Part shown: piece after piece, positions 1 to 64,000 of the stretch | Layout of the letters: every line of letters begins with the position of its first letter | How positions within the stretch are numbered: the stretch's first letter is position 1 | Assembly: GCF_030698125.1 (NCBI RefSeq) | Contig: NZ_JAUYNV010000008.1 | Span: 1 to 64,000, forward strand | DNA from: Methyloversatilis sp. | Lineage (GTDB): Bacteria; Pseudomonadota; Gammaproteobacteria; Burkholderiales; Rhodocyclaceae | Length of the DNA: 64,000 bases | Direction of reading: 5' to 3' | Made by a program: the position numbers and the translations under genes | Notes under the pieces: generated by a model | Told to the model about the DNA's origin: nothing | Seen by the model: only the letters and a program-made list of their open reading frames with translations | The model's database searches: none

Positions 1-1302
1 GGCAGCGCCACAGGCGCCATCGACAGCAGCTTCGCGTTCGACCACGAAGGCCGCATGACCGGGCAGACCGGGAGCAACGCCAGAACGCTGACCTGGGACG
101 CGAAGAGCCGACTGAAGAGCCTGAACGGCGAGACCTACGCCTACGACCCGATGAACCATCGCATCAGAAGGTCAGGCGGTTCACTGGGCACACTGGACTA
201 CTACCTGGAAGGCGAACATCTGGAGTCGGTGGAGCAGTTGGGCACCCTGACCGAAAAATACTTCCGGGGCAGCACGGTCGATGAGCTGGTGGCGGGCTAC
301 ACGACACAAACTGGGAAGCTGACGCCGTTCTTCTTTCAGCACGATCAGGTGATGAGTGTCGCGGCGGAGACGAAGCCGAACGGGGGAACGCAGGCTGCCC
401 TAAGCTATTTCGCCTTCGGGGAAAATCAGGCGGCAACCGGGACGACTATATCGAGGCTGAAATACACAGGGCGGGAGGAGGAGCCGTCAGGACTCTACTT
501 CTACCGAGCAAGGTATTACGATCCGAAGAGCGCAATCTTCGTGTCGGAAGATCCGTTGAGATTCGGAGCCGGGCCTAACTTCTATGCGTACGTGGGGAAT
601 AATCCGGTCAATGCGAACGATCCGAGTGGGTTGATGCCCGATAGTCTCGCTGGCTGGTTCGAGGCGGGTAAATCTGCTGTCGGAGTTGTCGCCAATACGG
701 CCACTACCGTCGCCGGTGGAGCGCTAATCGGCGGAGGGTCAGCGGTTGCGGCGGTTCCCACCGGCGTCAACCAAGTAATCGGGTACGGAGGGATCGCGCT
801 TGGTAGCACGCTCGTTGGCAAAGGCGTAGGCGGCGTTGCCCTCAACGCGACAAATTTCATGGATGCTTGGAACAACAAGCCGGCGTCCATGCCGACGTCC
901 TTACCCAGATTGATCGCGGAAGGTTACGCACCGGGCAACCAAGCCGCTATTGCGGCGGCAGACGCCATTGATCTGGTAACTGATCTGGCGGCTCTCAAAG
1001 TTCCGGTCGGAGGTTACTACAACAGTGTCGGCACCTTTGTGCGGCAAAATTCGATGGAGATTTCCAACTGGGGTGCTGCAAGCAAGAGCATTGAAAATTT
1101 GCAGTTCTTGACGGTGGCTGCACCCGGAACATCATTGGGTACTGCCGCCAACGTCTTGGGCACCTTTGCGAGCGGCGTATCCAACGGGCTTGACTGGGTC
1201 GCTGGCACGGCCTGCACGACATGCAGCGGCGCGGCGGGCGGCTTCCTGCTTTATCCGAACAAGTCCAACACCAACCAGATGCAATCGGTCTACCGGAAGT
1301 AA
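1..1302 (+). CDS. RHS repeat-associated core protein, 3' part (polymorphic toxin)
   Basis: The frame is open from the first base, so the N-terminus lies outside the window. The visible 433 residues begin with YD-type repeats (ETYAYDPMNHRIRR) and carry the RHS-associated core at about nt 454-633: RLKYTGREEEPSGLYFYRAR, then RYYDP, EDPLRF, NFYAYVGNNP and NDPSGL. In this family the core closes the beta-cocoon shell and what follows is a variable effector tip. The tip here (about 220 aa, nt 634-1302) is rich in Gly, Ala and Val with possible membrane-seeking stretches, and ends in a Cys-containing tail (ACTTCSGAAGG). I recognise no toxin fold. A small membrane protein follows 6 nt downstream, as immunity genes do. 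The family assignment is firm; the tip's activity is unknown. Confidence 0.87.
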   Translation, partial: GSATGAIDSSFAFDHEGRMTGQTGSNARTLTWDAKSRLKSLNGETYAYDPMNHRIRRSGGSLGTLDYYLEGEHLESVEQLGTLTEKYFRGSTVDELVAGYTTQTGKLTPFFFQHDQVMSVAAETKPNGGTQAALSYFAFGENQAATGTTISRLKYTGREEEPSGLYFYRARYYDPKSAIFVSEDPLRFGAGPNFYAYVGNNPVNANDPSGLMPDSLAGWFEAGKSAVGVVANTATTVAGGALIGGGSAVAAVPTGVNQVIGYGGIALGSTLVGKGVGGVALNATNFMDAWNNKPASMPTSLPRLIAEGYAPGNQAAIAAADAIDLVTDLAALKVPVGGYYNSVGTFVRQNSMEISNWGAASKSIENLQFLTVAAPGTSLGTAANVLGTFASGVSNGLDWVAGTACTTCSGAAGGFLLYPNKSNTNQMQSVYRK

Positions 1303-1308
1303 TCAGTC

Positions 1309-1671
1309 ATGAGCGGGTGGAAGCGCATCACGAACTATCAGCTGATCGACAACACGACGCTGCAAACTTGCGTGAATCGTATTGGGCATGTTGCGATGAC
1401 ATGGCTTTTGGTTCCGATGATGATGGCGATCCTCACATTCCTCTCTGGAGTATGGCTGGTACATTTCAGTAAAGAAACGGTCTTGGCGTCCATAGCGTGG
1501 GGACCCGGATTGGTCTTCCTAGCGGCGGTTATGCATGGCTACTACGTTCCCAAAGGCTACCGTCGGTATTTCTACGTTGTGTGCGCAGCGCCCGCCGTGA
1601 TCGGTCTGTTGCTCAGTATCGCTTGTCTGGGCGTAGTGCTGGTTCAAGGGTTTCCGGTTGCCGGAAAATAA
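1309..1671 (+). CDS. Small membrane protein, candidate immunity protein
   Basis: A 120-residue protein beginning 6 nt after the rhs stop. Three hydrophobic segments are visible, around residues 28-52 (MTWLLVPMMMAILTFLSG), 63-80 (SIAWGPGLVFLAAVMHG) and 88-113 (FYVVCAAPAVIGLLLSIACL), so it should be an inner-membrane protein. No known family is recognised. Position right behind an Rhs tip is the only functional clue: cognate immunity genes sit there, and a membrane immunity protein would suit a membrane-acting toxin. That role is inference. An orphan rhs fragment follows within 8 nt. Confidence 0.6.
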   Translation: MSGWKRITNYQLIDNTTLQTCVNRIGHVAMTWLLVPMMMAILTFLSGVWLVHFSKETVLASIAWGPGLVFLAAVMHGYYVPKGYRRYFYVVCAAPAVIGLLLSIACLGVVLVQGFPVAGK

Positions 1672-1678
1672 CTGATTT

Positions 1679-2089
1679 GTGCAGCGTAATCCGGATTACA
1701 CGCAGGTGGACTACCCATACGATGGAGCGGTGTCCCGTCGCGACCAGGCGGGTAACGCGTGGCAGGTGACCAACCGGCTGAACGAAGTCACGCATGCCAC
1801 GTTCGACCTGCTCAACCGCCCGACGCGCATCGACTACCTGAAGGACGGCAGTTCGGAAACCTTCGCCTACGACGCGGCGGGCAAGCTGGCCAGTGCCGCC
1901 AACGGCACGCTGGCCTACACTTTTGAATACGATGCCCTGAACCGCCTGACAGAAAAGCTCGACAGCCGCGGCCGCAGCCTCGCCTTCAGCTACGACGCGG
2001 CGGGCAATCTCCTCACCAAGACGACCTATCAAGGCAGCACGACGCTGTCCCGTCCAACCGTCCAAAAGCCGATTGTGACTTCCCCATGA
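1679..2089 (+). pseudogene. Orphan rhs repeat fragment, interrupted downstream
   Basis: The reading frame carries several clear RHS/YD repeats (YPYDGAVSRRDQAGN, TFDLLNRPTRIDYL, YTFEYDALNRLTEKL, FSYDAAGNLLTKTTYQGS), but it has no credible gene start: a stop lies just before the first GTG. After about nt 2046 the RHS pattern ends and the frame runs only 14 more codons into what looks like the left side of an insertion sequence. This is how displaced rhs C-terminal cassettes look, with part of the core kept ahead of an old tip. It is therefore a remnant, not an intact gene. Confidence 0.75.
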
Positions 2090-3319
2090 CAGGGAAACCA
2101 CGGCGGATTCATGGAGCTGGAATCCATCTGCCACGAATCGGCAAGGTCTGCTTCACATCGCTGTTTTGATCTGTCTCCTTTCTGCCCGGTTTTTCCTGCC
2201 AACTTCTCCTTCGCCTGCCGGCAGGCGAGGCGGTCCCTGGACAGTCGCTTGTCCATCGGGTCCGCTCCGGTTCCGTTGCGCCTTACAACAGATAGCGCTC
2301 CCCCTGCAGCAGCCCGTCCCAGGCGCTGAACCATCGGCGGATTTTCAGGCGACGAGCCAGCGGATCGATGCCGCGCCAGACTTCGCGGGGCGTTCGCCCG
2401 TCGAGGTTCTGGTGAGGCCGGACGTGGTTGTACCAGAGGCGGAATGCCTTCAGGTCGTTGTCCAGCTGCGCTGCGTCCTCGACCTGCCGCTGGTCCAGCG
2501 GTGCCTTCAGTGTGCCGAAGAGCCGCTCGATGCGTCCGTTCTGCCATGGACAGTGAAGTTCGGTGCGCTGGTGGCGGATGCCCAGCAGGGCCAGCCCGGC
2601 GCGGAAGGCGAAGGAGGTGAAGATCGCTTCGTTGTCGGTGCGCAGGAAACGGGGCCGGCCGTGTTTGAGCACGCAGCGCACGAGATGGCCGAGCACGGTG
2701 AGCGAGCGCTTGTCGGCGATTCGCGCCAGTTCGAGCGCGAGCCGAGAGCCGTGGTCGATGATGCCGAGGATCATGTGCAGCCGGCCGTGTTGGTCGGTCT
2801 TGCCGGTGAGGTCCAGCGCCCAGACGTGGTTGCGCGGTGAGGCGCCGGGCCGCTGCCGGCGCATCCGGCGACGCTCGATGCGTATTTCGCGCGCATGGCG
2901 TTTCAGTACGTCCGCCACATATGACTTGCTTACCGTCATGTCCGGCGCGTGCCGGCGATTGAAGAGGTCGGCCAGCGTGCGACAGCCGGCCCTGGACATG
3001 CGGGCCTTGAGCAGGACGAGTTCGACTTTTACCCACGGCGGTTTTGCACGATGGCGAACGACCGGGTTATTTCGTCGGCGCAGGGTCCGAGGCGCGGTTG
3101 CCGGCCGGACGTGCCGTCCGAACAGGGCGATCAGCAGGAGCAGCAGGCACATGGCAAGTCCTCACGGTTTCCTTGAGAATGCCATTCGGCTGTCGCGTCT
3201 GGATGACTTCCTGTCATACGGCAGGGGCATGGTGCGGGTCATGACGGTGGCCACAAGACTTCTGCACATCTCGCTGACGCTGTGCATCTTGAGCGGACAG
3301 GTAAACGGCATTGGGGACA
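2047..3319 (-). mobile_element. Insertion sequence with D,D(35)E transposase; ends approximate
   Basis: The element is defined by the transposase gene at 2283-3152 and by loss of RHS coding at about 2046. The outer limits are tentative: TGTCCC at 2047-2052 faces GGGACA at 3314-3319, a six-base terminal match followed only by scattered similarity. A second possible right end is near 3216, ending CCTGTCA. I found no convincing target-site duplication at either choice. The orphan rhs frame loses its pattern where the element starts, which is the best evidence for insertion. Confidence 0.45.
2283..3152 (-). CDS. Transposase, integrase-core (IS481/IS3-like)
   Basis: The protein has 289 residues. 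The N-terminal part is basic with a helix-turn-helix-like region (CRTLADLFNRRHAPDMTVSK). The rve catalytic core shows the first Asp in WALDLTGK, the second in FLRTDNEAIF and the Glu in WQNGRIERLF, with 35 residues between the last two, the classic D,D(35)E layout. A GAGGA box precedes the ATG. Full length and intact motifs suggest it may still be active. The exact IS family cannot be fixed without a database; IS481-like is my best reading. Confidence 0.85.
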   Translation of the reverse strand: MCLLLLLIALFGRHVRPATAPRTLRRRNNPVVRHRAKPPWVKVELVLLKARMSRAGCRTLADLFNRRHAPDMTVSKSYVADVLKRHAREIRIERRRMRRQRPGASPRNHVWALDLTGKTDQHGRLHMILGIIDHGSRLALELARIADKRSLTVLGHLVRCVLKHGRPRFLRTDNEAIFTSFAFRAGLALLGIRHQRTELHCPWQNGRIERLFGTLKAPLDQRQVEDAAQLDNDLKAFRLWYNHVRPHQNLDGRTPREVWRGIDPLARRLKIRRWFSAWDGLLQGERYLL

Positions 3320-3867
3320 TAGAAACACTTCTCTGAGTCGGTAACCGCACCACAAAGCTCGAAGGTGGGGGCGCGACCCATTTATCTGCTTGATGCGCCT
3401 GACGGGCTATGTGGGCTCGCCGCAGGCGCTGGTGGCGCACTACGTTCAGGACAGTGCGGGGTCGGTGGTGGCGACGTTCGGCGAGCCCGAACCGTCGGTG
3501 AATCTGGCGCGCGAGCCGGGCGTGGTCATCACGCAAGGGTCCGGGGGCGGCTACACCGTTGCTGGCGTGGCCAGCAACCCGGCTACCCTGAATAATGGAG
3601 AGACACGGGCCAGCGGTTGGCACCGGACGCATCGTCTACGGCAAAAAAACTTCACTGTCTCCCCGCCTGTGCAGGCAACTTGCCTTGCCCAGAACTACTG
3701 CCTGCGCGGGCGCAGCGACACCTGCCTCGCTCAATACGTACACCGCGATTGCTCTCGACCGAAGCGCTGATTCAACGCCTGCCCCGCCGCCCATGGTGCG
3801 GAAGCAGGCCGATTCATGAGACAGCAAGATTAATCGCAGGCGCCGGCTTTCGTGTCACCCGGGCCGA
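3320..3867. other. Degenerate stretch with no convincing gene
   Basis: About 550 bases between the IS and the SRPBCC gene. A plus-strand frame from 3390 to 3770 (126 codons) reads like a repeat-protein scrap at first (HYVQDSAGSVVATFGEPEPS) and then becomes basic and Cys-containing (CLAQNYCLRGRSDTCLAQ). The first half could be rhs debris, but the RHS signature is too weak to call. No RNA gene, hairpin or promoter stands out. Confidence 0.4.
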
Positions 3868-4395
3868 CTACTTTTCCAGTACGGCCTTCAGGTTTTCCAG
3901 ACCGCTCTTGTAGACACCGGTGATGGCGCTCAGCGCAGCATCGTCGTCCTCGCCCTTCGGCGGGTCGTTGTTCATGTACTTGCGGTAGAAGGCGCCGCGC
4001 CATTCCACCACCGTGGTGCCGCCTTCGCCGGCCTTCACCGTCATGTTGGAGCTGTAGTTGGTGACCGGCAGCGCACCGCCATCCTTGGCGCGGTAGGAAA
4101 ACTTCTTCGCGGCCGGGTCGATGGACTCCAGTGTTTCGATGACTTGACCGCCGCCCTTGAGATTGAGTGTGCGGACCGAACCCACTTCGCTGCGATTGGT
4201 GGCGCTGCTGCTTTCGACGGCCGGATGCCAGCCATGCAACTTCGTGAAGTCGCCGACCTTGTCCCACACGGCCTCCGGGCTGGCCTTGATCGTGATCGAT
4301 TCGAACGCCTTCTGGCGTGTCGGTCCGTGAGCGTGGGCGAAAGTGGCGGCAAGGGATGCGGCCAGCATGATGATGAACGCCGAAACTGCGCGCAT
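3868..4395 (-). CDS. Secreted SRPBCC (START/Bet v1-like) family protein
   Basis: A 175-residue protein. The ATG at 4395 is preferred over an in-frame upstream ATG because GAGGAG lies just before it and it opens a clean signal peptide (MRAVSAFIIMLAASLAATFAHA). The mature part has the usual order of polyketide-cyclase/SRPBCC proteins: an N-terminal strand ahead of SPEAVWDKVGDFTKLHGWHP, then VGSVRTLNLKGGGQVIETLE, and a long C-terminal helix (GVYKSGLENLKAVLEK). Such proteins bind hydrophobic ligands; the ligand cannot be read. It lies downstream of the YncE-like gene on the same strand. Confidence 0.75.
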   Translation of the reverse strand: MRAVSAFIIMLAASLAATFAHAHGPTRQKAFESITIKASPEAVWDKVGDFTKLHGWHPAVESSSATNRSEVGSVRTLNLKGGGQVIETLESIDPAAKKFSYRAKDGGALPVTNYSSNMTVKAGEGGTTVVEWRGAFYRKYMNNDPPKGEDDDAALSAITGVYKSGLENLKAVLEK

Positions 4396-4463
4396 GGTGT
4401 CTCCTCGGTTGTCAAAAACGGTTGTTGCAAAGGCCGCGACGATAGCCGCAGGCGGCGCAGCGA

Positions 4464-5432
4464 TCAAGGCGCTGGCGCCGACCGGTGAATGAAGCGGCCG
4501 AAGCCGCGCGGGTTGCGGCCCAGATCGATGGTGCCGCGCGCCGCACCGGTCTGCGCGTCGAACACGCCGACCAGATCGTCCATCCAGCTGACGACCAGCA
4601 GTGTATTGCCGGTCACCGCGACGCCCTCGGGATAAACGACCGAAGGCCAGGTCGCGATGACCTGACGTTGCGCGGTGTCGATGACCGACACGCTGTCGCC
4701 CTGTTGATTGGTCACATAGGCGCGCGCGCCGTCGTCCGAAAACGCGATGCCGTACGGCCCCTTGCCGACCGGCAGCGTCGCCACGCTGCGCTGCTGCGCG
4801 ATGTCCACCACGGACACGTCATTGCTCCACACGTTCAGCGCGTACAGCGTGCGCCCGTCGGCCGACAGTTCCAGTGCGAACGGATGATTGCCGACCGCAA
4901 TCGTCGACACCTGCTTCATCTGCGCGAGGTCGAGCACGCCGACTGCATTGTCGTCGCGGTTGGCCACCCAGGCGGTGCGGCTGTCCGGCGAGGCGACCAG
5001 TCCGGCCGGCGCGTTGCCGACCGCGATTTCACCCAGCGCGGCGTGCGTTCCAGCGTCGAACACCAGCACGCGGTGCGAAAACCAGTCGGCCACCAGCAGG
5101 CGGCGGCCATCCGGGGTCACCGTGATGCCGACCGGGCTCTTGCCGGCCGGGATGCTGCCGGTGACCTGGCGCGTCGCCAGATCGATGACGGTGATGCTGG
5201 CACTGTCCGGGCTGCTGATGAAGGCCTTGCCCGCCGCTTCGCTGACCCACACGCCGGCCGGTGACTTGCCGGCCGGCAGCGCGGCGATCACGCGCGACGT
5301 GTCGAGGTCGACCACGCTGACGTCGTGCGAGCCCTGGTTCGTGATGTAGGCGAGCGGGCCGGCCAGTGCGGCAGCGCTTGTCAGTGCGCCGCACATCAGC
5401 GCCAGCAGCCTTGCGAACAGCGAAGGTTTCAT
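4464..5432 (-). CDS. YncE-like periplasmic beta-propeller protein
   Basis: A 322-residue protein with a signal peptide (about residues 1-25, ending AAALAG). The rest is a chain of roughly 40-residue blades with repeated VSVVDLDT/ITVIDLAT/VSVVDIAQ strands and GKSPAGV, GKSPVGI, GNAPAGL, GNHPFAL, GKGPYGI turns: a seven-bladed propeller of the NHL/YVTN type. No catalytic residues are expected; these proteins usually bind ligands or partners. Its ATG overlaps the ilvA stop (ATGA), so the two are translationally coupled, though no link to isoleucine synthesis is evident. Confidence 0.8.
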   Translation of the reverse strand: MKPSLFARLLALMCGALTSAAALAGPLAYITNQGSHDVSVVDLDTSRVIAALPAGKSPAGVWVSEAAGKAFISSPDSASITVIDLATRQVTGSIPAGKSPVGITVTPDGRRLLVADWFSHRVLVFDAGTHAALGEIAVGNAPAGLVASPDSRTAWVANRDDNAVGVLDLAQMKQVSTIAVGNHPFALELSADGRTLYALNVWSNDVSVVDIAQQRSVATLPVGKGPYGIAFSDDGARAYVTNQQGDSVSVIDTAQRQVIATWPSVVYPEGVAVTGNTLLVVSWMDDLVGVFDAQTGAARGTIDLGRNPRGFGRFIHRSAPAP

Positions 5433-6940
5433 CCGAGGAACAGCTTGTAGGCCGGGTTGTCGGTTTCGTCGCGGTAGGCGTAGCCGAGCGCGTCGAGGAA
5501 GGTCTGCAACGCGGCCCGATCACTCGCCGGCACCTGCATGCCGACCAGCACGCGGCCGTAGTCGGCACCGTGATTGCGGTAATGGAACAGGCTGATGTTC
5601 CAGTCGCGGCTCATCGCTTCGAGGAATTTCATCAGCGCGCCCGGGCGTTCCGGAAATTCGAAGCGGTACACCTGCTCGTGGCCCGCTTCCGGGCTGCGCC
5701 CGCCGACCATGTAGCGCACGTGCAGCTTGGCCAGTTCGTCATCGGTCAGGTCCAGCGCCGGATACCCGTTCGCCACCAGGTGGCGCACCAGCTCGGCTGC
5801 CTCGTCGCGCCCCGACACCTGTACACCGACGAAGGCGTGCGCCTCTTTCGCGTCCTTGTAGCGATAGTTCAGCTCGGTGATGTTGCGCCGGCCGAACAGC
5901 GCCACCAGCTCGCGGTAGGCGCCCGGCCGCTCCGGCAGCGTCACCGCCAGCACCGCTTCGCGCGACTCGCCGATCTCGGCGCGCTCGGCGACGAAACGCA
6001 GGCGGTCAAAATTCATGTTGGCGCCGGAGGCGATCGCCACCAGCGTTGCGCCCTTCACATTGTTCTTGGCGGCCCAGGCCTTGGCACCGGCCACCGCGAG
6101 CGCGCCGGCCGGTTCGAGGATCGAGCGCGTGTCTTCGAACACGTCCTTGATCGCCGCGCAGATGGCGTCGGTATCGACCAGCACCATTTCATCGACGTAT
6201 TGCTGCGCCAGCCGGAAGGTTTCTTCGCCGACCAGCTTGACGGCCGCGCCGTCGGCGAACAGCCCGACGCTGTCGAGCTGGATGCGCCGGCCGGCCGCCA
6301 GCGACTGCGCCATCGCATCGGCATCCGATGCCTCCACGCCGATGATCCGGGTGTTCGGCCGCAGCCGCTTTATATATGCAGCGACACCCGCCACCAGCCC
6401 GCCGCCGCCGACGCAGCAGAACACGGCATCGATCGGCTTCGGGTGCTGACGCAGGATTTCCACCCCTATCGTGCCCTGACCAGCGATCACGTCCGGATCG
6501 TCGAAGGGGTGTACGAAGGTCAGGCCCTGTTCCGCTTCGAGCGTGCGCGCATGGGCGTAGGCTTCGTCGTAGGATTCGCCCGCCAGCACCACCTCGCCGC
6601 CGCGCGCTGCGACCGCATCGACCTTGATGCGCGGCGTAGTCGTCGGCATGACGATGACCGCCCGGCAGCCCAGCTTTGCCGCCGACAGTGCCACGCCCTG
6701 GGCGTGATTGCCGGCCGAGGCGCAGATGACACCGCGCGCGCGCGCCTCCGGCGTCATGTTGGCCAGCTTGTTGTAGGCGCCGCGCAGCTTGAACGAGAAC
6801 ACCGGCTGCATGTCTTCGCGCTTGAACAGCACCGTGTTGCCGATGCGCCGCGACAGGTTCGGGGCGAGGTCGAGCGGCGTTTCGATCGCCACGTCGTACA
6901 CTTGCGCGTTCAGGATCTTTTCGAGGTAGTCGATGTGCAT
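5429..6940 (-). CDS. ilvA: Threonine deaminase, biosynthetic
   Basis: A 503-residue enzyme converting L-threonine to 2-oxobutanoate and ammonia, the first step of isoleucine synthesis. The PLP lysine is K51 in FSFKLRGAYNK; the phosphate-binding glycine loop is CCVGGGGLVAGVA. The C-terminal third holds two ACT-like regulatory domains (VTLPERPGAYRELVALFG and FEFPERPGALMKFLEAM), the allosteric form feedback-inhibited by isoleucine. The start MHIDYLEKIL gives the family length (E. coli 514 aa); an upstream in-frame ATG would add 16 unlikely residues. The stop overlaps the YncE-like start. Confidence 0.95.
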   Translation of the reverse strand: MHIDYLEKILNAQVYDVAIETPLDLAPNLSRRIGNTVLFKREDMQPVFSFKLRGAYNKLANMTPEARARGVICASAGNHAQGVALSAAKLGCRAVIVMPTTTPRIKVDAVAARGGEVVLAGESYDEAYAHARTLEAEQGLTFVHPFDDPDVIAGQGTIGVEILRQHPKPIDAVFCCVGGGGLVAGVAAYIKRLRPNTRIIGVEASDADAMAQSLAAGRRIQLDSVGLFADGAAVKLVGEETFRLAQQYVDEMVLVDTDAICAAIKDVFEDTRSILEPAGALAVAGAKAWAAKNNVKGATLVAIASGANMNFDRLRFVAERAEIGESREAVLAVTLPERPGAYRELVALFGRRNITELNYRYKDAKEAHAFVGVQVSGRDEAAELVRHLVANGYPALDLTDDELAKLHVRYMVGGRSPEAGHEQVYRFEFPERPGALMKFLEAMSRDWNISLFHYRNHGADYGRVLVGMQVPASDRAALQTFLDALGYAYRDETDNPAYKLFLG

Positions 6941-7053
6941 GATGGGGATACAGCCTTGCGCGCGCCGTCGCGGGAATGGCCGGCGCACAGGGGCGCAAGC
7001 CTAGCAGCGCGCGCGCTCTGCCGGCAAATGCCATGCACGCGCACCGAATGGCA

Positions 7054-7464
7054 ATGATGGACTGGATGCCCGGCGCCGAAGCCAGCCTGGGTGGCCTGTT
7101 CATCGCCAGCTTTCTCGCGGCGACGATACTGCCGGTCGGCTCCGAGCCGATGTTCATGGCCGTCGTCACGGCGCATCCGGAACAGCGCGAGGCAGCCGTG
7201 CTGCTTGCCACATTGGGCAATACGGCCGGCGGCATGGCCAGCTACTGGATGGGGCGGTTGATTCCGGGCCGGGCGCTGCCGGAACGACTCGAATTCGTGC
7301 GCCGGCACGGCACGCCGGTGCTGCTGCTGTCGTGGACGCCGTTCGTCGGCGATGCGCTGTGCGTCGCAGCCGGCTGGCTGCGCCTGCCGCCCTGGCGCAG
7401 CGCGCTGATGATGGGGCTGGGCAAGGGCGCGCGCTACGTGGCACTGGCCGCGCTGCTGGCATGA
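7054..7464 (+). CDS. YqaA family inner-membrane protein (DedA-like)
   Basis: About 136 residues. The pattern FLAATILPVGSEPMFMAVV, then LATLGNTAGGMASYWMGRL and a C-terminal GKGARYVALAALLA is that of YqaA, a short SNARE-associated/DedA relative whose exact transport role is unsettled. The start is uncertain: in-frame ATGs occur at 7033, 7048, 7054 and 7057 and none has a strong ribosome site. The stop overlaps the ATG of the VanZ-family gene by 4 nt (ATGA), so the two are coupled. Confidence 0.75.
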   Translation: MMDWMPGAEASLGGLFIASFLAATILPVGSEPMFMAVVTAHPEQREAAVLLATLGNTAGGMASYWMGRLIPGRALPERLEFVRRHGTPVLLLSWTPFVGDALCVAAGWLRLPPWRSALMMGLGKGARYVALAALLA

Positions 7465-8552
7465 TCCGCTCCGGCCCGCACACCACCCAGCTGGCGCGCC
7501 ACCTCGCGGTCGCGTGGGCGCTCCTGATCACCTATGCCAGCCTGCACCCGCTGGGCGAGTTCCGCGATGCCGGCGACCGGCTGCTGGATTTTCTGACGGC
7601 GCCCTGGCCGCGCTACTGGACGCGCTTCGACGTCGTCGCCAACGCGCTGGGTTACCTGCCGCTCGGTTTCCTGCTGGTGCCGGCCGCGGCGCCCCGGCTG
7701 CGCCGCACGCCCGCACTGATGTTGGCGATCGTGCTGGCGACCGGGCTGTCGATCAGTCTGGAAGTGCTGCAGCACTACCTGCCGAGTCGTGTGCCGTCGA
7801 ATCTGGACGTGCTGTCCAACATGGTGGGTGCGGCGATCGGCGCGCTGATCGGCTGGCGCTGGGGCGGCGCGCTCAATGACGGCGGTGCGCTTGCCCGCTG
7901 GCGTACGCGGCGCATCGTGCGCGGCCACACCGGCGACATTGCGCTGGTGCTGCTGTGTCTGTGGTGGGTGGCACAGATCGATCCGGACACGCCGCTGTTC
8001 GGTCTGGGTGACCTGCGCGATCTGCTCGGCCTGCCGCCACCGGTCGATTTCACCGCACACCGCTACCGCGCGGTCGAGATCGGTGCCTGTATCTGCGCCA
8101 TGGTCGGCGTGGGCGTGATCGGCTGGCACAGCATGCGCGCGCGCAGCCTGTGGCTGCTGGCCAGCGGCTTCGTCGTCGCGCTGGCGATCAAGGCGGGTTC
8201 GGGGGCGGTGCTGGTGCCCGCCGGCGGTGCCTGGCTGTGGGCGACGCCTGGAGCGCTGGCCGGTCTGGTGGCGGGCACTCTGGCTTTGGGCATCGTGCTG
8301 TGGCTGCCGGCCACGCTGCGTTTCGCGCTGGCCGCGCTGGCGCTGCTGGCGGGTGTCGCGCTGGTGAATCTCGCGCCGTACAACCCTTATCCGTCGGCGG
8401 TGTCGGATGCGTGGCGCGCCGGCCACTTTTTCAATTTCAGCGGTCTGACGCGACTGGCGTCGGCGCTGTGGCCATATTTCGCCCTGCCTTACCTGATGGC
8501 GCTGCAGGCGCGTGAAGGACGCAGCCGACATGCCGCCCACGATCACCGATAA
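7461..8552 (+). CDS. VanZ-family membrane protein
   Basis: A 363-residue multi-spanning protein. The N-terminal half has the VanZ-like pattern: LLITYASLHPLGEFRD, RFDVVANALGYLPLGFLL, a helix with SISLEVLQHYLPSRVPSNLDVLSN, and MVGAAIGALIGW. The C-terminal half has about five more hydrophobic helices. VanZ itself gives low-level teicoplanin resistance by an unclear route; proteins like this are common in betaproteobacteria and the function here is unknown. The start is fixed by the ATGA overlap with the YqaA gene. Confidence 0.75.
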   Translation: MIRSGPHTTQLARHLAVAWALLITYASLHPLGEFRDAGDRLLDFLTAPWPRYWTRFDVVANALGYLPLGFLLVPAAAPRLRRTPALMLAIVLATGLSISLEVLQHYLPSRVPSNLDVLSNMVGAAIGALIGWRWGGALNDGGALARWRTRRIVRGHTGDIALVLLCLWWVAQIDPDTPLFGLGDLRDLLGLPPPVDFTAHRYRAVEIGACICAMVGVGVIGWHSMRARSLWLLASGFVVALAIKAGSGAVLVPAGGAWLWATPGALAGLVAGTLALGIVLWLPATLRFALAALALLAGVALVNLAPYNPYPSAVSDAWRAGHFFNFSGLTRLASALWPYFALPYLMALQAREGRSRHAAHDHR

Positions 8553-8606
8553 TCACGGTCTGACGACCTTCCGCACACGACTCCTTACACATCCGGAGAC
8601 CGGCCG

Positions 8607-8915
8607 ATGAGCCACTTCAAGCACCATGTGTTTTTTTGCTGCAACCAGCGGTCCGAAGGTGAGCAGTGCTGCAACAGCCTGGGCGCGGCCGGGTTGCGCG
8701 ACTACGCCAAGAAGCGCGTCAAGGCGCTCGGCCTGTCGGGCGAAGGCAAGGCGCGCGTCAACATGGCGGGCTGTCTCGACCGCTGCAGCGAAGGCCCGGT
8801 CATGGTGATCTACCCGGAAGCGGTCTGGTACACCTACGTCGATCAGGAAGACATCGACGAAATCATCGAAGAACATCTGGTCAATGACCGCGTGGTCGAG
8901 CGGTTGAAAGTGTGA
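8607..8915 (+). CDS. (2Fe-2S) ferredoxin domain protein, thioredoxin-like fold
   Basis: A 102-residue protein. Cysteines are placed as CC at residues 11-12, CC at 21-22 and CLDRC at 56-60, followed by SEGPVMVIYPEAVWY, the pattern of thioredoxin-like [2Fe-2S] ferredoxins (NuoE C-terminal-like). It probably carries one 2Fe-2S cluster and acts as a small cytoplasmic electron carrier; the partner is unknown. The TGA overlaps the ATG of the hydrolase gene by one base. Confidence 0.8.
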   Translation: MSHFKHHVFFCCNQRSEGEQCCNSLGAAGLRDYAKKRVKALGLSGEGKARVNMAGCLDRCSEGPVMVIYPEAVWYTYVDQEDIDEIIEEHLVNDRVVERLKV

Positions 8916-9580
8916 TGAACGCACGCATACAGTCCGAACGCGGCGTGATCGCCGGCCCGGTCGGCACGATCGAAACGCTGACCGAACTGCCGGACGGCGC
9001 GCCGCGCGCCATCGCGCTGGTCGGTCATCCGCACCCACTGTACGGCGGCACGATGGACAACAAGGTGGTGCTGACAGTGGCGCGCGCGCTGCGCGAACTG
9101 GGTTGCGTCGCGCTGCGGGCGCAGTTCCGCGGCGTCGGCAGGACCGAAGGCACGCACGACGAAGGTCGCGGTGAAACCGACGACCAGCTGGCGGTGATCG
9201 AGCATGCGCGGGCGCGTTTCGGCGATCTGCCGGTCATCGTTGCCGGCTTTTCCTTCGGCGCCTACGTGACGACCCGGGTGGCCGACGCGCTGGCCGCCCG
9301 CGGCGCGCCGGTCGCCGGCATGGTGCTGGTCGGGCTGGCTGCCGGATCGGTCGAAGGCATTCGCCACTACGCGCCGGGTCCGGTGCGCGAGGATGCGCTG
9401 GTGATCCACGGCGAGCGCGATCAGGTCGTGCCGCTGGCGCATGTGCTGGCCTGGGCCGCGCCGCAGAACCTGCCGGTCAGCGTGCTGGGCGAAGCGGACC
9501 ACTTCTTCCACGGCCGGCTGCACGTGCTGCGCCTGCTGATCGAACGCTGGTGGCGCGCCACCGCGCCAGGCGGACAATGA
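8915..9580 (+). CDS. Alpha/beta hydrolase (COG2945-like)
   Basis: A 221-residue alpha/beta hydrolase. The oxyanion region is VGHPHPLYGGTMDNKVV, the nucleophile elbow GFSFGAYVTTRVADAL (Ser in GFSFG), the acid Asp lies in HGERDQVVPL and the terminal His in GEADHFFHGRL. The ATG at 8915 overlaps the stop of the ferredoxin gene; a GTG three bases upstream is less likely. The substrate is unknown. Its stop overlaps the cutA start, so ferredoxin, hydrolase, cutA and probably dsbD form one transcript. Confidence 0.82.
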   Translation: MNARIQSERGVIAGPVGTIETLTELPDGAPRAIALVGHPHPLYGGTMDNKVVLTVARALRELGCVALRAQFRGVGRTEGTHDEGRGETDDQLAVIEHARARFGDLPVIVAGFSFGAYVTTRVADALAARGAPVAGMVLVGLAAGSVEGIRHYAPGPVREDALVIHGERDQVVPLAHVLAWAAPQNLPVSVLGEADHFFHGRLHVLRLLIERWWRATAPGGQ

Positions 9581-9918
9581 GCGACGCACGCATGCTGCTG
9601 GTGCTGACCACGCTGCCCGACGAAGCGGCGGCCACGCGCATCGCGCGCGATCTGGTGGAGCGCGGGCTGGCCGCCTGTGTCAGCATCGGTGCGCCGGTCC
9701 GGTCCATCTATCGCTGGCAGGGTGCGGTCGAGGACGCGCAGGAAGTGCCGCTGACCATCAAGACGAGCGCACTCGCCTACGATGCGCTGGCAGCCGCATT
9801 GCGCGCCGCCCATCCTTATGACCTGCCCGAAATCATTGCCGTGCCGGTCGAGTGCGGGCTGGATGACTACCTGACCTGGGTCGGTGAGTGCACCCGACCC
9901 GCTGCCCCGAGCGCCTGA
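9577..9918 (+). CDS. cutA: Divalent-cation tolerance protein CutA
   Basis: A 113-residue protein of the trimeric PII-like CutA1 family. Family patterns are LVLTTLPDEAAATRIARDLV, GLAACVSIG, SIYRWQGAVEDAQEVPLTIK and HPYDLPEIIAVPV. In E. coli the gene neighbours dsbD (cutA2), and here dsbD also follows 48 nt downstream. The start overlaps the hydrolase stop (ATGA). Confidence 0.92.
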   Translation: MSDARMLLVLTTLPDEAAATRIARDLVERGLAACVSIGAPVRSIYRWQGAVEDAQEVPLTIKTSALAYDALAAALRAAHPYDLPEIIAVPVECGLDDYLTWVGECTRPAAPSA

Positions 9919-9965
9919 CAAATGACTTTCCCACCGATGTTCCGTCCGCCCGTGAAGCGCCACCG

Positions 9966-11855
9966 ATGATCGCGATGCTGCCCCGCTTGTTTCACATGCT
10001 GTGCTTCGCGCTGACCTTGTCGGTCGGCGCTTTCGTACGGGCCGAGCCCGCGCTGCTGCCGCTCGAGCAGGCGTTCCGGCTGTCCGCAACAGTGGTGGAT
10101 GCGACGACGGTCGAAGTGCGCTTCGACATCGCCGACGGCTACTACCTGTATCGCGACAAGTTCGGCTTCGCGGCCGAGCAGGCGGCGCTCGGCCCGGCCG
10201 ACATCCCGCCCGGCAAGATGAAGAAGGACGAAATCTTCGGCGATGTCGAGGTGCACCGCGGCGTACTGCCGATCCGGCTGCCGCTCGGCTCCACGCCCGA
10301 CATGCCGATCATGCTGACCGTGCGTTCGCAGGGCTGCGCCGACGCCGGCATCTGCTATCCGCCGTCCGAACAGACACTGGTGCTGGATCCGGCCAACCCG
10401 GGGGTGCGGGTGAGTGTGGCCGGATTTGACGAGGCGGCCGGCGCTTCGGTGCTTGACCGCCTGCGCGGGCTCGGCGGGCGCAGCGAGCCGCCGGTTGCGG
10501 AACCGGCGGCACCCGCAGCGTCGCAGGCTCAGCCAGCCGCCGCGCCGGCTGGCGACGAGTCGTCGATGGTCGCCGGCCTGATGCGCAGCGGCAATCTGTG
10601 GCTGATCGCGGTGAGCTTCCTCGGTTTCGGGCTGCTGCTGAGCTTCACGCCCTGCGTGCTGCCCATGGTGCCCATCCTGTCCGGCATCATCGTCGGCCAT
10701 GGCGCGCACATTTCGCGCAGCCGCGCTTTCGCGCTGTCGGCAGCTTACGTGCTGGGCATGGCGGTGACCTATGCGCTGGCCGGCGTGGCGGCGGGTCTGT
10801 CCGGCACGCTGCTGTCGGCTGCGCTGCAGAACGCCTGGGTGCTGGGCGGCTTTGCGCTGGTGTTCGTCGTGCTGTCGCTGTCGATGTTCGGCTTCTACGA
10901 GCTGCAACTGCCGACTGCGCTGCAGTCGCGCCTGTCCGACACGGCGAACCACCAGCGCGGCTCGATCGGCGGCCTGCTGCTCATGGGCGCGGCGTCTGCG
11001 CTGATCGTCGGCCCCTGCGTGGCGGCACCGCTGGCCGGTGCACTGCTGTACATCGCGCAGAGCGGCGACGCCGTGCTCGGAGGGCTGGCGCTGTTCGCCA
11101 TGGCGCTCGGCATGGGCGTGCCGCTGATCGCGGTCGGCGTGGCTTCGCGTTCGCTGCTGCCGCACACCGGACCGTGGATGGAAGGCGTGAAACGCTTCTT
11201 CGGCGTGCTGCTGCTGGCCACCGCCATCTGGATCGCCTCGCCGGTATTGCCCGGGCTGGTGACCATGCTGGCCTGGGCGGCGCTGCTGATCGCATCGAGC
11301 ATCTATCTGCACGCACTCGACCCGCTGCCGGCGCACGCCAGCGGCTGGCACAAGCTGTGGAAGGGCGTTGGTGTGATCGCGTTGCTGGCCGGTGCCAGCC
11401 TGCTGATCGGTGCGGCGGCGGGTTCGCGCGACGTGTTGCAGCCGCTGGCGGTGCTGCGCGGTGGTGCTGCAGCGGCGTCCGCGGCACCCGCGTTCCAGCC
11501 GGTCGGCAGCGCGGCCGAACTGGATGCCCGTCTGGCTGCGGCCACGGCACCGGTCATGCTCGATTTCTATGCCGACTGGTGTGTCAGCTGCAAGGAAATG
11601 GAACGTTTCACCTTCAGCGACCCGCAGGTTGCGGCGCAGATGGCGGGCATGACGCTGCTGAAGGCAGACGTGACCGCCAATTCCGCCGAACACCAGGCGC
11701 TGCTGAAGCGATTCGGGCTGTTCGGGCCGCCCGGCATCCTGTTCTTTGACCGGTCGGGACAGGAGATTGCCGGGACGCGGGTGGTCGGTTTCGTGCCGGC
11801 CGGGCCCTTCTCGTCGACGCTGGGCCGCGCGATCGCCGCCAGCGGCTCGCGTTGA
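9966..11855 (+). CDS. dsbD: Thiol:disulfide interchange protein DsbD
   Basis: A 629-residue inner-membrane reductant conduit that passes electrons from cytoplasmic thioredoxin to periplasmic DsbC and cytochrome c maturation. All three redox pairs are present: periplasmic C124/C130 (GCADAGICYPP), membrane C230 (FTPCVLPMVP) and C351 (GPCVAAPLAG), and the C-terminal thioredoxin-like C539/C542 (ADWCVSCKEM). A signal peptide precedes AEPALLPLEQAF. An Ala/Pro linker (residues 180-195) joins the N-domain to eight membrane helices. The MIAML start gives a normal signal peptide. Confidence 0.95.
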   Translation: MIAMLPRLFHMLCFALTLSVGAFVRAEPALLPLEQAFRLSATVVDATTVEVRFDIADGYYLYRDKFGFAAEQAALGPADIPPGKMKKDEIFGDVEVHRGVLPIRLPLGSTPDMPIMLTVRSQGCADAGICYPPSEQTLVLDPANPGVRVSVAGFDEAAGASVLDRLRGLGGRSEPPVAEPAAPAASQAQPAAAPAGDESSMVAGLMRSGNLWLIAVSFLGFGLLLSFTPCVLPMVPILSGIIVGHGAHISRSRAFALSAAYVLGMAVTYALAGVAAGLSGTLLSAALQNAWVLGGFALVFVVLSLSMFGFYELQLPTALQSRLSDTANHQRGSIGGLLLMGAASALIVGPCVAAPLAGALLYIAQSGDAVLGGLALFAMALGMGVPLIAVGVASRSLLPHTGPWMEGVKRFFGVLLLATAIWIASPVLPGLVTMLAWAALLIASSIYLHALDPLPAHASGWHKLWKGVGVIALLAGASLLIGAAAGSRDVLQPLAVLRGGAAAASAAPAFQPVGSAAELDARLAAATAPVMLDFYADWCVSCKEMERFTFSDPQVAAQMAGMTLLKADVTANSAEHQALLKRFGLFGPPGILFFDRSGQEIAGTRVVGFVPAGPFSSTLGRAIAASGSR

Positions 11856-11898
11856 TCGCGTAAAATCCGCTTTCTTTCGCAGCTCACGTCCCTCTCCC

Positions 11899-12507
11899 AT
11901 GTTTTCCGGCATCGTGGCCGCCACCGGCCGCATCACCCATATCGCCCCGCTTGAGCAGGGCGTCCGTCTGACCGTGGACACCGACGGTCTCGGACTCGAC
12001 GACGTCATCGTCGGCGATTCCATCGCCAACAACGGTGTCTGCCTGACCGTGGTTGCCATCGACGGCCGGCTCGCGCTGTTCGACGTGTCGAAGGAAACGC
12101 TGGCGTGCACGGTCGGGCTGGACGCGCCGGGCGAAGTCAATCTTGAAAAGGCGCTGCGCCTGTCGGACCGGCTGGGCGGCCACCTGGTCAGCGGTCACGT
12201 CGATGGCGTGGGCGTGGTGCGCAGCTTCACCCGGATCGGCGAATCGCACGAACTGGTCATCGTCGCGCCGCGGCCGCTGGCGCGCTACATCGCGCGCAAG
12301 GGCTCAATCACGGTGCAGGGCGTCAGCCTGACGGTCAATCGCGTGACCGATGTCGACGAGGGCTGCGAGTTTTCGATCAATCTGATTCCGCACACCGTCG
12401 CGGTGACGACCTTGCGCGCGCTCGCCGCCGGCAGCCGCGTCAATCTGGAAATCGACCTGATCGCCCGCTACGCGGAGCGCATGATGGCTGCAGGAGACAA
12501 CGCATGA
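11899..12507 (+). CDS. ribE: Riboflavin synthase, alpha chain
   Basis: A 202-residue enzyme that dismutates two 6,7-dimethyl-8-ribityllumazines to riboflavin. It starts with the invariant MFSGIV and contains two lumazine-binding barrels: the first with NGVCLTVV, the second with GGHLVSGHVDG and VQGVSLTVN. It opens the rib cluster. The 43-nt gap from dsbD is too short for an FMN riboswitch, so none regulates it here. Its stop overlaps ribBX (ATGA). Confidence 0.95.
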   Translation: MFSGIVAATGRITHIAPLEQGVRLTVDTDGLGLDDVIVGDSIANNGVCLTVVAIDGRLALFDVSKETLACTVGLDAPGEVNLEKALRLSDRLGGHLVSGHVDGVGVVRSFTRIGESHELVIVAPRPLARYIARKGSITVQGVSLTVNRVTDVDEGCEFSINLIPHTVAVTTLRALAAGSRVNLEIDLIARYAERMMAAGDNA

Positions 12508-13592
12508 GCGCACTGGCACCGGTGCAGGACATCATCGCCGACATCAAGGCCGGCCGCATGGTCATCCTGGTCGATGAGGAAGATCGCGAAAACGAGGGCG
12601 ATGTGGTGCTGGCGGCCGAATTCGTCACCCCGGAAGCGATCAATTTCATGGTCAAGCACTGCCGCGGCCTGGTCTGCCTGACGCTGACCGAAGAGCGCTG
12701 CCGCCAGCTCGGGCTGGAACAGATGGTGCGCCACAACCGCACGCCGCACGGCACCGCTTTCACCGCGTCGATCGAAGCGGCGACCGGCGTGACCACCGGC
12801 ATTTCGGCGCACGACCGCGCGCGCACCATCCAGGTCGCCGTGGCGCGCAACGCGAAGCCCGACGACATCGTGATGCCGGGCCACATCTTTCCGCTGACTG
12901 CACAGAAGGGCGGCGTGCTGATCCGCGCCGGCCACACTGAAGCCGGCTGCGATCTGGCCCAACTCGCGGGGCTTGAGCCGGCGGCGGTGATCTGCGAAAT
13001 CCTGAAGGACGACGGCACGATGGCGCGTCTGCCCGACCTGATCACCTTCGCACAGGAACACAGCCTGAAGATCGGTGCCATCCGCGACCTGATCGCATGG
13101 CGCGCAGCCACCGAAGCGCTGGTGCGCGAAGTGTCGCGGCGCGAGGTCAATGGCGCCTATGGCGGCTTCATGCTGCACGGCTTCGAAGACACGACCACCG
13201 GCGAAATCCATCTCGCCATGGTCAAGGGCGACATCGATCCCGACGTCGAAACGCTGGTGCGCGTGCATGAACCGATATCGGTGCTCGATTTTCTCGACGG
13301 CGACAGCCCGCGCCACAGTTTCAGCATCGACCGCTCGATGCAGATCATCAACGACGCCGGCCGTGGCGTCATCGTGATGTTGCGCCGGACCGAAACCGAT
13401 GCCGAGCTGCGCCGACTGCTCGACGATCCGGGCGCTGCGCCCGCCGTGCGCTGGGACGCCCGCACCTTCGGCGTCGGCGCGCAGATACTGCGTGCGCTGA
13501 ACGTGCGCAAGATGCGGCTGCTGGCCAACCCGCGCAAGATTCCGAGCATGGCCGGCTTCGACCTCGAACTGGCCGGCTACCTGACCGACTGA
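12504..13592 (+). CDS. ribBX: 3,4-dihydroxy-2-butanone-4-phosphate synthase with degenerate GTP cyclohydrolase II domain
   Basis: A 362-residue two-domain protein. The N-terminal RibB domain (residues 1-205) is intact: [11 protein letters not shown], the acidic loop that binds metal and ribulose 5-phosphate, HTPHGTAFT-like substrate loop ([14 protein letters not shown]) and [10 protein letters not shown]. The C-terminal part (about 210-360) aligns to GTP cyclohydrolase II by position ([32 protein letters not shown]) but lacks the GECxTGD and zinc-binding Cys cluster. It therefore should supply only the RibB reaction; a separate ribA is expected elsewhere. Proteobacterial hybrids of this kind have been called RibBX. 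Confidence 0.9.
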
Positions 13593-13612
13593 CTCAGCAA
13601 GCGAGAACCTCC

Positions 13613-14086
13613 ATGCCGCGCTTCAATGACATCCCCGAAATCGCCGAAAACCTCGACGGCAAGGGCCTGCGTGTCGCCATTGCGATGGCCCGCTTCAACC
13701 CGGACATCGGCAGCGGTCTGCTGTCGGCCTGCTGCGCCGAATTGCGCACGCTGGGCGTGGCGCCGGCCGACACGCTGATCGTGAGCGTACCCGGTGCGCT
13801 GGAACTTCCGCTGGTACTTCAAAGGCTTGCGCTGTCCGGCAAGTACGACGCGCTGGTCGCGCTCGGTGCAGTCATCCGCGGCGAGACCTACCACTTCGAA
13901 ATCGTGTCCAACGAAATGGCGCGCGGCGTGTCCGACGTGCAGCTCAAGACCGGCGTGCCGATTGCCAACGGCGTGCTGACCACCGAAGACGATGACCAGG
14001 CGCTTGCCCGCATGCACGAAAAGGGCGCCGACTGCGCCCGCGCCGCGGTCGAAATGGCCCGCCTGATCGCCACACTGACAGACTGA
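13613..14086 (+). CDS. ribH: 6,7-dimethyl-8-ribityllumazine synthase
   Basis: A 157-residue enzyme that condenses the RibB product with 5-amino-6-ribitylaminouracil to make lumazine for riboflavin synthase. Family landmarks are the ARFNPDI substrate loop, [15 protein letters not shown], and [17 protein letters not shown] with the phosphate-binding Gly-Glu-Thr and the catalytic His. It is the third gene of the rib cluster, 20 nt after ribBX and 3 nt before nusB. Confidence 0.95.
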
Positions 14087-14089
14087 TCC

Positions 14090-14581
14090 ATGGACAACAA
14101 CTCCGACACCGTCGACATCAAGACCGCCGACGCACCGCGCAAATCGGGCCGCCGTCTGGCACGCGAATTCGCGGTACAGGGCATTTACCAGTGGTTGCTG
14201 TCCGGCAATGACCTGCCGGCGATCGACGCGCACCTGAGCGATGACGAAGGCTTCACGAAGGTCGACCGCAAGTTGTTCCGCGCGCTGCTCAATGGCGCGC
14301 ACGACAAGGCCGACGCACTGCGCGTCCAGTTCGGCAGTCACCTCGACCGGCCGGTCGGCGAGCTGTCGCCGGTCGAGCACGCCATCCTGCTGGTGGCGAC
14401 CTTCGAACTGGCGCACCAGATCGACACGCCGTACCGCGTCGTGATCAACGAAGCGATCGAACTGGCGAAGGATTTCGGTGGCTCGGATGGCCACAAGTTC
14501 ATCAATGGCGTACTCGACAAGCTGGCGCCGCAACTGCGCGCGGTGGAAGTCGAGGCGGCACGCAACCGTCCACGTCGGTAG
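14090..14581 (+). CDS. nusB: Transcription antitermination factor NusB
   Basis: A 163-residue all-helical RNA-binding factor that joins NusE (S10) on boxA of rRNA leaders. It carries the basic start [19 protein letters not shown], the central [15 protein letters not shown] and the closing [21 protein letters not shown]-type helix followed by NGVLDKLAP. Coupling to ribH is widespread in proteobacteria. The short N-terminal acidic extension is not unusual. Confidence 0.95.
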
Positions 14582-14592
14582 TCGCTGTTCCA

Positions 14593-15564
14593 GTGAGTCC
14601 GGTGAGCCCGGAATTCGAGCTGATCCGCCGCCACTTCATCCGGCCGATGCGTGGCGATGCGCTCGGTCCGGGCGACGACTGTGCGCTGGTCGCGCCGTCG
14701 CCCGGCTGCGAACTGGCCGTCACCAGCGACATGCTGGTTTGCGGCACCCACTTCCTCCCGGATACCGATCCGCGCCGACTTGGCTGGAAGACGCTGGCGG
14801 TCAACCTGTCCGACCTCGCCGCCATGGGAGCCACCCCGCGCTGGGTCACGCTCGCCCTGTCGCTGCCAGAGGTCGACGACGCATGGCTGGCCGCCTTGTC
14901 CGACGGATTCTTCGAGTGTGCATATATATATGGTGTCGACCTGATCGGCGGTGACACGACGCGCGGCCCGCTGACGCTGTGCGTGACGGCGTTCGGCGAA
15001 GTGGCGACCGGCAAGGCGCTGCGCCGCAGTGGTGCGCAGGACGGCGACGATATCTGGGTGTCCGGCCAGCCGGGCCGGGCTGCGCTGGGGCTGGCCGACG
15101 CGCTCGGCCGCCTGCGGTTGACGGACGCACGTCGCGACGAATGCATCGCTGCGCTGGAAAAGCCGCTGCCCCGGGTGGCGCTCGGACGCGCCCTGCAGGG
15201 CGTTGCGAGCGCGGCCATCGACGTTTCCGACGGCCTGCTGGCCGATCTGGGTCACATCGCCGCAGCCAGCGGCCTGCATGCCGTGGTCGAGGACGCTGCC
15301 TTGCCCTGGCCATCGCTGCGCGCCGCCTGCGCGGATGAGGCAACTGTTCGCCGCGCCTTGCTGGCCGGCGGCGACGACTACGAAGTGCTGTTCTGCGCGC
15401 CGCGCAGCGCGCACGATGCATTGCGCCAGCTGTCCGAATCCCTGTCGCTGCCGCTGACCCGCATCGGTGCGATGTGCGTCGGCCGCGCCGGCGATGTCAG
15501 CCTGATCGACGCGCAGGGGTGCGAACTGCCGGTCGCGCATCGCGGCTACGACCACTTTTCCTGA
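14593..15564 (+). CDS. thiL: Thiamine-monophosphate kinase
   Basis: A 323-residue kinase that phosphorylates thiamine monophosphate to the diphosphate coenzyme. It has the PurM-like pattern: GPGDDCALV near the start, SDMLVCGTHFLPD, KTLAVNLSDLAAMGA, and LIGGDTTRG, whose Asp residues bind Mg-ATP, plus a later IDVSDGLLADLGHIA and GGDDYEVLF. The start is a GTG (14593); a second GTG nine bases on is possible. The spacing to nusB is 11 nt. Confidence 0.94.
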   Translation: MSPVSPEFELIRRHFIRPMRGDALGPGDDCALVAPSPGCELAVTSDMLVCGTHFLPDTDPRRLGWKTLAVNLSDLAAMGATPRWVTLALSLPEVDDAWLAALSDGFFECAYIYGVDLIGGDTTRGPLTLCVTAFGEVATGKALRRSGAQDGDDIWVSGQPGRAALGLADALGRLRLTDARRDECIAALEKPLPRVALGRALQGVASAAIDVSDGLLADLGHIAAASGLHAVVEDAALPWPSLRAACADEATVRRALLAGGDDYEVLFCAPRSAHDALRQLSESLSLPLTRIGAMCVGRAGDVSLIDAQGCELPVAHRGYDHFS

Positions 15565-15568
15565 AGCG

Positions 15569-16069
15569 ATGATCAAGACCTCCGTTCCGCCCGGCTTCGG
15601 CTTTCTGGCCCATCCGGCCCACATGCTGGCCTGCGGCTTCGGCAGTGGCCTGGTGCCGTTTGCGTCCGGCACCTGGGGCACGTTGGCGGCCTGGCCGCTT
15701 TATCTGCTGATCAAGCCGCAGTTTTCCGACGCCGCCTTCGGCGTCTTCCTGCTGATCGCCTTCATCATCGGTTCGCTGGCCTGTCAGCGCACCGGCCGTG
15801 ACCTCGGCGTGCCCGACCACGGCGCCATCGTATGGGACGAAATTGTCGCCTTCTGGCTCGTGCTGTGGGTGACGCCGCCCGACTTCTTCTGGCAGCTTGC
15901 GGCCTTCTTCGCGTTCCGCCTGTTCGACATTTTCAAGCCGCCGCCGGCGCGCTGGGTCGATATCCACATGAAGAACGGCTTCGGTGTCATGCTCGACGAC
16001 CTGATTGCAGCCCTGTTCGCCATGGTGTCGCTGGCGCTGGGCAAGTTGCTGCTGGAACGCTTCGCGTGA
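15569..16069 (+). CDS. pgpA: Phosphatidylglycerophosphatase A
   Basis: A 166-residue inner-membrane lipid phosphatase that makes phosphatidylglycerol. The family patterns are [37 protein letters not shown] (acidic active-site residues) and [16 protein letters not shown], with three to four membrane helices. Linkage thiL-pgpA-pncC is conserved in gamma- and betaproteobacteria. Its stop overlaps the pncC start by one base. Confidence 0.94.
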
Positions 16070-16563
16070 TGGACGACGAGCTCGACGCGCTGTCGGCTGC
16101 AGTCGGCGCAGCGTGTGTCGCGTCCGGACACATCATCGTCAGCGCGGAATCGTGCACCGGAGGCTGGGTGGCTGAAGTGCTGACCGCCACCGCCGGCAGT
16201 TCGGGCTGGTTCGACTGCGGCTTCGTGACCTATTCGAACGCTGCGAAGCAGCGCCTGCTCGGCGTGCCGGTCGACCTGCTGGCCGCACACGGTGCAGTCA
16301 GCGAGCCGGTCGCGCTGGCCATGGTGCGCGGCGCGCTGGCCCGCTCGGCCGCGACGGTCGCCGTGTCGGTCACCGGCATTGCCGGTCCGGGCGGTGCGAC
16401 ACCGGGTAAACCGGTCGGCACCGTGTGCTTCGGCTGGGCCGTGAAAGGTGGAGTCGAACGCAGCGAAACGCGTCATTTCGACGGCGGCCGCGAAACCGTA
16501 CGCCGCCTATCCGTACGTCATACACTGACTGTGCTGCTGGCTTTGCAGGCAGTACAGACCTGA
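16069..16563 (+). CDS. pncC: Nicotinamide-nucleotide amidase (CinA C-terminal type)
   Basis: A 164-residue stand-alone CinA C-terminal domain. It deamidates NMN to nicotinate mononucleotide in the pyridine nucleotide salvage cycle. Motifs are [16 protein letters not shown] (catalytic Ser and Thr region), [14 protein letters not shown] and [20 protein letters not shown]. The start is fixed by the TGATG overlap with pgpA; recA follows after a 56-nt gap that could hold a promoter. Confidence 0.93.
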
Positions 16564-16585
16564 AAGAACGTGGCAAGAACTGTGC

Positions 16586-16591
16586 CATAAT
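16586..16591 (+). promoter_or_regulatory. Possible -10 box for recA
   Basis: CATAAT lies 29 nt before the recA ATG in the only gap of this part of the cluster. No good -35 box stands at 16-18 nt spacing and no CTG-N10-CAG LexA operator is visible, so the site is a weak call. Confidence 0.3.
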
Positions 16592-16619
16592 CGACCGAAA
16601 GCAAACGAAAGGATTCCGC

Positions 16620-17651
16620 ATGGACGACAGCAAGGCCAAGGCGCTCGCGGCAGCGCTGGCTCAGATAGAGAAGCAGTTCGGCAAGGGCTCGATCATGCGC
16701 ATGAGCGACGGCCAGCTCGAAAACGACATCCAGGCCGTATCGACCGGGTCGCTGGGATTGGACATCGCGCTTGGAATCGGCGGCCTGCCGCGCGGGCGCG
16801 TGGTTGAAATCTACGGTCCGGAATCATCGGGCAAGACCACGCTGACGCTGCAGGTCATCGCCGAAATGCAGAAGGTCGGCGGCACGGCGGCCTTCATCGA
16901 CGCCGAACACGCGCTCGACGTGCAGTACGCCGGCAAGCTCGGCGTCAACGTCAGCGACCTGCTGATTTCCCAGCCCGACACCGGCGAGCAGGCACTTGAA
17001 ATCGTCGACATGCTGGTGCGTTCCGGCGGCGTGGACGTGATCGTCATCGACTCGGTCGCCGCGCTGACGCCGAAGGCCGAAATCGAGGGCGAAATGGGCG
17101 ATTCGCTGCCCGGCCTGCAGGCCCGCCTGATGAGTCAGGCGCTGCGCAAGCTGACGGCGAGCATCAAGCGCACCAACACGATGGTCATCTTCATCAACCA
17201 GATCCGGATGAAGATCGGCGTCATGTTCGGCAATCCGGAAACGACCACCGGCGGCAATGCGCTGAAGTTCTACGCCTCGGTCCGCCTCGACATCCGCCGC
17301 ATCGGTGCGATCAAGAAGGGCGAGGAGGTGATCGGCTCGGAAACCCGCGTCAAGGTGGTGAAGAACAAGGTCGCGCCGCCGTTCAAGCAAACCGAGTTTG
17401 ACATCCTTTACGGCGAGGGCATTTCGCGCGAAGGCGAAATCATCGAACTGGGCGTGCTGCACAAGTTCGTCGAGAAGTCGGGTGCCTGGTATTCCTACGG
17501 CACCGAACGCATCGGCCAGGGCAAGGACAACGTGCGCGAGTTCCTGCGCGCCAATCCGGTCATGGCACGCGAAATCGAGAACAAGGTGCGCGTGGCGTGC
17601 GGCATGCCGGAAATGGGCGCCGTGGTCGCCGGACGGGAAGAAGCTGCGTGA
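16620..17651 (+). CDS. recA: Recombinase RecA
   Basis: A 343-residue RecA that forms the filament for strand exchange and LexA cleavage. Walker A is GPESSGKT at 66-73, Walker B is [10 protein letters not shown], loop L1 is [20 protein letters not shown] and L2 sits around [16 protein letters not shown]. The C-terminus is short and mildly acidic. MDDSKAKAL is the usual betaproteobacterial start. The stop overlaps recX (GTGA). Confidence 0.98.
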
Positions 17652-18091
17652 GTGCAAGCCTGCGCGAGAAGGCCCTGCGCCTGCTCGCGCGGCGTGATCA
17701 CAGTCGCGCGGAACTGGTGCGGAAACTGTCCGGGGATGGCGACGAGAACGACATCGCCGCGCTGCTGACCCGTTTCGAGGAATGTGGCCTCGTTTCGGAT
17801 GCGCGTTTTGCGGAACAATTCGTGTCGTCACGTGCGACCCGTTTCGGCGCGCGCCGACTGCAACACGAACTGAAACTGCGTGGCGTACCGGAAGAGGATG
17901 CGGGCGCTGCGCTGGCTTCACTGGAACAGGATGAGACCGTTCGGGCGCGTGCAGTGTGGGCGCGCCGGTTCGATGCCGCACCGCAGGATGCGAAAGCCTG
18001 GGCCCGGCAGGCCAGATTTCTTCAATCACGCGGTTTTTCCGCCGATAGCATACGCAAGGTACTGCGCGAACAACCCGACAACGATGACTGA
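17648..18091 (+). CDS. recX: Regulatory protein RecX
   Basis: A 147-residue RecA modulator built of three-helix repeats. The pattern [20 protein letters not shown], then [26 protein letters not shown] and [18 protein letters not shown] is characteristic. The GTG start overlaps the recA stop, so RecX is made by coupled translation. The gene end overlaps lptB by 8 nt, which ties recombination genes to LPS export in one transcript. Confidence 0.93.
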
Positions 18092-18824
18092 AAACCGGAG
18101 TGCCAGCCGGCTCAAGGTTGAGCGGCTGCGCAAGAAATACAAATCGCGCCCGGTCGTGAAGGATGTGTCCTTCGAGGTTGGCAGCGGCGAAGTGATTGGC
18201 CTGCTCGGACCGAATGGTGCTGGCAAGACCACCTGTTTCTACATGATCGTCGGCCTGGTGAGCGCCGATGGCGGCGAGATCAACCTCGATGGCGAGCGGC
18301 TGACGCACCTGCCCATACACCGGCGGGCGCATCAGGGCCTGTCCTATCTGCCGCAGGAAAACTCGGTATTCCGCAAGCTGGACGTCGAGGAAAACATCCT
18401 CGCCATCCTGGAACTGAACGAGAAGGATGCGCGGGTGCGCGCGCAGCGGCTGGAAGAGTTGCTGGACGAACTGGGCATTGCCCACTTGCGCAAGAGTGCG
18501 GCCGTGGCGCTGTCGGGTGGCGAACGGCGCCGGGTCGAAATTGCCCGCGCACTGGCCACGTCGCCACGCTTCATCCTGCTCGACGAACCGTTCGCCGGCG
18601 TGGATCCGATCGCAGTGATCGACATCCAGAAAACCATCCGTTTCCTGAAGGAGCGCGGCATCGGCGTGCTGATCACCGATCACAACGTGCGGGAAACGCT
18701 GGGCATCTGTGACCGGGCTTACATCATCAACGAAGGCGAGGTGCTGGCGAGCGGCCGTCCGGACGAAATCGTGTATAACGAAAGTGTCAGGAAGGTCTAT
18801 CTGGGCGAGCATTTCCGCCTGTAG
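18084..18824 (+). CDS. lptB: LPS export ABC transporter ATP-binding protein LptB
   Basis: A 246-residue ATPase that powers extraction of lipopolysaccharide with LptFG. Walker [10 protein letters not shown] is at 42-50, the Q-loop is [11 protein letters not shown], the signature [15 protein letters not shown], Walker [14 protein letters not shown] and the switch His in [14 protein letters not shown]. LptC and LptA genes, which commonly precede lptB, are absent here; recX takes their place. rpoN follows at 20 nt, the usual arrangement. Confidence 0.96.
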
Positions 18825-18844
18825 CCCGCCGAAATTTGCACACC

Positions 18845-20281
18845 ATGAAGCAGTCGCTGCAACTCAAACTTTCCCAGCATCTTGCGCTGACGCCGCAGCT
18901 GCAACAGTCGATCCGGCTACTGCAGCTGTCGACCATCGAATTCAATCAGGAAATCGAACGTTTCCTCGATGAGAATCCGATGCTCGAGCGTGACGAGCCC
19001 GATGCCACCGCCAGCTTCCAGCCGCCGCCCGAGAGCGTGACCGAGGTGCGTGACGCGCCGCAGGAAAGCACCCAGGCCAGTGCAGACGAGCGCGCTCCGG
19101 AAGGCACGGGCAGTGCCGACATGGACGAATGGTCGGGCGAAGGTGGCAACTACGGGACGCGCAGCGGCGGCGACGATGACGACGGCGACTACCAGGATGT
19201 GCAGGCGGCAGGCACATCGCTGAGGGATCACCTGTGCGGCCAGCTCGCGCTGTCGCAGATGAGCGAGCGCGACCGCTATCTGATCCGCCTGCTGATCGAA
19301 GCGCTCGACGATGACGGCTACCTGAACCAGGGGCTGGATGAACTGGTCGAGCTGCTGCCGGAAGAGGCCGATATCGACCTCGACGACCTGTCGATCGCAC
19401 TGCGCCAGCTGCAGAACTTCGACCCGCCCGGCGTGGCGGCGCGCGACCCCCGCGAATGCCTGCTGATGCAGCTCAACTTCCTGCCGACCGACGAAGTGTC
19501 GACGCTTGCCCGCGTCATCATCGACCAGCACATCGATCTGCTGGCCGCGCGCGACTTCGCCAAGATCCGCCGCGCAGTGGGCTGCGACGAAGAGCTGCTG
19601 CGTGCCGCGCAGAGCCTGATCCGCTCGCTCAACCCGCGTCCGGGCGCACAGTTTGCGCCGATCGATGCGCGCTACATCGTGCCCGACGTGGTGGTGCGCA
19701 AGGTGCGCGGCCAATGGACGGCTCTGCTCAATCCGGATGCCATGCCGCGTCTGCGCATCAACCGGCTGTATGCGGAAATCCTGCAGGGCCAGCGCGGCAG
19801 CGGCCTGTCCGGCCAGCTGCAGGAGGCCAAGTGGCTGATCAAGAATGTCCAGCAGCGCTTCGACACCATCCTGCGCGTATCGCAGGCCATCGTCGAACGC
19901 CAGCGCCAGTTCTTCGAGTTCGGCGAGGTCGCGATGCGGCCGCTGACGCTGCGCGAGATCGCTGAGACGCTGGAACTGCATGAATCCACCATTTCTCGCG
20001 TGACGTCGCAGAAGTACATGGCGACGACGCGCGGCCTGTTCGAACTGAAATATTTTTTCGGCAGCCATGTGGCCACCGAAAGCGGCGGGGCCTGCTCAGC
20101 CACCGCAATCCGCGCACTCATCCGCCAGTTGGTGGCTGCCGAGGATGCCAAGCGTCCGTTGTCGGACTCGCGCATTGCGGAAATACTGGGTCAGCAGGGC
20201 ATCGTGGTTGCGCGGCGCACAATCGCCAAATACCGCGAATCGCTCAACATCCCGCCGGTCAGCGTGCGCAAGGCGATCTAG
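18845..20281 (+). CDS. rpoN: RNA polymerase sigma-54 factor
   Basis: A 478-residue sigma factor. The Gln-rich activator-interaction region I is MKQSLQLKLSQHLALTPQLQ. Region II is acidic (residues 50-125). The core-binding and DNA-binding parts follow, with the helix-turn-helix near LREIAETLELHESTISRVTS and the RpoN box ARRTIAKYRES near the C-terminus. The ATG at 18845 is preferred to a TTG nine bases upstream. Domains and length are normal. Confidence 0.97.
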   Translation: MKQSLQLKLSQHLALTPQLQQSIRLLQLSTIEFNQEIERFLDENPMLERDEPDATASFQPPPESVTEVRDAPQESTQASADERAPEGTGSADMDEWSGEGGNYGTRSGGDDDDGDYQDVQAAGTSLRDHLCGQLALSQMSERDRYLIRLLIEALDDDGYLNQGLDELVELLPEEADIDLDDLSIALRQLQNFDPPGVAARDPRECLLMQLNFLPTDEVSTLARVIIDQHIDLLAARDFAKIRRAVGCDEELLRAAQSLIRSLNPRPGAQFAPIDARYIVPDVVVRKVRGQWTALLNPDAMPRLRINRLYAEILQGQRGSGLSGQLQEAKWLIKNVQQRFDTILRVSQAIVERQRQFFEFGEVAMRPLTLREIAETLELHESTISRVTSQKYMATTRGLFELKYFFGSHVATESGGACSATAIRALIRQLVAAEDAKRPLSDSRIAEILGQQGIVVARRTIAKYRESLNIPPVSVRKAI

Positions 20282-20344
20282 CGCGTTCAACGAAGAACGC
20301 CCGGACCGTCACGCATATATCGTCCCGCAACGACAGGAGGCAGC

Positions 20345-20665
20345 ATGAACCTCACCATCACCGGCCATCATCTTGAAGTGACGCAGCCGATCCGCGACTA
20401 CATCGAGTCGAAGCTCGAACGCGTGATCCGCCATTTCGACCACGTAACAAGCGTTTCCGTGATCCTGACGGTCGAAAAGCTGCGACAGAAGGCGGAAGTC
20501 ACGCTGCACGTGCGTGGCCGCGACATCTTTGTGGAAGCCGAAAGTGAAGACATGTACGCCACGCTCGACAACCTGATGGACAAACTCGATCGTCAGGTGC
20601 TCAAACACAAGGAAAAATCGAACGAACACACCCGCGAGTCGGTCAAGCACCAAGCGGCAGAATGA
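20345..20665 (+). CDS. hpf: Ribosome hibernation-promoting factor, short form
   Basis: A 106-residue HPF/YfiA-type protein that binds the 30S decoding centre in stationary phase and aids 100S dimer formation. It opens with MNLTITGHHLEVTQPIRDYI and contains the basic helix with KLERVIRHFDHVTS and the DNLMDKLDRQVLKHKEK region. A strong AGGAGG precedes the ATG. It sits between rpoN and ptsN as in most proteobacteria. Confidence 0.94.
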   Translation: MNLTITGHHLEVTQPIRDYIESKLERVIRHFDHVTSVSVILTVEKLRQKAEVTLHVRGRDIFVEAESEDMYATLDNLMDKLDRQVLKHKEKSNEHTRESVKHQAAE

Positions 20666-20689
20666 CACGATTGCCAACTGTCACGAGCG

Positions 20690-20695
20690 TATAAT
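20690..20695 (+). promoter_or_regulatory. Possible -10 box ahead of ptsN
   Basis: TATAAT lies 92 nt before the ptsN start. TTGCCA at 20671-20676 is only 13 nt upstream, too close for a standard -35. A sigma-70 start for ptsN-hprK separate from rpoN-hpf is possible but not shown. Confidence 0.35.
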
Positions 20696-20727
20696 CCAAC
20701 GCCTTGTTGCAGTGCAATCAACTTCAC

Positions 20728-20759
20728 GGCGCGATTTCCGATAATCCGGTGATCGCGCC
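20728..20759. repeat. Inverted repeat between hpf and ptsN
   Basis: The arms GGCGCGAT (20728-20735) and ATCGCGCC (20752-20759) match perfectly around a 16-nt middle that can itself fold. There is no T-run after it, so a leader structure is as likely as a terminator. Confidence 0.45.
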
Positions 20760-20786
20760 TGCCGCGTGTTCGGAGTAACCCCTGAC

Positions 20787-21275
20787 ATGACGCTCATCGC
20801 CAAACTGTTGCCCGTTTCGAATGTCTGCATCGGCCTTGAGGCGAGCAGCAAGAAACGTGTGTTCGAACAGGCCGGCCTGCTGTTCGAGAACCATCAGGGT
20901 ATTGCCCGCAGTCAGGTGTTCGACAGCCTGTTCGCACGGGAAAAGCTCGGCTCCACCGGTCTCGGTCAGGGCGTTGCAATCCCGCACGGCCGCATCAAGG
21001 GTCTGAAGGAAGCCATCGGCGGGTTTGTCCGCCTGGATACTCCCGTCGCCTTCGATGCGCCGGACGGACGACCGGTCAATCTTCTGTTCGTGCTGCTGGT
21101 GCCCGAACAGGCGACCGAACTGCATCTGCAGATATTGTCAGAGCTGGCACAAATGTTTGCAGACAAGGCGTTCCGCGAGCAGCTGCTTCAGGCCGACGCC
21201 GCCGCCGCCATCCACACTCTTTTCACTACCTGGCAACCGGTGCATGCGGAAGCTCAGCGTCGCGCGGCTGTTTGA
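20787..21275 (+). CDS. ptsN: PTS IIA-like nitrogen regulatory protein PtsN
   Basis: A 162-residue EIIA-Ntr. The phosphorylated histidine is H67 in GQGVAIPHGRI, and LFVLLVPEQATELHLQILSE is the usual following segment. It is the end acceptor of the PtsP-NPr phosphorelay and regulates potassium uptake and nitrogen or envelope stress responses in other proteobacteria. The start MTLIAKLLP follows the 5' hairpin. Its end overlaps hprK by 32 nt. Confidence 0.94.
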   Translation: MTLIAKLLPVSNVCIGLEASSKKRVFEQAGLLFENHQGIARSQVFDSLFAREKLGSTGLGQGVAIPHGRIKGLKEAIGGFVRLDTPVAFDAPDGRPVNLLFVLLVPEQATELHLQILSELAQMFADKAFREQLLQADAAAAIHTLFTTWQPVHAEAQRRAAV

Positions 21276-22179
21276 GGACAATCGCGATCGTCTTCGCCTG
21301 CAGTGGCAGTGCGGCGACGGCAACACGCTGATCGTTGCCGACCAGATCGGCCTGTCGCCCGCCGATCTGGTGGGCCACCTCAATACCATTCACACCCGGC
21401 GCATCCAGGTCATCGGCGTGCCGGAAATCCTGTGGGTCGAAAACGTCAGCCCGCGCAAGGTCGAGGACATCGTCGGCGCGCTGCTTGAAGCCCATCCGCC
21501 GGCCTTCATCGTCGCCGACGGCGCCCAGCCACCGGCAACGATACGTGCCGGCTGTGCGGAGCACGGCATTCCGCTCATCACGACTCAACGCAGCGCGGCA
21601 TCGGTCATCGACCAGGTGCGCGCCTATCTCGCGCGCGAACTGGCCGACCAGACCACATTGCACGGCGTGTCGATGGATGTGCTCGGCATGGGTGTGCTGA
21701 TCACCGGTGATTCGGGCGTCGGCAAGAGCGAACTTGCACTCGAACTGATTTCGCGCGGTCACGGGCTGGTTGCCGACGACTGCGTGGAAATCTCGCGCAT
21801 CGCACCCACCGTGCTCGAAGGGCGCTGCCCCGAACTGCTGAAGGACTTTCTCGAGGTCCGCGGGCTTGGTGTGCTGAACATCCGCACCGTGTTCGGCGAG
21901 ACCGCCTGTCGGCGGAAGATGAAGCTGCAGCTGGTCGTGCACCTGCAGAAGCAGGTGACCGGTCTGCCTGAAGCCACGCGCATGCCGCTCGACAACGAGG
22001 TGATGGACATCCTCGGCGTGAAGATACGCAAGGTCGTCATACCGGTGGCAGCCGGACGCAATCTGGCCGTGCTCGTCGAAGCGGCCGTACGCGTCACGAT
22101 CCTGCGCTTCCGCGGCATCGACTCGACGCTCGAATTCGTTGAGCGTCAGCGTCGCGCGCTCGGTGGCGACGAGGGCTGA
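21244..22179 (+). CDS. hprK: HPr kinase/phosphorylase
   Basis: A 311-residue bifunctional enzyme that phosphorylates HPr on its regulatory serine and reverses this with phosphate. Walker A GDSGVGKSE lies at 155-163 and the family signature is LEVRGLGVLNIRTVFG. In proteobacteria lacking sugar PTS it is thought to tune the PTS-Ntr branch. The genes that often come next (rapZ, an EIIA-Man gene, ptsH, ptsI) are missing; a hairpin ends the cluster. Confidence 0.95.
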   Translation: MRKLSVARLFEDNRDRLRLQWQCGDGNTLIVADQIGLSPADLVGHLNTIHTRRIQVIGVPEILWVENVSPRKVEDIVGALLEAHPPAFIVADGAQPPATIRAGCAEHGIPLITTQRSAASVIDQVRAYLARELADQTTLHGVSMDVLGMGVLITGDSGVGKSELALELISRGHGLVADDCVEISRIAPTVLEGRCPELLKDFLEVRGLGVLNIRTVFGETACRRKMKLQLVVHLQKQVTGLPEATRMPLDNEVMDILGVKIRKVVIPVAAGRNLAVLVEAAVRVTILRFRGIDSTLEFVERQRRALGGDEG

Positions 22180-22214
22180 AACAGAACTTCCCTGTTCGAT
22201 GACATGCGAATATC

Positions 22215-22250
22215 ATGCGAATCGACTGACTTATGTCAGTCGATTCGCAT
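22215..22250. terminator. Perfect 16-bp stem-loop after hprK
   Basis: Arms ATGCGAATCGACTGAC (22215-22230) and GTCAGTCGATTCGCAT (22235-22250) are exact complements with a TTAT loop, followed by TTTCATTCATTG. The position 35 nt after hprK fits a terminator. The T-run is short and the stem is AT-richer than its surroundings, so a processing site or protein-binding operator for the next gene is a second reading. Confidence 0.6.
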
Positions 22251-22282
22251 TTTCATTCATTGTTGTCGTGAGGAGGTACATC

Positions 22283-22609
22283 ATGTCCGCATACCGTTTT
22301 ACCTCGGCGCTGACCGCCCTGTCAGCCGCTTTCCTGTTCGTCTCGTCGACCGCCGCCATCGCCGGGCCGCAGCAGGAGAAGATGAAGGCCTGCAACGCTG
22401 AAGCGAAAGAGAAGGCCCTCAAGGGCGACGAACGCCGCAGCTTCATGAGCGGCTGCCTGTCGTCGGGTTCTGCCGCTAAACCGACGCTGACTGCAGACGA
22501 GGCCAGCGCGCTGAAGGACCGCAAGAAACAGTGCCGCACCGAAGCCACGGACAAGGCACTCAAGGGCGAAGACCGAAAATCCTTCATTGCGGAATGCGTC
22601 AAGGCCTGA
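22283..22609 (+). CDS. PsiF-repeat secreted protein
   Basis: A 108-residue protein with a signal peptide (cleavage near AAIAG) and two PsiF repeats: MKACNAEAKEKALKGDERRS and KKQCRTEATDKALKGEDRKS, each followed by F-x-x-x-C-L/V. PsiF in E. coli is induced by phosphate starvation; its job is unknown. GAGGAGG precedes the ATG. The long inverted repeat lies immediately upstream. Confidence 0.85.
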   Translation: MSAYRFTSALTALSAAFLFVSSTAAIAGPQQEKMKACNAEAKEKALKGDERRSFMSGCLSSGSAAKPTLTADEASALKDRKKQCRTEATDKALKGEDRKSFIAECVKA

Positions 22610-22750
22610 CTTCCGTGTTGCCGGTGTCGCAACCTCGGCACCGGCGGATGTGGCTTATGCAACAACCCGCGGTGAATCGTGCCGCACGGGGCGCGGCGAC
22701 GCGATTTCCTTTTGCTATAGTCCGGCGGTGTTCGACTGTCGGGGTACGTC

Positions 22751-23437
22751 GTGCTGCGCTATCGCAATAAGGGCATCCGGCTGCTGTGTGGCGTGACGTT
22801 CCTTGCAGCCGCGTCGATGGCAGCGGCATTCAGTTTTTCCGAAGAAGCGGAGAAGGACGCGCGGGCTGAAGAAGAACGCAGCGCCGCCTCGCACACTGCG
22901 CTGTCGCTCCCCGCGAGCTGTGTCGACGAGCTGAAGCGCAAGAAGATCATGATCGTCATGGGCGAGCGCACCGGCGAAGGCATCACCGCCAGCCAGGCCC
23001 GCTACAGCCCGCATTTCAATTCAATCAACAAGCGCCTGCTCAGACAGGGCATCCGCACCTATTCCCAGCAGGAAATCACGGCCCATATCGCCCAGGCAGA
23101 AGTAGACGCCTACTTCCGCAACGATCCCGACGCCGCACTGGCGGCCTCGAAAAAGATGGGCGCCCAACTCATCCTGCGCGGCACGATTGCCTCGCGCTCG
23201 ATGCTGAATCCGGTGGTCCGCATTCCCGAGGTCTACGTGACGATCGCCTTCGCGCTGATGAAGCCCGACGGTACGCTGCTGTCCGATGCCCAGGCATCGG
23301 CCGACTCATACTCGGGCAGCGACACGCTGGCCATGGCAGGTACGCTGGTGGAAGAAAAGGCCGACGGCGTCGTGAGTACGCTGTTGGGCGGCTATTGCGC
23401 GAATGCGGCATCGAGCGGCGGCAAGAAAAGAAAGTAG
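22751..23437 (+). CDS. Secreted protein of unknown family upstream of CsgG-like gene
   Basis: A 228-residue protein with a GTG start and a hydrophobic signal segment (LLCGVTFLAAASMAAAF). The mature part reads as an alternating alpha/beta domain: KKIMIVMGERTGEGI, RLLRQGIRTYSQQEITAHI, a helix with DPDAALAASKKMGAQLILRG, then strands with EVYVTIAFALMKPDGTLL. The 'stress an open name, set a low-order index, return a value' fold resembles CsgG/LpoB/FlgT-type periplasmic domains, but this is a visual judgement only. TATAGT at 22716 could be its -10. It lies 97 nt before the CsgG-like gene. Confidence 0.6.
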   Translation: MLRYRNKGIRLLCGVTFLAAASMAAAFSFSEEAEKDARAEEERSAASHTALSLPASCVDELKRKKIMIVMGERTGEGITASQARYSPHFNSINKRLLRQGIRTYSQQEITAHIAQAEVDAYFRNDPDAALAASKKMGAQLILRGTIASRSMLNPVVRIPEVYVTIAFALMKPDGTLLSDAQASADSYSGSDTLAMAGTLVEEKADGVVSTLLGGYCANAASSGGKKRK

Positions 23438-23534
23438 GCAGTCCACACGGGGCAACGGCCTTCAGGCCCGAGCATCTCCAGCCGGCGCAGAACCGGCGTG
23501 CAATCGATCGGGATGACCAAATGAAAGGGATGTC

Positions 23535-24350
23535 ATGACTATCAACCACGGGATGTTGCGCCACAGGGTGGCACTTGCAGTCGCACTCGCCTGCATCGGG
23601 GCGCCGGCTTTTGCACAACCGACCTTCGAGAGCGCTTCGCCGACGGCCGGTACCAGCACTTCCGACAAGGCCAACGAAAGCGCCGACAAGGCGATGTACA
23701 AGGCTGTCGAGTACAGCAACAAGAACAAGAAGGGGCCGACCGTCATCGTCGTCCCGGGCGAAATCAAGAGCAACAACGCGACGTTCACGCAGAAGTTCGC
23801 GTCCAACAACATCGCCGACTTCGGCGAACTCGAACTGTCGCAGGCCAATTTCAAGGTGCTCGAGCGGTCCGATCTCGGTCCGCTGCTGGGCGAGTTCCAG
23901 CTGGCCTACTCGATGGGCGACCCCGACTCGGCGCGCAAGATGCTGCAGAAGGGCAAGCTGAAGACGACCAAGTACGTCGTGAAGTTCGACATCCTGAAAG
24001 CGGAGCAGGTCGCTGCCGCGAAGGAAGGCGTCAGCGGTCGGGCGATCGGCAACATCATCAGCATCCTCGGCGGCAGCCGCGGCAGCTACGCCGCCGGCGA
24101 AGCGGTCGGATCGGTCGAAACTGCTGCTGCTTCGGGCGTGTGGATCATCGGCATGCGCTACAAGATCATCGACGCAAACACCACGGAACAGCTGGCGCAG
24201 GGCTATACCGAAGAGAAGATGGAAGTCGGCGCCAAGGGCACCTCCATCCTCGGTGTGTCGAGCAGCCAGGAAGGCGGCATCACGCTGGACGGCATGGTGC
24301 AGCGGCTGGTGCAGAAATCAGTCTGGGAAATCGACTCGAAATACAAGTAA
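23535..24350 (+). CDS. Secreted CsgG-like protein
   Basis: A 271-residue protein with a signal peptide ending APAFAQ. Features that recall CsgG/HfaB: an early KGPTVIVVPGEIKSNN strand, ELELSQANFKVLERSDLGPLLGE (the family's 'potential lipoprotein-secretion' motif around LERSDL), TKYVVKFDILKAEQ, and GMRYKIIDANTTEQLAQGY followed by repeated Gly-Ser turns. It has no lipobox Cys, so unlike CsgG it is probably soluble or peripherally attached in the periplasm. The kinase gene starts 25 nt downstream, so co-transcription is likely. Confident on secretion, moderate on family. Confidence 0.65.
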   Translation: MTINHGMLRHRVALAVALACIGAPAFAQPTFESASPTAGTSTSDKANESADKAMYKAVEYSNKNKKGPTVIVVPGEIKSNNATFTQKFASNNIADFGELELSQANFKVLERSDLGPLLGEFQLAYSMGDPDSARKMLQKGKLKTTKYVVKFDILKAEQVAAAKEGVSGRAIGNIISILGGSRGSYAAGEAVGSVETAAASGVWIIGMRYKIIDANTTEQLAQGYTEEKMEVGAKGTSILGVSSSQEGGITLDGMVQRLVQKSVWEIDSKYK

Positions 24351-24375
24351 GCAACCTGCTGCCGGAGCACAAGCC

Positions 24376-26754
24376 GTGAGCCTTCCTGCCAGACTGGGCA
24401 AGTACGACATCCTGCGCGAGCTCGGTCAGGGTGCCATGGGCATCGTCTATGAAGGGCGCGACCCGGTCATCGACCGCCGGGTCGCCATCAAGACGCTCAA
24501 GCGCGAGCAGCTGGAACGCAGCGAAGCCGACGAGGTGATTGCGCGCTTCAAGCGCGAGGCACAGGCAGCCGGACGGCTCAACCATCCGAATGTCGTCGCC
24601 ATCTACGAGTATGGCGAAGCCGAAGACGGCACGGCTTTCATTGCGATGGAGTTCGTACAGGGCCGCGAACTGAAGGATCTGTTCGAAGCCGACGAGCGCA
24701 TACCGCTGCCCATGGTCGGACAGCTCATGGGGCAGTTGCTCGACGCATTGGGGCATGCACACCGCCATGGTGTCACCCACCGCGACATCAAGCCGGCGAA
24801 CATCATCCTGCTGGCTGACAACACGGTGAAGGTGGCGGACTTCGGTGTCGCGCGGATCGAATCGTCGAATCTGACCCAGACCGGCACGGTCATCGGCACG
24901 CCGTCGTACATGTCGCCCGAGCAATTCATGGGGCAGACGGTCGATGGCCGCAGCGACCTGTTTTCTGCGGGTGTCGTGCTGTATCAGCTGCTGACCGGCG
25001 AAAAGCCCTTCACCGGCGCGCTGACCACCATCATGCACAAGGTGCTGAAGGAAGATCCGACCTGGCCTTCGGTGCTCAACGTGCACGTCAATGCCCGGCT
25101 GGACGCCGTGGTGCGCAAGGCGCTCGCCAAACGTCCGGACGACCGCTTTCAGGATGCCGCGACATTCCGCGCGGCACTCGATGCAGCGCTGGTCGCGTCC
25201 GCCGACGATGACGCCACCGTCGTCAACCTGTCGGACGAGGACGCCACGCTCGTGACGCAGGCGGATGCGACGCTTGCAACGCCAGCGACAGCGACAGCGC
25301 CAACGCCAACGGCGGTCAAGCAGGCGCCGGCGATCGAGTCGCCGCCCCGCGCTCACCCCGTCAATACGCCCGCGCGCCGGGGACCGCTGCCCCTTGTGAT
25401 GGCGGCCGCTGCGTTGGTCGCCGTGTGCGCGGGCGTCTGGTTCGCACTGCAGCCGGCCGCGGACACGTCGGCGCCGACTGCCGCCACTGAAGCTATCGCA
25501 CCGGCCGCGGCGCCTGCCGAGCCTGTTTCGACAGCCGCCGCGACCCCGGAGCGCGCGCTCGACCCCGGCGTCACGGTGATCAGCGCAATCGGGCTGGCCG
25601 ACCCGACCGACCCGCGCTTCGCCAACGATCAGGCTGCGCTGGCGGGCGCACTGCGCGACGACGCGCGGCGCCAGATACTCGAAAAGGCGGTCGCCCTGTT
25701 CGTCGATCCGAAGTCGGTCAACAGCCATTACGCACTGCTGCAGGACAAGCTGCTGGGTCGCAGCGGTGATTTCATCCAGGCGGTGCTCGAAGAGGCGCCG
25801 CCCGAGCTGGGCAAGGACGGTCTGATGGCAGGCGCCGTGCGTGCCGCAGTGCGCGTACGCCAGGTGCAGAAGTCGTTGAACCAGATGTCGGAAGACGAAC
25901 GGGTCGATTTCATCCGCAACAACGGTGATCCGAAGGTTTCGGTCGCCGTGTCATCGCGCTGGGCCGACGGCGATCCGTCCGCCCCCGCGCAGCGTTCGCC
26001 GCTGGCCGAGAACATGTTGAAGCAGCATGTGCAGGGCTTTGGCTTCCGCACCTGGAACGACGATGCGGGCAGCCAGCAGGTGGCCGACTTCAGCATTGAC
26101 GGCGAAGTGCGCTTCAAGCGACTGAGCGCCAGGCTGGCGGCGTCCGGACTGACCATAGAAAAAGTGGTGCTCACCTCGTGGACCGTCCGCTGCACCGACC
26201 GCAAGACCGGTGAAGAGGTCTATCTGAATACCGAAATTCCGGAAGGTGCCAGCTGGGCGTCGGAAGAAAAGGCGCTGGCCGACATCGGAAAGCGGGTCGG
26301 CGAGCAGTTCAGCCGCGATTTCTTCCTGAGTCACTTCCACTTCGCCGGCCGCAAGGTCAGGCTGGATATTGCCGGACTGCCGGGTCAGGACACCGCGCAG
26401 GCGCTGCTGCGCGAAATCGCCTCGATGCGGGCAGTGCTCGGCACCGAAGTGCTGCGCATGGACGGGGCGGGTGCCGCGCTGAACGCCGACATGTCGGGCG
26501 GACTGGCCGAAACCAGCCAGAATGTGCAGGCCGGCATCCTGATGCCGCTGTCGCGCAAGCTCGGCCGCAACTGTCTGCGCATCGTGTCGAGCAGTCCGGA
26601 GGCGGTGGCGCTGGAATTCGAGGCGGCGTGTCGCGAGCCGTCGGTGCTTGCGCGGCTGGAAACGCTGCCGCCGGCTGCGCTGATGGACGCTGCACCGGCA
26701 AGGCGCGAGGCCGTGGTGCGCGACCCGGACATGCTGAAGCGGATCAGTATCTGA
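24376..26754 (+). CDS. Transmembrane Ser/Thr protein kinase with large C-terminal extracytoplasmic region
   Basis: A 792-residue protein with a GTG start. Residues 9-275 form a Hanks-type kinase: G-loop GQGAMGIVYEG (17-27), VAIK with K39, HRDIKPAN with D137, DFG with D155 and GTPSYMSPEQ in the activation segment. A Thr/Ala/Pro linker leads to one membrane helix (about 338-359, LVMAAAALVAVCAGVW). About 430 residues beyond it should be periplasmic and match no domain I know; they contain helices, then strands (VRLDIAGLPGQDTAQALLRE) that recall CsgG/LpoB-like folds. PASTA repeats are absent. The upstream gene is the CsgG-like one; an FHA-cyclase gene converges on it. Confidence 0.9.
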   Translation: MSLPARLGKYDILRELGQGAMGIVYEGRDPVIDRRVAIKTLKREQLERSEADEVIARFKREAQAAGRLNHPNVVAIYEYGEAEDGTAFIAMEFVQGRELKDLFEADERIPLPMVGQLMGQLLDALGHAHRHGVTHRDIKPANIILLADNTVKVADFGVARIESSNLTQTGTVIGTPSYMSPEQFMGQTVDGRSDLFSAGVVLYQLLTGEKPFTGALTTIMHKVLKEDPTWPSVLNVHVNARLDAVVRKALAKRPDDRFQDAATFRAALDAALVASADDDATVVNLSDEDATLVTQADATLATPATATAPTPTAVKQAPAIESPPRAHPVNTPARRGPLPLVMAAAALVAVCAGVWFALQPAADTSAPTAATEAIAPAAAPAEPVSTAAATPERALDPGVTVISAIGLADPTDPRFANDQAALAGALRDDARRQILEKAVALFVDPKSVNSHYALLQDKLLGRSGDFIQAVLEEAPPELGKDGLMAGAVRAAVRVRQVQKSLNQMSEDERVDFIRNNGDPKVSVAVSSRWADGDPSAPAQRSPLAENMLKQHVQGFGFRTWNDDAGSQQVADFSIDGEVRFKRLSARLAASGLTIEKVVLTSWTVRCTDRKTGEEVYLNTEIPEGASWASEEKALADIGKRVGEQFSRDFFLSHFHFAGRKVRLDIAGLPGQDTAQALLREIASMRAVLGTEVLRMDGAGAALNADMSGGLAETSQNVQAGILMPLSRKLGRNCLRIVSSSPEAVALEFEAACREPSVLARLETLPPAALMDAAPARREAVVRDPDMLKRISI

Positions 26755-26760
26755 CGCCGT

Positions 26761-26775
26761 CCGGCGGCGCGCCGG
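26761..26775. terminator. Small hairpin between convergent kinase and cyclase genes
   Basis: CCGGCG (26761-26766) and CGCCGG (26770-26775) pair around GCG, in the 21 nt between the two stops. There is no T-run; it may slow both polymerases, but its role is inferred from position. Confidence 0.35.
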
Positions 26776-27666
26776 TCAGCCCAGTACCTCGAACTGCATC
26801 AGGTCGATGCCCTGTTCCATCGCGCTGTGGCCGAAGCCGATGGTGCCGTGACCGCGCAGGATCATTTCCTCGCGCTTCAGGATGACTTCGTTTTCGCCTT
26901 CGATGCGCAGGAAGGTGCCGTTGGTGCTCTGGTCGATCAGCACGAACTTGTCGCGCCTGCGCTCGATGCGGGCGTGATTGCGCGAGGCGCGCTGATCCTT
27001 GATGACGAACTCGTTGCCCATGTCCCGGCCGAGCGTGAGCGGGCCTTGCGTCGGGTCCAGCGTGCGCTCGATTTCTCGATACTTGACGAACAGGCGCGCC
27101 ATCACGTACAGCGGTGCGGTGCTTGACGCCTTCATCGTGAGGTCGGCGCCTTCCTGCCACAGCACTTCGCACACCCGCACGTCTTCGGCCTTGCCCTTGA
27201 CGGTCAGCGCATCGATTTCGCGCACCGCCGGGGCGAGCGACAGGGTCAGCGACGACAGGGTTTCGGCGGTGGTGATCACCTGACCGGCCTGTGCAAGACC
27301 GGCCATGCGGGCCGCGGTATTGACCGTGTCGCCGAACACGTCGTCGTTTTCCTCGATCGCCGGTCCGTAATGGAAGCCGACGCGGATCGCCAGCTTGACG
27401 CCCGATACCGGCGGCAGGTCGGTGATGCGGTGCTGCATTTCGCAGGCCGCCTGGATGCCTTCGTCGGCACTCGGGAACGTCGTCATGACCTCGTCGCCGA
27501 TGGTCTTGATGACCTTTCCGCCGTGGCTGTCGATCACCCGGCGGATGCGGTTCAGGCAACGTTCGACCGCACGCAGGGCTTCGGCATCCCCGAGCTTTTC
27601 GTACAGCCGGGTACTGCCCGACACGTCAGCGAACAGCACGCAAAGAGATTTTTGTTGGGAGCTCAT
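26776..27666 (-). CDS. Class III adenylate/guanylate cyclase with C-terminal FHA domain
   Basis: A 296-residue cytoplasmic protein. The cyclase domain (residues 1-175) has both metal-binding Asp residues (D14 in FADVSGSTR, D58 in IGDEVMTTF) and the transition-state Asn/Arg in GDTVNTAARMA, so it looks catalytically complete. The FHA domain (about 205-290) shows LTLGRDMGNEFVI, SRNHARI and STNGTFLRI, the phosphothreonine-binding Gly-Arg, Ser-Arg-Asn-His and Asn-Gly pattern. Start MSSQQKSLCVLF is chosen because upstream codons are off-pattern. It converges on the Ser/Thr kinase gene, a natural phospho-donor for its FHA domain (inference). Confidence 0.9.
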   Translation of the reverse strand: MSSQQKSLCVLFADVSGSTRLYEKLGDAEALRAVERCLNRIRRVIDSHGGKVIKTIGDEVMTTFPSADEGIQAACEMQHRITDLPPVSGVKLAIRVGFHYGPAIEENDDVFGDTVNTAARMAGLAQAGQVITTAETLSSLTLSLAPAVREIDALTVKGKAEDVRVCEVLWQEGADLTMKASSTAPLYVMARLFVKYREIERTLDPTQGPLTLGRDMGNEFVIKDQRASRNHARIERRRDKFVLIDQSTNGTFLRIEGENEVILKREEMILRGHGTIGFGHSAMEQGIDLMQFEVLG

Positions 27667-27766
27667 GAGTGGCCGGAGTGGCGAACGACTGTCAATGCAT
27701 TTTACAAATGCGCGCCCGATCTGTCCGGTTTTTGGTCGGCAATCATCCAGATGGCTGCCGCATGCG

Positions 27767-28507
27767 TCACAGATGTGCGCTGCGCCCGCCGTCCACCGCG
27801 ATGATCTGACCGGTGATGTACGGCGCATCTTCGATCAGGAAGCGTACCGTACGCGCGATGTCCTGTGGGCAGCCTTCGCGTTTGAGCAGGGTGTGTTCGA
27901 CGATGCGCGCACGTTCGGTTGCGTCGAACAGCGGGTCATCCGGCCATTGTATCGGTCCCGGCGCCACGCCATTCACCCGGACCTGCGGCGCAAGTTCGAT
28001 CGCCAGCGCCCGGGTCAGCGTGGCCAGCGCGCCTTTCGATGCGCTGTACAGCGCGTAGCCGGCAAGCGGACGTTCGGCGTGGATGTCGGCAATATTGACG
28101 ATGCAGCCGCCGCGCGCCCGCAGTTCGGGCGCGGCGGCCTGGGCCAGGAACAGCGGCGCCTTGAAATTGCTGCCGACCAGGTTGTCCCAGTCCTGAGCGG
28201 TCACGCTGCCCAGCGGCGTCGGGAAGAAGCTCGATGCATTGTTCACCAGCGCGTCGAGCCGGCCCCACAGCGCGGTGGCCGCCGTCACCAGCGGCGGCAG
28301 GCCGTCGGTATCGAGCAGATCGGCCGCCAGCCCGGCGGCGCTGCCGGGGCGCAGTGCATTCAGTGATTCGACCAGCGCATGCGCCTCGCCGGTCGAACGG
28401 TGATGGTGGATCACCACCCGCCAGCCAGCGCCGTGCAGCGTGCGCGCGGTTTGCGCGCCGACCCGACGCGCCGCGCCGGTGATCAAGACTACCCGTTCGT
28501 CGTTCAT
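27767..28507 (-). CDS. Pteridine reductase-like short-chain dehydrogenase
   Basis: A 246-residue SDR. The NADPH motif is TGAARRVG, the Arg-rich variant of TGxxxGxG seen in pteridine reductases (FolM/PTR1). The catalytic Tyr-x-x-x-Lys is YALYSASKGAL, the NNASSFF turn and the PGPIQWPDD loop are also PTR1-like. It probably reduces dihydromonapterin or dihydrofolate. It is divergent from the MidA-like gene. Confidence 0.85.
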   Translation of the reverse strand: MNDERVVLITGAARRVGAQTARTLHGAGWRVVIHHHRSTGEAHALVESLNALRPGSAAGLAADLLDTDGLPPLVTAATALWGRLDALVNNASSFFPTPLGSVTAQDWDNLVGSNFKAPLFLAQAAAPELRARGGCIVNIADIHAERPLAGYALYSASKGALATLTRALAIELAPQVRVNGVAPGPIQWPDDPLFDATERARIVEHTLLKREGCPQDIARTVRFLIEDAPYITGQIIAVDGGRSAHL

Positions 28508-28578
28508 GTCGCCCTGCCCGATTGTGCCGCGCCCGTCAGTTGCCGCATCATGCGCAGCCCGCCCGAATCTTTGCCCAT

Positions 28579-29730
28579 ATGTCCCCGCCCGTGCATCTGC
28601 CCCCTCCCGACGCCGACGCCCTCGACCACAGCGCCCGCCTGCAGGCGCTGATCCGGGCCGAAATCGCCGACAGCGGCTGGATGCCGTTCAGCCGCTACAT
28701 GGCGCTTGCGCTGTACGCGCCCGGCCTCGGCTATTACAGCGGTGCGCTGCAAAAGTTCGGCAGCGGCGGCGATTTCGTTACCGCGCCCGAGCTGTCGCCG
28801 CTGTTCGGGCGCTGTCTGGCGACCCAACTTGCCGAACTGATGCATCTGTCGGCGCCGCACCTGCTGGAAGCAGGCGCCGGCAGCGGCCGGCTCGCCGCCG
28901 ATCTGCTGCGCGAACTCGAGCGCATCGGCCGCGCCCCCGAAAGTTACCGCATCCTTGAACTGTCGGCCGATCTGCGCGAGCGCCAGCGCGCGCTGATCGA
29001 GCGCGAAGTGCCGGCACTGGCCGGGCGTGTCGAATGGCTGGATGGGCTGCCCGAGCGCTTCAGTGGCGTGGTGTTCGGCAACGAACTGCTCGATGCTTTG
29101 CCGGTCGAGCGCATCCGCGCCACGGCGCAGGGCATCGAAGAGACCGGCCTCGTGCTCGACGGCGGCGGGCAGATCGCAGCGGACTGGCGCGCCGCCCCGC
29201 CGGCGCTGGCCGACGCGGTCCGCGCGCTCGGCCTGCCGTCCGGCTACGAGACCGAACTGGGCCTGGCCGGTCGCGCCTGGGTCGCCGAATGGGCGCGGCG
29301 CATCGATCGCGGTGCGTTGCTGCTGATCGACTACGGCTTCCCGCAGGCCGAGTACTACCACCCCGACCGCAGCACCGGCACGCTGATGTGCCACTACCGC
29401 CACCATGCGCACGCCGAGCCGATGTGGATGCCCGGCCTGTGCGACATCACGGCCCATGTCGACTTCACAGCGGTGGCGCAGAGCGCATTCGACGCCGGCC
29501 TGTCGCTCGCCGGCTATACCTCGCAAGCGAGCTTCCTGCTGAACTGCGGCCTGCCTGCGCTGTTGTCGGATGAACCGGAACCGCTGGCTCGCGCGAAGCG
29601 CAACGCGGAAGTGAACCAGCTCACCTCGCCGGCCGAAATGGGCGAGTTGTTCAAGGTGATCTGCATGACGCGCGGCATTGCCGCATCGCTGACCGGCTTC
29701 GCACGCGGCGACCGCAGCCATACGCTCTGA
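28579..29730 (+). CDS. MidA-family SAM-dependent methyltransferase
   Basis: A 383-residue protein of the DUF185/MidA (NDUFAF7) family. Landmarks are GWMPFSRYMALALYAPGLGYYSG, GDFVTAPELSPLFGRCLA, the SAM loop EAGAGSGRLAADLL, GNELLDALPVERI and IDYGFPQAEYYHPDRSTGTL. The mitochondrial homologue dimethylates an arginine of complex I subunit NDUFS2; the bacterial target is unproven. The gene end abuts pbpC, transcribed the other way. Confidence 0.88.
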   Translation: MSPPVHLPPPDADALDHSARLQALIRAEIADSGWMPFSRYMALALYAPGLGYYSGALQKFGSGGDFVTAPELSPLFGRCLATQLAELMHLSAPHLLEAGAGSGRLAADLLRELERIGRAPESYRILELSADLRERQRALIEREVPALAGRVEWLDGLPERFSGVVFGNELLDALPVERIRATAQGIEETGLVLDGGGQIAADWRAAPPALADAVRALGLPSGYETELGLAGRAWVAEWARRIDRGALLLIDYGFPQAEYYHPDRSTGTLMCHYRHHAHAEPMWMPGLCDITAHVDFTAVAQSAFDAGLSLAGYTSQASFLLNCGLPALLSDEPEPLARAKRNAEVNQLTSPAEMGELFKVICMTRGIAASLTGFARGDRSHTL

Positions 29731-31782
29731 TCAGGGCAGTGCGGGCGCTGCGGCGGACTCGTCCAGCCGCACCTCGAATTCCATCGATTCGACCTGCAGG
29801 CCGGCGGCGTCGAGCAGCGCCAGCCGATGCCGGCCGGGGCGCGGGCTCCACAGCGCCCGGCCTTCAACTGCCGGCAGGTGTTCGCCATTGATCAGCCAGA
29901 CCAGCCCGGGCAGCGGCGGGCGCGCCTCGAACAGCACGGTCTGGCGGCTGGCCGGCAGCGCAGCACTGACCAGCTTCACGCCGCTGACTGGCAGCACGAT
30001 GCGCGGTCGGCCGGCCACATCGCGCACGGCGGCATCGACGAAAGCCTGCTGGGTGCCGGGCAGGAAGTACTCGTCGCGGGACGCTTCGATCGCCGGCTCG
30101 AACTGCACGCGTACCCGCTCCACGCCCGGTGGCGCGGCCGGGCGTTCGGGCGGTGGCTCGAATGAAGGCGCGTCCAGCGTGTCGATCAGCGCCAGCCAGG
30201 TGGCGGCGACCGGGCGTGGTGCGCGCAGCGCCACCGTGTAGTGGCGTGTGAATCCGACCGACCACCAGACCGAACGGTCGGCGGATCGGCCATTCATCAA
30301 TGCCGCCCAAGGCCGTGGCGTCGCTTCGCCTTCGGTTGGACGCACCGTCAGCAGGTCGCCGACGATCCAGGCCGTGGCCGGCGACCACAGTCGTTGCGCC
30401 GGAGACGCGGGAAGCGCCTCGGCCGCAGTGACCGGTTCGAGCCGCCAGGGGCTCCACAGGCCGGCGCTGGCAAAGGTGCGGTAGGCGTTCGCCAGCTCGA
30501 TCAGACTGGCGCGTGCGCCGCCCTTCGACACGGCCGCCAGGCCGTGCGCCTGCAGGGTGGCCTCCAGCGCGTCGTCACCGATCAGCGCGCGCACGCGCAG
30601 TGCAGGAATGTCGGCGCCGAGGCCCAGTGCGCTGCGCACGCTGACGGCGCCGCGCGGCTCGCCATCGGGCGCGCCGGGCGGCAGGGGCAGCGTGACGAAG
30701 GCCGGGCCGTCGTCGAGCACCGAAGCCGCTGTCAGCCAGCGCTGTTCGATCGCCATGCCATACATAAAGGGCTGCAATGCGCTGCCGGCCGTCTGACGCT
30801 GCAGCACGGTGTCGGCAGTGTCCGGCCCGCCGCCCCAGACACGCACCTCACCGGTCAGGTTGTCGAGCACCACCACGGAGGTGTCGTCGCGGTTGGCGCC
30901 CAGCGCCTGCAGGGCGCGTCGCTGCAGGCGGGCGTCCAGCGTGGTCGGGCGCTGCTCGCCGGGTTCGCGCAGCAGCCGCCGCGCCAGCGCGGTGGCGTCC
31001 TGCCAGCGCGGTTCGATGTGGTAGCGCTTTGACAGCACGCCGTCGGCACGCGTCCGGATATCGCGGCAGTCCGGCGCCGGATCAAGTCGCCTGGCCACCG
31101 CGCAGGCACGCATCGCCACCTTGTTGGCTGAAGCGTTCGGGCCGCGCAGCAGCGCGGCCAGCAGCACCGCCTCGACCGCATCGACCGCGTCCGGATCCTT
31201 GCCGAACAGGCCGCGCGAGGCGGCGCCGATGCCGCGCAGTTCGCTGCGGAACGGTGCCAGGTTGAAATACGCTTCGAGGATCTGTGCCTTGTTCCAGCGT
31301 CGTTCGATCTGGCGCGCTGCGGCCGCCTGATCCCACTTCTGGCCGACGCTGCGGCGCGTGCCCTGCAGGCGCAGCGCCGGATCGATCAGGCCGGCCAGCT
31401 GCATGGTCAGGGTCGACGCGCCGCGCGGCCGGCGGCCTTCGAGCGCGCGCCAAAGGTTGTCCCAGGTGGCCCCGGCCAGCGCCTGCCAGTCCACGCCGTC
31501 ATGCTGCAGAAAACGCTTGTCCTCGGCCACCAGCAGCGCGCGCACCAGGGGCTGCGACAACGCACGGGCGCTGACCCAGTCGAGCCGCCGTTCGTCGAAG
31601 TCGACCCGCACCTCGGCCAGCGGCTCACCGTGACGGTCGAGCAGACGCGCTTCCGACGAGCGCCAGGCGTTGCGCACGGTGTCGAAGTCGGGTGCCAGTG
31701 CGTGTGCGGCCGTGCCGGCCAGCAGGCAGACGGCACACAGCACGCACCGCACTGCATCGCGGCCCGACGTCGGCTGGCTCAA
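29731..31782 (-). CDS. pbpC: Penicillin-binding protein 1C-like, transpeptidase motifs lost
   Basis: A 683-residue protein if translation starts at the TTG overlapping the queD stop; GTG codons at 31752 or 31743 are alternatives. A signal/anchor (VRCVLCAVCLLAGTAAHALA) leads to the glycosyltransferase domain with VAEDKRFLQHDGVDW and RPRGASTLTMQLAGLIDP, which look intact. The transpeptidase domain lacks its key residues: SxxK reads GSALQPF (Ser334, Gln337), the SxN motif reads GAD and KTG reads MNGRS. A BiPBP C-terminal domain closes it (WLINGEHLPAVEG). It probably makes glycan strands and does not cross-link. It is in an operon with queD and, upstream, queE. Confidence 0.85.
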   Translation of the reverse strand: MSQPTSGRDAVRCVLCAVCLLAGTAAHALAPDFDTVRNAWRSSEARLLDRHGEPLAEVRVDFDERRLDWVSARALSQPLVRALLVAEDKRFLQHDGVDWQALAGATWDNLWRALEGRRPRGASTLTMQLAGLIDPALRLQGTRRSVGQKWDQAAAARQIERRWNKAQILEAYFNLAPFRSELRGIGAASRGLFGKDPDAVDAVEAVLLAALLRGPNASANKVAMRACAVARRLDPAPDCRDIRTRADGVLSKRYHIEPRWQDATALARRLLREPGEQRPTTLDARLQRRALQALGANRDDTSVVVLDNLTGEVRVWGGGPDTADTVLQRQTAGSALQPFMYGMAIEQRWLTAASVLDDGPAFVTLPLPPGAPDGEPRGAVSVRSALGLGADIPALRVRALIGDDALEATLQAHGLAAVSKGGARASLIELANAYRTFASAGLWSPWRLEPVTAAEALPASPAQRLWSPATAWIVGDLLTVRPTEGEATPRPWAALMNGRSADRSVWWSVGFTRHYTVALRAPRPVAATWLALIDTLDAPSFEPPPERPAAPPGVERVRVQFEPAIEASRDEYFLPGTQQAFVDAAVRDVAGRPRIVLPVSGVKLVSAALPASRQTVLFEARPPLPGLVWLINGEHLPAVEGRALWSPRPGRHRLALLDAAGLQVESMEFEVRLDESAAAPALP

Positions 31783-32144
31783 GCCGCGCACAGCGCGCAC
31801 TTGTCGCCCGAGGCCTGACGTTCCACCGTGACGCGTGCCAGTTGCGGTAGTTGCGGTGCCAGCTCGCGCCAGATGAACTGGCACAGGTTTTCCAGCGTGG
31901 CCGGGCCGAGGCCGGCCACCTCATCGAGGAAGCGGTGGTCGAGCGCGTCGCGCACGCCGGCCAGCGCGGCGCGCAGCAGCGCCAGATCGACCAGCATGCC
32001 GCTGACCGGGTCGGGCTCGCCGCGCAGCATCACTTCGGCGTGATAGGTGTGGCCGTGGATGCGCAGGCTGCTGTCGGTATCGACCTTGCGGCGCAGGGTG
32101 TGTGCGGCTTCGAAGTAGAAGCGCTGACTGAGTTCGACGACCAT
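31779..32144 (-). CDS. queD: 6-carboxytetrahydropterin synthase-like protein (QueD family)
   Basis: A 121-residue protein with the start MVVELSQRF; an ATG 19 codons upstream is less likely. Zinc ligands are H15 (FEAAHTL), H30 and H32 (RIHGHTYH). TLENLCQFIW and DHRFLDE are typical of the family. The residue at the position of the catalytic Cys27 of E. coli QueD (KCGRLHGH) is Ser26 here (SSLRIHGH). Its neighbour queE argues for a queuosine role, but the missing Cys leaves activity open. A pair of C-terminal Cys (CALC) is extra. Confidence 0.82.
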   Translation of the reverse strand: MVVELSQRFYFEAAHTLRRKVDTDSSLRIHGHTYHAEVMLRGEPDPVSGMLVDLALLRAALAGVRDALDHRFLDEVAGLGPATLENLCQFIWRELAPQLPQLARVTVERQASGDKCALCAA

Positions 32145-32241
32145 CTTTGAAAGGTGAGGGAAATCAGGATTGAAGGAAAACGCGGGGCATGGATTCACCA
32201 CAGGACGCTACGCAAGCGGACGGCCGTGGCGACGGCGTCGA

Positions 32242-32874
32242 TCAGCGGATGCCCAGCGCCTTGTGCGTCTGGTGACTGAGCCGCCAGCGCGGATGGCGCA
32301 TGCACCAGTCGATCGCCCAGCGGCGGTTGTCGGCTGCTGCCGCATTGTCCATTGGCTGCACCAGCAAGTGCCGGAAATCCCAGCTTTCCATCGCCGCAAG
32401 ATCCAGCCCCGGCTGCGGCACGACCACTTTCAGTTCGTGGCCATGACGCTGCACCACGTCGTTGCCGGCTTTCGGGCTGACGCAGATCCAGTCGATGCCG
32501 TCCGGTGCGGCCAGCGTGCCATTGGTTTCGACCGCGACTTCGAAGTCGCGCGCGTGCAGTGCGTCGATCAGTGCGGCGTCGAGCTGCAGCAGCGGTTCGC
32601 CCCCGGTCAGCACGACCAGACGCGGGCCGCCGGCGCCGGCCCAGCAGCCGGCGATCGCGTCGGCCAGCGTGTCGGCCTGCTCGTGACGGCCACCCAGCGT
32701 GCCGTCGGTGCCGACGAAATCGGTATCGCAGAAGCGGCACTGCGCGCTGGCGCGGTCCGCCTCGCGGCCGCTCCACAGATTGCAGCCGGCAAAGCGGCAG
32801 AACACCGCGGCCCGGCCGGCGTTCAGCCCTTCGCCCTGCAGCGTGTAGAAGATTTCCTTGACCTGATACGTCAC
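32242..32874 (-). CDS. queE: 7-carboxy-7-deazaguanine synthase
   Basis: A 210-residue radical SAM enzyme converting 6-carboxytetrahydropterin to 7-carboxy-7-deazaguanine for queuosine. It has the QueE opening IFYTLQGEGLNAGRAAVFCR, cluster cysteines at about residues 26, 31, 46 and 49 (GCNLW and CRFCDTDF), and the SAM-binding VVLTGGEPLLQLD. The C-terminal helix RRWAIDWCMRHPRWRLSHQT is usual. It is 97 nt ahead of queD on the same strand. Confidence 0.94.
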   Translation of the reverse strand: MTYQVKEIFYTLQGEGLNAGRAAVFCRFAGCNLWSGREADRASAQCRFCDTDFVGTDGTLGGRHEQADTLADAIAGCWAGAGGPRLVVLTGGEPLLQLDAALIDALHARDFEVAVETNGTLAAPDGIDWICVSPKAGNDVVQRHGHELKVVVPQPGLDLAAMESWDFRHLLVQPMDNAAAADNRRWAIDWCMRHPRWRLSHQTHKALGIR

Positions 32875-32960
32875 GGCGAGCGCAGTTGCGGCGGGAAACG
32901 CGCTAGGGTAGGGGTTGCCGACCCCGAATTCAAGGTTGGGCCCTCAATCAACGAGACGCG

Positions 32961-33998
32961 ATGACCGATTCACATACCGAGCTTCAGCCGGATTCCCAGC
33001 CCGAGCTTCAACCTTACGCGGGGCTCACACCCGAAGCCGTGCTCGACGCGCTGGAAGCCGCCGGTTATGCGGTCGATGGCCGGCTGCTGGCCCTGAACAG
33101 TTTCGAAAACCGTGTCTATCAGGTCGGCGTCGATGACGGCGCGCCGATGATCGCCAAGTTCTACCGCCCGTCGCGCTGGACCGACGCCGCCATCCTGGAA
33201 GAACACGCCTTCTGCCTTGAGCTGGCGGCGCGCGAAATTCCGGTTGTTGCGCCGCTCGAATTGCCGTGCGGCAGCACGCTGATGACGCACGCCGGCTATC
33301 GCTTTGCGGTGTTTCCGCGCCGCGGCGGGCGGGCGCCCGAATTCGACCGCGCCGACACGCTGGAATGGATCGGCCGCTTCATGGGCCGCATCCATGCGCT
33401 CGGCGCGGTGCAGCCGTATGTGCACCGGCCGTCGCTCGACATCGCCAGTTTCGGCGAAGAACCGGCCGCCTTCGTGCTTGAGCACCACTTCGTGCCGCCG
33501 GAGCTGGAAAGTGTCTATCGCGGCATCACCGCGCAGGCGCTCGATGGCGTGCGTGCCGCGTTCGAGCGCGGCGGCGTCATCCGGCGCATCCGCACGCACG
33601 GTGATTGCCACATCGGCAACATGCTCTGGGTGGAGGGGCAGGGGCCGCACTTCGTCGATTTCGACGACAGCCGCATGGCGCCGGCCGTCCAGGACCTGTG
33701 GATGCTGCTGTCCGGCGAGCGGGCGGATCGCGCCGAACAGCTCGGCAAGGTGCTGGCCGGGTACGAGGAATTCTGCGAATTCGACCCGCGTGAGCTGCAG
33801 CTGATCGAGGCGCTGCGCACCCTGCGCCTGATCCACCACAGCGGCTGGATCGCCCGCCGCTGGCAGGATCCGGCCTTCCCGACCGCCTTTCCGTGGTTCG
33901 ACACGCCGCGCTACTGGGAGGCGCGCATCCTCGAACTGCGCGAACAGGTCGCCGCGATGGAAGAACCCGCGCTGTGGCTCGAGCAGGCGATGCGCTGA
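32961..33998 (+). CDS. srkA: Stress response kinase A (YihE/RdoA)
   Basis: A 345-residue aminoglycoside-phosphotransferase-fold Ser/Thr kinase. The catalytic loop is RTHGDCHIGNMLW and the metal Asp lies in FVDFDDSRMAP. NSFENRVYQVG and AKFYRPSRWTDAAILEEHAF are hallmark segments. In E. coli it counters MazEF-linked death and is Cpx-controlled. No dsbA neighbour is seen here, unlike E. coli. It is alone on the plus strand between divergent queE and the convergent glycosidase. Confidence 0.93.
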   Translation: MTDSHTELQPDSQPELQPYAGLTPEAVLDALEAAGYAVDGRLLALNSFENRVYQVGVDDGAPMIAKFYRPSRWTDAAILEEHAFCLELAAREIPVVAPLELPCGSTLMTHAGYRFAVFPRRGGRAPEFDRADTLEWIGRFMGRIHALGAVQPYVHRPSLDIASFGEEPAAFVLEHHFVPPELESVYRGITAQALDGVRAAFERGGVIRRIRTHGDCHIGNMLWVEGQGPHFVDFDDSRMAPAVQDLWMLLSGERADRAEQLGKVLAGYEEFCEFDPRELQLIEALRTLRLIHHSGWIARRWQDPAFPTAFPWFDTPRYWEARILELREQVAAMEEPALWLEQAMR

Positions 33999-34098
33999 GC
34001 GCTATCGCGGGGCGGATTGCCAGAGCGGGCGTTGGGAATGGCCCTGCAGGCGCAGCCGTATCAGACCTCCGCCCCCGTAAGCCGAGCGTCAACAGCCG

Positions 34099-35337
34099 CT
34101 ACTCCCTTACGCCGTTCGCCTGGCGCACAAGGAACGGCAGGTTCGCGGTCGCGGCCTTGCCCAGCCGGTCGCGTACGGTGATGAACAGCCGGTAGGCGCC
34201 GGGTGCAGCCGGGGCGGTGAAGCGGACGCCCTGTGCATCGGCCTGCTGCAACGCGACGTCGATGCGCGGCGGCACGGCTTCGTGATCGCCGCCGACGCGC
34301 AGGTGGATCGCTTCTGCGCGCACTTCCCACACCGTGGTCAGTGGTGCGCCGTCGAAGGATGCGGCGTCCACGCCGGCCGACATGGTTTGTCCGGGCGAGA
34401 ACTCGTCGGCCGCGATGCCGATGCCGCGGATCAGCGGTGCGGCCTGCTTCACCGGCCGGCCCCAGGCGGCAGACAGCGCGTCGGTCATTGCAGTCGGGCT
34501 GCCGTCGGCCAGCAGCAGGCCGTGCCAGGTGCCGGTCTGTTCCTGCTTCGCCCCCCACAGGAACGGAAAGACGCCCGCAACCTGCGGCTGGGCGGCCAGA
34601 AACCCCAGCGCCTCGCGAAAGAAATCGGCCTTCTGGCTGCTGGTCAGTTCGACCGGCGCGCCCCAGGGCTTGCGCCCCGCCTGCCACTGGCCCAGCGGTC
34701 CCAGTTCGGTCACCACGACCGGCTTCACGATGCCCAGGCGGCGCAGCCGTTCGGGCAGCTGGAACACCGAGCCGCCGTACAGGTTGAGCCCGAGCAGATC
34801 GACCGAGGCGCAACAGCGGGCGAGCGGTGCGAGCCAGTCGTCGCTGTTGTCCGCGACCACCATCAGCGTCGGGTGGTCGGGGTCGAGCGACTTCACGATG
34901 CCGGCCAGCCGGTTCACCTCCTGCCAGATCGGCTTCGGATCGGCGACCCCGGTTTCCACCTCGTTGCCGACGCCCCAGGCCAGCAGCGCCGGATGGGTGC
35001 GATACCGGGTGACGAAGCGGCGCACCGACTGTTCCTGCGCGCGCACCGCCGCCGGGTCATCAAGCCGGAAGCCGTGGCGCGGGTGGTCAAGCCACAGCCC
35101 CATGACCACCTTCATGCCCAGCCGGTGTGCCGCGTCCAGCACCCAGACGTCGGATTCGCGATACACCCGCACCACCTTGGCGCCAGCTTGCGCGAGCTTT
35201 TCCAGCGCCGCGCGGTCGCCTTCGAAGGCGGCGCCCTGCCAGGTCGGCGCAGCCGCCCACGCCGGTGCGCCCGCACACACCAGCAGCAGCAGGCGGCGGG
35301 CCATGCGAAAGAAGGTATTCAAGGTCATGCCGGGCAC
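34099..35337 (-). CDS. Secreted glycoside hydrolase-like (beta/alpha)8 protein
   Basis: A 412-residue protein with a signal peptide ([17 protein letters not shown]). The catalytic part is a TIM barrel of GH clan A: acid/base E126 in [11 protein letters not shown] and nucleophile E211 in [10 protein letters not shown]. Features such as [20 protein letters not shown] and PDHPTLMVV point to a GH2/GH5-like core. A C-terminal beta domain (residues 310-410) follows. The substrate cannot be read. An in-frame ATG at 35328 is an equally good start. Confidence 0.8.
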
Positions 35338-35421
35338 CGGGAAGTCCTGATCAGCCCGCCGCGAGGTGCAGCGGACACCGGTGAGAGCCCTGGCCGCGTA
35401 TCGCGTTCCCGGGCGGCGCGG

Positions 35422-36153
35422 TCAGCTTTCGGTCAGCGTCATCAGGATGTCGGCGTACCAGGCGCAGTTCAGGCCGAGCGCCTCGTCGAGCTTGCGGTCG
35501 CGCGTGCCGACATCAAGCCGGGCGGAATGCACGCCGAGCAACTGCCAGGGCAGATCGCCCTTGGCGACGCTGCCCGCCGGAGCACGCATCACCACCGGAG
35601 CGCCGCTGGTGCCGCGATGGGTGCGTGCGTCGGTCAGAAAATAGCCTTCGCCCTGAAAGCGCAGGCCGAAGGACGACGCAATGACCGCGTGGCGCACCAC
35701 CGGCATGTGGTGCAGCGTGTCGTGAAAGCCGAGCGGGAAGCCGACCACCAGCAGCAGGCTGCCGACCTCGATCTGTCGTGCATCGACTTCCAGATGGGCC
35801 GGCGTGAAGGCGCGATAAACGGTCTTGGCGGGCAGCGCCGCGCGTTCGATTTCGATCACCGCGACGTCGATTTCGCCCGCCGTGTCCTGGCCCTGACGCC
35901 AGATGCTCTTGCCGCCGCGGTACAGCGGGATCGAAAAGCCGGTGGACTCGGCCAGGTTGGCCGAGTCGGTGTGCAGCTCGATTTCGAGGCTGTCCGGGAA
36001 GTGCTTGCTCGGCTCATCGACCACCACGTGGCGGCTGGTGACCAGGAAAAGGCGTTCGTCGCGTTCGAAGAAGAAGCCGCTCGCGTTGGTCAGCACGCGC
36101 GCGCCTTCGAGCGTGCATACGCGCGCGGCAGTCAGCAGTATGGGTTCGATCAT
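35422..36153 (-). CDS. Trypsin-like serine protease without signal peptide
   Basis: A 243-residue protein with a chymotrypsin-fold triad: H in [10 protein letters not shown] in [11 protein letters not shown] in [10 protein letters not shown]. There is no signal peptide, PDZ domain or activation peptide, so it seems to work in the cytoplasm. It is often a family annotated only as trypsin-like peptidase; the substrate is unknown. The TTG one codon upstream of the ATG is less likely. A possible short frame lies 16 nt upstream on the same strand. Confidence 0.78.
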
Positions 36154-36747
36154 CAAGGCAGGGACCAGTCAGTGCGCCGTGCGCAGGCGGGTGGCAGGGC
36201 GCAGGCAGAATGCGGAAAGCGCGGAAAACCCTGGAGGCGGCGCGGGATCGTCATTGATGTCGCGCGCTGCCTGAATCATCATTGTGCCCCTCATTGCGGC
36301 CGTGGCGTGTCCGCGACGCGCAAGAAAGCGCTGCAGAAGGCATCGATTCAGGGCATAGTGCAGGGCGGTGTAAATCGGCCGGCGGCGAATGTCGCGCGTC
36401 CAGGACATCGCCCGTTGTATCCGCATTCCGTTCCCACCGGATTTTCACCCTCTGGAATCGGCGTCCCCGAAAGGTCCGTGTGCTGCTTCGGCACTCGCGG
36501 CAGGGATGTCGCAGGACGCCAGCGCTCCGGGATTGCCCCGGGCTTCAGTCCGCAGAGCTCACCCGCCGGTCACCGTGCAGGCCCCGCATCCTTTCGATGC
36601 GGAAAAGCGCGGACGACCCGCCCCAACCTGTCTGTCGGGCAAGTGTGCCTGCAGACCACCGCTGATCAGCGCGTCATCGATCCGGCAGACCCCGGCACCG
36701 GCGCGCGGTCGGCGTGCCCGCACCCAATTCAACCTGGAGATGTACCC
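36154..36747. other. Non-coding gap ahead of infA, with a doubtful small minus-strand frame
   Basis: This 594-base stretch separates the protease from infA. A minus-strand frame at 36169-36426 (85 codons, containing [20 protein letters not shown]) ends 15 nt before the protease start and could be a small co-transcribed gene, but its ribosome site is poor. The rest shows only shadow frames; the infA promoter must lie here but I could not identify its boxes. Confidence 0.4.
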
Positions 36748-37011
36748 ATGGCCAAAGAAGAACTGATAGACATGAATGGCGTCGTGACCGAAGTGCTGCC
36801 GGATTCGCGCTTCCGCGTGACGCTGGAAAACGGTCACCAGATCATCGCCTACACCTCGGGCAAGATGCGCAAGCACCACATCCGCATCCTGGCCGGCGAC
36901 AAGGTGTCGCTTGAACTGTCGCCCTACGACTTCAGCAAGGGTCGCATCACGTTCCGCGAAATCGAAGGTCGTGGCGGTCCTGCCGCCGCGCCGCGCCGCC
37001 GGGTGCATTGA
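36748..37011 (+). CDS. infA: Translation initiation factor IF-1, 87-aa second type
   Basis: An 87-residue single OB-fold factor that occupies the ribosomal A site during initiation. [22 protein letters not shown] begins it (shown in two parts: [11 protein letters not shown] and [11 protein letters not shown]), followed by the [10 protein letters not shown] and [11 protein letters not shown] segments. An extra C-terminal tail [14 protein letters not shown] marks it as the longer paralogue often found in betaproteobacteria next to no ribosomal genes. CTGGAGATG precedes the start. A REP-like repeat follows. Confidence 0.9.
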
Positions 37012-37078
37012 TCGGTCGTTGACGGGCCCGCCACGTGGCCGGATCCGGTTTCCGGAAAGCGCGTCCCGGGGCGTCGCC

Positions 37079-37240
37079 CCTTGCGGGAGCGGCAATCCAC
37101 TGCGGGCCCTGCAGCCGGCTCTGCGAGCGGCGACCAAGTGTGGTTTTTGTGGGAGTGGCGTCCCCGCCGCGATACTCACTTTGCACGGCGACCATCGCGG
37201 CACTGATCGCGGCGGGGACGCCGCCCCCACAGGGCTGCCC
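37079..37240. repeat. REP-like inverted repeat A (infA/dksA convergent gap)
   Basis: Arms at 37148-37173 and 37206-37231 pair imperfectly: TGTGGGAGTGGCGTCCCCGC faces GCGGGGACGCCGCCCCCACA around a 32-nt middle. A further unit at 37085-37135 (GGCAATCCACTGCGGGCCC) is shared with copy C. It fills the gap between the converging infA and dksA genes. Confidence 0.8.
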
Positions 37241-37308
37241 TACTGGGGCTGCTCCGTCGGCAGTGCGCCCCTCTCATCGGGGCAAACCGCACCGTAACGG
37301 GGGACGGC

Positions 37309-37755
37309 TCAGCGGCCGCGCATTTTGCGTTTTCGTTCGTGCAGTTCCTGCGCCTCCAGCGACAGTGTGGCCGTCGGGCGGGCGAGCAGGCGGGCGATAC
37401 CTATCGGATCGCCCGTGAATTCGCACCAGCCGTAGGTGCCGTCGTCGATGCGCACCAGCGCCTCGTCGATCGTGTGCAGATGCTTGCGTTCGCGGTCGCG
37501 CACGCGCAATTCCAGTGAATGGTCCTCTTCCAGCGACGCACGGTCCGACGGGTCCGGCGTGCGCTCGAACTCGTGCAGGTGCTGCGTCGTGTCGTGCGCC
37601 GACTGCAGCAACGCATCACGCTCGGCGCGCAGCCGCTGGCGGAAAAAGTCGAGCTGGCCGGCCGACATGTATTCGCTGTCGGGCGCAGCCAGCAGTGCCG
37701 CCTCTGCTTCGGACAACTCGTCCGGGGAGAGAGGAAGGGTGGGGGCAATCGACAT
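37309..37755 (-). CDS. dksA: DksA-type RNA polymerase secondary-channel regulator
   Basis: A 148-residue TraR/DksA protein that works with ppGpp in the stringent response. The coiled-coil tip region and DRASLEEDHSLELRVRDRER are followed by the finger region TYGWCEFTGDPIGIARLLAR and ATLSLEAQE. Only one of the four zinc cysteines of E. coli DksA is kept, as in many alpha- and betaproteobacterial DksA proteins that fold without zinc. GAGGAGG precedes the ATG. Confidence 0.9.
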   Translation of the reverse strand: MSIAPTLPLSPDELSEAEAALLAAPDSEYMSAGQLDFFRQRLRAERDALLQSAHDTTQHLHEFERTPDPSDRASLEEDHSLELRVRDRERKHLHTIDEALVRIDDGTYGWCEFTGDPIGIARLLARPTATLSLEAQELHERKRKMRGR

Positions 37756-37892
37756 GGTCTGCCTCCTCGTTGTGGGTCAGCATGAAAGGTGCGGCACGCC
37801 GGATCCGGCAGCGCCGCGGAAGCGCACAGGGCGACCGTCACGATACACGCCAAAGGCGAAGCTTGTGCGCTACGTATTTGGCGCGCGATGGT

Positions 37893-38627
37893 ATGTTCGC
37901 CGCCATGTCCCGATACCTGCCCCGTGCGCACGCCGACGCAGCGCCGCAGCGCCCCGATTACCGCCCCCGCGCGCCGCGTGCGCCCGGCTACCTGATCGCG
38001 CCGCCCGCGGATTTCGACCGTACCGGCAAGTTCTACATGGGGCGAGAAATTTCCGACGTGATGGGCTGGCGGGCCGCTGACTGGCTGGAGCGCCCCGAGA
38101 GGCTTGAGGAGGAGCGCACCGACCTGCTGGTCGAGGCACTCGACCTTCGGCCCGGCATGGTGATTGCCGACATCGGCGCCGGCACCGGCTACCTGTCGCG
38201 GCTGATGTCGCCCGTTGTGAAACCACACGGGAAGATCATCGCGGTCGACGTGCAGGGCATGATGGTGCTCAAGATCGAGCGGCTGGCGCGCGACAACGGC
38301 TTCGACAACATCGAGGCCGTCCGCTGCCTGGAGCATGACGTGCAGTTGCCGCGAGCGGCGGTCGACCTGGTGGTCATGCTCGACGTTTACCACGAGCTGT
38401 CCTTCCCGTTCGAAATGCTGGCGAGCATCGTGCGCGCGACGAAGCCGGGCGGGCAGATCGTGTTCGTCGAATTCAAGGAAGAAGATCCGGACATCCCGAT
38501 CAAGCCGCTGCACAAGATGAGCGAGGCGCGCGTGCGGCGCGAGGCCACGGTGCACCGGCTGAAGTGGGAGCGCACGATCGACCATCTGCCGTGGCAGCAC
38601 GTCGTCGTGTTCCGCAGGCCGGGTTGA
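37893..38627 (+). CDS. Class I SAM-dependent methyltransferase
   Basis: A 244-residue methyltransferase. Motif I is VIADIGAGTGYLSRL, motif II VDVQGMMVLKIE, motif IV LVVMLDVYHELSFP. The leader FYMGREISDVMGWRAADWLERPER before motif I (written as FYMGREISDVMGW then RAADWLERPER) is typical of a group of small uncharacterised enzymes. Starts at 37893 and 37905 are both possible. The substrate is unknown. It is isolated, 95 nt before the nuclease pair. Confidence 0.8.
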   Translation: MFAAMSRYLPRAHADAAPQRPDYRPRAPRAPGYLIAPPADFDRTGKFYMGREISDVMGWRAADWLERPERLEEERTDLLVEALDLRPGMVIADIGAGTGYLSRLMSPVVKPHGKIIAVDVQGMMVLKIERLARDNGFDNIEAVRCLEHDVQLPRAAVDLVVMLDVYHELSFPFEMLASIVRATKPGGQIVFVEFKEEDPDIPIKPLHKMSEARVRREATVHRLKWERTIDHLPWQHVVVFRRPG

Positions 38628-38722
38628 AACGATTGTTGTCATGGCAGCTCCCACAACAGCGCTTCCGCGTCGTGTTCACCCGTTCTGTATAGTCCGCCCA
38701 CCATCGCTTCAGACCTCGCACC

Positions 38723-39868
38723 TTGCTGAAACTTCTCCATACCGCCGACTGGCAGATCGGCAAGCTGTACGGCCAGTTCGAGCCTGATGACGCTGCATTG
38801 CTCGCCGAGGCGCGCTTCGCGGCCGTCGAGCGGCTGGCGCAGCTGGCCAGCGTGCAGGGCGTGCACATGGTGCTGGTGGCGGGCGATGTATTCGATGCGC
38901 AGGGAGTCGCCGAGCGGACGATCCACCGGCTGTTCAACTGCCTGCGTGGCTACGCCGGGCCCTGGGTGATGATCCCGGGCAACCATGACGCCGCGCTGAG
39001 CGAATCGGTATGGACGCGCGCCGCGCGTCTGGGTGCCATCCCGCCCAATGTCTCCGTCTGCCTCGCACCGGGCGCCGTGCAGTTCGACGCCCTGCGCGTG
39101 GCCGTGCTGGCCGCACCACTGACCCAGCGCATCACGCACAGTGACCTGACGAACGCCTTCGCTGCCATTGACACCCCGGCCGGATTTCATCGCATCGGGC
39201 TGGCGCACGGCAGCGTGCAGGGCATTCTTGCCGACGGCATCGATTCGTCCAATCCGATCGCCGCCGGGCGCGCCGCCGAGGCGCGGCTCGACTACCTCGC
39301 GCTCGGCGACTGGCACGGCTGCCGGCAGGTCGATGCACGCACCTGGTACAGCGGCACGCCGGAAACCGACCGCTTCCGCGCCAATGACTCCGGCCGTGCG
39401 CTGATCGTCGAGCTTGCTTCGCCCGGTGCCGAACCGCTCGTGACGCCGGTCGTGACCGGGCAGTACCGCTGGTTCGACGAGAGTGCGACGCTGCAGGTGG
39501 CCAGCGACATCGACGTGCTGCTCGCCCGGCTGGCCACTTTCGGTCATGCGGATGTCGTGCAGATCACGCTCGACGGCGAGACCGATCTGGCCGGTCACGC
39601 TCGTCTGCGCGATGCCTTCGCGCAGACGCAGGGGCGGGTGCGCAGCTTGACGGTCGATCTGTCTGCGCTGCGCATTGCACCGACCGAAGACGACATCGAT
39701 GCGCTGTCCGCCGACGGCTATCTCGGCGACGTGATCGCCGAACTGCGCACGCTCCAGGGTGACGGCGATGGCGACCGTGCCGGCACAGCCGAAACGGCGC
39801 GTGATGCGCTGGTGCTGCTCGCCGGCCTGCTGCGTGACCGGCGCTCTGCAGGCGGGGGTGCCTCGTGA
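38723..39868 (+). CDS. SbcD/Mre11-like metallophosphoesterase nuclease
   Basis: A 381-residue protein with a TTG start. Metal-binding motifs: HTADWQIGKLYG, LVAGDVFDAQG, IPGNHDAALSE, GLAHGSVQG and LALGDWHG, the calcineurin-like set of SbcD/Mre11/YhaO exonucleases. It overlaps the next gene by 4 nt (GTGA) and so is made with a YhaN-type ATPase. The pair should act on DNA ends; whether it repairs damage or attacks foreign DNA cannot be told. Confidence 0.85.
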   Translation: MLKLLHTADWQIGKLYGQFEPDDAALLAEARFAAVERLAQLASVQGVHMVLVAGDVFDAQGVAERTIHRLFNCLRGYAGPWVMIPGNHDAALSESVWTRAARLGAIPPNVSVCLAPGAVQFDALRVAVLAAPLTQRITHSDLTNAFAAIDTPAGFHRIGLAHGSVQGILADGIDSSNPIAAGRAAEARLDYLALGDWHGCRQVDARTWYSGTPETDRFRANDSGRALIVELASPGAEPLVTPVVTGQYRWFDESATLQVASDIDVLLARLATFGHADVVQITLDGETDLAGHARLRDAFAQTQGRVRSLTVDLSALRIAPTEDDIDALSADGYLGDVIAELRTLQGDGDGDRAGTAETARDALVLLAGLLRDRRSAGGGAS

Positions 39869-42516
39869 AGCTCACGCGCATCCGCATCGAACAGTTCCGG
39901 CAGTTCCGCCAGCCGCTGCAGATCGGCGAGCTCGGCCTCGGCCTCAACCTGTTCACCGGCCCGAATGAAGCCGGCAAAAGCACGGTCGTCGCAGCCATTC
40001 GTGCAGCCTTCTTCGAGCGTCACCGTTCGGGCAGTGTCGATGACCTGCGTCCGTGGGGCGACGCCTCCGCGTCGCCGACGGTCGAACTCGAGTTCGAAAC
40101 CGGCGGCGTCGCCTACCGTCTGAGCAAGAGCTTCCTCGTCCGCAAGCGCTGCACGCTGACCAGCGGCGCACAGCAGTTCGATGGCGCCGACGCCGAAGAC
40201 CGGCTGGCTGAACTGCTCGGTTTCCGCCATGCCGGTCGCGGCGCCAGCGCGGCCGAGCACTGGGGCATCCCCGGCCTGTTGTGGATACAGCAGGGCACGG
40301 CGCACGACATCCGCGAGCCGGTCGCGCATGCCACCGATCACCTGCGCACGGCGCTGAACACCTCGCTGGGCGAAGTGGCCAGCAGCGGCGGCGACGCGGT
40401 GACCGACCAGGTCGAGGCGCTGCGCAACGAACTGCTGACGCCGGCGAACGCCACGCCGCGCGGCCTCTACAAGGAGGCGATCGAGACCGAAACCGGCCTT
40501 GCCGCAGAGATAGCCGCGCTGGATGCCGATATCGCCGCCTACCGCAACAAGGTTGACCGGCTCGCTGCGCTGCGCCGCGAACACGAGGCCGACGACGCGC
40601 AAAAGCCCTGGCTCGCGCTGCGCGCGCAGGAACAGGCGGCGCGCCGCAAGTTCGACGAGGCACAGGCGCTGGGTGCGCGACTGGGCGACGCGCAGCAGCG
40701 CGCACGCGGCTTCGGCGACACGCTGGCGCTGCTGCACAGCCAGCTCGAACGCCACGGCGCGGATCAGCGCGACGTCGAACAGCGCAGCTCGGCGCTGACC
40801 GCCGCAGAAGACAGGCTGGCCGCGGCACAGGCCACGGCGCAGCAGTGGCAGCGCCGCAGCAGCGAGGCGGCGGCGCGCCATGAGGCTGCGCGACATACGC
40901 TCAACCGCGCCCGCCAGCGCGACACCCGGGCCACGCTGTCACGCCAGCTCGACGAACTGACACGCCGGCGCGACGCTGCCCGGACTTCCCTGATGCGGGC
41001 CGAGACCGAAGCCGGCCGCCTGCGCAGCGCGCGCCAGCAGATGGCGGCCACCGAGCTGCGCAGCGCCGATCTGGCCACCCTGCGCGCCCAGCAGCAGGAC
41101 ATCCGCACGCTGCGCCTGCGGCAGGAGGCGGCCGCCACCCGCCTGCGTTTCACGCTCGATGATGGCCGGGTCATCCGGATCGGTGAGGAAAGCCTGACCG
41201 GTGACGGCGAGCGCCTGCTGACCGACGCCACCGCGGTGACGCTGCCTGGCCTCGGCCGGCTCGACATCACCCCGGGCGGCGCCGATCTGGCGGATCTGGG
41301 CCGCCAGGAAGCCGCCTTGCTCGACCGTCACGCAGCGCTGCTGGCCCGCCTCGGCGTCGAGTCGCTCGATGCGACCGAAGCACGTCTGCATAGATATATG
41401 CAGCATCAGGCCGATGCGCAGACCGCCGAGGCCGCGCTCAAGGCGCGCGCGCCGCAGGGACTGGATGCGTTGCGCGGCGAACTGGCGATGCTTGAAGGCC
41501 GTCTGGCCGAAGCCGCGCAGTCGCTGTCGCGGCTGATCGGGGAGCCCGACGACGACGCGGCCCTGCCGTCGATCAACGAGGCCGAGTCGCAGGAGGAGGC
41601 CGCGCGCGCCTCGGCGGCGGATGCGGCGAAACAGCTGGCGGCAGCCGACATCGCCGCGGCCAACGCGCAGAGCGCGGTCGACGCCGCGCAGCGCGAATTG
41701 CGCAGTGCGCAGGCCACCCTCGACGCGCCCGAGCGCGCTGCACGACTGGCCGCCACGCAGCGCGCGCTGAACGAAGCGCTTGCCGGGCAGATGGCCGCCG
41801 ATGCCGACATCGAAGCGCTGACCGCCCAGTGCCGTGATGCGCGCCCGGACATCCTCGAGCAGGACATCAAGCGGTTCGGTGGCAGCGCCGAACAGCTGGA
41901 GCGCACAGCCGGCCTGCGCCGCGACGAACTGACCCGGCTGGAGGTGGAACTGCAGACAGCCGGCGCACAGGGGCTCGACGAGCGGCGCGCCGAGCGTGCG
42001 CGCGACCATGCGCGGGCCGTGCGTCGCACCACCGAACTGCGCCGCCGCGCCGCCGCACTCGACCATTTGCTGACACTGCTGAAAAGTCATCGCAGCGCAC
42101 TGACCCGTCGCCTGCAGGCGCCGTTGCAGAAGCACCTCGACCGCTATCTGCAACTGCTGTTTCCGAACGCGAGTCTCGATATCGACGACCAGCTTGTTCC
42201 CGGTGCAATGACGCGTGCCGGTGCCAACGGTGCAGAAAGCGGCGGCTTCGAGGAATTCAGCTTCGGCGCCCGCGAACAGATGGGCGTCATCAGCCGGCTT
42301 GCCTACGCCGACCTGCTGCGCGAAGCCGGTCGCCCGACGCTGATCATCCTCGACGATGCGCTGGTACATAGCGACGATGAACGACTGGCCCGCATGAAAC
42401 GCGTGCTGTTCGACGCCGCCACGCGGCACCAGATACTGTTGTTCACCTGCCACCCCGAGACCTGGCGTGACATCGGCGTGGCCGCACGGTCGCTCGAAGC
42501 CCTGAAAGCGGCGTGA
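39865..42516 (+). CDS. YhaN/SbcC-like SMC-type ATPase without zinc hook
   Basis: An 883-residue protein with a GTG start. Walker A is GPNEAGKST (about residues 32-40), and the C-terminal head has FSFGAREQMGV in place of the usual signature and Walker B LIILDDALVHSDDERL. The 600-residue middle is a long coiled coil. Unlike SbcC or Rad50 it contains no CxxC hook; only single Cys residues occur (CTLTS, QCRDA). YhaN-type proteins are similar. It forms a unit with the nuclease upstream. Confidence 0.85.
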   Translation: MKLTRIRIEQFRQFRQPLQIGELGLGLNLFTGPNEAGKSTVVAAIRAAFFERHRSGSVDDLRPWGDASASPTVELEFETGGVAYRLSKSFLVRKRCTLTSGAQQFDGADAEDRLAELLGFRHAGRGASAAEHWGIPGLLWIQQGTAHDIREPVAHATDHLRTALNTSLGEVASSGGDAVTDQVEALRNELLTPANATPRGLYKEAIETETGLAAEIAALDADIAAYRNKVDRLAALRREHEADDAQKPWLALRAQEQAARRKFDEAQALGARLGDAQQRARGFGDTLALLHSQLERHGADQRDVEQRSSALTAAEDRLAAAQATAQQWQRRSSEAAARHEAARHTLNRARQRDTRATLSRQLDELTRRRDAARTSLMRAETEAGRLRSARQQMAATELRSADLATLRAQQQDIRTLRLRQEAAATRLRFTLDDGRVIRIGEESLTGDGERLLTDATAVTLPGLGRLDITPGGADLADLGRQEAALLDRHAALLARLGVESLDATEARLHRYMQHQADAQTAEAALKARAPQGLDALRGELAMLEGRLAEAAQSLSRLIGEPDDDAALPSINEAESQEEAARASAADAAKQLAAADIAAANAQSAVDAAQRELRSAQATLDAPERAARLAATQRALNEALAGQMAADADIEALTAQCRDARPDILEQDIKRFGGSAEQLERTAGLRRDELTRLEVELQTAGAQGLDERRAERARDHARAVRRTTELRRRAAALDHLLTLLKSHRSALTRRLQAPLQKHLDRYLQLLFPNASLDIDDQLVPGAMTRAGANGAESGGFEEFSFGAREQMGVISRLAYADLLREAGRPTLIILDDALVHSDDERLARMKRVLFDAATRHQILLFTCHPETWRDIGVAARSLEALKAA

Positions 42517-42583
42517 CCTGAGTGGCCTGCGGACGGCGAGGATGACGCGCTGCAACCGTCGCCGCCTGCACTTGCGGGCCTGT

Positions 42584-42623
42584 GCCAACGGTTCGGGGAT
42601 GAGCGTTGGCAAGCGCCCGAACC
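42584..42623. repeat. Two competing hairpins after the ATPase gene
   Basis: GCCAACG (42584-42590) pairs with CGTTGGC (42604-42610); GGTTCGGG (42590-42597) pairs with CCCGAACC (42616-42623). The stems share bases, so only one can form at a time. The gap of 244 bases before the BLUF gene holds nothing else I can support. Confidence 0.5.
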
Positions 42624-42760
42624 TGTTGTCCGCGCTCCATCTGCAAGCCACCGGATGATGGAACTTCGCTTTATTGCATCGGATCCCAACGGCAACTTAT
42701 GCTTCAATTTTGTGCAGAGCGATTTTCGCCTGCCTGACCATTACCGGAAAGAACCATCCC

Positions 42761-43228
42761 ATGAGCGCTGTCCACCCCACGCGTGGCGATGAGCCGATGC
42801 TGGACCCGCTGCAGCCGCGGCTCTACAACGTTGTCTACTGCAGCCGCTCCGCGCCCGGCGTCGATGCAGCCGATGTCGAACGCATCATCGCGTCATCGCG
42901 GCGGCGCAATCCGGCGTATGGCATCACCGGCCTGCTGGTGTTCGGCAGCGGCGTGTTCTTCCAGTGGCTGGAAGGCCCGCGCGACAGCGTCACCGCGCTG
43001 ATGGAGACACTGAAGGCCGATCCGCGGCACGACACCGTGGTGGAACTGTGCGCGAATGAAGAGGTGCGCGAGCGGCTGTTTCCCGAGTGGGACATGGAGT
43101 TCGTCGAAAGCGCCGATATCCGCGAAGTGCTGCTCGACGCGCTCGACGACGCCGAAGATCCGAAGAGCATCGCCGCGTTGGGTGTGTTGCTGGAACATAT
43201 CGACGGCAGTACGCCGGACACGGAGTAA
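42761..43228 (+). CDS. BLUF-domain blue-light sensor, single domain
   Basis: A 155-residue protein. The FAD-binding BLUF pattern covers residues 20-115: LYNVVYCSRSAPG (photoactive Tyr), RRNPAYGITGLLVFGSGVFF (conserved Asn; shown to the Phe pair), then QWLEGPRDSV (the photoactive Gln) and EWDMEF. A short acidic C-terminal cap follows, with no EAL or other output, so it should signal by binding a partner. The ATG at 42761 is chosen because upstream codons lack family similarity. A coiled-coil protein gene lies 50 nt downstream. Confidence 0.9.
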   Translation: MSAVHPTRGDEPMLDPLQPRLYNVVYCSRSAPGVDAADVERIIASSRRRNPAYGITGLLVFGSGVFFQWLEGPRDSVTALMETLKADPRHDTVVELCANEEVRERLFPEWDMEFVESADIREVLLDALDDAEDPKSIAALGVLLEHIDGSTPDTE

Positions 43229-43278
43229 TCGGGCTGCCAGAAGGCGTGGTCTCCGGTTCCGTTAATGGCTCTGGTGGC

Positions 43279-43998
43279 ATGAACCGTCTGTTCCGACCCC
43301 TGTATCTCCTGGCGTTGCCGGCACTGCTTGTGAGCCTGTCGGGCCGCACGCAAGGCCCCGCGCCGGCGGATGTCCTGGCCGAGCCTGTCCGGCTGCCGGA
43401 AATCCGCAGCGTGCTGCGCTACAACGCCAAGCCTGACGAATTGCCCGAGCCACCTGACACGCTCGATCCGGCCATGCTCAACGAATGTGTCGGGAAGCGC
43501 CGCATCATCGAAGCCGAGCGAAAGGTGCTGGCCGCCTACGCCGGAGAACAGACCGATCAAGCGGCCACACTGAAACCCGATATCGACGCACTGGCCCGGC
43601 AACGCGAGGCGCTGGACGCGCTTGAAGCGACGTCCGTGCAAGAGGGCGCAGAGGTGACTCGCAACGGCGCTGCGATCAACACGCGCCACGCGGCCCTTGA
43701 AGCGGCAATCAAGGCGCCGCCCGCGGACGCCAGACAGGCCGCCGCGCGCAAGCAGTCAGTGGACGCCTTCAACGCCGACGTCAGGCGCCACAACGAAACG
43801 ATTGATGCGCATAACCGTGGGCTGGAGGCGCTTCGGCAGGCGGTCGCGGCGTACAACGAAGCTGTTGGGGCGCTGCGCGCGCGCGTCGATGCGGTCAACA
43901 CACGCCATGCGGACTATGACCAGCGCGTCGAGGCGCATAACCGGATGATCGAGGACTACAGTAAAGATTGCGCTGGTCAGCGCCGACTTCTGCGCTGA
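43279..43998 (+). CDS. Secreted coiled-coil protein of unknown function
   Basis: A 239-residue protein with a signal segment (RPLYLLALPALLVSLSG) and a mature part that is mostly Ala-rich helix with heptad-like spacing and few aromatics. A single Cys near residue 72 (NECVGK) and one near the end (KDCAGQ) could form a disulfide. No family is recognised. It is 50 nt behind the BLUF gene and may share its transcript. Confidence 0.6.
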   Translation: MNRLFRPLYLLALPALLVSLSGRTQGPAPADVLAEPVRLPEIRSVLRYNAKPDELPEPPDTLDPAMLNECVGKRRIIEAERKVLAAYAGEQTDQAATLKPDIDALARQREALDALEATSVQEGAEVTRNGAAINTRHAALEAAIKAPPADARQAAARKQSVDAFNADVRRHNETIDAHNRGLEALRQAVAAYNEAVGALRARVDAVNTRHADYDQRVEAHNRMIEDYSKDCAGQRRLLR

Positions 43999-44009
43999 GC
44001 TTGCTGGCG

Positions 44010-44430
44010 TCAGGGTGGGGCCATCCCGCTGCCGATCCGTGACATGACGTGCCGCATGGCCTGCTCCAGCACGCCGGGGCGAGGTCGAGCTGGCCGATGC
44101 AATTGCCGGTCATGACGCCGGCCAACCCATGCATCGCCGACCGGATGTACAGCGCATCGAGATCGACCAGCGCCTGCTGTTGCGGTGTGTCGCCATGCAC
44201 ACGTCGCAGCACCTGACGCAGGATGTCGAAGGCGTGCGCGGCGTCGCGCACCAGGTCGGGATGCGCGGCAGACGCCGGCCACGGTGTGCTGAACATCAGC
44301 CGGTACTCCAGCGGATGGCGATGCGCGAAATCGAGGTATTGCCGACCCAGCGCGCCGAGATCGTCCCCGGGATCGTCGAACTGCCCGCGCGCGTCGAGGT
44401 GGGATGAAGGTTGAAGTAGACGGCGTCAAC
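44010..44430 (-). pseudogene. TetR/AcrR regulator remnant, frameshifted
   Basis: Part of a TetR ligand-binding domain is readable on the minus strand: LGRQYLDFAHRHPLEYRLMF, then DLVRDAAHAFDILRQVLRRV and ALYIRSAMHGLAGVM. The C-terminal tail VLEQAMRHVMSRIGSGMAPP is in another frame, so a frameshift lies near 44075-44085. The N-terminal DNA-binding helix-turn-helix is missing; the upstream bases belong to the next plus-strand gene. It cannot encode a repressor. Confidence 0.75.
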
Positions 44431-44476
44431 CCAAGGCGTCGATCACGTCACCCTGACCCTGATGCGAGGTTTCGTC

Positions 44477-44989
44477 ATGTCACCTGCCCTGCCGCCGGGA
44501 AGCCGCCCTTTCATGCTGTCGCTGCGCACCCTGCTGATGGCGGCCGGCCTGTCCGCACTGGCGGGCGCGTGCGCGCTGTCGACACCGTTTCCGCGCATCC
44601 ACACGGCCGTCGCCGGCGAGGCGGACGACGCCGTCGTGCTGGTGCTGACGCACATCGTCGTCGATGGCGCCCGGCGCGATGAATTCGACCGCCAGACGCG
44701 CCGCGTCATCGACAGCATGGCGACACAGCCCGGCCTGATCGGCTATTCGGCGCGGCGCGAACTGTTCGGCAACGAGGCGTGGACGATGAGCGTGTGGGCC
44801 GGCGACGCCCCGCGCGCCCGCTTCGTCCGCTCCGCCGTGCATCAGGAGGCCATCGCGAAAAGCGAGTCGGCGATTGTGACCGTCCGGCTGAAGCGGCTGA
44901 ACATGGCCCGCAAGGACGTGCCGCGCGATTGGGCGGCGGCGCTGGAGCTGCTCGCGCGGCCGGGCAACGATCGAATGTATGGCAAATGA
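44477..44989 (+). CDS. Exported antibiotic-biosynthesis-monooxygenase (ABM)-domain protein
   Basis: About 170 residues. A hydrophobic leader (LLMAAGLSALAGAC) ends at a Cys that could be a weak lipobox. The ABM dimeric alpha/beta-barrel domain follows: VVLVLTHIVVDGARRDEF, GLIGYSARRELFGNEAWTMS and HQEAIAKSESAIV. Starts at 44462, 44477 and 44513 are possible; CGAGG stands before 44477. No cofactor residues are predicted. The TetR remnant is divergent and just upstream, so it may once have controlled this gene (inference). Confidence 0.65.
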   Translation: MSPALPPGSRPFMLSLRTLLMAAGLSALAGACALSTPFPRIHTAVAGEADDAVVLVLTHIVVDGARRDEFDRQTRRVIDSMATQPGLIGYSARRELFGNEAWTMSVWAGDAPRARFVRSAVHQEAIAKSESAIVTVRLKRLNMARKDVPRDWAAALELLARPGNDRMYGK

Positions 44990-45218
44990 ATGGCCAGCTT
45001 TGCTTCTATATCGAAAGTTATAGATCGGCAGGTCAATGTCATTCGAAAGTCAAATCGGCGAATCAAAAGTTATCGATTCACGATGATCGGATGAGAGGTG
45101 CATCTGCATAATCCACTCGCCACGACCGGGTCCTGACGCACCAAGCGGAGGGAACGACACGTCTCGCGTCTACAGGTCGCTCATCACTGCCCTCCTCGCG
45201 GAGAGAAAGACAACAACA
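44990..45218. promoter_or_regulatory. AT-rich upstream region of the PEP-CTERM gene with repeated motif
   Basis: The stretch is markedly richer in A and T than its surroundings. Three related direct copies occur: TCGAAAGTTATAGATCGG (45011), TCGAAAGTCAAATCGG (45043) and TCAAAAGTTATCGATT (45063). The first sits in a small palindrome, CTATA-8-TATAG. They look like operator copies. No sigma-70 or sigma-54 boxes can be set with confidence. Confidence 0.45.
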
Positions 45219-46337
45219 ATGCGCAACACCCCTCACAGATTGCTGGTCGCGCTGGCACTTGCCGGTCATGCAGTGGCCGCGCAGGCGGCCGGATACACGT
45301 TCTCCCTGATTGAATTGCCGGGCGACGGATACACGACGGCAACCACGATCAATGCGGCCGGGCAGGTCATCGGTTCCGGCGGCCCGGATGGGTCAGCACA
45401 GCATCCACGGCTGTGGCTGGGCGGCGTCACCTCGACGCTCGCTTTGCCGCCCGCTAGCACCGCCATTGCGCAGGGAATCAACAGCGCGGGACAGATCGTC
45501 GGCGCGCTCACCGGATCCGGGTCAAACAGCCAGGCTACGTTGTGGATGGGGGCGAACGCGACGAACCTCGCGCTGCCGCAGATGAGTTCAAGCACCGCCC
45601 GTGCGATCAACGATGCGGGTGACATCGTCGGTGATTCAACGTTCGGGGGTGGCCTGTCGAACGCCACGCTGTGGCGAAATGGCGCTGTCATCGTACTGCC
45701 CGGCATCGGCGGCGAAGCCCGTGCCATCAACAACGCAGGCCAGATTGCAGGCATCTACGCCGTCACCGAAGCGGGTTCGAACGGACCAACGGTCGTCGCG
45801 TACCAGGCCGCCCGCTGGGACAACTACGTGCTCAGCACGCTGGGCGGCCCGAACAGCCAGGCCTACGACATCAACGACGCCGGCGTTGTCGTGGGAGAGA
45901 TGTTCAGCAGCGAAGGGTATATCCGCCCGGTGCGCTGGGATGGTACGGTCGCGACGGACCTGGGCACGCTGGCAGGCGAGTTTGCCGCAGCCTTCGGCAT
46001 CAACAATGCCGGTCAGATCGTGGGATCCGGCCTGAAGGCAAGCATCTTCGATCCGGCGTCGACCTTCGAGCAGAGGGCGTTCCTGTGGGACGGCCCTTCG
46101 ATCATCGATCTCACCAGTCTGCTCGACAGCGAAACGCTGACTGCTGGCTGGGTGCTTGAGTCGGCGAATGACATCAACGATCAGGGCTGGATCGTCGGCA
46201 GTGCGTACAACACGCTGACCGACGCCCGCCGTGGCTTCGTGCTGGCGCCGGTGCCGGAGCCCGAAACCTGGGCGATGCTGCTCGCCGGGCTGGGTCTGAT
46301 CGGCGCGATCGCCCGCCGTCGCGTCACGGTCGTGTAA
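45219..46337 (+). CDS. PEP-CTERM sorted HAF-repeat surface protein
   Basis: A 372-residue secreted protein. A signal peptide ends AAQAAG. The body consists of HAF-type repeats with the turns INAAGQVIGSG, INSAGQIVGAL, INDAGDIVGDS, INNAGQIAGIY, INDAGVVVGEM and INNAGQIVGSG, which build a beta-propeller-like array. The C-terminus has the exosortase signal VPEPETWAMLLAGLGLIGAI followed by ARRR. It should be sorted by EpsH-type exosortase and exported with exopolysaccharide systems; no exosortase gene lies in the window. Confidence 0.9.
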   Translation: MRNTPHRLLVALALAGHAVAAQAAGYTFSLIELPGDGYTTATTINAAGQVIGSGGPDGSAQHPRLWLGGVTSTLALPPASTAIAQGINSAGQIVGALTGSGSNSQATLWMGANATNLALPQMSSSTARAINDAGDIVGDSTFGGGLSNATLWRNGAVIVLPGIGGEARAINNAGQIAGIYAVTEAGSNGPTVVAYQAARWDNYVLSTLGGPNSQAYDINDAGVVVGEMFSSEGYIRPVRWDGTVATDLGTLAGEFAAAFGINNAGQIVGSGLKASIFDPASTFEQRAFLWDGPSIIDLTSLLDSETLTAGWVLESANDINDQGWIVGSAYNTLTDARRGFVLAPVPEPETWAMLLAGLGLIGAIARRRVTVV

Positions 46338-46342
46338 TGCAG

Positions 46343-46369
46343 CGCGTCAGGCGGCGTCCGCCTGACGCG
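46343..46369. terminator. Perfect 12-bp stem-loop between convergent genes
   Basis: CGCGTCAGGCGG (46343-46354) and CCGCCTGACGCG (46358-46369) are exact complements with a CGT loop, between the PEP-CTERM stop and the ABC-F stop. It probably serves both directions, though no T-run follows on either strand. Confidence 0.65.
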
Positions 46370-48316
46370 TCAGGTCGCCGATTCGATCTGTTCCGACACC
46401 ACCAGCCAGCGCTCTTCGTGGGTGTCGAGTTCGGCGTCGATGTTCTGCAGCGTCACGCCCAGTTCGCCGATCTCCTGTGGCGGCAACGACGTGGTTAGAC
46501 GCGCCTCGATGCCGTGCTTCTGCTTCTGCAGGTCAAGGATGGCCTGTTCGAGCTTGCCCAGTTCGAGCTTCAGCGCCTTGAGGTTCACCGGCGTCTTCTT
46601 CATCGCCGGGGCCGGTACGGGGGCGGCTGTGGCGGCTGGCGCTGCGGAGGCTGCCGGCGTCTTCAGTGATTCCTTCAGGTCTTCGCGTGCGCGTTTCGCT
46701 TCATTGAGCAGGTAACGCTGGTAATCGTCGAGGTCGCCCTCGAACGGTTCGATGCCGCCGCGCGACACCAGCCAGAACTCGTCGCAGACCGAGCGCAGCA
46801 GCGAACGGTCGTGGCTCACCAGCATCACCGTGCCTTCGAATTCATTCAGCGCCATCGCCAGTGCTTCACGGGTGGCGAGGTCGAGGTGGTTGGTCGGTTC
46901 GTCCATCAGCAGCAGGTTAGGGCGCTGCCACACCAGCATGCACAGCACCAGGCGCGCCTTTTCGCCGCCGCTCATCGTGCCGACCGCCTGCTTCACCATG
47001 TCGCCGCTGAAATTGAAGGTGCCGAGGAAATTGCGCAGGTCCTGCTCGCGACCGCTCTGTCCGGCCGGCAGGCCTTCGCGCGCCATGCGCGTCATGTGTT
47101 CGAGCGGATTGTCCTGCGGCCGCAGCACATCCAGTTCCTGCTGCGCGAAATAGCCGACCGACAGACCCTTGCCCTCGCTTACCGTGCCGGTGGTGGCCTT
47201 GAGCGCGCGCGCGATGGTCTTCACCACGGTCGATTTGCCCTGGCCGTTGGCGCCGAGGATGCCGATGCGCTGGCCCGCCATCACGGTGCGGTTCACATTG
47301 CGCACGATGGTGGTCGGCGGCGCGCCGGCTGGCGCGTCGTCCGGCGGCGGATAGCCGAAGCTCGCGTTCTCCATCACCAGCATCGGGTTGGGCAGATTGG
47401 CCGGTTCCTTGAATTCGAAGGTGAAGTCGGCGCTGGCCAGCATCGGCGCCAGCCGCTCCATGCGGTCGAGCGCCTTGACGCGGCTCTGTGCCTGTTTGGC
47501 CTTGCTCGCCTTGGCCTTGAAGCGGGCGATGAACTTCTGCAGATGGGCGATCTTGTCCTGTTGCTTGGCGTAGGCGTTCTGCTGCAGTTCCATCTGCTGA
47601 GCCCGCATGTCTTCGAAGGTGCTGTAGTTGCCGCCGTAACGGGTCAGCTTCGCCGCGTCGATGTGCAGCGTGACATTGGTGATGGCGTCGAGAAACTCGC
47701 GGTCGTGGCTGATGACGACCAGCGTGCCTTCGTAGCGCGTCAGCCAGCTTTCCAGCCAGACCAGCGCGTCCAGATCCAGGTGGTTGGTCGGTTCGTCGAG
47801 CAGCAGCAGGTCGGACGGACACATCAGCGCGCGCGCCAGCTGCAGGCGCATGCGCCAGCCGCCGGAAAAGCTGTTCACCGGATTGTTCAGTTCGGTGGTC
47901 TTGAAACCCAGCCCGAGAATGAGCGATTGCGCCCGCGCCTGGGCGTCGTGCGCGCCGGCATCGTGCAGCGCCATGTAGGCATAGGCCATGCGCTCGCCGT
48001 CGTCGCCCGCCTCGGCGGCATGCACTTCCTGCTGGGCCGCGAGCAGCGCGGTGTCGCCCTCGATGACGAAGTCGGTCGCCGGCTGGTCGGTTTCGGGCAT
48101 GTCCTGCGCGACCTGCGCCATGCGCCACTGCACCGGCACGTTGAATTCGCCGGAATCTTCATGCAGCGTGCCGTTGAGCAACGCGAACAGCGTCGATTTT
48201 CCGGCGCCGTTGCGACCGACCAGACCGACCTTTTCGCCCGGATTGATGGTGGCGGTGGCGCCGTCGAGCAGCACCTTGGCGCTGCGGCGCAGGGTGACGT
48301 TCCTGAGTGTGATCAT
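46370..48316 (-). CDS. ABC-F family ATPase (YheS-like)
   Basis: A 648-residue protein with two ABC cassettes and no membrane domain. The first has GRNGAGKST, FSGGWRMRLQLARAL and LLLLDEPTNHLDLDAL; the second GANGQGKST, MSGGEKARLVLCMLV and LLLMDEPTNHLDLATR. The linker between (EDMRAQQMELQQ...) is the ribosome-probing arm. A C-terminal coiled coil (LELGKLEQAILDLQKQ) is typical of the Uup/YheS type. It likely acts on translating ribosomes. MITLRNVTL is the right start; an upstream frame extension is unlikely. Confidence 0.92.
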   Translation of the reverse strand: MITLRNVTLRRSAKVLLDGATATINPGEKVGLVGRNGAGKSTLFALLNGTLHEDSGEFNVPVQWRMAQVAQDMPETDQPATDFVIEGDTALLAAQQEVHAAEAGDDGERMAYAYMALHDAGAHDAQARAQSLILGLGFKTTELNNPVNSFSGGWRMRLQLARALMCPSDLLLLDEPTNHLDLDALVWLESWLTRYEGTLVVISHDREFLDAITNVTLHIDAAKLTRYGGNYSTFEDMRAQQMELQQNAYAKQQDKIAHLQKFIARFKAKASKAKQAQSRVKALDRMERLAPMLASADFTFEFKEPANLPNPMLVMENASFGYPPPDDAPAGAPPTTIVRNVNRTVMAGQRIGILGANGQGKSTVVKTIARALKATTGTVSEGKGLSVGYFAQQELDVLRPQDNPLEHMTRMAREGLPAGQSGREQDLRNFLGTFNFSGDMVKQAVGTMSGGEKARLVLCMLVWQRPNLLLMDEPTNHLDLATREALAMALNEFEGTVMLVSHDRSLLRSVCDEFWLVSRGGIEPFEGDLDDYQRYLLNEAKRAREDLKESLKTPAASAAPAATAAPVPAPAMKKTPVNLKALKLELGKLEQAILDLQKQKHGIEARLTTSLPPQEIGELGVTLQNIDAELDTHEERWLVVSEQIESAT

Positions 48317-48627
48317 GCGGGTGAAGCTCCAGCGGACGTCCCGCAACGACAGGCGGCAAGACCAGGGAAGGGGTGGCGGGGCGGAAAAACGGGGCAGGCG
48401 ACCGAAAGTCGTGACCGGATGGTCGCTGCAGGCCGAAGTATCTTCGCCCGCGCCGGTCGCCGTCAAATCGAACGCGGGCGCACGGCGTGCCCGGAATGAT
48501 CCGGATCAGGGGCGTTCGGCCCGGGAGTCATGAGAGGGCGCTGAAATTTGTGTCCGGTGTTTGCGTCCCGGCGTCACCGGTCCGGCCCGTCCCTCGCAGC
48601 AACAGACAAACCGGGCGCCAGGAGGCG
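48317..48627. other. Gap between ABC-F gene and small minus-strand gene
   Basis: The 311 bases hold the leader of the ABC-F gene. I see no RNA gene, strong hairpin or clear promoter boxes here. Confidence 0.5.
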
Positions 48628-48924
48628 TCACCGTGACTCGATCAGTTCGCGTCCCCGCAGAAAGCCCATGCCTTCTGCAATCTCCTGTGACGCGTAGAAC
48701 AGTCCCAGGTCTGCTTTTGCGCTCACCATTTCTTCGTCCGGCACCTTTGCATCCCGCCGGCTGATCGTGACCGTGAAGGTCCACTCGTTGCCGTGGCCTG
48801 ACAGCGAGGGGTTCGGGTTCATGAGTCGTTCGGTGCAGACATGCATGTCGTGATCGTGATAGGACTCCGTCTTCCACACTGGCGCGTCCGTCAGTTCATT
48901 CGGCGTAATCTCGAGCGTGCTCAT
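48628..48924 (-). CDS. Small hypothetical protein
   Basis: A 98-residue protein with AAGGAG six bases before its ATG, which supports a real gene. The composition is balanced: MSTLEITPNELTDAPVW opens it, a HDHDMHVC cluster of His, Asp and Cys lies at residues 23-30, and WTFTVTISRRDAKVPDEEMV follows. The His/Cys cluster could bind a metal. There is no signal peptide. I recognise no family. Confidence 0.6.
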   Translation of the reverse strand: MSTLEITPNELTDAPVWKTESYHDHDMHVCTERLMNPNPSLSGHGNEWTFTVTISRRDAKVPDEEMVSAKADLGLFYASQEIAEGMGFLRGRELIESR

Positions 48925-49184
48925 TGATTTCTCCTTGAATCGTCATCGTGGATCCGGACGCGCGGCGCCGGATGGACGATCCGCGCGACCGATGCCTGGG
49001 AGGCGACGTTGCTCGCGGACGACACCAACGGTCTGTGCGCTGGCGGACGAATCGCATCGCGCGATCCCGAATCGGCCGCGTCCGGCGGGTCGTCCGCTGT
49101 GTTCGTTCTGGTACGGACGCGCCACGTCGGGACGCCGATGATCGGAACTGCGGTCGACTTGACCGTCTGCGCGGAGAAACCCTC

Positions 49185-49577
49185 ATGAACACCCCCCAAC
49201 GATCACTGCGGACGGCTGCGACGCTTGCCTGCTTCGGCGTGCTGCTGCTCGCCGGCTGCGACAAGGAAGGGCCCCTGCCGGTCACCCAGTCGTCTTCGCC
49301 TGCGCCTGCTGCGATGCCATCGAACGCGACGACCCAGTCGATGCCCGGTTCGGAAGCGAATCTCGACGATGCCGGTGTGACAACCCGCGTCACCACTGCC
49401 CTGCTGGCCGATCCGAGCATCAAGGCCTACCCGATCGAAGTCATTTCGCTCAAGGGCGATGTGCGCCTGCTTGGCGAAGTCGACACCCAGGTGCAGCGCG
49501 AGCGGGTGCTGGAGGTGGCACGCGGCGTCGAGGGCGTGCATGCGCTGCACGATGAACTGACGCTGCGCAAGCAGTGA
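49185..49577 (+). CDS. BON-domain lipoprotein
   Basis: A 130-residue lipoprotein: the leader ends LLLAGCDKEG with a proper lipobox. A Ser/Pro/Ala linker leads to one BON domain (about residues 60-130) with TRVTTALLADPSIKAYPIEV, GDVRLLGEVDTQVQRERVLE and GVEGVHALHDELTLR. BON proteins bind phospholipids or stabilise the envelope (OsmY, DolP). It lies alone between divergent and convergent neighbours. Confidence 0.88.
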   Translation: MNTPQRSLRTAATLACFGVLLLAGCDKEGPLPVTQSSSPAPAAMPSNATTQSMPGSEANLDDAGVTTRVTTALLADPSIKAYPIEVISLKGDVRLLGEVDTQVQRERVLEVARGVEGVHALHDELTLRKQ

Positions 49578-49622
49578 TGCTCTGCGGCATGCGCCGGATG
49601 TCGGCGCGTTCCCCGTGCCCGT

Positions 49623-51368
49623 CTAGGCGTCGATGAACTGCAGCCGCGCCAGCTTCGCGTACAGGCCATCCTGTGCCAGCAGCTCGGCGTGGTTGCCGGT
49701 TTCGACGGCGTGGCCGTGCTCGAGCACGACGATGCGGTCGGCACGCTGCACGGTCGCCAGACGGTGCGCCACCACCAGCGTGGTGCGGCTGGCCATCAGC
49801 GGCGCCAGTGCGGCCTGCACCATGCGCTCGCTTTCGGCGTCGAGCGCCGATGTGGCTTCGTCCAGCAGCAGGATGGGCCGGTCAGCCAGAATGGCGCGTG
49901 CGATGGCGATGCGCTGACGCTGGCCGCCGGACAGGCGCACACCGCGCTCGCCGAGCGGGCTGTCATAGCCGCCCGGCATGGCGCGGATGAAGGCGTCGGC
50001 GAAGGCCGCTTCGCAGGCAACGCGCACCTCGGCGTCGCTGGCGCCGGGCCGCGCATAGCGCACGTTGTCGGCCACGCTGGCGGCAAAGATGACCGCCTCC
50101 TGTGGCACGAGGGCGATGCGTGCGCGCACCTCGGCCGGATCTGCGTCTGCCAGCGGCACGCCGTCGATGCTCACCGTGCCCGACTGCGGATCGTAGAAGC
50201 GCAACAGCAGCTGGAATAGTGTGGACTTGCCGGCGCCCGAAGGCCCGACCAGCGCGACGGTTTCGCCTGCCCGCACGTCGAGGCTGAAGCCGTCGAGCGC
50301 TGGTGTGTCCGGTCGGCTCGGGTAGCTGAAGCGCACGTCACGGAAGGTGATGTCGCCGCGCGCCGGCGTGGGAAGCGCGCGCGGTGACGACGGCGCCGTG
50401 ATGTCGGGCTGGGTGTCGAGCAGTTCGATCAGCCGCTCGGTGGCGCCCGCTGCCCGCTGCAACTCGCCCCACACTTCCGACAGCGCGCCGACCGAACTGG
50501 CCACCATGGCCGCGTAGAACACGAAGGCCGACAGTTCGCCGGCGCTCAGCCGACCTTCCAGCACATCGTGCCCGCCGACCCACAGGATGACCGCCACCGA
50601 GCCGAACACCAGCAGGATGACCATCACGACCATCAGCGCCGAATGACGGTAGCGTTTCACGCCGGTGTCGAAACTGCGCTCGACCAGCGACGTGAAGTGT
50701 TCGCGGTCCGCGTCTTCGTGGCCGCAGGCCTGCACGATGCGGATGGCGTGCACACTTTCGTCGACATGGGTGCCGAGGTCGGCCACCCGCGCCTGACGCT
50801 CGCGCGACAGCGCCCGCACCTTGCGGCCGAACAGCACGATGGGTGCGACCACCAGCGGTACGCCGGCCAGCACCAGCAAGGTAAGGCGCCCGCTGGTCAG
50901 CGCCAGCATCACGAGTCCGCCGGTCAGCAGCAGGATGTTGCGCAGTGCGATCGACAGCGTCGAACCGACCACATTTTCGATCTGCGCCGTGTCGTTGGTC
51001 AGCCGCGATATGACTTCGCCGGTGCGCCCGGCTTCGAAGAACGACGGCGGCAGCGTCAGCAGATGCGCATAGACCCGCGTGCGCAGATCCGCCGACACCC
51101 GCTCGCCGAGCCAGGACACGTTGTAGAACCGCAGCCAGGTCGCGCCCGCCAGCAGCACGACCAGCAGCAGCGAACCACCGAGCGCCCGGTCCAGCCAGGC
51201 CGCGTCACCGGCTGCAAACCCCTGATCGATCACGCTGCGCAACCCCTGACCGAGCGCCAGCGCCGCACTCGCCGCCAGTACCAGACCGAGGGTGGCCAAC
51301 AGCAGCCGGCCCCGATGCGGCTTCACCATTTCGACCATCACCTGTCGCGCTCGCTGTATATCCGTCAC
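49623..51368 (-). CDS. ABC exporter, MsbA-like fused permease-ATPase
   Basis: A 581-residue half transporter. The six-helix membrane domain spans residues 20-310 with the EAGRTGEVISRLTNDTAQIE coupling segment. The ATPase has GPSGAGKST, LSGGQRQRIAIARAI, ILLLDEATSALDAES and the switch VVAHRLATV. The substrate could be a lipid or drug; sequence alone cannot say. It is divergent from tRNA-Leu. Confidence 0.88.
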   Translation of the reverse strand: MTDIQRARQVMVEMVKPHRGRLLLATLGLVLAASAALALGQGLRSVIDQGFAAGDAAWLDRALGGSLLLVVLLAGATWLRFYNVSWLGERVSADLRTRVYAHLLTLPPSFFEAGRTGEVISRLTNDTAQIENVVGSTLSIALRNILLLTGGLVMLALTSGRLTLLVLAGVPLVVAPIVLFGRKVRALSRERQARVADLGTHVDESVHAIRIVQACGHEDADREHFTSLVERSFDTGVKRYRHSALMVVMVILLVFGSVAVILWVGGHDVLEGRLSAGELSAFVFYAAMVASSVGALSEVWGELQRAAGATERLIELLDTQPDITAPSSPRALPTPARGDITFRDVRFSYPSRPDTPALDGFSLDVRAGETVALVGPSGAGKSTLFQLLLRFYDPQSGTVSIDGVPLADADPAEVRARIALVPQEAVIFAASVADNVRYARPGASDAEVRVACEAAFADAFIRAMPGGYDSPLGERGVRLSGGQRQRIAIARAILADRPILLLDEATSALDAESERMVQAALAPLMASRTTLVVAHRLATVQRADRIVVLEHGHAVETGNHAELLAQDGLYAKLARLQFIDA

Positions 51369-51380
51369 ACTGCTGACTCC

Positions 51381-51406
51381 TTGTTGTGGCAGTTTTGTTG
51401 TATATT
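51381..51406 (+). promoter_or_regulatory. Probable promoter of tRNA-Leu
   Basis: TATATT at 51401-51406 with TTGTTG at 51381-51386 (14-nt spacing, short of ideal) and a GC-rich CCGGCCCC discriminator, a feature of stringently controlled stable-RNA promoters. The tRNA starts 19 nt downstream. Confidence 0.45.
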
Positions 51407-51424
51407 CCGGCCCCTATCCGAAGT

Positions 51425-51509
51425 GCGCGGGTGGCGAAATTGGTAGACGCGCTGTCTTGAGGGGGCAGTGCCGCAAGGCGTAAGAGTTCGAGTCTCTTTC
51501 CGCGCACCA
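51425..51509 (+). tRNA. tRNA-Leu (GAG anticodon)
   Basis: An 85-nt class II tRNA. The acceptor strands GCGCGGG and TCCGCGC pair, the D-arm contains TGGCGAAATTGGTAGAC, and the anticodon loop TTGAGGG is closed by CTGTC/GGCAG, giving GAG for CUC/CUU codons. A long variable arm (TGCCGCAAGGCG) marks a leucine tRNA, GTTCGAGTC is the T-arm, and CCA is encoded. Confidence 0.95.
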
Positions 51510-51742
51510 CACATTCAGTGTCTCAGGCGCTTCATTGCGTTTCTGTTTCACCCTCCGGTCGGCCCGGCCGGAAAATCCACGTTTTGGTCAGGCATGCCGG
51601 GCACCGGTTGCGATGTTGCAGCGCAAACCGTGTCGCGGCATCCCTTTGCTACCATCCGTCTCGCAATTCCGGGCCCGTCTCAATACAGAAAAAATTCCGG
51701 TCACGTAACCGGGACAGAATTCGGTCGGAGGAGGAGAAACCG

Positions 51743-52462
51743 ATGGCGTTGGATAAAGTACTTCTGGGCCGCTTGTTGCAGTTGAACGAGCCGTGGACGG
51801 TACGCGATTTTCGCTTCGATCCGGATGCCCGCAAGCTGGATGCCTGGGTCGGCGTCGAGCCGCCGCGCGGCTGGTTCGCTCGCGTGCGGCGTCAGCCGGC
51901 CGAAGGGCCGGAGCGCGCCTGGCGCCATGTTGATCTCGCGGGCTGGCGTTGCCATGTGCATGTGCAGGCGCCGATCGGTGCCGATCTGAGCGCGCTGCCC
52001 TGGGCCGGCGCCGTCGATATGCCGTTTTCCCAGGCCCTTTCAAAGCACGTCTTTGCACTGTTCAACGAAGGTGTTCCGCTGAACGGCATCTGCACGATCA
52101 CCGGCATTCCGCTGCAGGAACTGTGGAAGTTCAAGTACTCGCTCGATCAGGGCAAGACTGCCATCGCGACGCCTGCGTCGCCGCTGGTCGATCTGGCGCC
52201 CGCCGGCTCCGTCGCGCCTGCCGCGCTGACGGACGATATCCCCGACCTGACGGATCCGGTCTGGCTCAAGCTGATCGAAGGCCAGGTGGATCTCGATATC
52301 CGTGCGCTCAGCCTGAAGCTGCTGATGACCCGTCTGCGCAGCCAGCTCGAAGTGATCACCGACGAAGAAGTGCGCATGCTCAAGCTACGCGAGTTGCACC
52401 GTTATTTCGTCAAGAACGCACGCATGCTCGGGCACGAGCTGTCCCAGTTGCGCGCCAGCTGA
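51743..52462 (+). CDS. Conserved hypothetical protein with HTH-like segment
   Basis: A 239-residue protein with a very strong ribosome site (GGAGGAGGAG) before the ATG. The first 60 residues (WTVRDFRFDPDARKLDAWVG, GWFARVRR) are strand-rich and recall the N-terminal region of ISL3-type transposases without its zinc cysteines. Residues 98-134 (SKHVFALFNEGVPLNGICTI, TGIPLQELWKF) look like a helix-turn-helix. The C-terminus is helical and charged. No catalytic motif is seen. The downstream gene is 16 nt away. A small palindrome CCGGT-6-ACCGG lies in its leader. Confidence 0.6.
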   Translation: MALDKVLLGRLLQLNEPWTVRDFRFDPDARKLDAWVGVEPPRGWFARVRRQPAEGPERAWRHVDLAGWRCHVHVQAPIGADLSALPWAGAVDMPFSQALSKHVFALFNEGVPLNGICTITGIPLQELWKFKYSLDQGKTAIATPASPLVDLAPAGSVAPAALTDDIPDLTDPVWLKLIEGQVDLDIRALSLKLLMTRLRSQLEVITDEEVRMLKLRELHRYFVKNARMLGHELSQLRAS

Positions 52463-52478
52463 CGCCCGTCCCGATTTC

Positions 52479-53498
52479 ATGAACAGTCAGACCAAGCAGG
52501 AATTGAGCGGGCGCATGATGGGGCTGTCGGAAGCGACTGCCCTGATTCGCGGTGGTGGCTACTACAGCGTAGCCGGGGACGAGTTGTTGTTGCGCGAGTT
52601 GCCGCGCGGCCACTGGATCGGCGGCACCATTCCCTATTTCATGGGGCAGGACGGCGGCGTGACCACACGCGACCAGCTCTATGTCGCGCAGGTGCCGGTC
52701 AGCGGCGGTGTGCCGCTGATGCGCTTCTACGACCAGATCAGCCTGGAGCGGGTGTGCGCCGACGCACCGGAAAACGGCTTTTCGATCATCGTCATTCCCG
52801 CCTTCTCGGCCGTGCACTCATTGTTCGCGCGCAATGCGCCGGGCTACGAGGACATGTACCTCAAACCGTTGATCGGCTGGATTTCGGGCATTCATCTCGA
52901 TGATCTCGGCCGCGCCAGTCCGCTCGCGGTCAATGGCGAAACGCTGGAATTCGAACCCGACCGCGCACTGGTGATGCACGTGCCGCTGCCGGCCGACAAG
53001 TACGCGCACATCGACATCATCAATCTGTTCACGCCGGGTGATGGCGACAGCATCCGCTTTCCGGCCAAGGGATTTTCGGTCGCCGAATGCCGCATCAACG
53101 GCGAGCCGGCCAATTTCGCGCGCTATGTCACCACGAACGCGATCGACACCCGCCTGCCGCTGGTGGCCGATTACAGCGGCGCGATGATCAACGTCAGCAT
53201 CAAGGCCGTCGATCTGGGCAAGGGCGCGGTCGATTTCTATGCACCGGTGTTCGACGACGTCGAATACCGCTTTGCCGCGCCGGTGCCCGACTACGTCAGT
53301 GCCTTCCAGCAGGCGCTGCGCGCGCGCGACGGCGGCCAGGCCGGGCCGGTCGGCTTCAGCTGCAACTGCGTGCTGAACTATCTGTACAGCGAACTTGAAG
53401 GCAAGCGCGTGCCTTCGCTGCTCGGCCCGATGACCTACGGCGAAGTGGCCTATCAGCTGCTGAACCAGACGCTGGTCTATCTGACGATCGAAGACTGA
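52479..53498 (+). CDS. FIST-like sensor-domain protein of unknown function
   Basis: A 339-residue protein without signal peptide or membrane helix. The N-terminal part reads YYSVAGDELLLRELPRGHWI then GGTIPYFMGQDGG, resembling the FIST N-domain turn. The end has GFSCNCVLNYLYSELEG, then GPMTYGEVAYQLLNQTLVYL, which follows the FIST C-domain order F-x-C, G-x-x-x-x-GE, N-x-T. FIST domains are thought to sense small ligands. The match is by eye and divergent. It should be co-transcribed with the 51743 gene. Confidence 0.6.
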   Translation: MNSQTKQELSGRMMGLSEATALIRGGGYYSVAGDELLLRELPRGHWIGGTIPYFMGQDGGVTTRDQLYVAQVPVSGGVPLMRFYDQISLERVCADAPENGFSIIVIPAFSAVHSLFARNAPGYEDMYLKPLIGWISGIHLDDLGRASPLAVNGETLEFEPDRALVMHVPLPADKYAHIDIINLFTPGDGDSIRFPAKGFSVAECRINGEPANFARYVTTNAIDTRLPLVADYSGAMINVSIKAVDLGKGAVDFYAPVFDDVEYRFAAPVPDYVSAFQQALRARDGGQAGPVGFSCNCVLNYLYSELEGKRVPSLLGPMTYGEVAYQLLNQTLVYLTIED

Positions 53499-53510
53499 GC
53501 CGGGCTCTTG

Positions 53511-53615
53511 TGAGCGGCGTCCCCTGTGGGAACGGCGTCCTCGCCGCGATGGTGCCGCGATGGTCGCCTTGCAGAGTGCGTATCGCGGCGCGGACGCAGC
53601 TCCCACAGAACAGCT
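53511..53615. repeat. REP-like inverted repeat B
   Basis: Arms at 53525-53550 (TGTGGGAACGGCGTCCTCGC...) and 53582-53607 (ATCGCGGCGCGGACGCAGCT...) form an imperfect hairpin of the same type as copies A and C. An extra GCTCCCAC unit follows. It lies between the FIST-like and NYN genes. Confidence 0.72.
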
Positions 53616-53696
53616 CCCACGGGAACAGCCCTCGCAACTGCCGCGCTGCCGCGCCGACAGGGGTAGCATGCCGGTTTGCATTTTCAACTGCTCCGC

Positions 53697-54758
53697 ATGA
53701 ACGATACCCATACCTCGCAACGCCGCCTCGCGCTGGTCATCGACGCCGACAACGCCCAGCCGTCGCTGATCCAGCCGGTGCTGCTGGCCGCCGCATCGCG
53801 CGGGCGCGTCACGGTGCGCCGCATCTACGGCGACTGGACCTCGCCCAACATGACCAGCTGGAAGGCGCACCTGCTCGACCACTCGATCCGGCCGATCCAG
53901 CAGTTCCGCATCGTCGGCGGCAAGAATGCGACCGACAGCGCGATGATCATCGATGCGATGGACCTTCTGCACTCCGGTCTCGTGGATGGCTTCTGCATCG
54001 TGTCCAGCGACTCCGATTTCACGTCGCTGGCGCGCCGCATCCAGGAAAGCGGCCTGTTCGTCATGGGGGTCGGCCGGCGCACTACGCCGGTCGCCTTCCA
54101 GCGCGCCTGCGAAGAATTCGTGTTCACCGACGACATGCGCGCCGCACCTTCCGCCGCATCATCGTCATCGAAACGACGTCCGGCCGAACGGACCACGTCG
54201 GCGAGCCCGGCCGGCGCAGCGCCGGCACGCGCCGAGGCACCGCGCAAGGCACGCAGCACGCAGCCGGATGCGCAGGTGCTCGATCTGCTGTCGCAGGGCA
54301 TCCGTTCCGCCACCGACGAAGACACCGGCTGGGCGGGTATCGGGCGGGTCGGCCAGATCGTGCGCCAGTACGAACCCGGCTTCAGCAACAAGGACTACGG
54401 CCACGCCAGCCTGTCCGGCCTGCTGGAAAGCCATCCGGAGCTGTTCCGCCTGCGCAAGGGCGACAACGGCCAGGCCCAGGTACAGCTGATCGAAAAGCCG
54501 GTCGAGCGTGTGGTTGAACCCGCGGCGGACGACACCCCGAAGGCTGCAGCGCGACCGCGGCGCAGCCGTCAGCCGCGCAAGGCGCCGACCGATGCAGGTG
54601 CAGCAGACAGCGTGGTCGTTGCGCCAGCGCCGGTCGCAGCCGACCCGGCGCCCGACGCGCCGGCCGCCAGTGACCCCAAGGCTGCAAAGCCGCGGGCGCC
54701 GCGTCGCAGCCGGGCGCGCAAGCCGGCGGTCGCGGCGACGCCGCAGGACGGCGAGTGA
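53697..54758 (+). CDS. NYN-domain ribonuclease-like protein with LOTUS/OST-HTH domain
   Basis: A 353-residue protein. The NYN (PIN-like) nuclease domain has all acidic motifs: ALVIDADNAQPS, YGDWTSPNMTSWK, GKNATDSAMIIDAMDLLHSG and CIVSSDSDFTSLARRIQESG. A OST-HTH/LOTUS domain follows (VLDLLSQGIRSATDEDTGWA, then NKDYGHASLSGLLESHPELF). The last 85 residues are Ala/Pro/Arg-rich and disordered. LabA-like proteins of this build process RNA in some bacteria; the target is unknown. tlyA follows 28 nt downstream. Confidence 0.9.
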   Translation: MNDTHTSQRRLALVIDADNAQPSLIQPVLLAAASRGRVTVRRIYGDWTSPNMTSWKAHLLDHSIRPIQQFRIVGGKNATDSAMIIDAMDLLHSGLVDGFCIVSSDSDFTSLARRIQESGLFVMGVGRRTTPVAFQRACEEFVFTDDMRAAPSAASSSSKRRPAERTTSASPAGAAPARAEAPRKARSTQPDAQVLDLLSQGIRSATDEDTGWAGIGRVGQIVRQYEPGFSNKDYGHASLSGLLESHPELFRLRKGDNGQAQVQLIEKPVERVVEPAADDTPKAAARPRRSRQPRKAPTDAGAADSVVVAPAPVAADPAPDAPAASDPKAAKPRAPRRSRARKPAVAATPQDGE

Positions 54759-54786
54759 GCGCAGACGCGGCAGCCTGGTTCGACTG

Positions 54787-55563
54787 ATGCGTGCCGACCA
54801 GACGCTGGTGGCGCGCGGTCTTGCGCGCTCGCGCACCGCGGCGCAGGCGATGATCGCGGCCGGCCGTGTCGCGCTGCTGTCGGCTACCGGCCGCGTCATC
54901 GTGACCCGGCCGTCGCAGGACATTGCTGCACACGTCGAACTGGCGGTCGAAGCCAGCGAAGACGATCGCTTCGTGTCGCGCGGCGGCCTGAAGCTGGCCG
55001 GCGCGCTGGAGCACACCCGGTTGATGGTGGCCGATGCGGTCTGTCTGGATGTCGGACAATCCACCGGCGGCTTCACCGATTGCCTGCTGCAGGCCGGTGC
55101 GGCACGCGTGGTCGGTGTCGATGTGGGCCACGGCCAGCTCGACGCGCGGCTGCGCGGCGATGCGCGCATGACCTGTATCGAACACCTGAATGCCCGAACG
55201 CTCGATGCGGCCGCGCTCGGTTGTCACCTGCCCGATGGCGGCTTCGATCTGGTGGTGTGCGACGCCAGCTTCATTTCGCTGACACTTCTGCTGCCGCAGT
55301 GGCCGGCGCTGCTCAAACCGGCCGGACAGGTGCTTGCGCTGGTCAAGCCGCAGTTCGAACTCGGGCCGGATGCGCTCGGAAAGGGCGGCATCGTGCGCGA
55401 TGCGGCACAATACGCGGCCCTGGAGGTGCGTCTGCGCACGTTCGCCGAGGCGAACGGTCTCAACGCACTGGATTATTTCGACAGCCCGATCACCGGCGGC
55501 GACGGCAACCGCGAGTTCTTCATGTTCGCCATGAAGCCGCCCGGAACAAACCACGATGAATGA
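54787..55563 (+). CDS. tlyA: TlyA-family rRNA 2'-O-methyltransferase
   Basis: A 258-residue enzyme. The N-terminal S4 RNA-binding domain (MRADQTLVARGLARSRTAAQ, GRVALLSA) precedes the FtsJ-like core with SRGGLKLAGAL, VGQSTGGFTDCLLQAGA, VGVDVGHGQLDARLR and ALVKPQFELGPDALGKGG. TlyA methylates 16S and 23S rRNA at C1409 and C1920 in mycobacteria, where it confers capreomycin susceptibility. It overlaps metF by 8 nt. Confidence 0.9.
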   Translation: MRADQTLVARGLARSRTAAQAMIAAGRVALLSATGRVIVTRPSQDIAAHVELAVEASEDDRFVSRGGLKLAGALEHTRLMVADAVCLDVGQSTGGFTDCLLQAGAARVVGVDVGHGQLDARLRGDARMTCIEHLNARTLDAAALGCHLPDGGFDLVVCDASFISLTLLLPQWPALLKPAGQVLALVKPQFELGPDALGKGGIVRDAAQYAALEVRLRTFAEANGLNALDYFDSPITGGDGNREFFMFAMKPPGTNHDE

Positions 55564-56395
55564 CTCGACCCCGCGCGTGTGCAGCGTTGAATTCTTTCCG
55601 CCCGCGACCGACGAGGGCGCGGAAAAGCTGCGTGCCACGCGTCGCCAGCTGCGCCAGCTCAACCCGGCCTTCTTTTCGGTCACCTACGGCGCCGGCGGCA
55701 CCACGCGCGACCGCACGCTCGAAACCGTGCTCGAAATGCAGGCCGAAGGCCTGAATGCGGCGCCGCACCTGTCGTGCATCGGCTCGACGCGCGACAACAT
55801 TCGCCAGCTGCTGCAGCGCTATCAGGCCGAAGGCATCCACCACATGGTGGCGCTGCGCGGCGACCTGCCGTCCGGCGTGGTCGATCCGGGTGATCTGCGC
55901 TACGCCAACGAACTGGTCGAATTCGTCCGCGCGGAGACTGGCGACTGGTTCCACATCGAGGTGGCGGCCTACCCGGAAGTGCATCCGCAGGCGCGCAGCG
56001 CCGAGAAGGACCTGCAGGCTTTCGTCGGCAAGATGAGGGCAGGCGCCGATTCGGCCATCACGCAGTATTTCTACAACACCGACGCCTATTTCGCCTTCGT
56101 CGACGACGCCCGCGCGATGGGCGTCGATGCACCGATCTACCCGGGCATCATGCCGATTGCCAATTTTTCGAAGATTTCGCGCTTCTCCGAAGCCTGCGGT
56201 GCGGAAATCCCGCGCTGGATGCGGCGCAAGTTCGAAGGTTTCGGCGACGACGCGGCATCGGTCCGGGCCTACGGGCTGGACGTCATCACCACGCTGTGCG
56301 AACGCCTGCTCGCTGGCGGCGCGCCGGGCCTGCACTTCTACACGCTGAACCAGGCCGGGCTCACTTCGACCATCTGGCAGCGGCTCGGCCTCTGA
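55556..56395 (+). CDS. metF: Methylenetetrahydrofolate reductase
   Basis: A 279-residue FAD enzyme that makes 5-methyltetrahydrofolate for methionine synthesis. Signs are VEFFPPATDEGAEKL, FFSVTYGAGGTTRDRTLETV, HLSCIGSTRDNIRQLL, VALRGDLPSG, FIQTQ-like TQYFYNTDAYFAF and YPGIMPIANFSKI. The overlap with tlyA leaves no space for a SAH or SAM riboswitch. Confidence 0.95.
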   Translation: MNDSTPRVCSVEFFPPATDEGAEKLRATRRQLRQLNPAFFSVTYGAGGTTRDRTLETVLEMQAEGLNAAPHLSCIGSTRDNIRQLLQRYQAEGIHHMVALRGDLPSGVVDPGDLRYANELVEFVRAETGDWFHIEVAAYPEVHPQARSAEKDLQAFVGKMRAGADSAITQYFYNTDAYFAFVDDARAMGVDAPIYPGIMPIANFSKISRFSEACGAEIPRWMRRKFEGFGDDAASVRAYGLDVITTLCERLLAGGAPGLHFYTLNQAGLTSTIWQRLGL

Positions 56396-56409
56396 AGGTA
56401 TCCCCCACC

Positions 56410-56847
56410 ATGCGCATCTTTTCCGTCCTTGCCCTGATCATCGCGCTGTTCGGCGGTTACACCTGGCTCGTGCTCAGCTGGAGCTACTCGACCGGCGAGC
56501 GCGCCGGCTACGTGCAGAAGTTTTCCAACAAGGGCTGGTTCTGCAAGACCTGGGAAGGCGAACTGGCCATGGTGACCATGCCCGGCACGCTGACCGAAAA
56601 GTTCGAATTCAGCGTGCGCGATGCCCAGGTTGCGAAGCAGCTGAACGAAAGCATGGGCCAGCGCGTGTCGCTGCACTACGAACAGCACGTCGGTGTGCCG
56701 ACCAACTGCTTCGGCGAAACCCAGTATTACGTCAGTTCGGTGCGCGTGGTCGAACAGACCGACGTGGAGCGCCATCTGATGCAGCAGGCCCCGATCACCG
56801 CCCCGGCGCCGGCCCCTTCGGCCGCCCCGGCTGCGCCAACGCAGTGA
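56410..56847 (+). CDS. Inner-membrane anchored hypothetical protein
   Basis: A 145-residue protein with one N-terminal helix (IFSVLALIIALFGGYTWLVL) and a periplasmic domain containing SYSTGERAGYVQKFSNKGWF and CKTWEGELAMV, then a strand-rich part (LHYEQHVGVPTNCFGETQYY) and a Pro/Ala tail. Two Cys residues may form a disulfide. Similar proteins are often annotated after 6-phosphogluconate dehydrogenase, which is not supported. It overlaps the MFS gene by 4 nt (GTGA). Confidence 0.7.
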   Translation: MRIFSVLALIIALFGGYTWLVLSWSYSTGERAGYVQKFSNKGWFCKTWEGELAMVTMPGTLTEKFEFSVRDAQVAKQLNESMGQRVSLHYEQHVGVPTNCFGETQYYVSSVRVVEQTDVERHLMQQAPITAPAPAPSAAPAAPTQ

Positions 56848-58025
56848 CCCGATCGCCGCGCGGGCTGGCCTTCCTGCTGGCCGGCCTGTCCGCCATCGGT
56901 CCGTTCGCGATCGATACCTATCTGCCGGCCTTCCCGGCGATCGCCGCCGATCTGGGCGCGACGGCGGTACAGGTGCAGCAGACGCTGACCGTCTATCTCG
57001 GCTTCTTCGCGCTGATGACCTTGTGGCACGGCGCGCTGGCCGATGCGCTGGGCCGGCGCCGCGTCGTGCTGTGGATGATGGCGATGTTCTTCGCCACCTC
57101 GGTCGGCTGCGCGATGGCGACCAGCATCGAGCAACTTTGGCTGGCGCGAGCGCTGGCCGGCATGTGCGCCGGTGCCGGCATGGTGATCGGCCGTGCCATC
57201 GTGCGCGACCTGTTCGACGGCGCGCAGGCGCAGCGCCTGATGAGCACCATCCAGCTGCTGTTCGCGCTGGCGCCGGCTGCCGCGCCCATCATCGGCGGCT
57301 GGGTGTTCGGCCTGTTCGGCTGGCGCGCCACCTTCTGGTTCCTCGCTGCCTACGCCGCGGTGCTGTGGATCGCCTGTTTCATCTGGCTGCCTGAGACGCT
57401 GGACCCGGCCCATCGGCGCAGCCTGCATCCGGTCAAGCTCGGCCGCGACTACGCGCACATGTTCGCCCACCCGGCGCTGATTGCGCTGGTGCTCGCGGTA
57501 TCGATGAACTTCGCCGGCTTCTTCCTGTACGTGCTGTCGGCGCCCGCCTTCCTGATGGACCACCTCGGCGTATCGCCGCAGGGCTTCGCCTGGCTGTTCG
57601 GCCCGACCGTGGCCGGCATGATGACCGGCTCGTGGATTTCCCGCCGGCTGGCCGGACACATGGCGCCGATGGTGCAGCTCAAGCTCGCCTACAGCATCAT
57701 GATCGCGGCCGCCTTTGCCAATGTCGCCCTCAATCTGGCGACCACCGCCAGTCTGCCGTGGGCGGTGCTGCCGATCGCGCTGTACAACATCGGTCAGGCG
57801 ATCGCGATGCCCACACTGTCGTTGCTGGCGCTCGACCTGTTCCCGAAGTCGCGCGGCATGGTGTCCAGCTGTCAGGGCTTTGCCCAGTCACTGACCAATG
57901 CGCTGGCGGCCGGTCTGGTCGTGCCGCTGCTGTGGGGCGAACCGCTGCATCTGGCAGTGGGCATGGCCGGCTTCATCATCGTCGGCTGGCTGGCCTGGCT
58001 GCGCTACCGCTCGCTGCAGCCCTGA
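56844..58025 (+). CDS. MFS transporter, Bcr/CflA drug-efflux family
   Basis: A 393-residue transporter with a GTG start and twelve predicted helices. The Bcr/CflA pattern is visible: AIDTYLPAFPAIAADLGATA, the loop GALADALGRRRVVLWM and GRAIVRDLFDGAQAQRLMS. The drug:proton antiport role is by family; the substrate is unknown. Downstream lies REP-like copy C. It is the last gene of the tlyA-metF transcript. Confidence 0.88.
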   Translation: MTRSPRGLAFLLAGLSAIGPFAIDTYLPAFPAIAADLGATAVQVQQTLTVYLGFFALMTLWHGALADALGRRRVVLWMMAMFFATSVGCAMATSIEQLWLARALAGMCAGAGMVIGRAIVRDLFDGAQAQRLMSTIQLLFALAPAAAPIIGGWVFGLFGWRATFWFLAAYAAVLWIACFIWLPETLDPAHRRSLHPVKLGRDYAHMFAHPALIALVLAVSMNFAGFFLYVLSAPAFLMDHLGVSPQGFAWLFGPTVAGMMTGSWISRRLAGHMAPMVQLKLAYSIMIAAAFANVALNLATTASLPWAVLPIALYNIGQAIAMPTLSLLALDLFPKSRGMVSSCQGFAQSLTNALAAGLVVPLLWGEPLHLAVGMAGFIIVGWLAWLRYRSLQP

Positions 58026-58049
58026 CGGCCCGTCGTATCCGTCGTCCTG

Positions 58050-58222
58050 TAAGAGCGGCCCTTGTGGCAGCGGCGATCCACTGCTGACCCTGCATGGCCA
58101 GCCGGCTTCGCGGGCGGTGAGCAGCGAGGTTTTGTGGGAGCGGCGTCCCCGCCGCGATACGCACTTCGCACAGCAACCATCGCCGCACTGATCGCGACGA
58201 GGACGTCGCGCTCACAGCCCTG
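58050..58222. repeat. REP-like inverted repeat C (MFS/HDOD convergent gap)
   Basis: Arms at 58133-58158 (TGTGGGAGCGGCGTCCCCGC...) and 58191-58216 (ATCGCGACGAGGACGTCGCG...) pair imperfectly. A preceding unit (58068-58125, GGCGATCCACTGCTGACCCT...) is shared with copy A, so the two copies match over about 150 bases. It fills the gap between convergent genes. Confidence 0.8.
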
Positions 58223-58340
58223 CGCCGGGAGCCAGGTCGTGTTCTCCAGCTCATCGCTCCGACAGCGCGGCCACGAGGCGGCGCCCACAAGTGCCCGTCC
58301 ACGGCAACATCCGTCCATCCAGAGCAGGCCGCAGTGCCGG

Positions 58341-59477
58341 TCAGAACTCCAGTGTGTCGGCGAACTTGAGCGCCGACATCTGCGCGCGATTGACCTGAAT
58401 GGCGTCCAGGCCGAGCGAGTGTGTCAGCTCGCGCAGCGCACCGGCTGACACCTCCTCGCAGGCGTGCGCCAGTTTCAGGAAGGGCGTGTAGGCGCCGTCG
58501 TTGCCGAGCAGTGCGTCGGTGATCGGGTCGGGCAGCGTCATTTCTTCGAGCACGGTATCCATCGGCGCGCCGAGCAGCTTGTCGAGCAGCGAAAAGGCGC
58601 CGGTGATGAACAGGTTGTCGTGTTCCTCGCGCGGAAAGAATTCCGCGCCCAGCACTTCCATCAGCCTGCCGCGCGCGATCGCCGCCTGCATCAAGGCCGG
58701 TGCCGACGGGTCCTTGCCGGCGGTGACCAGCAGCAGCGACAGCCACTTGTTCAGCTTTTCATAGCCGAGGATGACCACCGCGTGGCGGAAGGACTGCACC
58801 TGGCACATCAGGCCGAAACCGGCCGAATTGATGTAACGCAGCAGCTTGAACGACAGCGCCACGTCCTGCTTCAGGGCATCCTCGATCTGTTTCGGGTCGG
58901 CGTTGCGACGCACCAGATTGAGCACGCGCACGATCTGCGCGTGCGCCGGAGCCAGCTTTTTCGCCGTAGTCTGGTTGGCCTTGAAGAACCAGCCCGTCGC
59001 GCCGCCATAGCCGGCCTTGATCGCGGCATCGAACGCCAGCGGATCGGCCACACCCGTGGCGAGCAGGATGCCGGGCACGCGGATGGTGACCGGCTGCACC
59101 CGCGCGTCCGCCATGACGAAGCGAAAGCCGAGGCCGGTCGGCAGTCCGGTGCCCACCTTGTAGTCGCCCAGCACCAGCGGCACGCCGGCCTGCGCAAGCT
59201 GCAGCACCGCCTCCGCGCAGGCCGGATCGGCGAGCTGTGCCGCGCCGACTTCCAGCATGGCGCCTTCCGGCGCGATCCAGTCGGCCAGGCTGGCGTCGGG
59301 TGCGCAGCCGGCGAGGCTGACGAACACCGGGCGCGCCGGCGGCCAGTCTTCGCCGATGGCGTCCAGCGCCGCCATGGCGTCGCCGCAGGCGGGCGCATGC
59401 ACGCGCAGCCGGGTGGCCGTGATCGCGCGCTGCTTGTTGATGACCGGTTCGCGGGTGAAGAAGACGTCCTGGCTCAT
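58341..59477 (-). CDS. HDOD-domain signalling protein with degenerate EAL domain (YuxH-like)
   Basis: A 378-residue protein. The N-terminal half is EAL-like (FFTREPVINKQRAI, EVGAAQLADPACAEAVLQL, MADARVQPVTI) but lacks the EAL signature and other metal-binding residues, so it should not cleave c-di-GMP. The C-terminal HDOD domain spans about 185-370 with SFKLLRYINSAGFGLMCQVQ, FRHAVVILGYEKLNKWLSLL and FFPREEHDNLFITGAFSLLD. Such proteins act in motility and signalling. The start overlaps the upstream reductase stop (ATGA). Confidence 0.88.
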   Translation of the reverse strand: MSQDVFFTREPVINKQRAITATRLRVHAPACGDAMAALDAIGEDWPPARPVFVSLAGCAPDASLADWIAPEGAMLEVGAAQLADPACAEAVLQLAQAGVPLVLGDYKVGTGLPTGLGFRFVMADARVQPVTIRVPGILLATGVADPLAFDAAIKAGYGGATGWFFKANQTTAKKLAPAHAQIVRVLNLVRRNADPKQIEDALKQDVALSFKLLRYINSAGFGLMCQVQSFRHAVVILGYEKLNKWLSLLLVTAGKDPSAPALMQAAIARGRLMEVLGAEFFPREEHDNLFITGAFSLLDKLLGAPMDTVLEEMTLPDPITDALLGNDGAYTPFLKLAHACEEVSAGALRELTHSLGLDAIQVNRAQMSALKFADTLEF

Positions 59478-60490
59478 TGCGGTGAATAGGTAAATGAGTC
59501 TGCGTGAAAGTGCTCTATCGGCAGATTGCACCGCCGGGTGAAGTCCGCCTTCGCGGCGTCGATCATCGCAGGTCCGCCACAGGCATAGACCTGATGGCCG
59601 GCGAGATCGGGCAGGTCGGTCATGACCACCTGATGCACGAAACCGGTGCGTCCGGTCCAGTTGTCATCGGTCGCCGGTTCCGACAGCACCGGGATGTAGC
59701 GGAAACCGGGCAGCCGGCCGACCCAGCTCGCCGCCAGATCATGCATGTACAGGTCCTGCTTCGTGCGCGCGCCCCAGTACAGCGTGATCGGCTTGTCGTA
59801 GCCGGTTTCGATGGCATGTTCGATGATCGCCTTGATCGGCGCAAAACCGGTGCCGCCGGCCACCATGATCACTGGCCGGTCGACGTCCTCGCGCAGGAAG
59901 AAGCTGCCCAGCGGCCCCTCGAACCGCAGGATGTCGCGTTCCTTCATCGCGCCGAACACATGGCCGGTGAAGTGGCCGCCCGGCACCTCGCGGATGTGCA
60001 GCGTCAGGAATTCGTCGTCGTGCGGCGCGTTGGCGATCGAAAAGCTGCGCCGCTTGCCGTCGCGCAGCAGGAAGTCGATGTACTGGCCGGCGAGGTACTG
60101 CAGCCTCTCGTTGGCCGGCAGCTTCAGGCTGACCGCCATCACGTCCGGTGCGAGCCGTTCCAGCTTCTGCACCCGGGTCGGCATGATGCGCACCGCGATG
60201 TCCTTCATGCCGCCGACTTCGCGGCATTCCAGTTCGAGGTCGGAGCGCGCGGTGGCGCAGCAGAACAGCGCATAGCCCTGCGCCTTTTCGGCGTCGGTCA
60301 GCTTGGCTGCCTGATGCTTGCCGTAATCGACCGTGCCGGACAGGATTTTCCCCTTGCACGAACCGCAGGCGCCGTTGCGGCAGCCGTAGGGCAGATTGAA
60401 GCCGGCGGCCAGCGCGGCGTCGAGCAGGCGGGTTTCGGCGTCGGTGGTGAAGGTGTGCTGGCTCGGTTTGAGGGTGACCTGATAGGACAT
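59474..60490 (-). CDS. CDP-6-deoxy-L-threo-D-glycero-4-hexulose-3-dehydrase reductase-like flavoprotein (AscD/PrmA-like)
   Basis: A 338-residue electron-transfer protein. The N-terminal plant-type 2Fe-2S domain has GCRNGACGSCKGKILSG with a fourth Cys in ALFCCATARSDLELEC. The FAD part shows RSFSIANAP and the NAD part GGTGFAPIKAIIEHA and YACGGPAMIDAA. It is usually annotated as CDP-6-deoxy-delta-3,4-glucoseen reductase because of similarity to AscD, though no sugar pathway is near. It is upstream of and overlaps the HDOD gene. Confidence 0.85.
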   Translation of the reverse strand: MSYQVTLKPSQHTFTTDAETRLLDAALAAGFNLPYGCRNGACGSCKGKILSGTVDYGKHQAAKLTDAEKAQGYALFCCATARSDLELECREVGGMKDIAVRIMPTRVQKLERLAPDVMAVSLKLPANERLQYLAGQYIDFLLRDGKRRSFSIANAPHDDEFLTLHIREVPGGHFTGHVFGAMKERDILRFEGPLGSFFLREDVDRPVIMVAGGTGFAPIKAIIEHAIETGYDKPITLYWGARTKQDLYMHDLAASWVGRLPGFRYIPVLSEPATDDNWTGRTGFVHQVVMTDLPDLAGHQVYACGGPAMIDAAKADFTRRCNLPIEHFHADSFTYSPQ

Positions 60491-60512
60491 GGCAGCGTGA
60501 GACAATCCGTGA

Positions 60513-61445
60513 ATGAACAAGGTAAAGCGATCGCAGCGCACGGCCCCGGCGGGGTGGTGCGGCAAACGGTCAAGGGTGCTGATTGTAGGCTGTGGCGACG
60601 TTGCTCGTCGCGCGCTGCCCTGGCTGGCACCCCGGGTGAGGGTATGGGCCATGGTCCGCAACGTCGAATCGGCTGTCGAATTGCGCCGCCTGGGCGTGCG
60701 TTGCGTGCGCGCAGACCTCGATGACGCGGCCAGCCTGCGCCGGGTGGCGGCACTGGCCACCTGGGTGTGGCATTTCGCGCCGCCGCCGGCCACGGGTGAC
60801 GGCCGCGATCCGCGCACCCGCCGCCTGGTGGCCGCGCTGGCGCGCGCCGGGCGGACCGACCGGCTGTGCTACATCAGCACCAGCGGCGTCTATGGCGACT
60901 GTGCCGGCGAGCGCGTGCCGGAAACGCGGCCGTTGAACGCCGGCAGCGCGCGTGCCGCGCGGCGGGTCGACGCCGAAGCGGCGGTGCGCCGTCTGGCGCG
61001 GCGCGGTGTCGCGGTGAGCATCCTGCGGGCGCCCGGCATATACGGCCCCGACCGCCTGCCGCTGGACCGCCTCAAGCGTGCCGATCCGGTGCTGCACCCC
61101 GATGAGGATGTGTACACCAACCACATCGACGCCGCGGATCTGGGCCGACTCGCGTGGGGCGCGCTGATGCGCGCGCGCGGCGGCCGCACCTACAACGCGA
61201 GCGACGACACCCGGCTCGCCATGGGTGACTATTTCGACCGCGTGGCCGATGCCTTCGCACTGCCGCGGCCGCCGCGCGTCACGCGCGAGGAAGCACGCGC
61301 GCGGCTGAGCCCGATGATGCTGTCCTTCATGAATGAATCGCGCGTGCTCGACAACGGCCGCATGAAGCGCGAGTTGCGGGTGAAACTGCGCCGCCCCGAT
61401 GTCGACGCCGTGCTCGCACACGCCCTGCAGACTTTCCAACGCTGA
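60513..61445 (+). CDS. NAD(P)-binding protein, SDR/epimerase-like (YeeZ-type)
   Basis: A 310-residue protein with a Rossmann start (RVLIVGCGDVARRALPWL), an active region YISTSGVYGDCAGERVPE (shortened YxxxK pattern), RAPGIYGPDRLPLDRLK and a Tyr-Asn-Ala-Ser turn. YeeZ-like epimerase-type proteins have no fixed substrate. It is divergent from the reductase; hemJ starts 9 nt downstream. Confidence 0.8.
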   Translation: MNKVKRSQRTAPAGWCGKRSRVLIVGCGDVARRALPWLAPRVRVWAMVRNVESAVELRRLGVRCVRADLDDAASLRRVAALATWVWHFAPPPATGDGRDPRTRRLVAALARAGRTDRLCYISTSGVYGDCAGERVPETRPLNAGSARAARRVDAEAAVRRLARRGVAVSILRAPGIYGPDRLPLDRLKRADPVLHPDEDVYTNHIDAADLGRLAWGALMRARGGRTYNASDDTRLAMGDYFDRVADAFALPRPPRVTREEARARLSPMMLSFMNESRVLDNGRMKRELRVKLRRPDVDAVLAHALQTFQR

Positions 61446-61453
61446 GCAATGCA

Positions 61454-61882
61454 ATGACCAGTACCTATCTGTGGGCCAAGGCCCTGCACATCGTTTTCGT
61501 CACCAGCTGGTTCGCCGGCCTGTTCTACCTGCCGCGCCTGTTCGTCAATCTGGCCATGCTCGGTGCAGACGAAACCGCGGTGCGCGACCGCCTGCTGCTG
61601 ATGTCGCGCAAGCTGCTGCGCTTCATGGGTCCGCTGGCCGGGCTGGCGGTCGGTTTCGGCCTGTGGCTGTGGCTGGGCGAAGGCATCGGTGGCGGCTGGA
61701 TGCATGCCAAGCTGCTGCTGGTCATCTTCCTGATCGGCTATCACCATTACTGCGCGCGCCTGTTGCGCGCCTTCGAAGCCAACCGCAACACGCGCAGCCA
61801 CGTCTGGTACCGCTGGTTCAACGAAGCGCCGGTGCTGGTGCTGTTCGCCGTCGTGCTGCTGGTTGTGCTGAAACCTTTCTGA
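61454..61882 (+). CDS. hemJ: Protoporphyrinogen IX oxidase HemJ
   Basis: A 142-residue four-helix membrane protein. The family start YLWAKALHIVFVTSWFAGLF (with the essential His) then YLPRLFV, the helix with WMHAKLLLVIFLIGYHHYCA (essential Lys) and WFNEAPVLVLFAVV are characteristic of HemJ, which oxidises protoporphyrinogen IX. The older name CopD-family applies to the same fold. Co-transcribed with neighbours. Confidence 0.9.
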   Translation: MTSTYLWAKALHIVFVTSWFAGLFYLPRLFVNLAMLGADETAVRDRLLLMSRKLLRFMGPLAGLAVGFGLWLWLGEGIGGGWMHAKLLLVIFLIGYHHYCARLLRAFEANRNTRSHVWYRWFNEAPVLVLFAVVLLVVLKPF

Positions 61883-61886
61883 TCCC

Positions 61887-63179
61887 ATGACGAATTTCCC
61901 GCCGAAGAAAATCCCGCCGAAGATGGCCGCTTCCCGCCCGGCTGCGCCCGCCGTGCGTTCCATCCGCCGCGTGCCCCGCCCGGAAGGCGACATGCCGGCC
62001 GAACTGCAGGGCGACCAGCACTACTTCTCGCCCTGTCCGCGCGGCCTCGAAGCCGTGCTGGCCGACGAACTGGTCGCGCTCGGTGCCGACGCCGTAAAGG
62101 CGGTGCCCGGCGGCGTCGCCTTCTCGGGGCCGTGGGCGCTGGTGTATCGCGTCAATCTGGAAAGCCGCATCGCCACACGCGTGCTGTGGCGCGTCGGCCA
62201 CGGGCCGTACCGCAAGGAAGACGATATCTTCAAGCTGGCGCTGGGTCTGGCCTGGGAACACTGGTTCTCGCCGCGCTGCACGCTGCGCGTCTACACCACG
62301 GCCGTGCGCTCGCCGCTGAAATCGGTCGATTTCGTCACCCTGCGCGTGAAGGATGCGATCTGCGACCGCATGCGCGAACAGACGCGCTCGCGGCCGAGCA
62401 TCGACACCGTGGCGCCGGACGTGCGCGTGCATGTCTTCCTGACCGACCGCGATGCCACGATCTATCTCGATACCTCGGGCGAGCCGCTGTACAAGCGCGG
62501 CTTCAAGGTGGCGCATGTCGAGGCACCGCTGAAGGAAAACCTCGCCGCCGGCATCATCCTGCTGTCCGGCTGGGACAAGGTCGAACCCTTTTTCGACCCG
62601 ATGTGCGGCAGCGGCACCTTCCTGATCGAGGCGGCGCAGATGGCGCTCGACATCGCGCCCGGCCTGGGCCGCGGCTTCGGCTTCGAAAAGCTCACCACCT
62701 ATCGCGCCGCAGACTGGCACGCCGTGCGTGACGCGGCGGCCTCGCGTGCCCAGCCCCCGCGCGAACTGCCGATCTACGGCTCCGACATCGCCGGCCGCGA
62801 AGTCGCGCGCTGCAAGGAAAACCTGCAGGCCGCGAAACTGCCCTGGGTGGTGCGGGTCGAAGGGGCGGACCTGATGGATCGCGATCCGCCGGCCGACCAT
62901 GGCGTGCTGGTGACCAATCCGCCGTACGGCGAGCGAATCGGCGAAAAGCAGGCGCTGGCCACCTTGTATCCGAAGCTGGGCGATCTGCTGAAGCAGCGTT
63001 ACAGCGGCTGGCGCTGCCTGTTCATCACCGCCGACACCGACTTTCCGAAGTTGATCAAGCTGAAAGCCAGCCGCCGCACGCCGTTGTACAACGGCGCGCT
63101 GGAATGCCGGCTGTACGAGTACCGCATGGTCGAAGGCAGTCTGCGCGCGCCGCGTGCCGAGGCGCCGCCGGCAGAATGA
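61887..63179 (+). CDS. THUMP-domain 23S rRNA (guanine-N2) methyltransferase, RlmL/RlmKL-N type
   Basis: A 430-residue enzyme. After a Pro/Lys-rich leader the THUMP domain covers about 40-190 (YFSPCPRGLEAVLADELVAL, RSPLKSVDFVTLRVKDAICD, VHVFLTDRDATIYLDTSGEP). The methyltransferase core has PLKENLAAGIILLSGWDKVE, MCGSGTFLIEAAQMAL and VTNPPYGERIGEKQAL, with the catalytic NPPY. It matches the N-terminal methyltransferase part of RlmL that makes m2G2445 in E. coli. Confidence 0.88.
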   Translation: MTNFPPKKIPPKMAASRPAAPAVRSIRRVPRPEGDMPAELQGDQHYFSPCPRGLEAVLADELVALGADAVKAVPGGVAFSGPWALVYRVNLESRIATRVLWRVGHGPYRKEDDIFKLALGLAWEHWFSPRCTLRVYTTAVRSPLKSVDFVTLRVKDAICDRMREQTRSRPSIDTVAPDVRVHVFLTDRDATIYLDTSGEPLYKRGFKVAHVEAPLKENLAAGIILLSGWDKVEPFFDPMCGSGTFLIEAAQMALDIAPGLGRGFGFEKLTTYRAADWHAVRDAAASRAQPPRELPIYGSDIAGREVARCKENLQAAKLPWVVRVEGADLMDRDPPADHGVLVTNPPYGERIGEKQALATLYPKLGDLLKQRYSGWRCLFITADTDFPKLIKLKASRRTPLYNGALECRLYEYRMVEGSLRAPRAEAPPAE

Positions 63180-63194
63180 AGGAGAGCCGCAGCG

Positions 63195-63569
63195 ATGAAG
63201 TTGAAAAAGGGTTTGTGCGCGCTCGCCGCCGTCTGCGTGGTGCCGGCCAGCGCTGCGCCCGACGCGCCGCCGGCCGCCGACTGGCACCTCGCCGGCCGCC
63301 TCGGCCTGCTGCAGTTCATCGTCGTGCCGGAGACCTCGGCGCGCGACCGCGCCTACTACGACCGCATCATCGACACGGTGTGCAGCGACGACACTGCCTC
63401 CTGCTTCCTGCGCTTCTTCACCAACGCGAGCGGCGTCGCGATGAGTTTTCCGCTGCCCGATGCGGTGCTGGCCGAACCGACGGTCATGTTCCAGCGCTCG
63501 GCCAAGCACCAGCGCGAACAGTTCCAGTGGAGCTGCCGGCTCGGGCTGGCGGAAAGCACCTGCTTCTAG
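63195..63569 (+). CDS. Small secreted hypothetical protein
   Basis: A 124-residue protein with a short signal peptide (LCALAAVCVVPASAAPD). Four Cys follow (TVCSDDTASCFLR, SCRLGLAESTCF), which would suit two disulfides in the periplasm. No family is recognised. AAGGAG precedes the ATG by 9 nt; it is 15 nt behind the rRNA methyltransferase gene. Confidence 0.65.
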   Translation: MKLKKGLCALAAVCVVPASAAPDAPPAADWHLAGRLGLLQFIVVPETSARDRAYYDRIIDTVCSDDTASCFLRFFTNASGVAMSFPLPDAVLAEPTVMFQRSAKHQREQFQWSCRLGLAESTCF

Positions 63570-63585
63570 AACGTATCGCCGGCGC

Positions 63586-64000
63586 TCATTGATCGCTGCG
63601 CGGCAGCACCCAGCCGGCGCGCGGAAAGTGGCAGGTGTAACCGTGCGGAATGCGCTCCAGATAGTCCTGGTGCTCCGGTTCGGCTTCCCAGAAGTCGCCC
63701 ACCGGTTCCACTTCGGTCACTACCGGCCCCGGCCACAGGCCTGACGCATTCACGTCGGCGATGGTGCGCAGCGCCTCGTCGCGCTGTGCATCCGACACCC
63801 AGTAGATCGCCGACCGGTACGCCAGGCCGCGATCGTTGCCCTGACGGTTCTTCGTCGTCGGGTCATGGATCCGGAAGAAGAATTCGAGCAGTTGCCGATA
63901 GCTGATCTGCGCCGGATTGAACACGATCTCGATGCCTTCGGCGTGCGTGCCATGGCTGCGGTAGGTCGCATTCGGCACATCGCCGCCGGTGTAGCCGACG
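63586..64000 (-). CDS. msrA: Peptide-methionine (S)-S-oxide reductase MsrA, 3' part
   Basis: The frame stays open to the window edge, so the N-terminus with its GCFWG active site is outside. The seen 138 residues hold [60 protein letters not shown] and a C-terminal HFPRAGWVL. It repairs oxidised methionine. It converges with the 63195 gene; the stops are 16 nt apart. Confidence 0.93.

Follow-up and report, generated by a model that had tools for sequence, protein, structure and literature searches.

A conserved four-gene locus of Methyloversatilis as a candidate envelope-signalling module containing a Hanks-type kinase and an FHA-cyclase

To our knowledge, a handful of actinobacterial and firmicute cases aside, for most bacterial Ser/Thr kinases neither the signal perceived nor the target is known. 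Among the closest described systems to the locus presented here are the PASTA receptor kinases (PknB, StkP and PrkC), which combine a kinase domain, a juxtamembrane linker, one transmembrane segment and an extracytoplasmic sensor half. The juxtamembrane domain of StkP is reported to carry seven phosphothreonines (PMC12077195). Partnerships between kinases and FHA proteins have also been described. In Mycobacterium ulcerans the FHA protein MupFHA associates with the autophosphorylated kinase PknQ, with the contact placed by modelling at the activation loop; the passages describing this association mention no cyclase (PMC4238996). In type VI secretion the Gram-negative Ser/Thr kinase PpkA is connected to Fha via a phosphothreonine, described as lying on TssL (PMC3953482). 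Finally, PKN2 of Myxococcus xanthus is described as a Hanks-type kinase coupled to a cyclase-like domain within one polypeptide (PMC1262709).

The locus lies within 64,000 nucleotides of a Methyloversatilis sp. contig (NZ_JAUYNV010000008.1, positions 1 to 64,000), referred to below as the window, and consists of four genes. Three are on the forward strand and encode a secreted protein, S1 (22751–23437; 228 aa, GTG start), a secreted CsgG-like protein (23535–24350; 271 aa) and a transmembrane Hanks-type Ser/Thr kinase (24376–26754; 792 aa, GTG start). The fourth, on the reverse strand (26776–27666; 296 aa), encodes a cytoplasmic class III cyclase with a C-terminal FHA domain (the FHA-cyclase); it is convergent to the kinase gene with 21 nt between the two stops, and a longer frame from 27828 would overlap the upstream pteridine reductase. 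The first-pass annotation had proposed these four genes, with gaps of 97 nt between S1 and the CsgG-like gene and 25 nt before the kinase, together with kinase, cyclase and FHA domains and a large periplasmic half to the kinase. All four frames are present with these gaps, PF00069, PF00211 and PF00498 are each matched above cut-off, and one strong hydrophobic segment is found at kinase residues 340–358. Its label ‘CsgG-like’ fared less well; the gene does encode a secreted protein, but the match of the window protein to PF03783 covers about 50 residues and falls below the curated cut-off (16.8 against 20.8 bits). As terminator-like counts in 22150–28600 are close to those of shuffled sequence (7 against 4.9), it is only the spacing that suggests that the three forward genes may be co-transcribed; a promoter and terminator scan of the same region showed no terminator-like site on the + strand from S1 to the kinase.

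The cytoplasmic domain of the kinase (24403–25152, + strand) contains the motifs GxGAMG, VAIK, HRDIKPAN, DFG and GTPSYMSPEQ and matches PF00069 at 2.1e-49. In an alignment of 72 sequences, comprising the window and 71 further loci, the Gly loop, the VAIK lysine, HRD, DFG and SPE are invariant wherever letters are present (68–71 of 72). A Kyte–Doolittle scan places the single transmembrane segment at 25393–25449 (+ strand), and with this one strong hydrophobic segment the C-terminal ~394 residues are predicted to lie in the periplasm. This half, KinC (25570–26751, + strand; alignments A1, 22 sequences, and A5, 68 sequences), separates the protein from the PASTA kinases whose layout it otherwise shares, as the Pfam scan of the kinase found no PASTA domain and the protein scores 334.8 bits with NF033483, whose cut-off is 450. 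The structure model of KinC (pLDDT 88.8) predicts an FlgT_N-like first part, a CsgG/PelC/TolB-like middle (residues 118–258) and a C-terminal alpha/beta part, and Cys335 and Cys354 (KinC numbering) are invariant. The best match of a KinC profile to solved structures (0.21) was not trusted.

S1 similarly contains two invariant cysteines among aligned members (Cys57 and Cys216), and comparison of its structure model predicts an FlgT/PelC/TolB/CsgG type of fold, similar to LpoB and the FlgT middle domain. The window’s S1 has no match in the Pfam scan. Among the 19 aligned members (A2), eight match LpoB (PF13036; best E 0.011) and one the FlgT middle domain (PF16539; E 0.11), while the S1 of locus L159 misses the LpoB/FlgT_M curated cut-off with 18.7 against 22.3 bits. 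When the S1 profile was compared with solved structures, a match (0.008) to part of S-adenosylmethionine synthase was taken as chance. The CsgG-like protein (alignments A3 and A7) shows the highest conservation in the set of four alignments A1–A4, with a mean column identity of 74%, and 10 of 21 aligned members, the window’s included, match CsgG (best E-value 0.0024). Its best matches to solved structures (0.15 by sequence and 0.063 by profile) were not trusted, and hhalign found no relationship between its alignment and the clear CsgG lipoprotein of L135, the alignments being shallow.

The predicted models of S1 and KinC match over most of a domain in an FlgT/PelC/TolB-N/CsgG-like fold. As hhalign profile–profile comparison of the shallow S1, CsgG-like and KinC alignments showed no sequence relationship, the common S1/KinC fold is a feature of the models. 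S1, the CsgG-like protein and KinC all seem to fall within the FlgT/PelC/TolB/CsgG group of folds. The fold predicted for S1 and for KinC 118–258 is that of CsgG/HfaB, PelC, LpoB and FlgT, with weak Pfam matches to CsgG and LpoB; the window’s proteins differ in that they reach the curated cut-off of none of these families and in that one of them is joined to a kinase. A search of PHROGs returned a single weak match (0.077), of unknown function.

This relationship could be read in the opposite direction to sensing. CsgG, PelC and LptE function in export or assembly machines, and the predicted S1 and KinC folds are related to theirs. The CsgG-like protein and S1 might accordingly form an export or envelope-assembly device that the kinase and cyclase regulate rather than read. 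Each of five tandem CsgG-like pairs read by eye comprises one soluble and one lipobox form, which speaks for such a device and for the sensing reading alike. A regular expression for a lipobox-type signal hits 11 of 74 CsgG-like copies, some of the hits falling within ordinary signal peptides. Against the device, the neighbouring genes include no recurrent candidate for an exported substrate, and KinC is covalently attached to the kinase across the membrane segment, an arrangement seen in receptor kinases. We consider the regulated device unlikely, and prefer the reading in which the periplasmic proteins control the kinase.

Recurrence of the neighbours in other genomes had been set beforehand as a check on that reading, and the four genes were found together in many genomes and contexts. 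The comparison drew on 80 named loci with a KinC-coding sequence. Of these, 61 extend 4 kb or more upstream, and every one of the 61 has both S1 and the CsgG-like gene, in the order S1–CsgG-like–kinase in 60; the remaining locus (L115) carries both just downstream. In a 150-genome panel of the family all 25 genomes with KinC also have S1 and the CsgG-like gene, and in a 399-genome panel of the order the CsgG-like gene occurs in 18 of 18 KinC genomes and alone in two others. A different arrangement is seen in L159, where S1, a stand-alone secreted KinC, a CsgG-like protein carrying a peptidoglycan-binding domain and a separate kinase form a split version from another order.

The usual site of the locus in the family is beside rpoN-hpf-ptsN (rpoN in 15 of 20 loci, with some others cut by contig ends), and the region from rpoN to the pteridine reductase is syntenic in most family loci. 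Conservation might thus reflect chance, or hitch-hiking in a stable stretch of chromosome. Against this, 17 of the 20 wide loci that lack rpoN, hpf and ptsN keep all four genes, while no other neighbour family occurs in more than 5 of 40 non-rpoN loci. Chance adjacency is very unlikely given this recurrence across loci, contexts and genome panels, and hitch-hiking is refuted as far as genomes can tell. Since the frames in that count were picked crudely and the clusters are unannotated, a rarer partner, for example a phosphatase, may lie beside the module.

The same neighbourhood bears on whether the locus is an anti-phage defence system, with a kinase like PD-T4-6 and a cyclase like those of Pycsar. 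PADLOC model matches do point that way (PD-T4-6, 8.4e-107 over kinase residues 8–393; PycC, 2.7e-10), although what these models hit are the kinase and cyclase domains in general. Neither S1 nor the CsgG-like protein is matched by any PADLOC model, no effector gene recurs and the usual family place is the one beside rpoN-hpf-ptsN, all of which makes a defence role highly improbable.

The FHA-cyclase contains a catalytic domain (27184–27660, − strand; PF00211, 8.2e-22) and an FHA domain (26863–27036, − strand; PF00498, 8.4e-12), both above cut-off. Six residues that we take to be catalytic from the numbering of Rv1625c (D14, K54, D58, D109, N116 and R120) are invariant in 20 aligned module cyclases (A4), and K54 and D109 presumably indicate ATP as the substrate. 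In the FHA domain G213 R214, S228 R229 x H231 and N249 G250 are invariant in the same alignment, corresponding to the GR, SxxH and NG phosphothreonine-binding motif named for FHA domains (PMC1262709). Downstream sequence of 2.5 kb or more is available for 67 loci, and in 61 of them the gene lies convergent to the kinase, across contexts; the other six have no adjacent cyclase, and in G081 the cyclase lies about 70 kb from the kinase locus (L141).

The cyclase is also found well beyond the module. At a threshold of 1e-20 or better it has matches in 110 of 150 family genomes, compared with 25 for KinC, and a second match is present in the window’s own genome (L142). Six cyclases in five genomes without the kinase half (L135–L140) have intact catalytic and FHA residues; in four of these loci (L135–L137 and L140) S1, the CsgG-like gene and the kinase are lost and the cyclase is kept, a joint loss that speaks for the module. 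The breadth of the cyclase family, the second match in the own genome, the intact cyclases of kinase-less genomes and the loci lacking an adjacent cyclase would fit a unit of kinase and periplasmic proteins whose neighbouring cyclase is not the main effector, the linker sites recruiting other FHA proteins and the cyclase serving several kinases. The convergent adjacency and L133 count against that arrangement. The L133 kinase has no periplasmic half and, by eye, no linker motif (described below), there is no CsgG-like gene, and the cyclase (outside A4) carries D14G, D109E, D113E, N116A and R120H, so that four of the six catalytic residues are lost. From these sequences L133 would represent joint decay of kinase, CsgG-like gene and cyclase. 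On balance we regard a non-effector cyclase as a minority explanation, and the neighbouring cyclase as the probable partner of the kinase.

A possible point of contact lies in the juxtamembrane linker, which in the window contains three D-A-T-[VL]-x sites (DATVVN, DATLVT and DATLAT; 25210–25281, + strand), candidate phosphothreonine docking sites for the FHA domain of the cyclase. Across the 72 kinases, 64 linkers contain at least one D-A-T-L-V-N-like site and the total is 132, against a mean of 5.2 and a maximum of 17 in 1000 shuffles, for a motif defined after the linkers were inspected and in related sequences. Eleven divergent representatives contain 20 linker sites where 0.85 are expected, whereas periplasmic linkers contain 2 against 1.7 expected. 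More sparsely, the motif is present in the 72 kinase domains (58 sites) and the 72 KinC (43) as well. In L104, L107, L108 and L121 the linker motif reads DRTELS instead of DATLVN. The window’s own genome offers a weak control: among eight other kinases, three without a recognized HRDxK and two in overlapping loci that are the same frame, the four distinct tails contain no site, one tail being only 19 residues long at a locus end. No strict site is found in the split kinase of L159 or the kinase of L148. Motif presence was at one stage considered to track cyclase presence, and this was dropped: L147 has two EATV sites and no adjacent cyclase, and G457, G535, G653 and G056, also without an adjacent cyclase, have an FHA-cyclase elsewhere in the genome, so no rule relating motif and cyclase is claimed.

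Taken with the conserved unit, the intact active sites and the predicted S1 and KinC folds, the linker array suggests that the four genes probably form one envelope-signalling module, in which periplasmic CsgG-fold proteins control a kinase that recruits the cyclase via phosphothreonine. S1, the CsgG-like protein and KinC would come together as a periplasmic assembly close to the outer membrane or the peptidoglycan, and the state of this assembly would govern clustering and autophosphorylation of the kinase. The active kinase would phosphorylate threonines of its own linker (D-A-pT-L-V-N type), at which the FHA domain of the cyclase would dock; docking would bring the soluble enzyme to the membrane and alter how much product, most likely cAMP, it makes. 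Complex formation, the nature and direction of the signal, linker phosphorylation, FHA docking and the cAMP product are all inferred. The first-pass annotation had already envisaged such an outside-in pathway. Recurrence of the unit and the invariant active sites agree with it, and its route from kinase to FHA-cyclase becomes more concrete with the candidate docking array. The excess of cyclase over KinC genomes and the intact cyclases in kinase-less genomes weigh against a strict four-part pathway.

The module would therefore differ from PknQ–MupFHA in its candidate linker array and in an FHA protein that is itself an enzyme, from PpkA–Fha in that this protein is a cyclase and only four genes are widely kept, and from PKN2 in that kinase and cyclase are distinct polypeptides and the cyclase carries an FHA domain. 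From the PASTA kinases it is set apart by the predicted FlgT/CsgG-type sensor half, the fixed secreted partners and the FHA-cyclase. The genes look like an undescribed pathway reporting envelope state to the cell interior; searches of open-licence PubMed Central full text returned no account of it. More tentatively, and with somewhat less than even confidence, they could represent a new class of receptor kinase pathway, in which a periplasmic ring or ladder of three CsgG/FlgT-fold proteins, one the receptor half of the kinase, monitors how the outer membrane or peptidoglycan is being assembled and switches the Hanks-type kinase accordingly. Through several phosphothreonines in its linker, the kinase would then recruit a soluble adenylate cyclase. 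If so, Ser/Thr kinase signalling would be wired directly to cAMP. For Gram-negatives the module offers candidate answers at both ends, with named periplasmic partners at the input and docking sites and an enzyme at the output, and it raises the possibility that a fold of the CsgG/FlgT type, familiar from rings of export systems and flagella, serves as a kinase receptor.

The CsgG-like gene also occurs without the kinase, in three genomes (G019, G023 and G029), which speaks against the preferred reading. In two of these it is adjoined by a gene for a secreted caspase-like protein.

The four genes described in the first-pass annotation all proved to be as stated there on the sequence of the window: S1, encoding a secreted protein (22751-23437, +), a CsgG-like gene (23535-24350, +), a kinase gene (24376-26754, +) and an FHA-cyclase gene (26776-27666, -). 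The N-termini of S1 (228 aa) and the CsgG-like protein (271 aa) resemble signal peptides when read by eye. The kinase (792 aa, GTG start at 24376) consists of a catalytic domain (residues 10-259), a linker rich in Ala, Pro and Thr, its sole strong hydrophobic segment (residues 340-358) and a large part beyond it, the final 394 residues of which are defined as KinC. The closest named relatives of this KinC are three Methyloversatilis-labelled records with 98% identity. The cyclase (296 aa) has an N-terminal catalytic domain and a C-terminal FHA domain. Upstream of the module lie lptB, rpoN, hpf, ptsN and hprK, named by reading sequence, and a gene for a PsiF-like small secreted protein (22283-22609, +; PF07769, 5.2e-26) directly 5' of S1; downstream lie a pteridine reductase gene and then others, the latter named by reading sequence. 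Just 5' of the PsiF-like gene, at 22215-22250, a perfect stem of 16 pairs, with a loop of 4 bases and a T-rich stretch after it, is the longest terminator-like stem in the region scanned. Five close relatives (L052-L056) have another gene for a Ser/Thr kinase, on the opposite strand and about 5 to 7 kb 3' of the kinase, which was not seen in the window stretch 14001-36000.

Recurrence of the neighbouring genes, a check asked for in the first-pass annotation, is borne out across the family, the order and the named loci. In the family panel of 150 genomes, 25 have KinC, 30 have S1 (three by remote partial matches) and 29 have the CsgG-like protein; each of the 25 KinC genomes also has S1 and the CsgG-like gene. 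The CsgG-like gene is present without the kinase in G019, G023 and G029. In the order panel (399 genomes) KinC is found in 18 genomes across seven families, all of which are among the 20 with the CsgG-like gene, and in the class panel it is found in 4 of 274, namely the window's own genome, G653 from another order (full length) and two short weak matches. A further 80 named loci were picked by KinC and then read with profiles. All 61 of those that extend 4 kb or more upstream have S1 and the CsgG-like gene, and in 60 the three genes run S1, CsgG-like gene, kinase; L115 is rearranged, with all four genes still within about 5.3 kb. The convergent cyclase is present in 61 of the 67 loci with at least 2.5 kb downstream (absent from L070, L073, L081, L116, L123 and L128), and the canonical four in 48 of the 54 with room on both sides. 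Twelve further loci were taken from the order panel, five being the same records as named loci; 11 have S1, the CsgG-like gene and the kinase, the exception being L148, which reaches a contig end, and 10 have the cyclase, which is missing from L147 and L148, both of one family. Since the family loci are mostly syntenic over the whole region (rpoN was seen in 15/20), conservation of the module was tested outside the rpoN region. Among 47 wide loci, rpoN, hpf and ptsN are lacking from 20, of which 17 keep all four genes; the commonest other neighbour family, when open frames were crudely clustered, reaches 5 of 40 loci outside the rpoN context. That the four genes form a unit is near certain.

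Median pairwise identity among the module kinases is about 71% in the kinase domains, 53% in KinC and 30% in the linkers. The cytoplasmic linkers, about 70 residues long, nevertheless share a repeated site with, in successive positions, Asp/Glu, mostly Ala, Thr, Leu/Val, mostly Val, and often Asn, which in the window's kinase lies at residues 279-284, 289-294 and 297-302. In its strict form, [DE]xT[LVI], the site was counted 132 times across 72 cytoplasmic linkers, one from the window and the others from 71 loci, against a shuffle mean of 5.2 and maximum of 17 (1000 shuffles), figures that measure effect size rather than discovery odds because the motif was picked after the linkers were seen. 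The strict site is present in 64 of the 72, and a relaxed form in 72/72 (raw count). Taking one representative per KinC cluster leaves 20 sites in 11 linkers against 0.85, maximum 5 (2000 shuffles), with 10 of the 11 carrying a site. In their periplasmic linkers these proteins show 2 sites against 1.7 expected, and elsewhere in the 72 proteins there are 58 in the kinase domains, each of about 250 residues, and 43 in the KinC parts. In the simplest reading the linker sites would be autophosphorylated and then bound by the FHA domain of the cyclase. Juxtamembrane phosphothreonines are known in StkP, according to an excerpt of PMC12077195, and in an excerpt of PMC4238996 an FHA protein associates with autophosphorylated PknQ, where the contact was modelled on the activation loop. 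Alternatively the FHA domain could dock at the activation loop of the module's kinase, which has conserved threonines of its own. We regard docking of the cyclase on the kinase linker as moderately probable.

The module would represent a receptor kinase pathway in which a periplasmic CsgG-fold assembly acts on the kinase, the kinase on its phosphothreonine linker and the linker on the FHA-cyclase, which would make a cyclic nucleotide; an outside-in direction of the signal is likelier than inside-out. The module can be classed with transmembrane Hanks-type kinase signalling. No account of the four-gene module turned up in full-text searches of open PubMed Central papers, which also returned none with csgg, kinase, FHA domain and adenylate cyclase together. 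Known relatives have some of its parts; none of them, as far as is known and searched, has the combination.

A split version occurs at L159 of G653. At this locus S1 scores 152.7 bits against its profile, and KinC, here a secreted protein in its own right, scores 350.4 bits over positions 1-390 of 392. The CsgG-like protein (328.6 bits) begins with a lipobox-like LSGC and carries a peptidoglycan-binding domain (PF01471, 5.2e-17) at its C-terminus. The kinase gene is separate and divergent (PF00069, 2.1e-56), and the kinase tail has no strict linker site; an FHA-cyclase lies elsewhere in the genome. Fusion of KinC to a kinase in one group of genomes and its place beside one in another is classic evidence that the two are functionally linked, although here it comes from one genome; the peptidoglycan-binding domain hints at the location of the assembly. 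Each of the five tandem CsgG-like pairs read (L071, L075, L081, L112 and L129) combines one plain signal peptide with one lipobox.

Losses show which parts belong together. At L133 (G031) S1 is kept, the kinase frame stops soon after the membrane segment, and neither KinC nor the CsgG-like gene remains; no [DE]xT[LVI] site was seen by eye in the kinase linker. In the L133 cyclase D14, D109, D113, N116 and R120, which all 21 compared rows keep (two being the window's own sequence), are replaced by G, E, E, A and H, respectively; its FHA residues are intact. This is a single event, and caution against over-reading it is needed because the cyclases of L135-L142 keep all ten examined residues: six at L135-L140, from five genomes without KinC, that of L141, 70 kb from its kinase, and that of L142 (C46:77881-78747), a second cyclase-FHA protein of the window's own genome, 37% identical, with catalytic and FHA residues intact. 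At L135, L136, L137 and L140 the cyclase is kept next to the PsiF-like gene, and S1, the CsgG-like gene and the kinase are absent; at L135 a lipoprotein-like protein over the CsgG cut-off (5251-6216, +; 41 bits) adjoins the cyclase in the place expected for the three.

L075 encodes a stand-alone KinC paralogue (11250-12089, +), membrane-anchored or secreted, between kinase and cyclase; it is similar to KinC in the first and last parts but not in the middle domain. In two of the three genomes that keep a CsgG-like gene but lack the kinase, the next gene encodes a secreted caspase-like protein, at L129 (8546-10060, -) and L132 (6790-8274, -); these proteins match PF00656 at 9.7e-36 and 1.8e-36, respectively, and their C-terminal end resembles S1. 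At L161 a secreted FlgT_N-like protein (5830-10104, +; near threshold) is encoded two genes 5' of a CHASE2-cyclase receptor, possibly a parallel case in which FlgT-fold proteins serve the sensor of a cyclase. The window's own genome also encodes a kinase (L168, C7:12561-13223) with a tail that, read by eye, resembles a degenerate cyclase domain.
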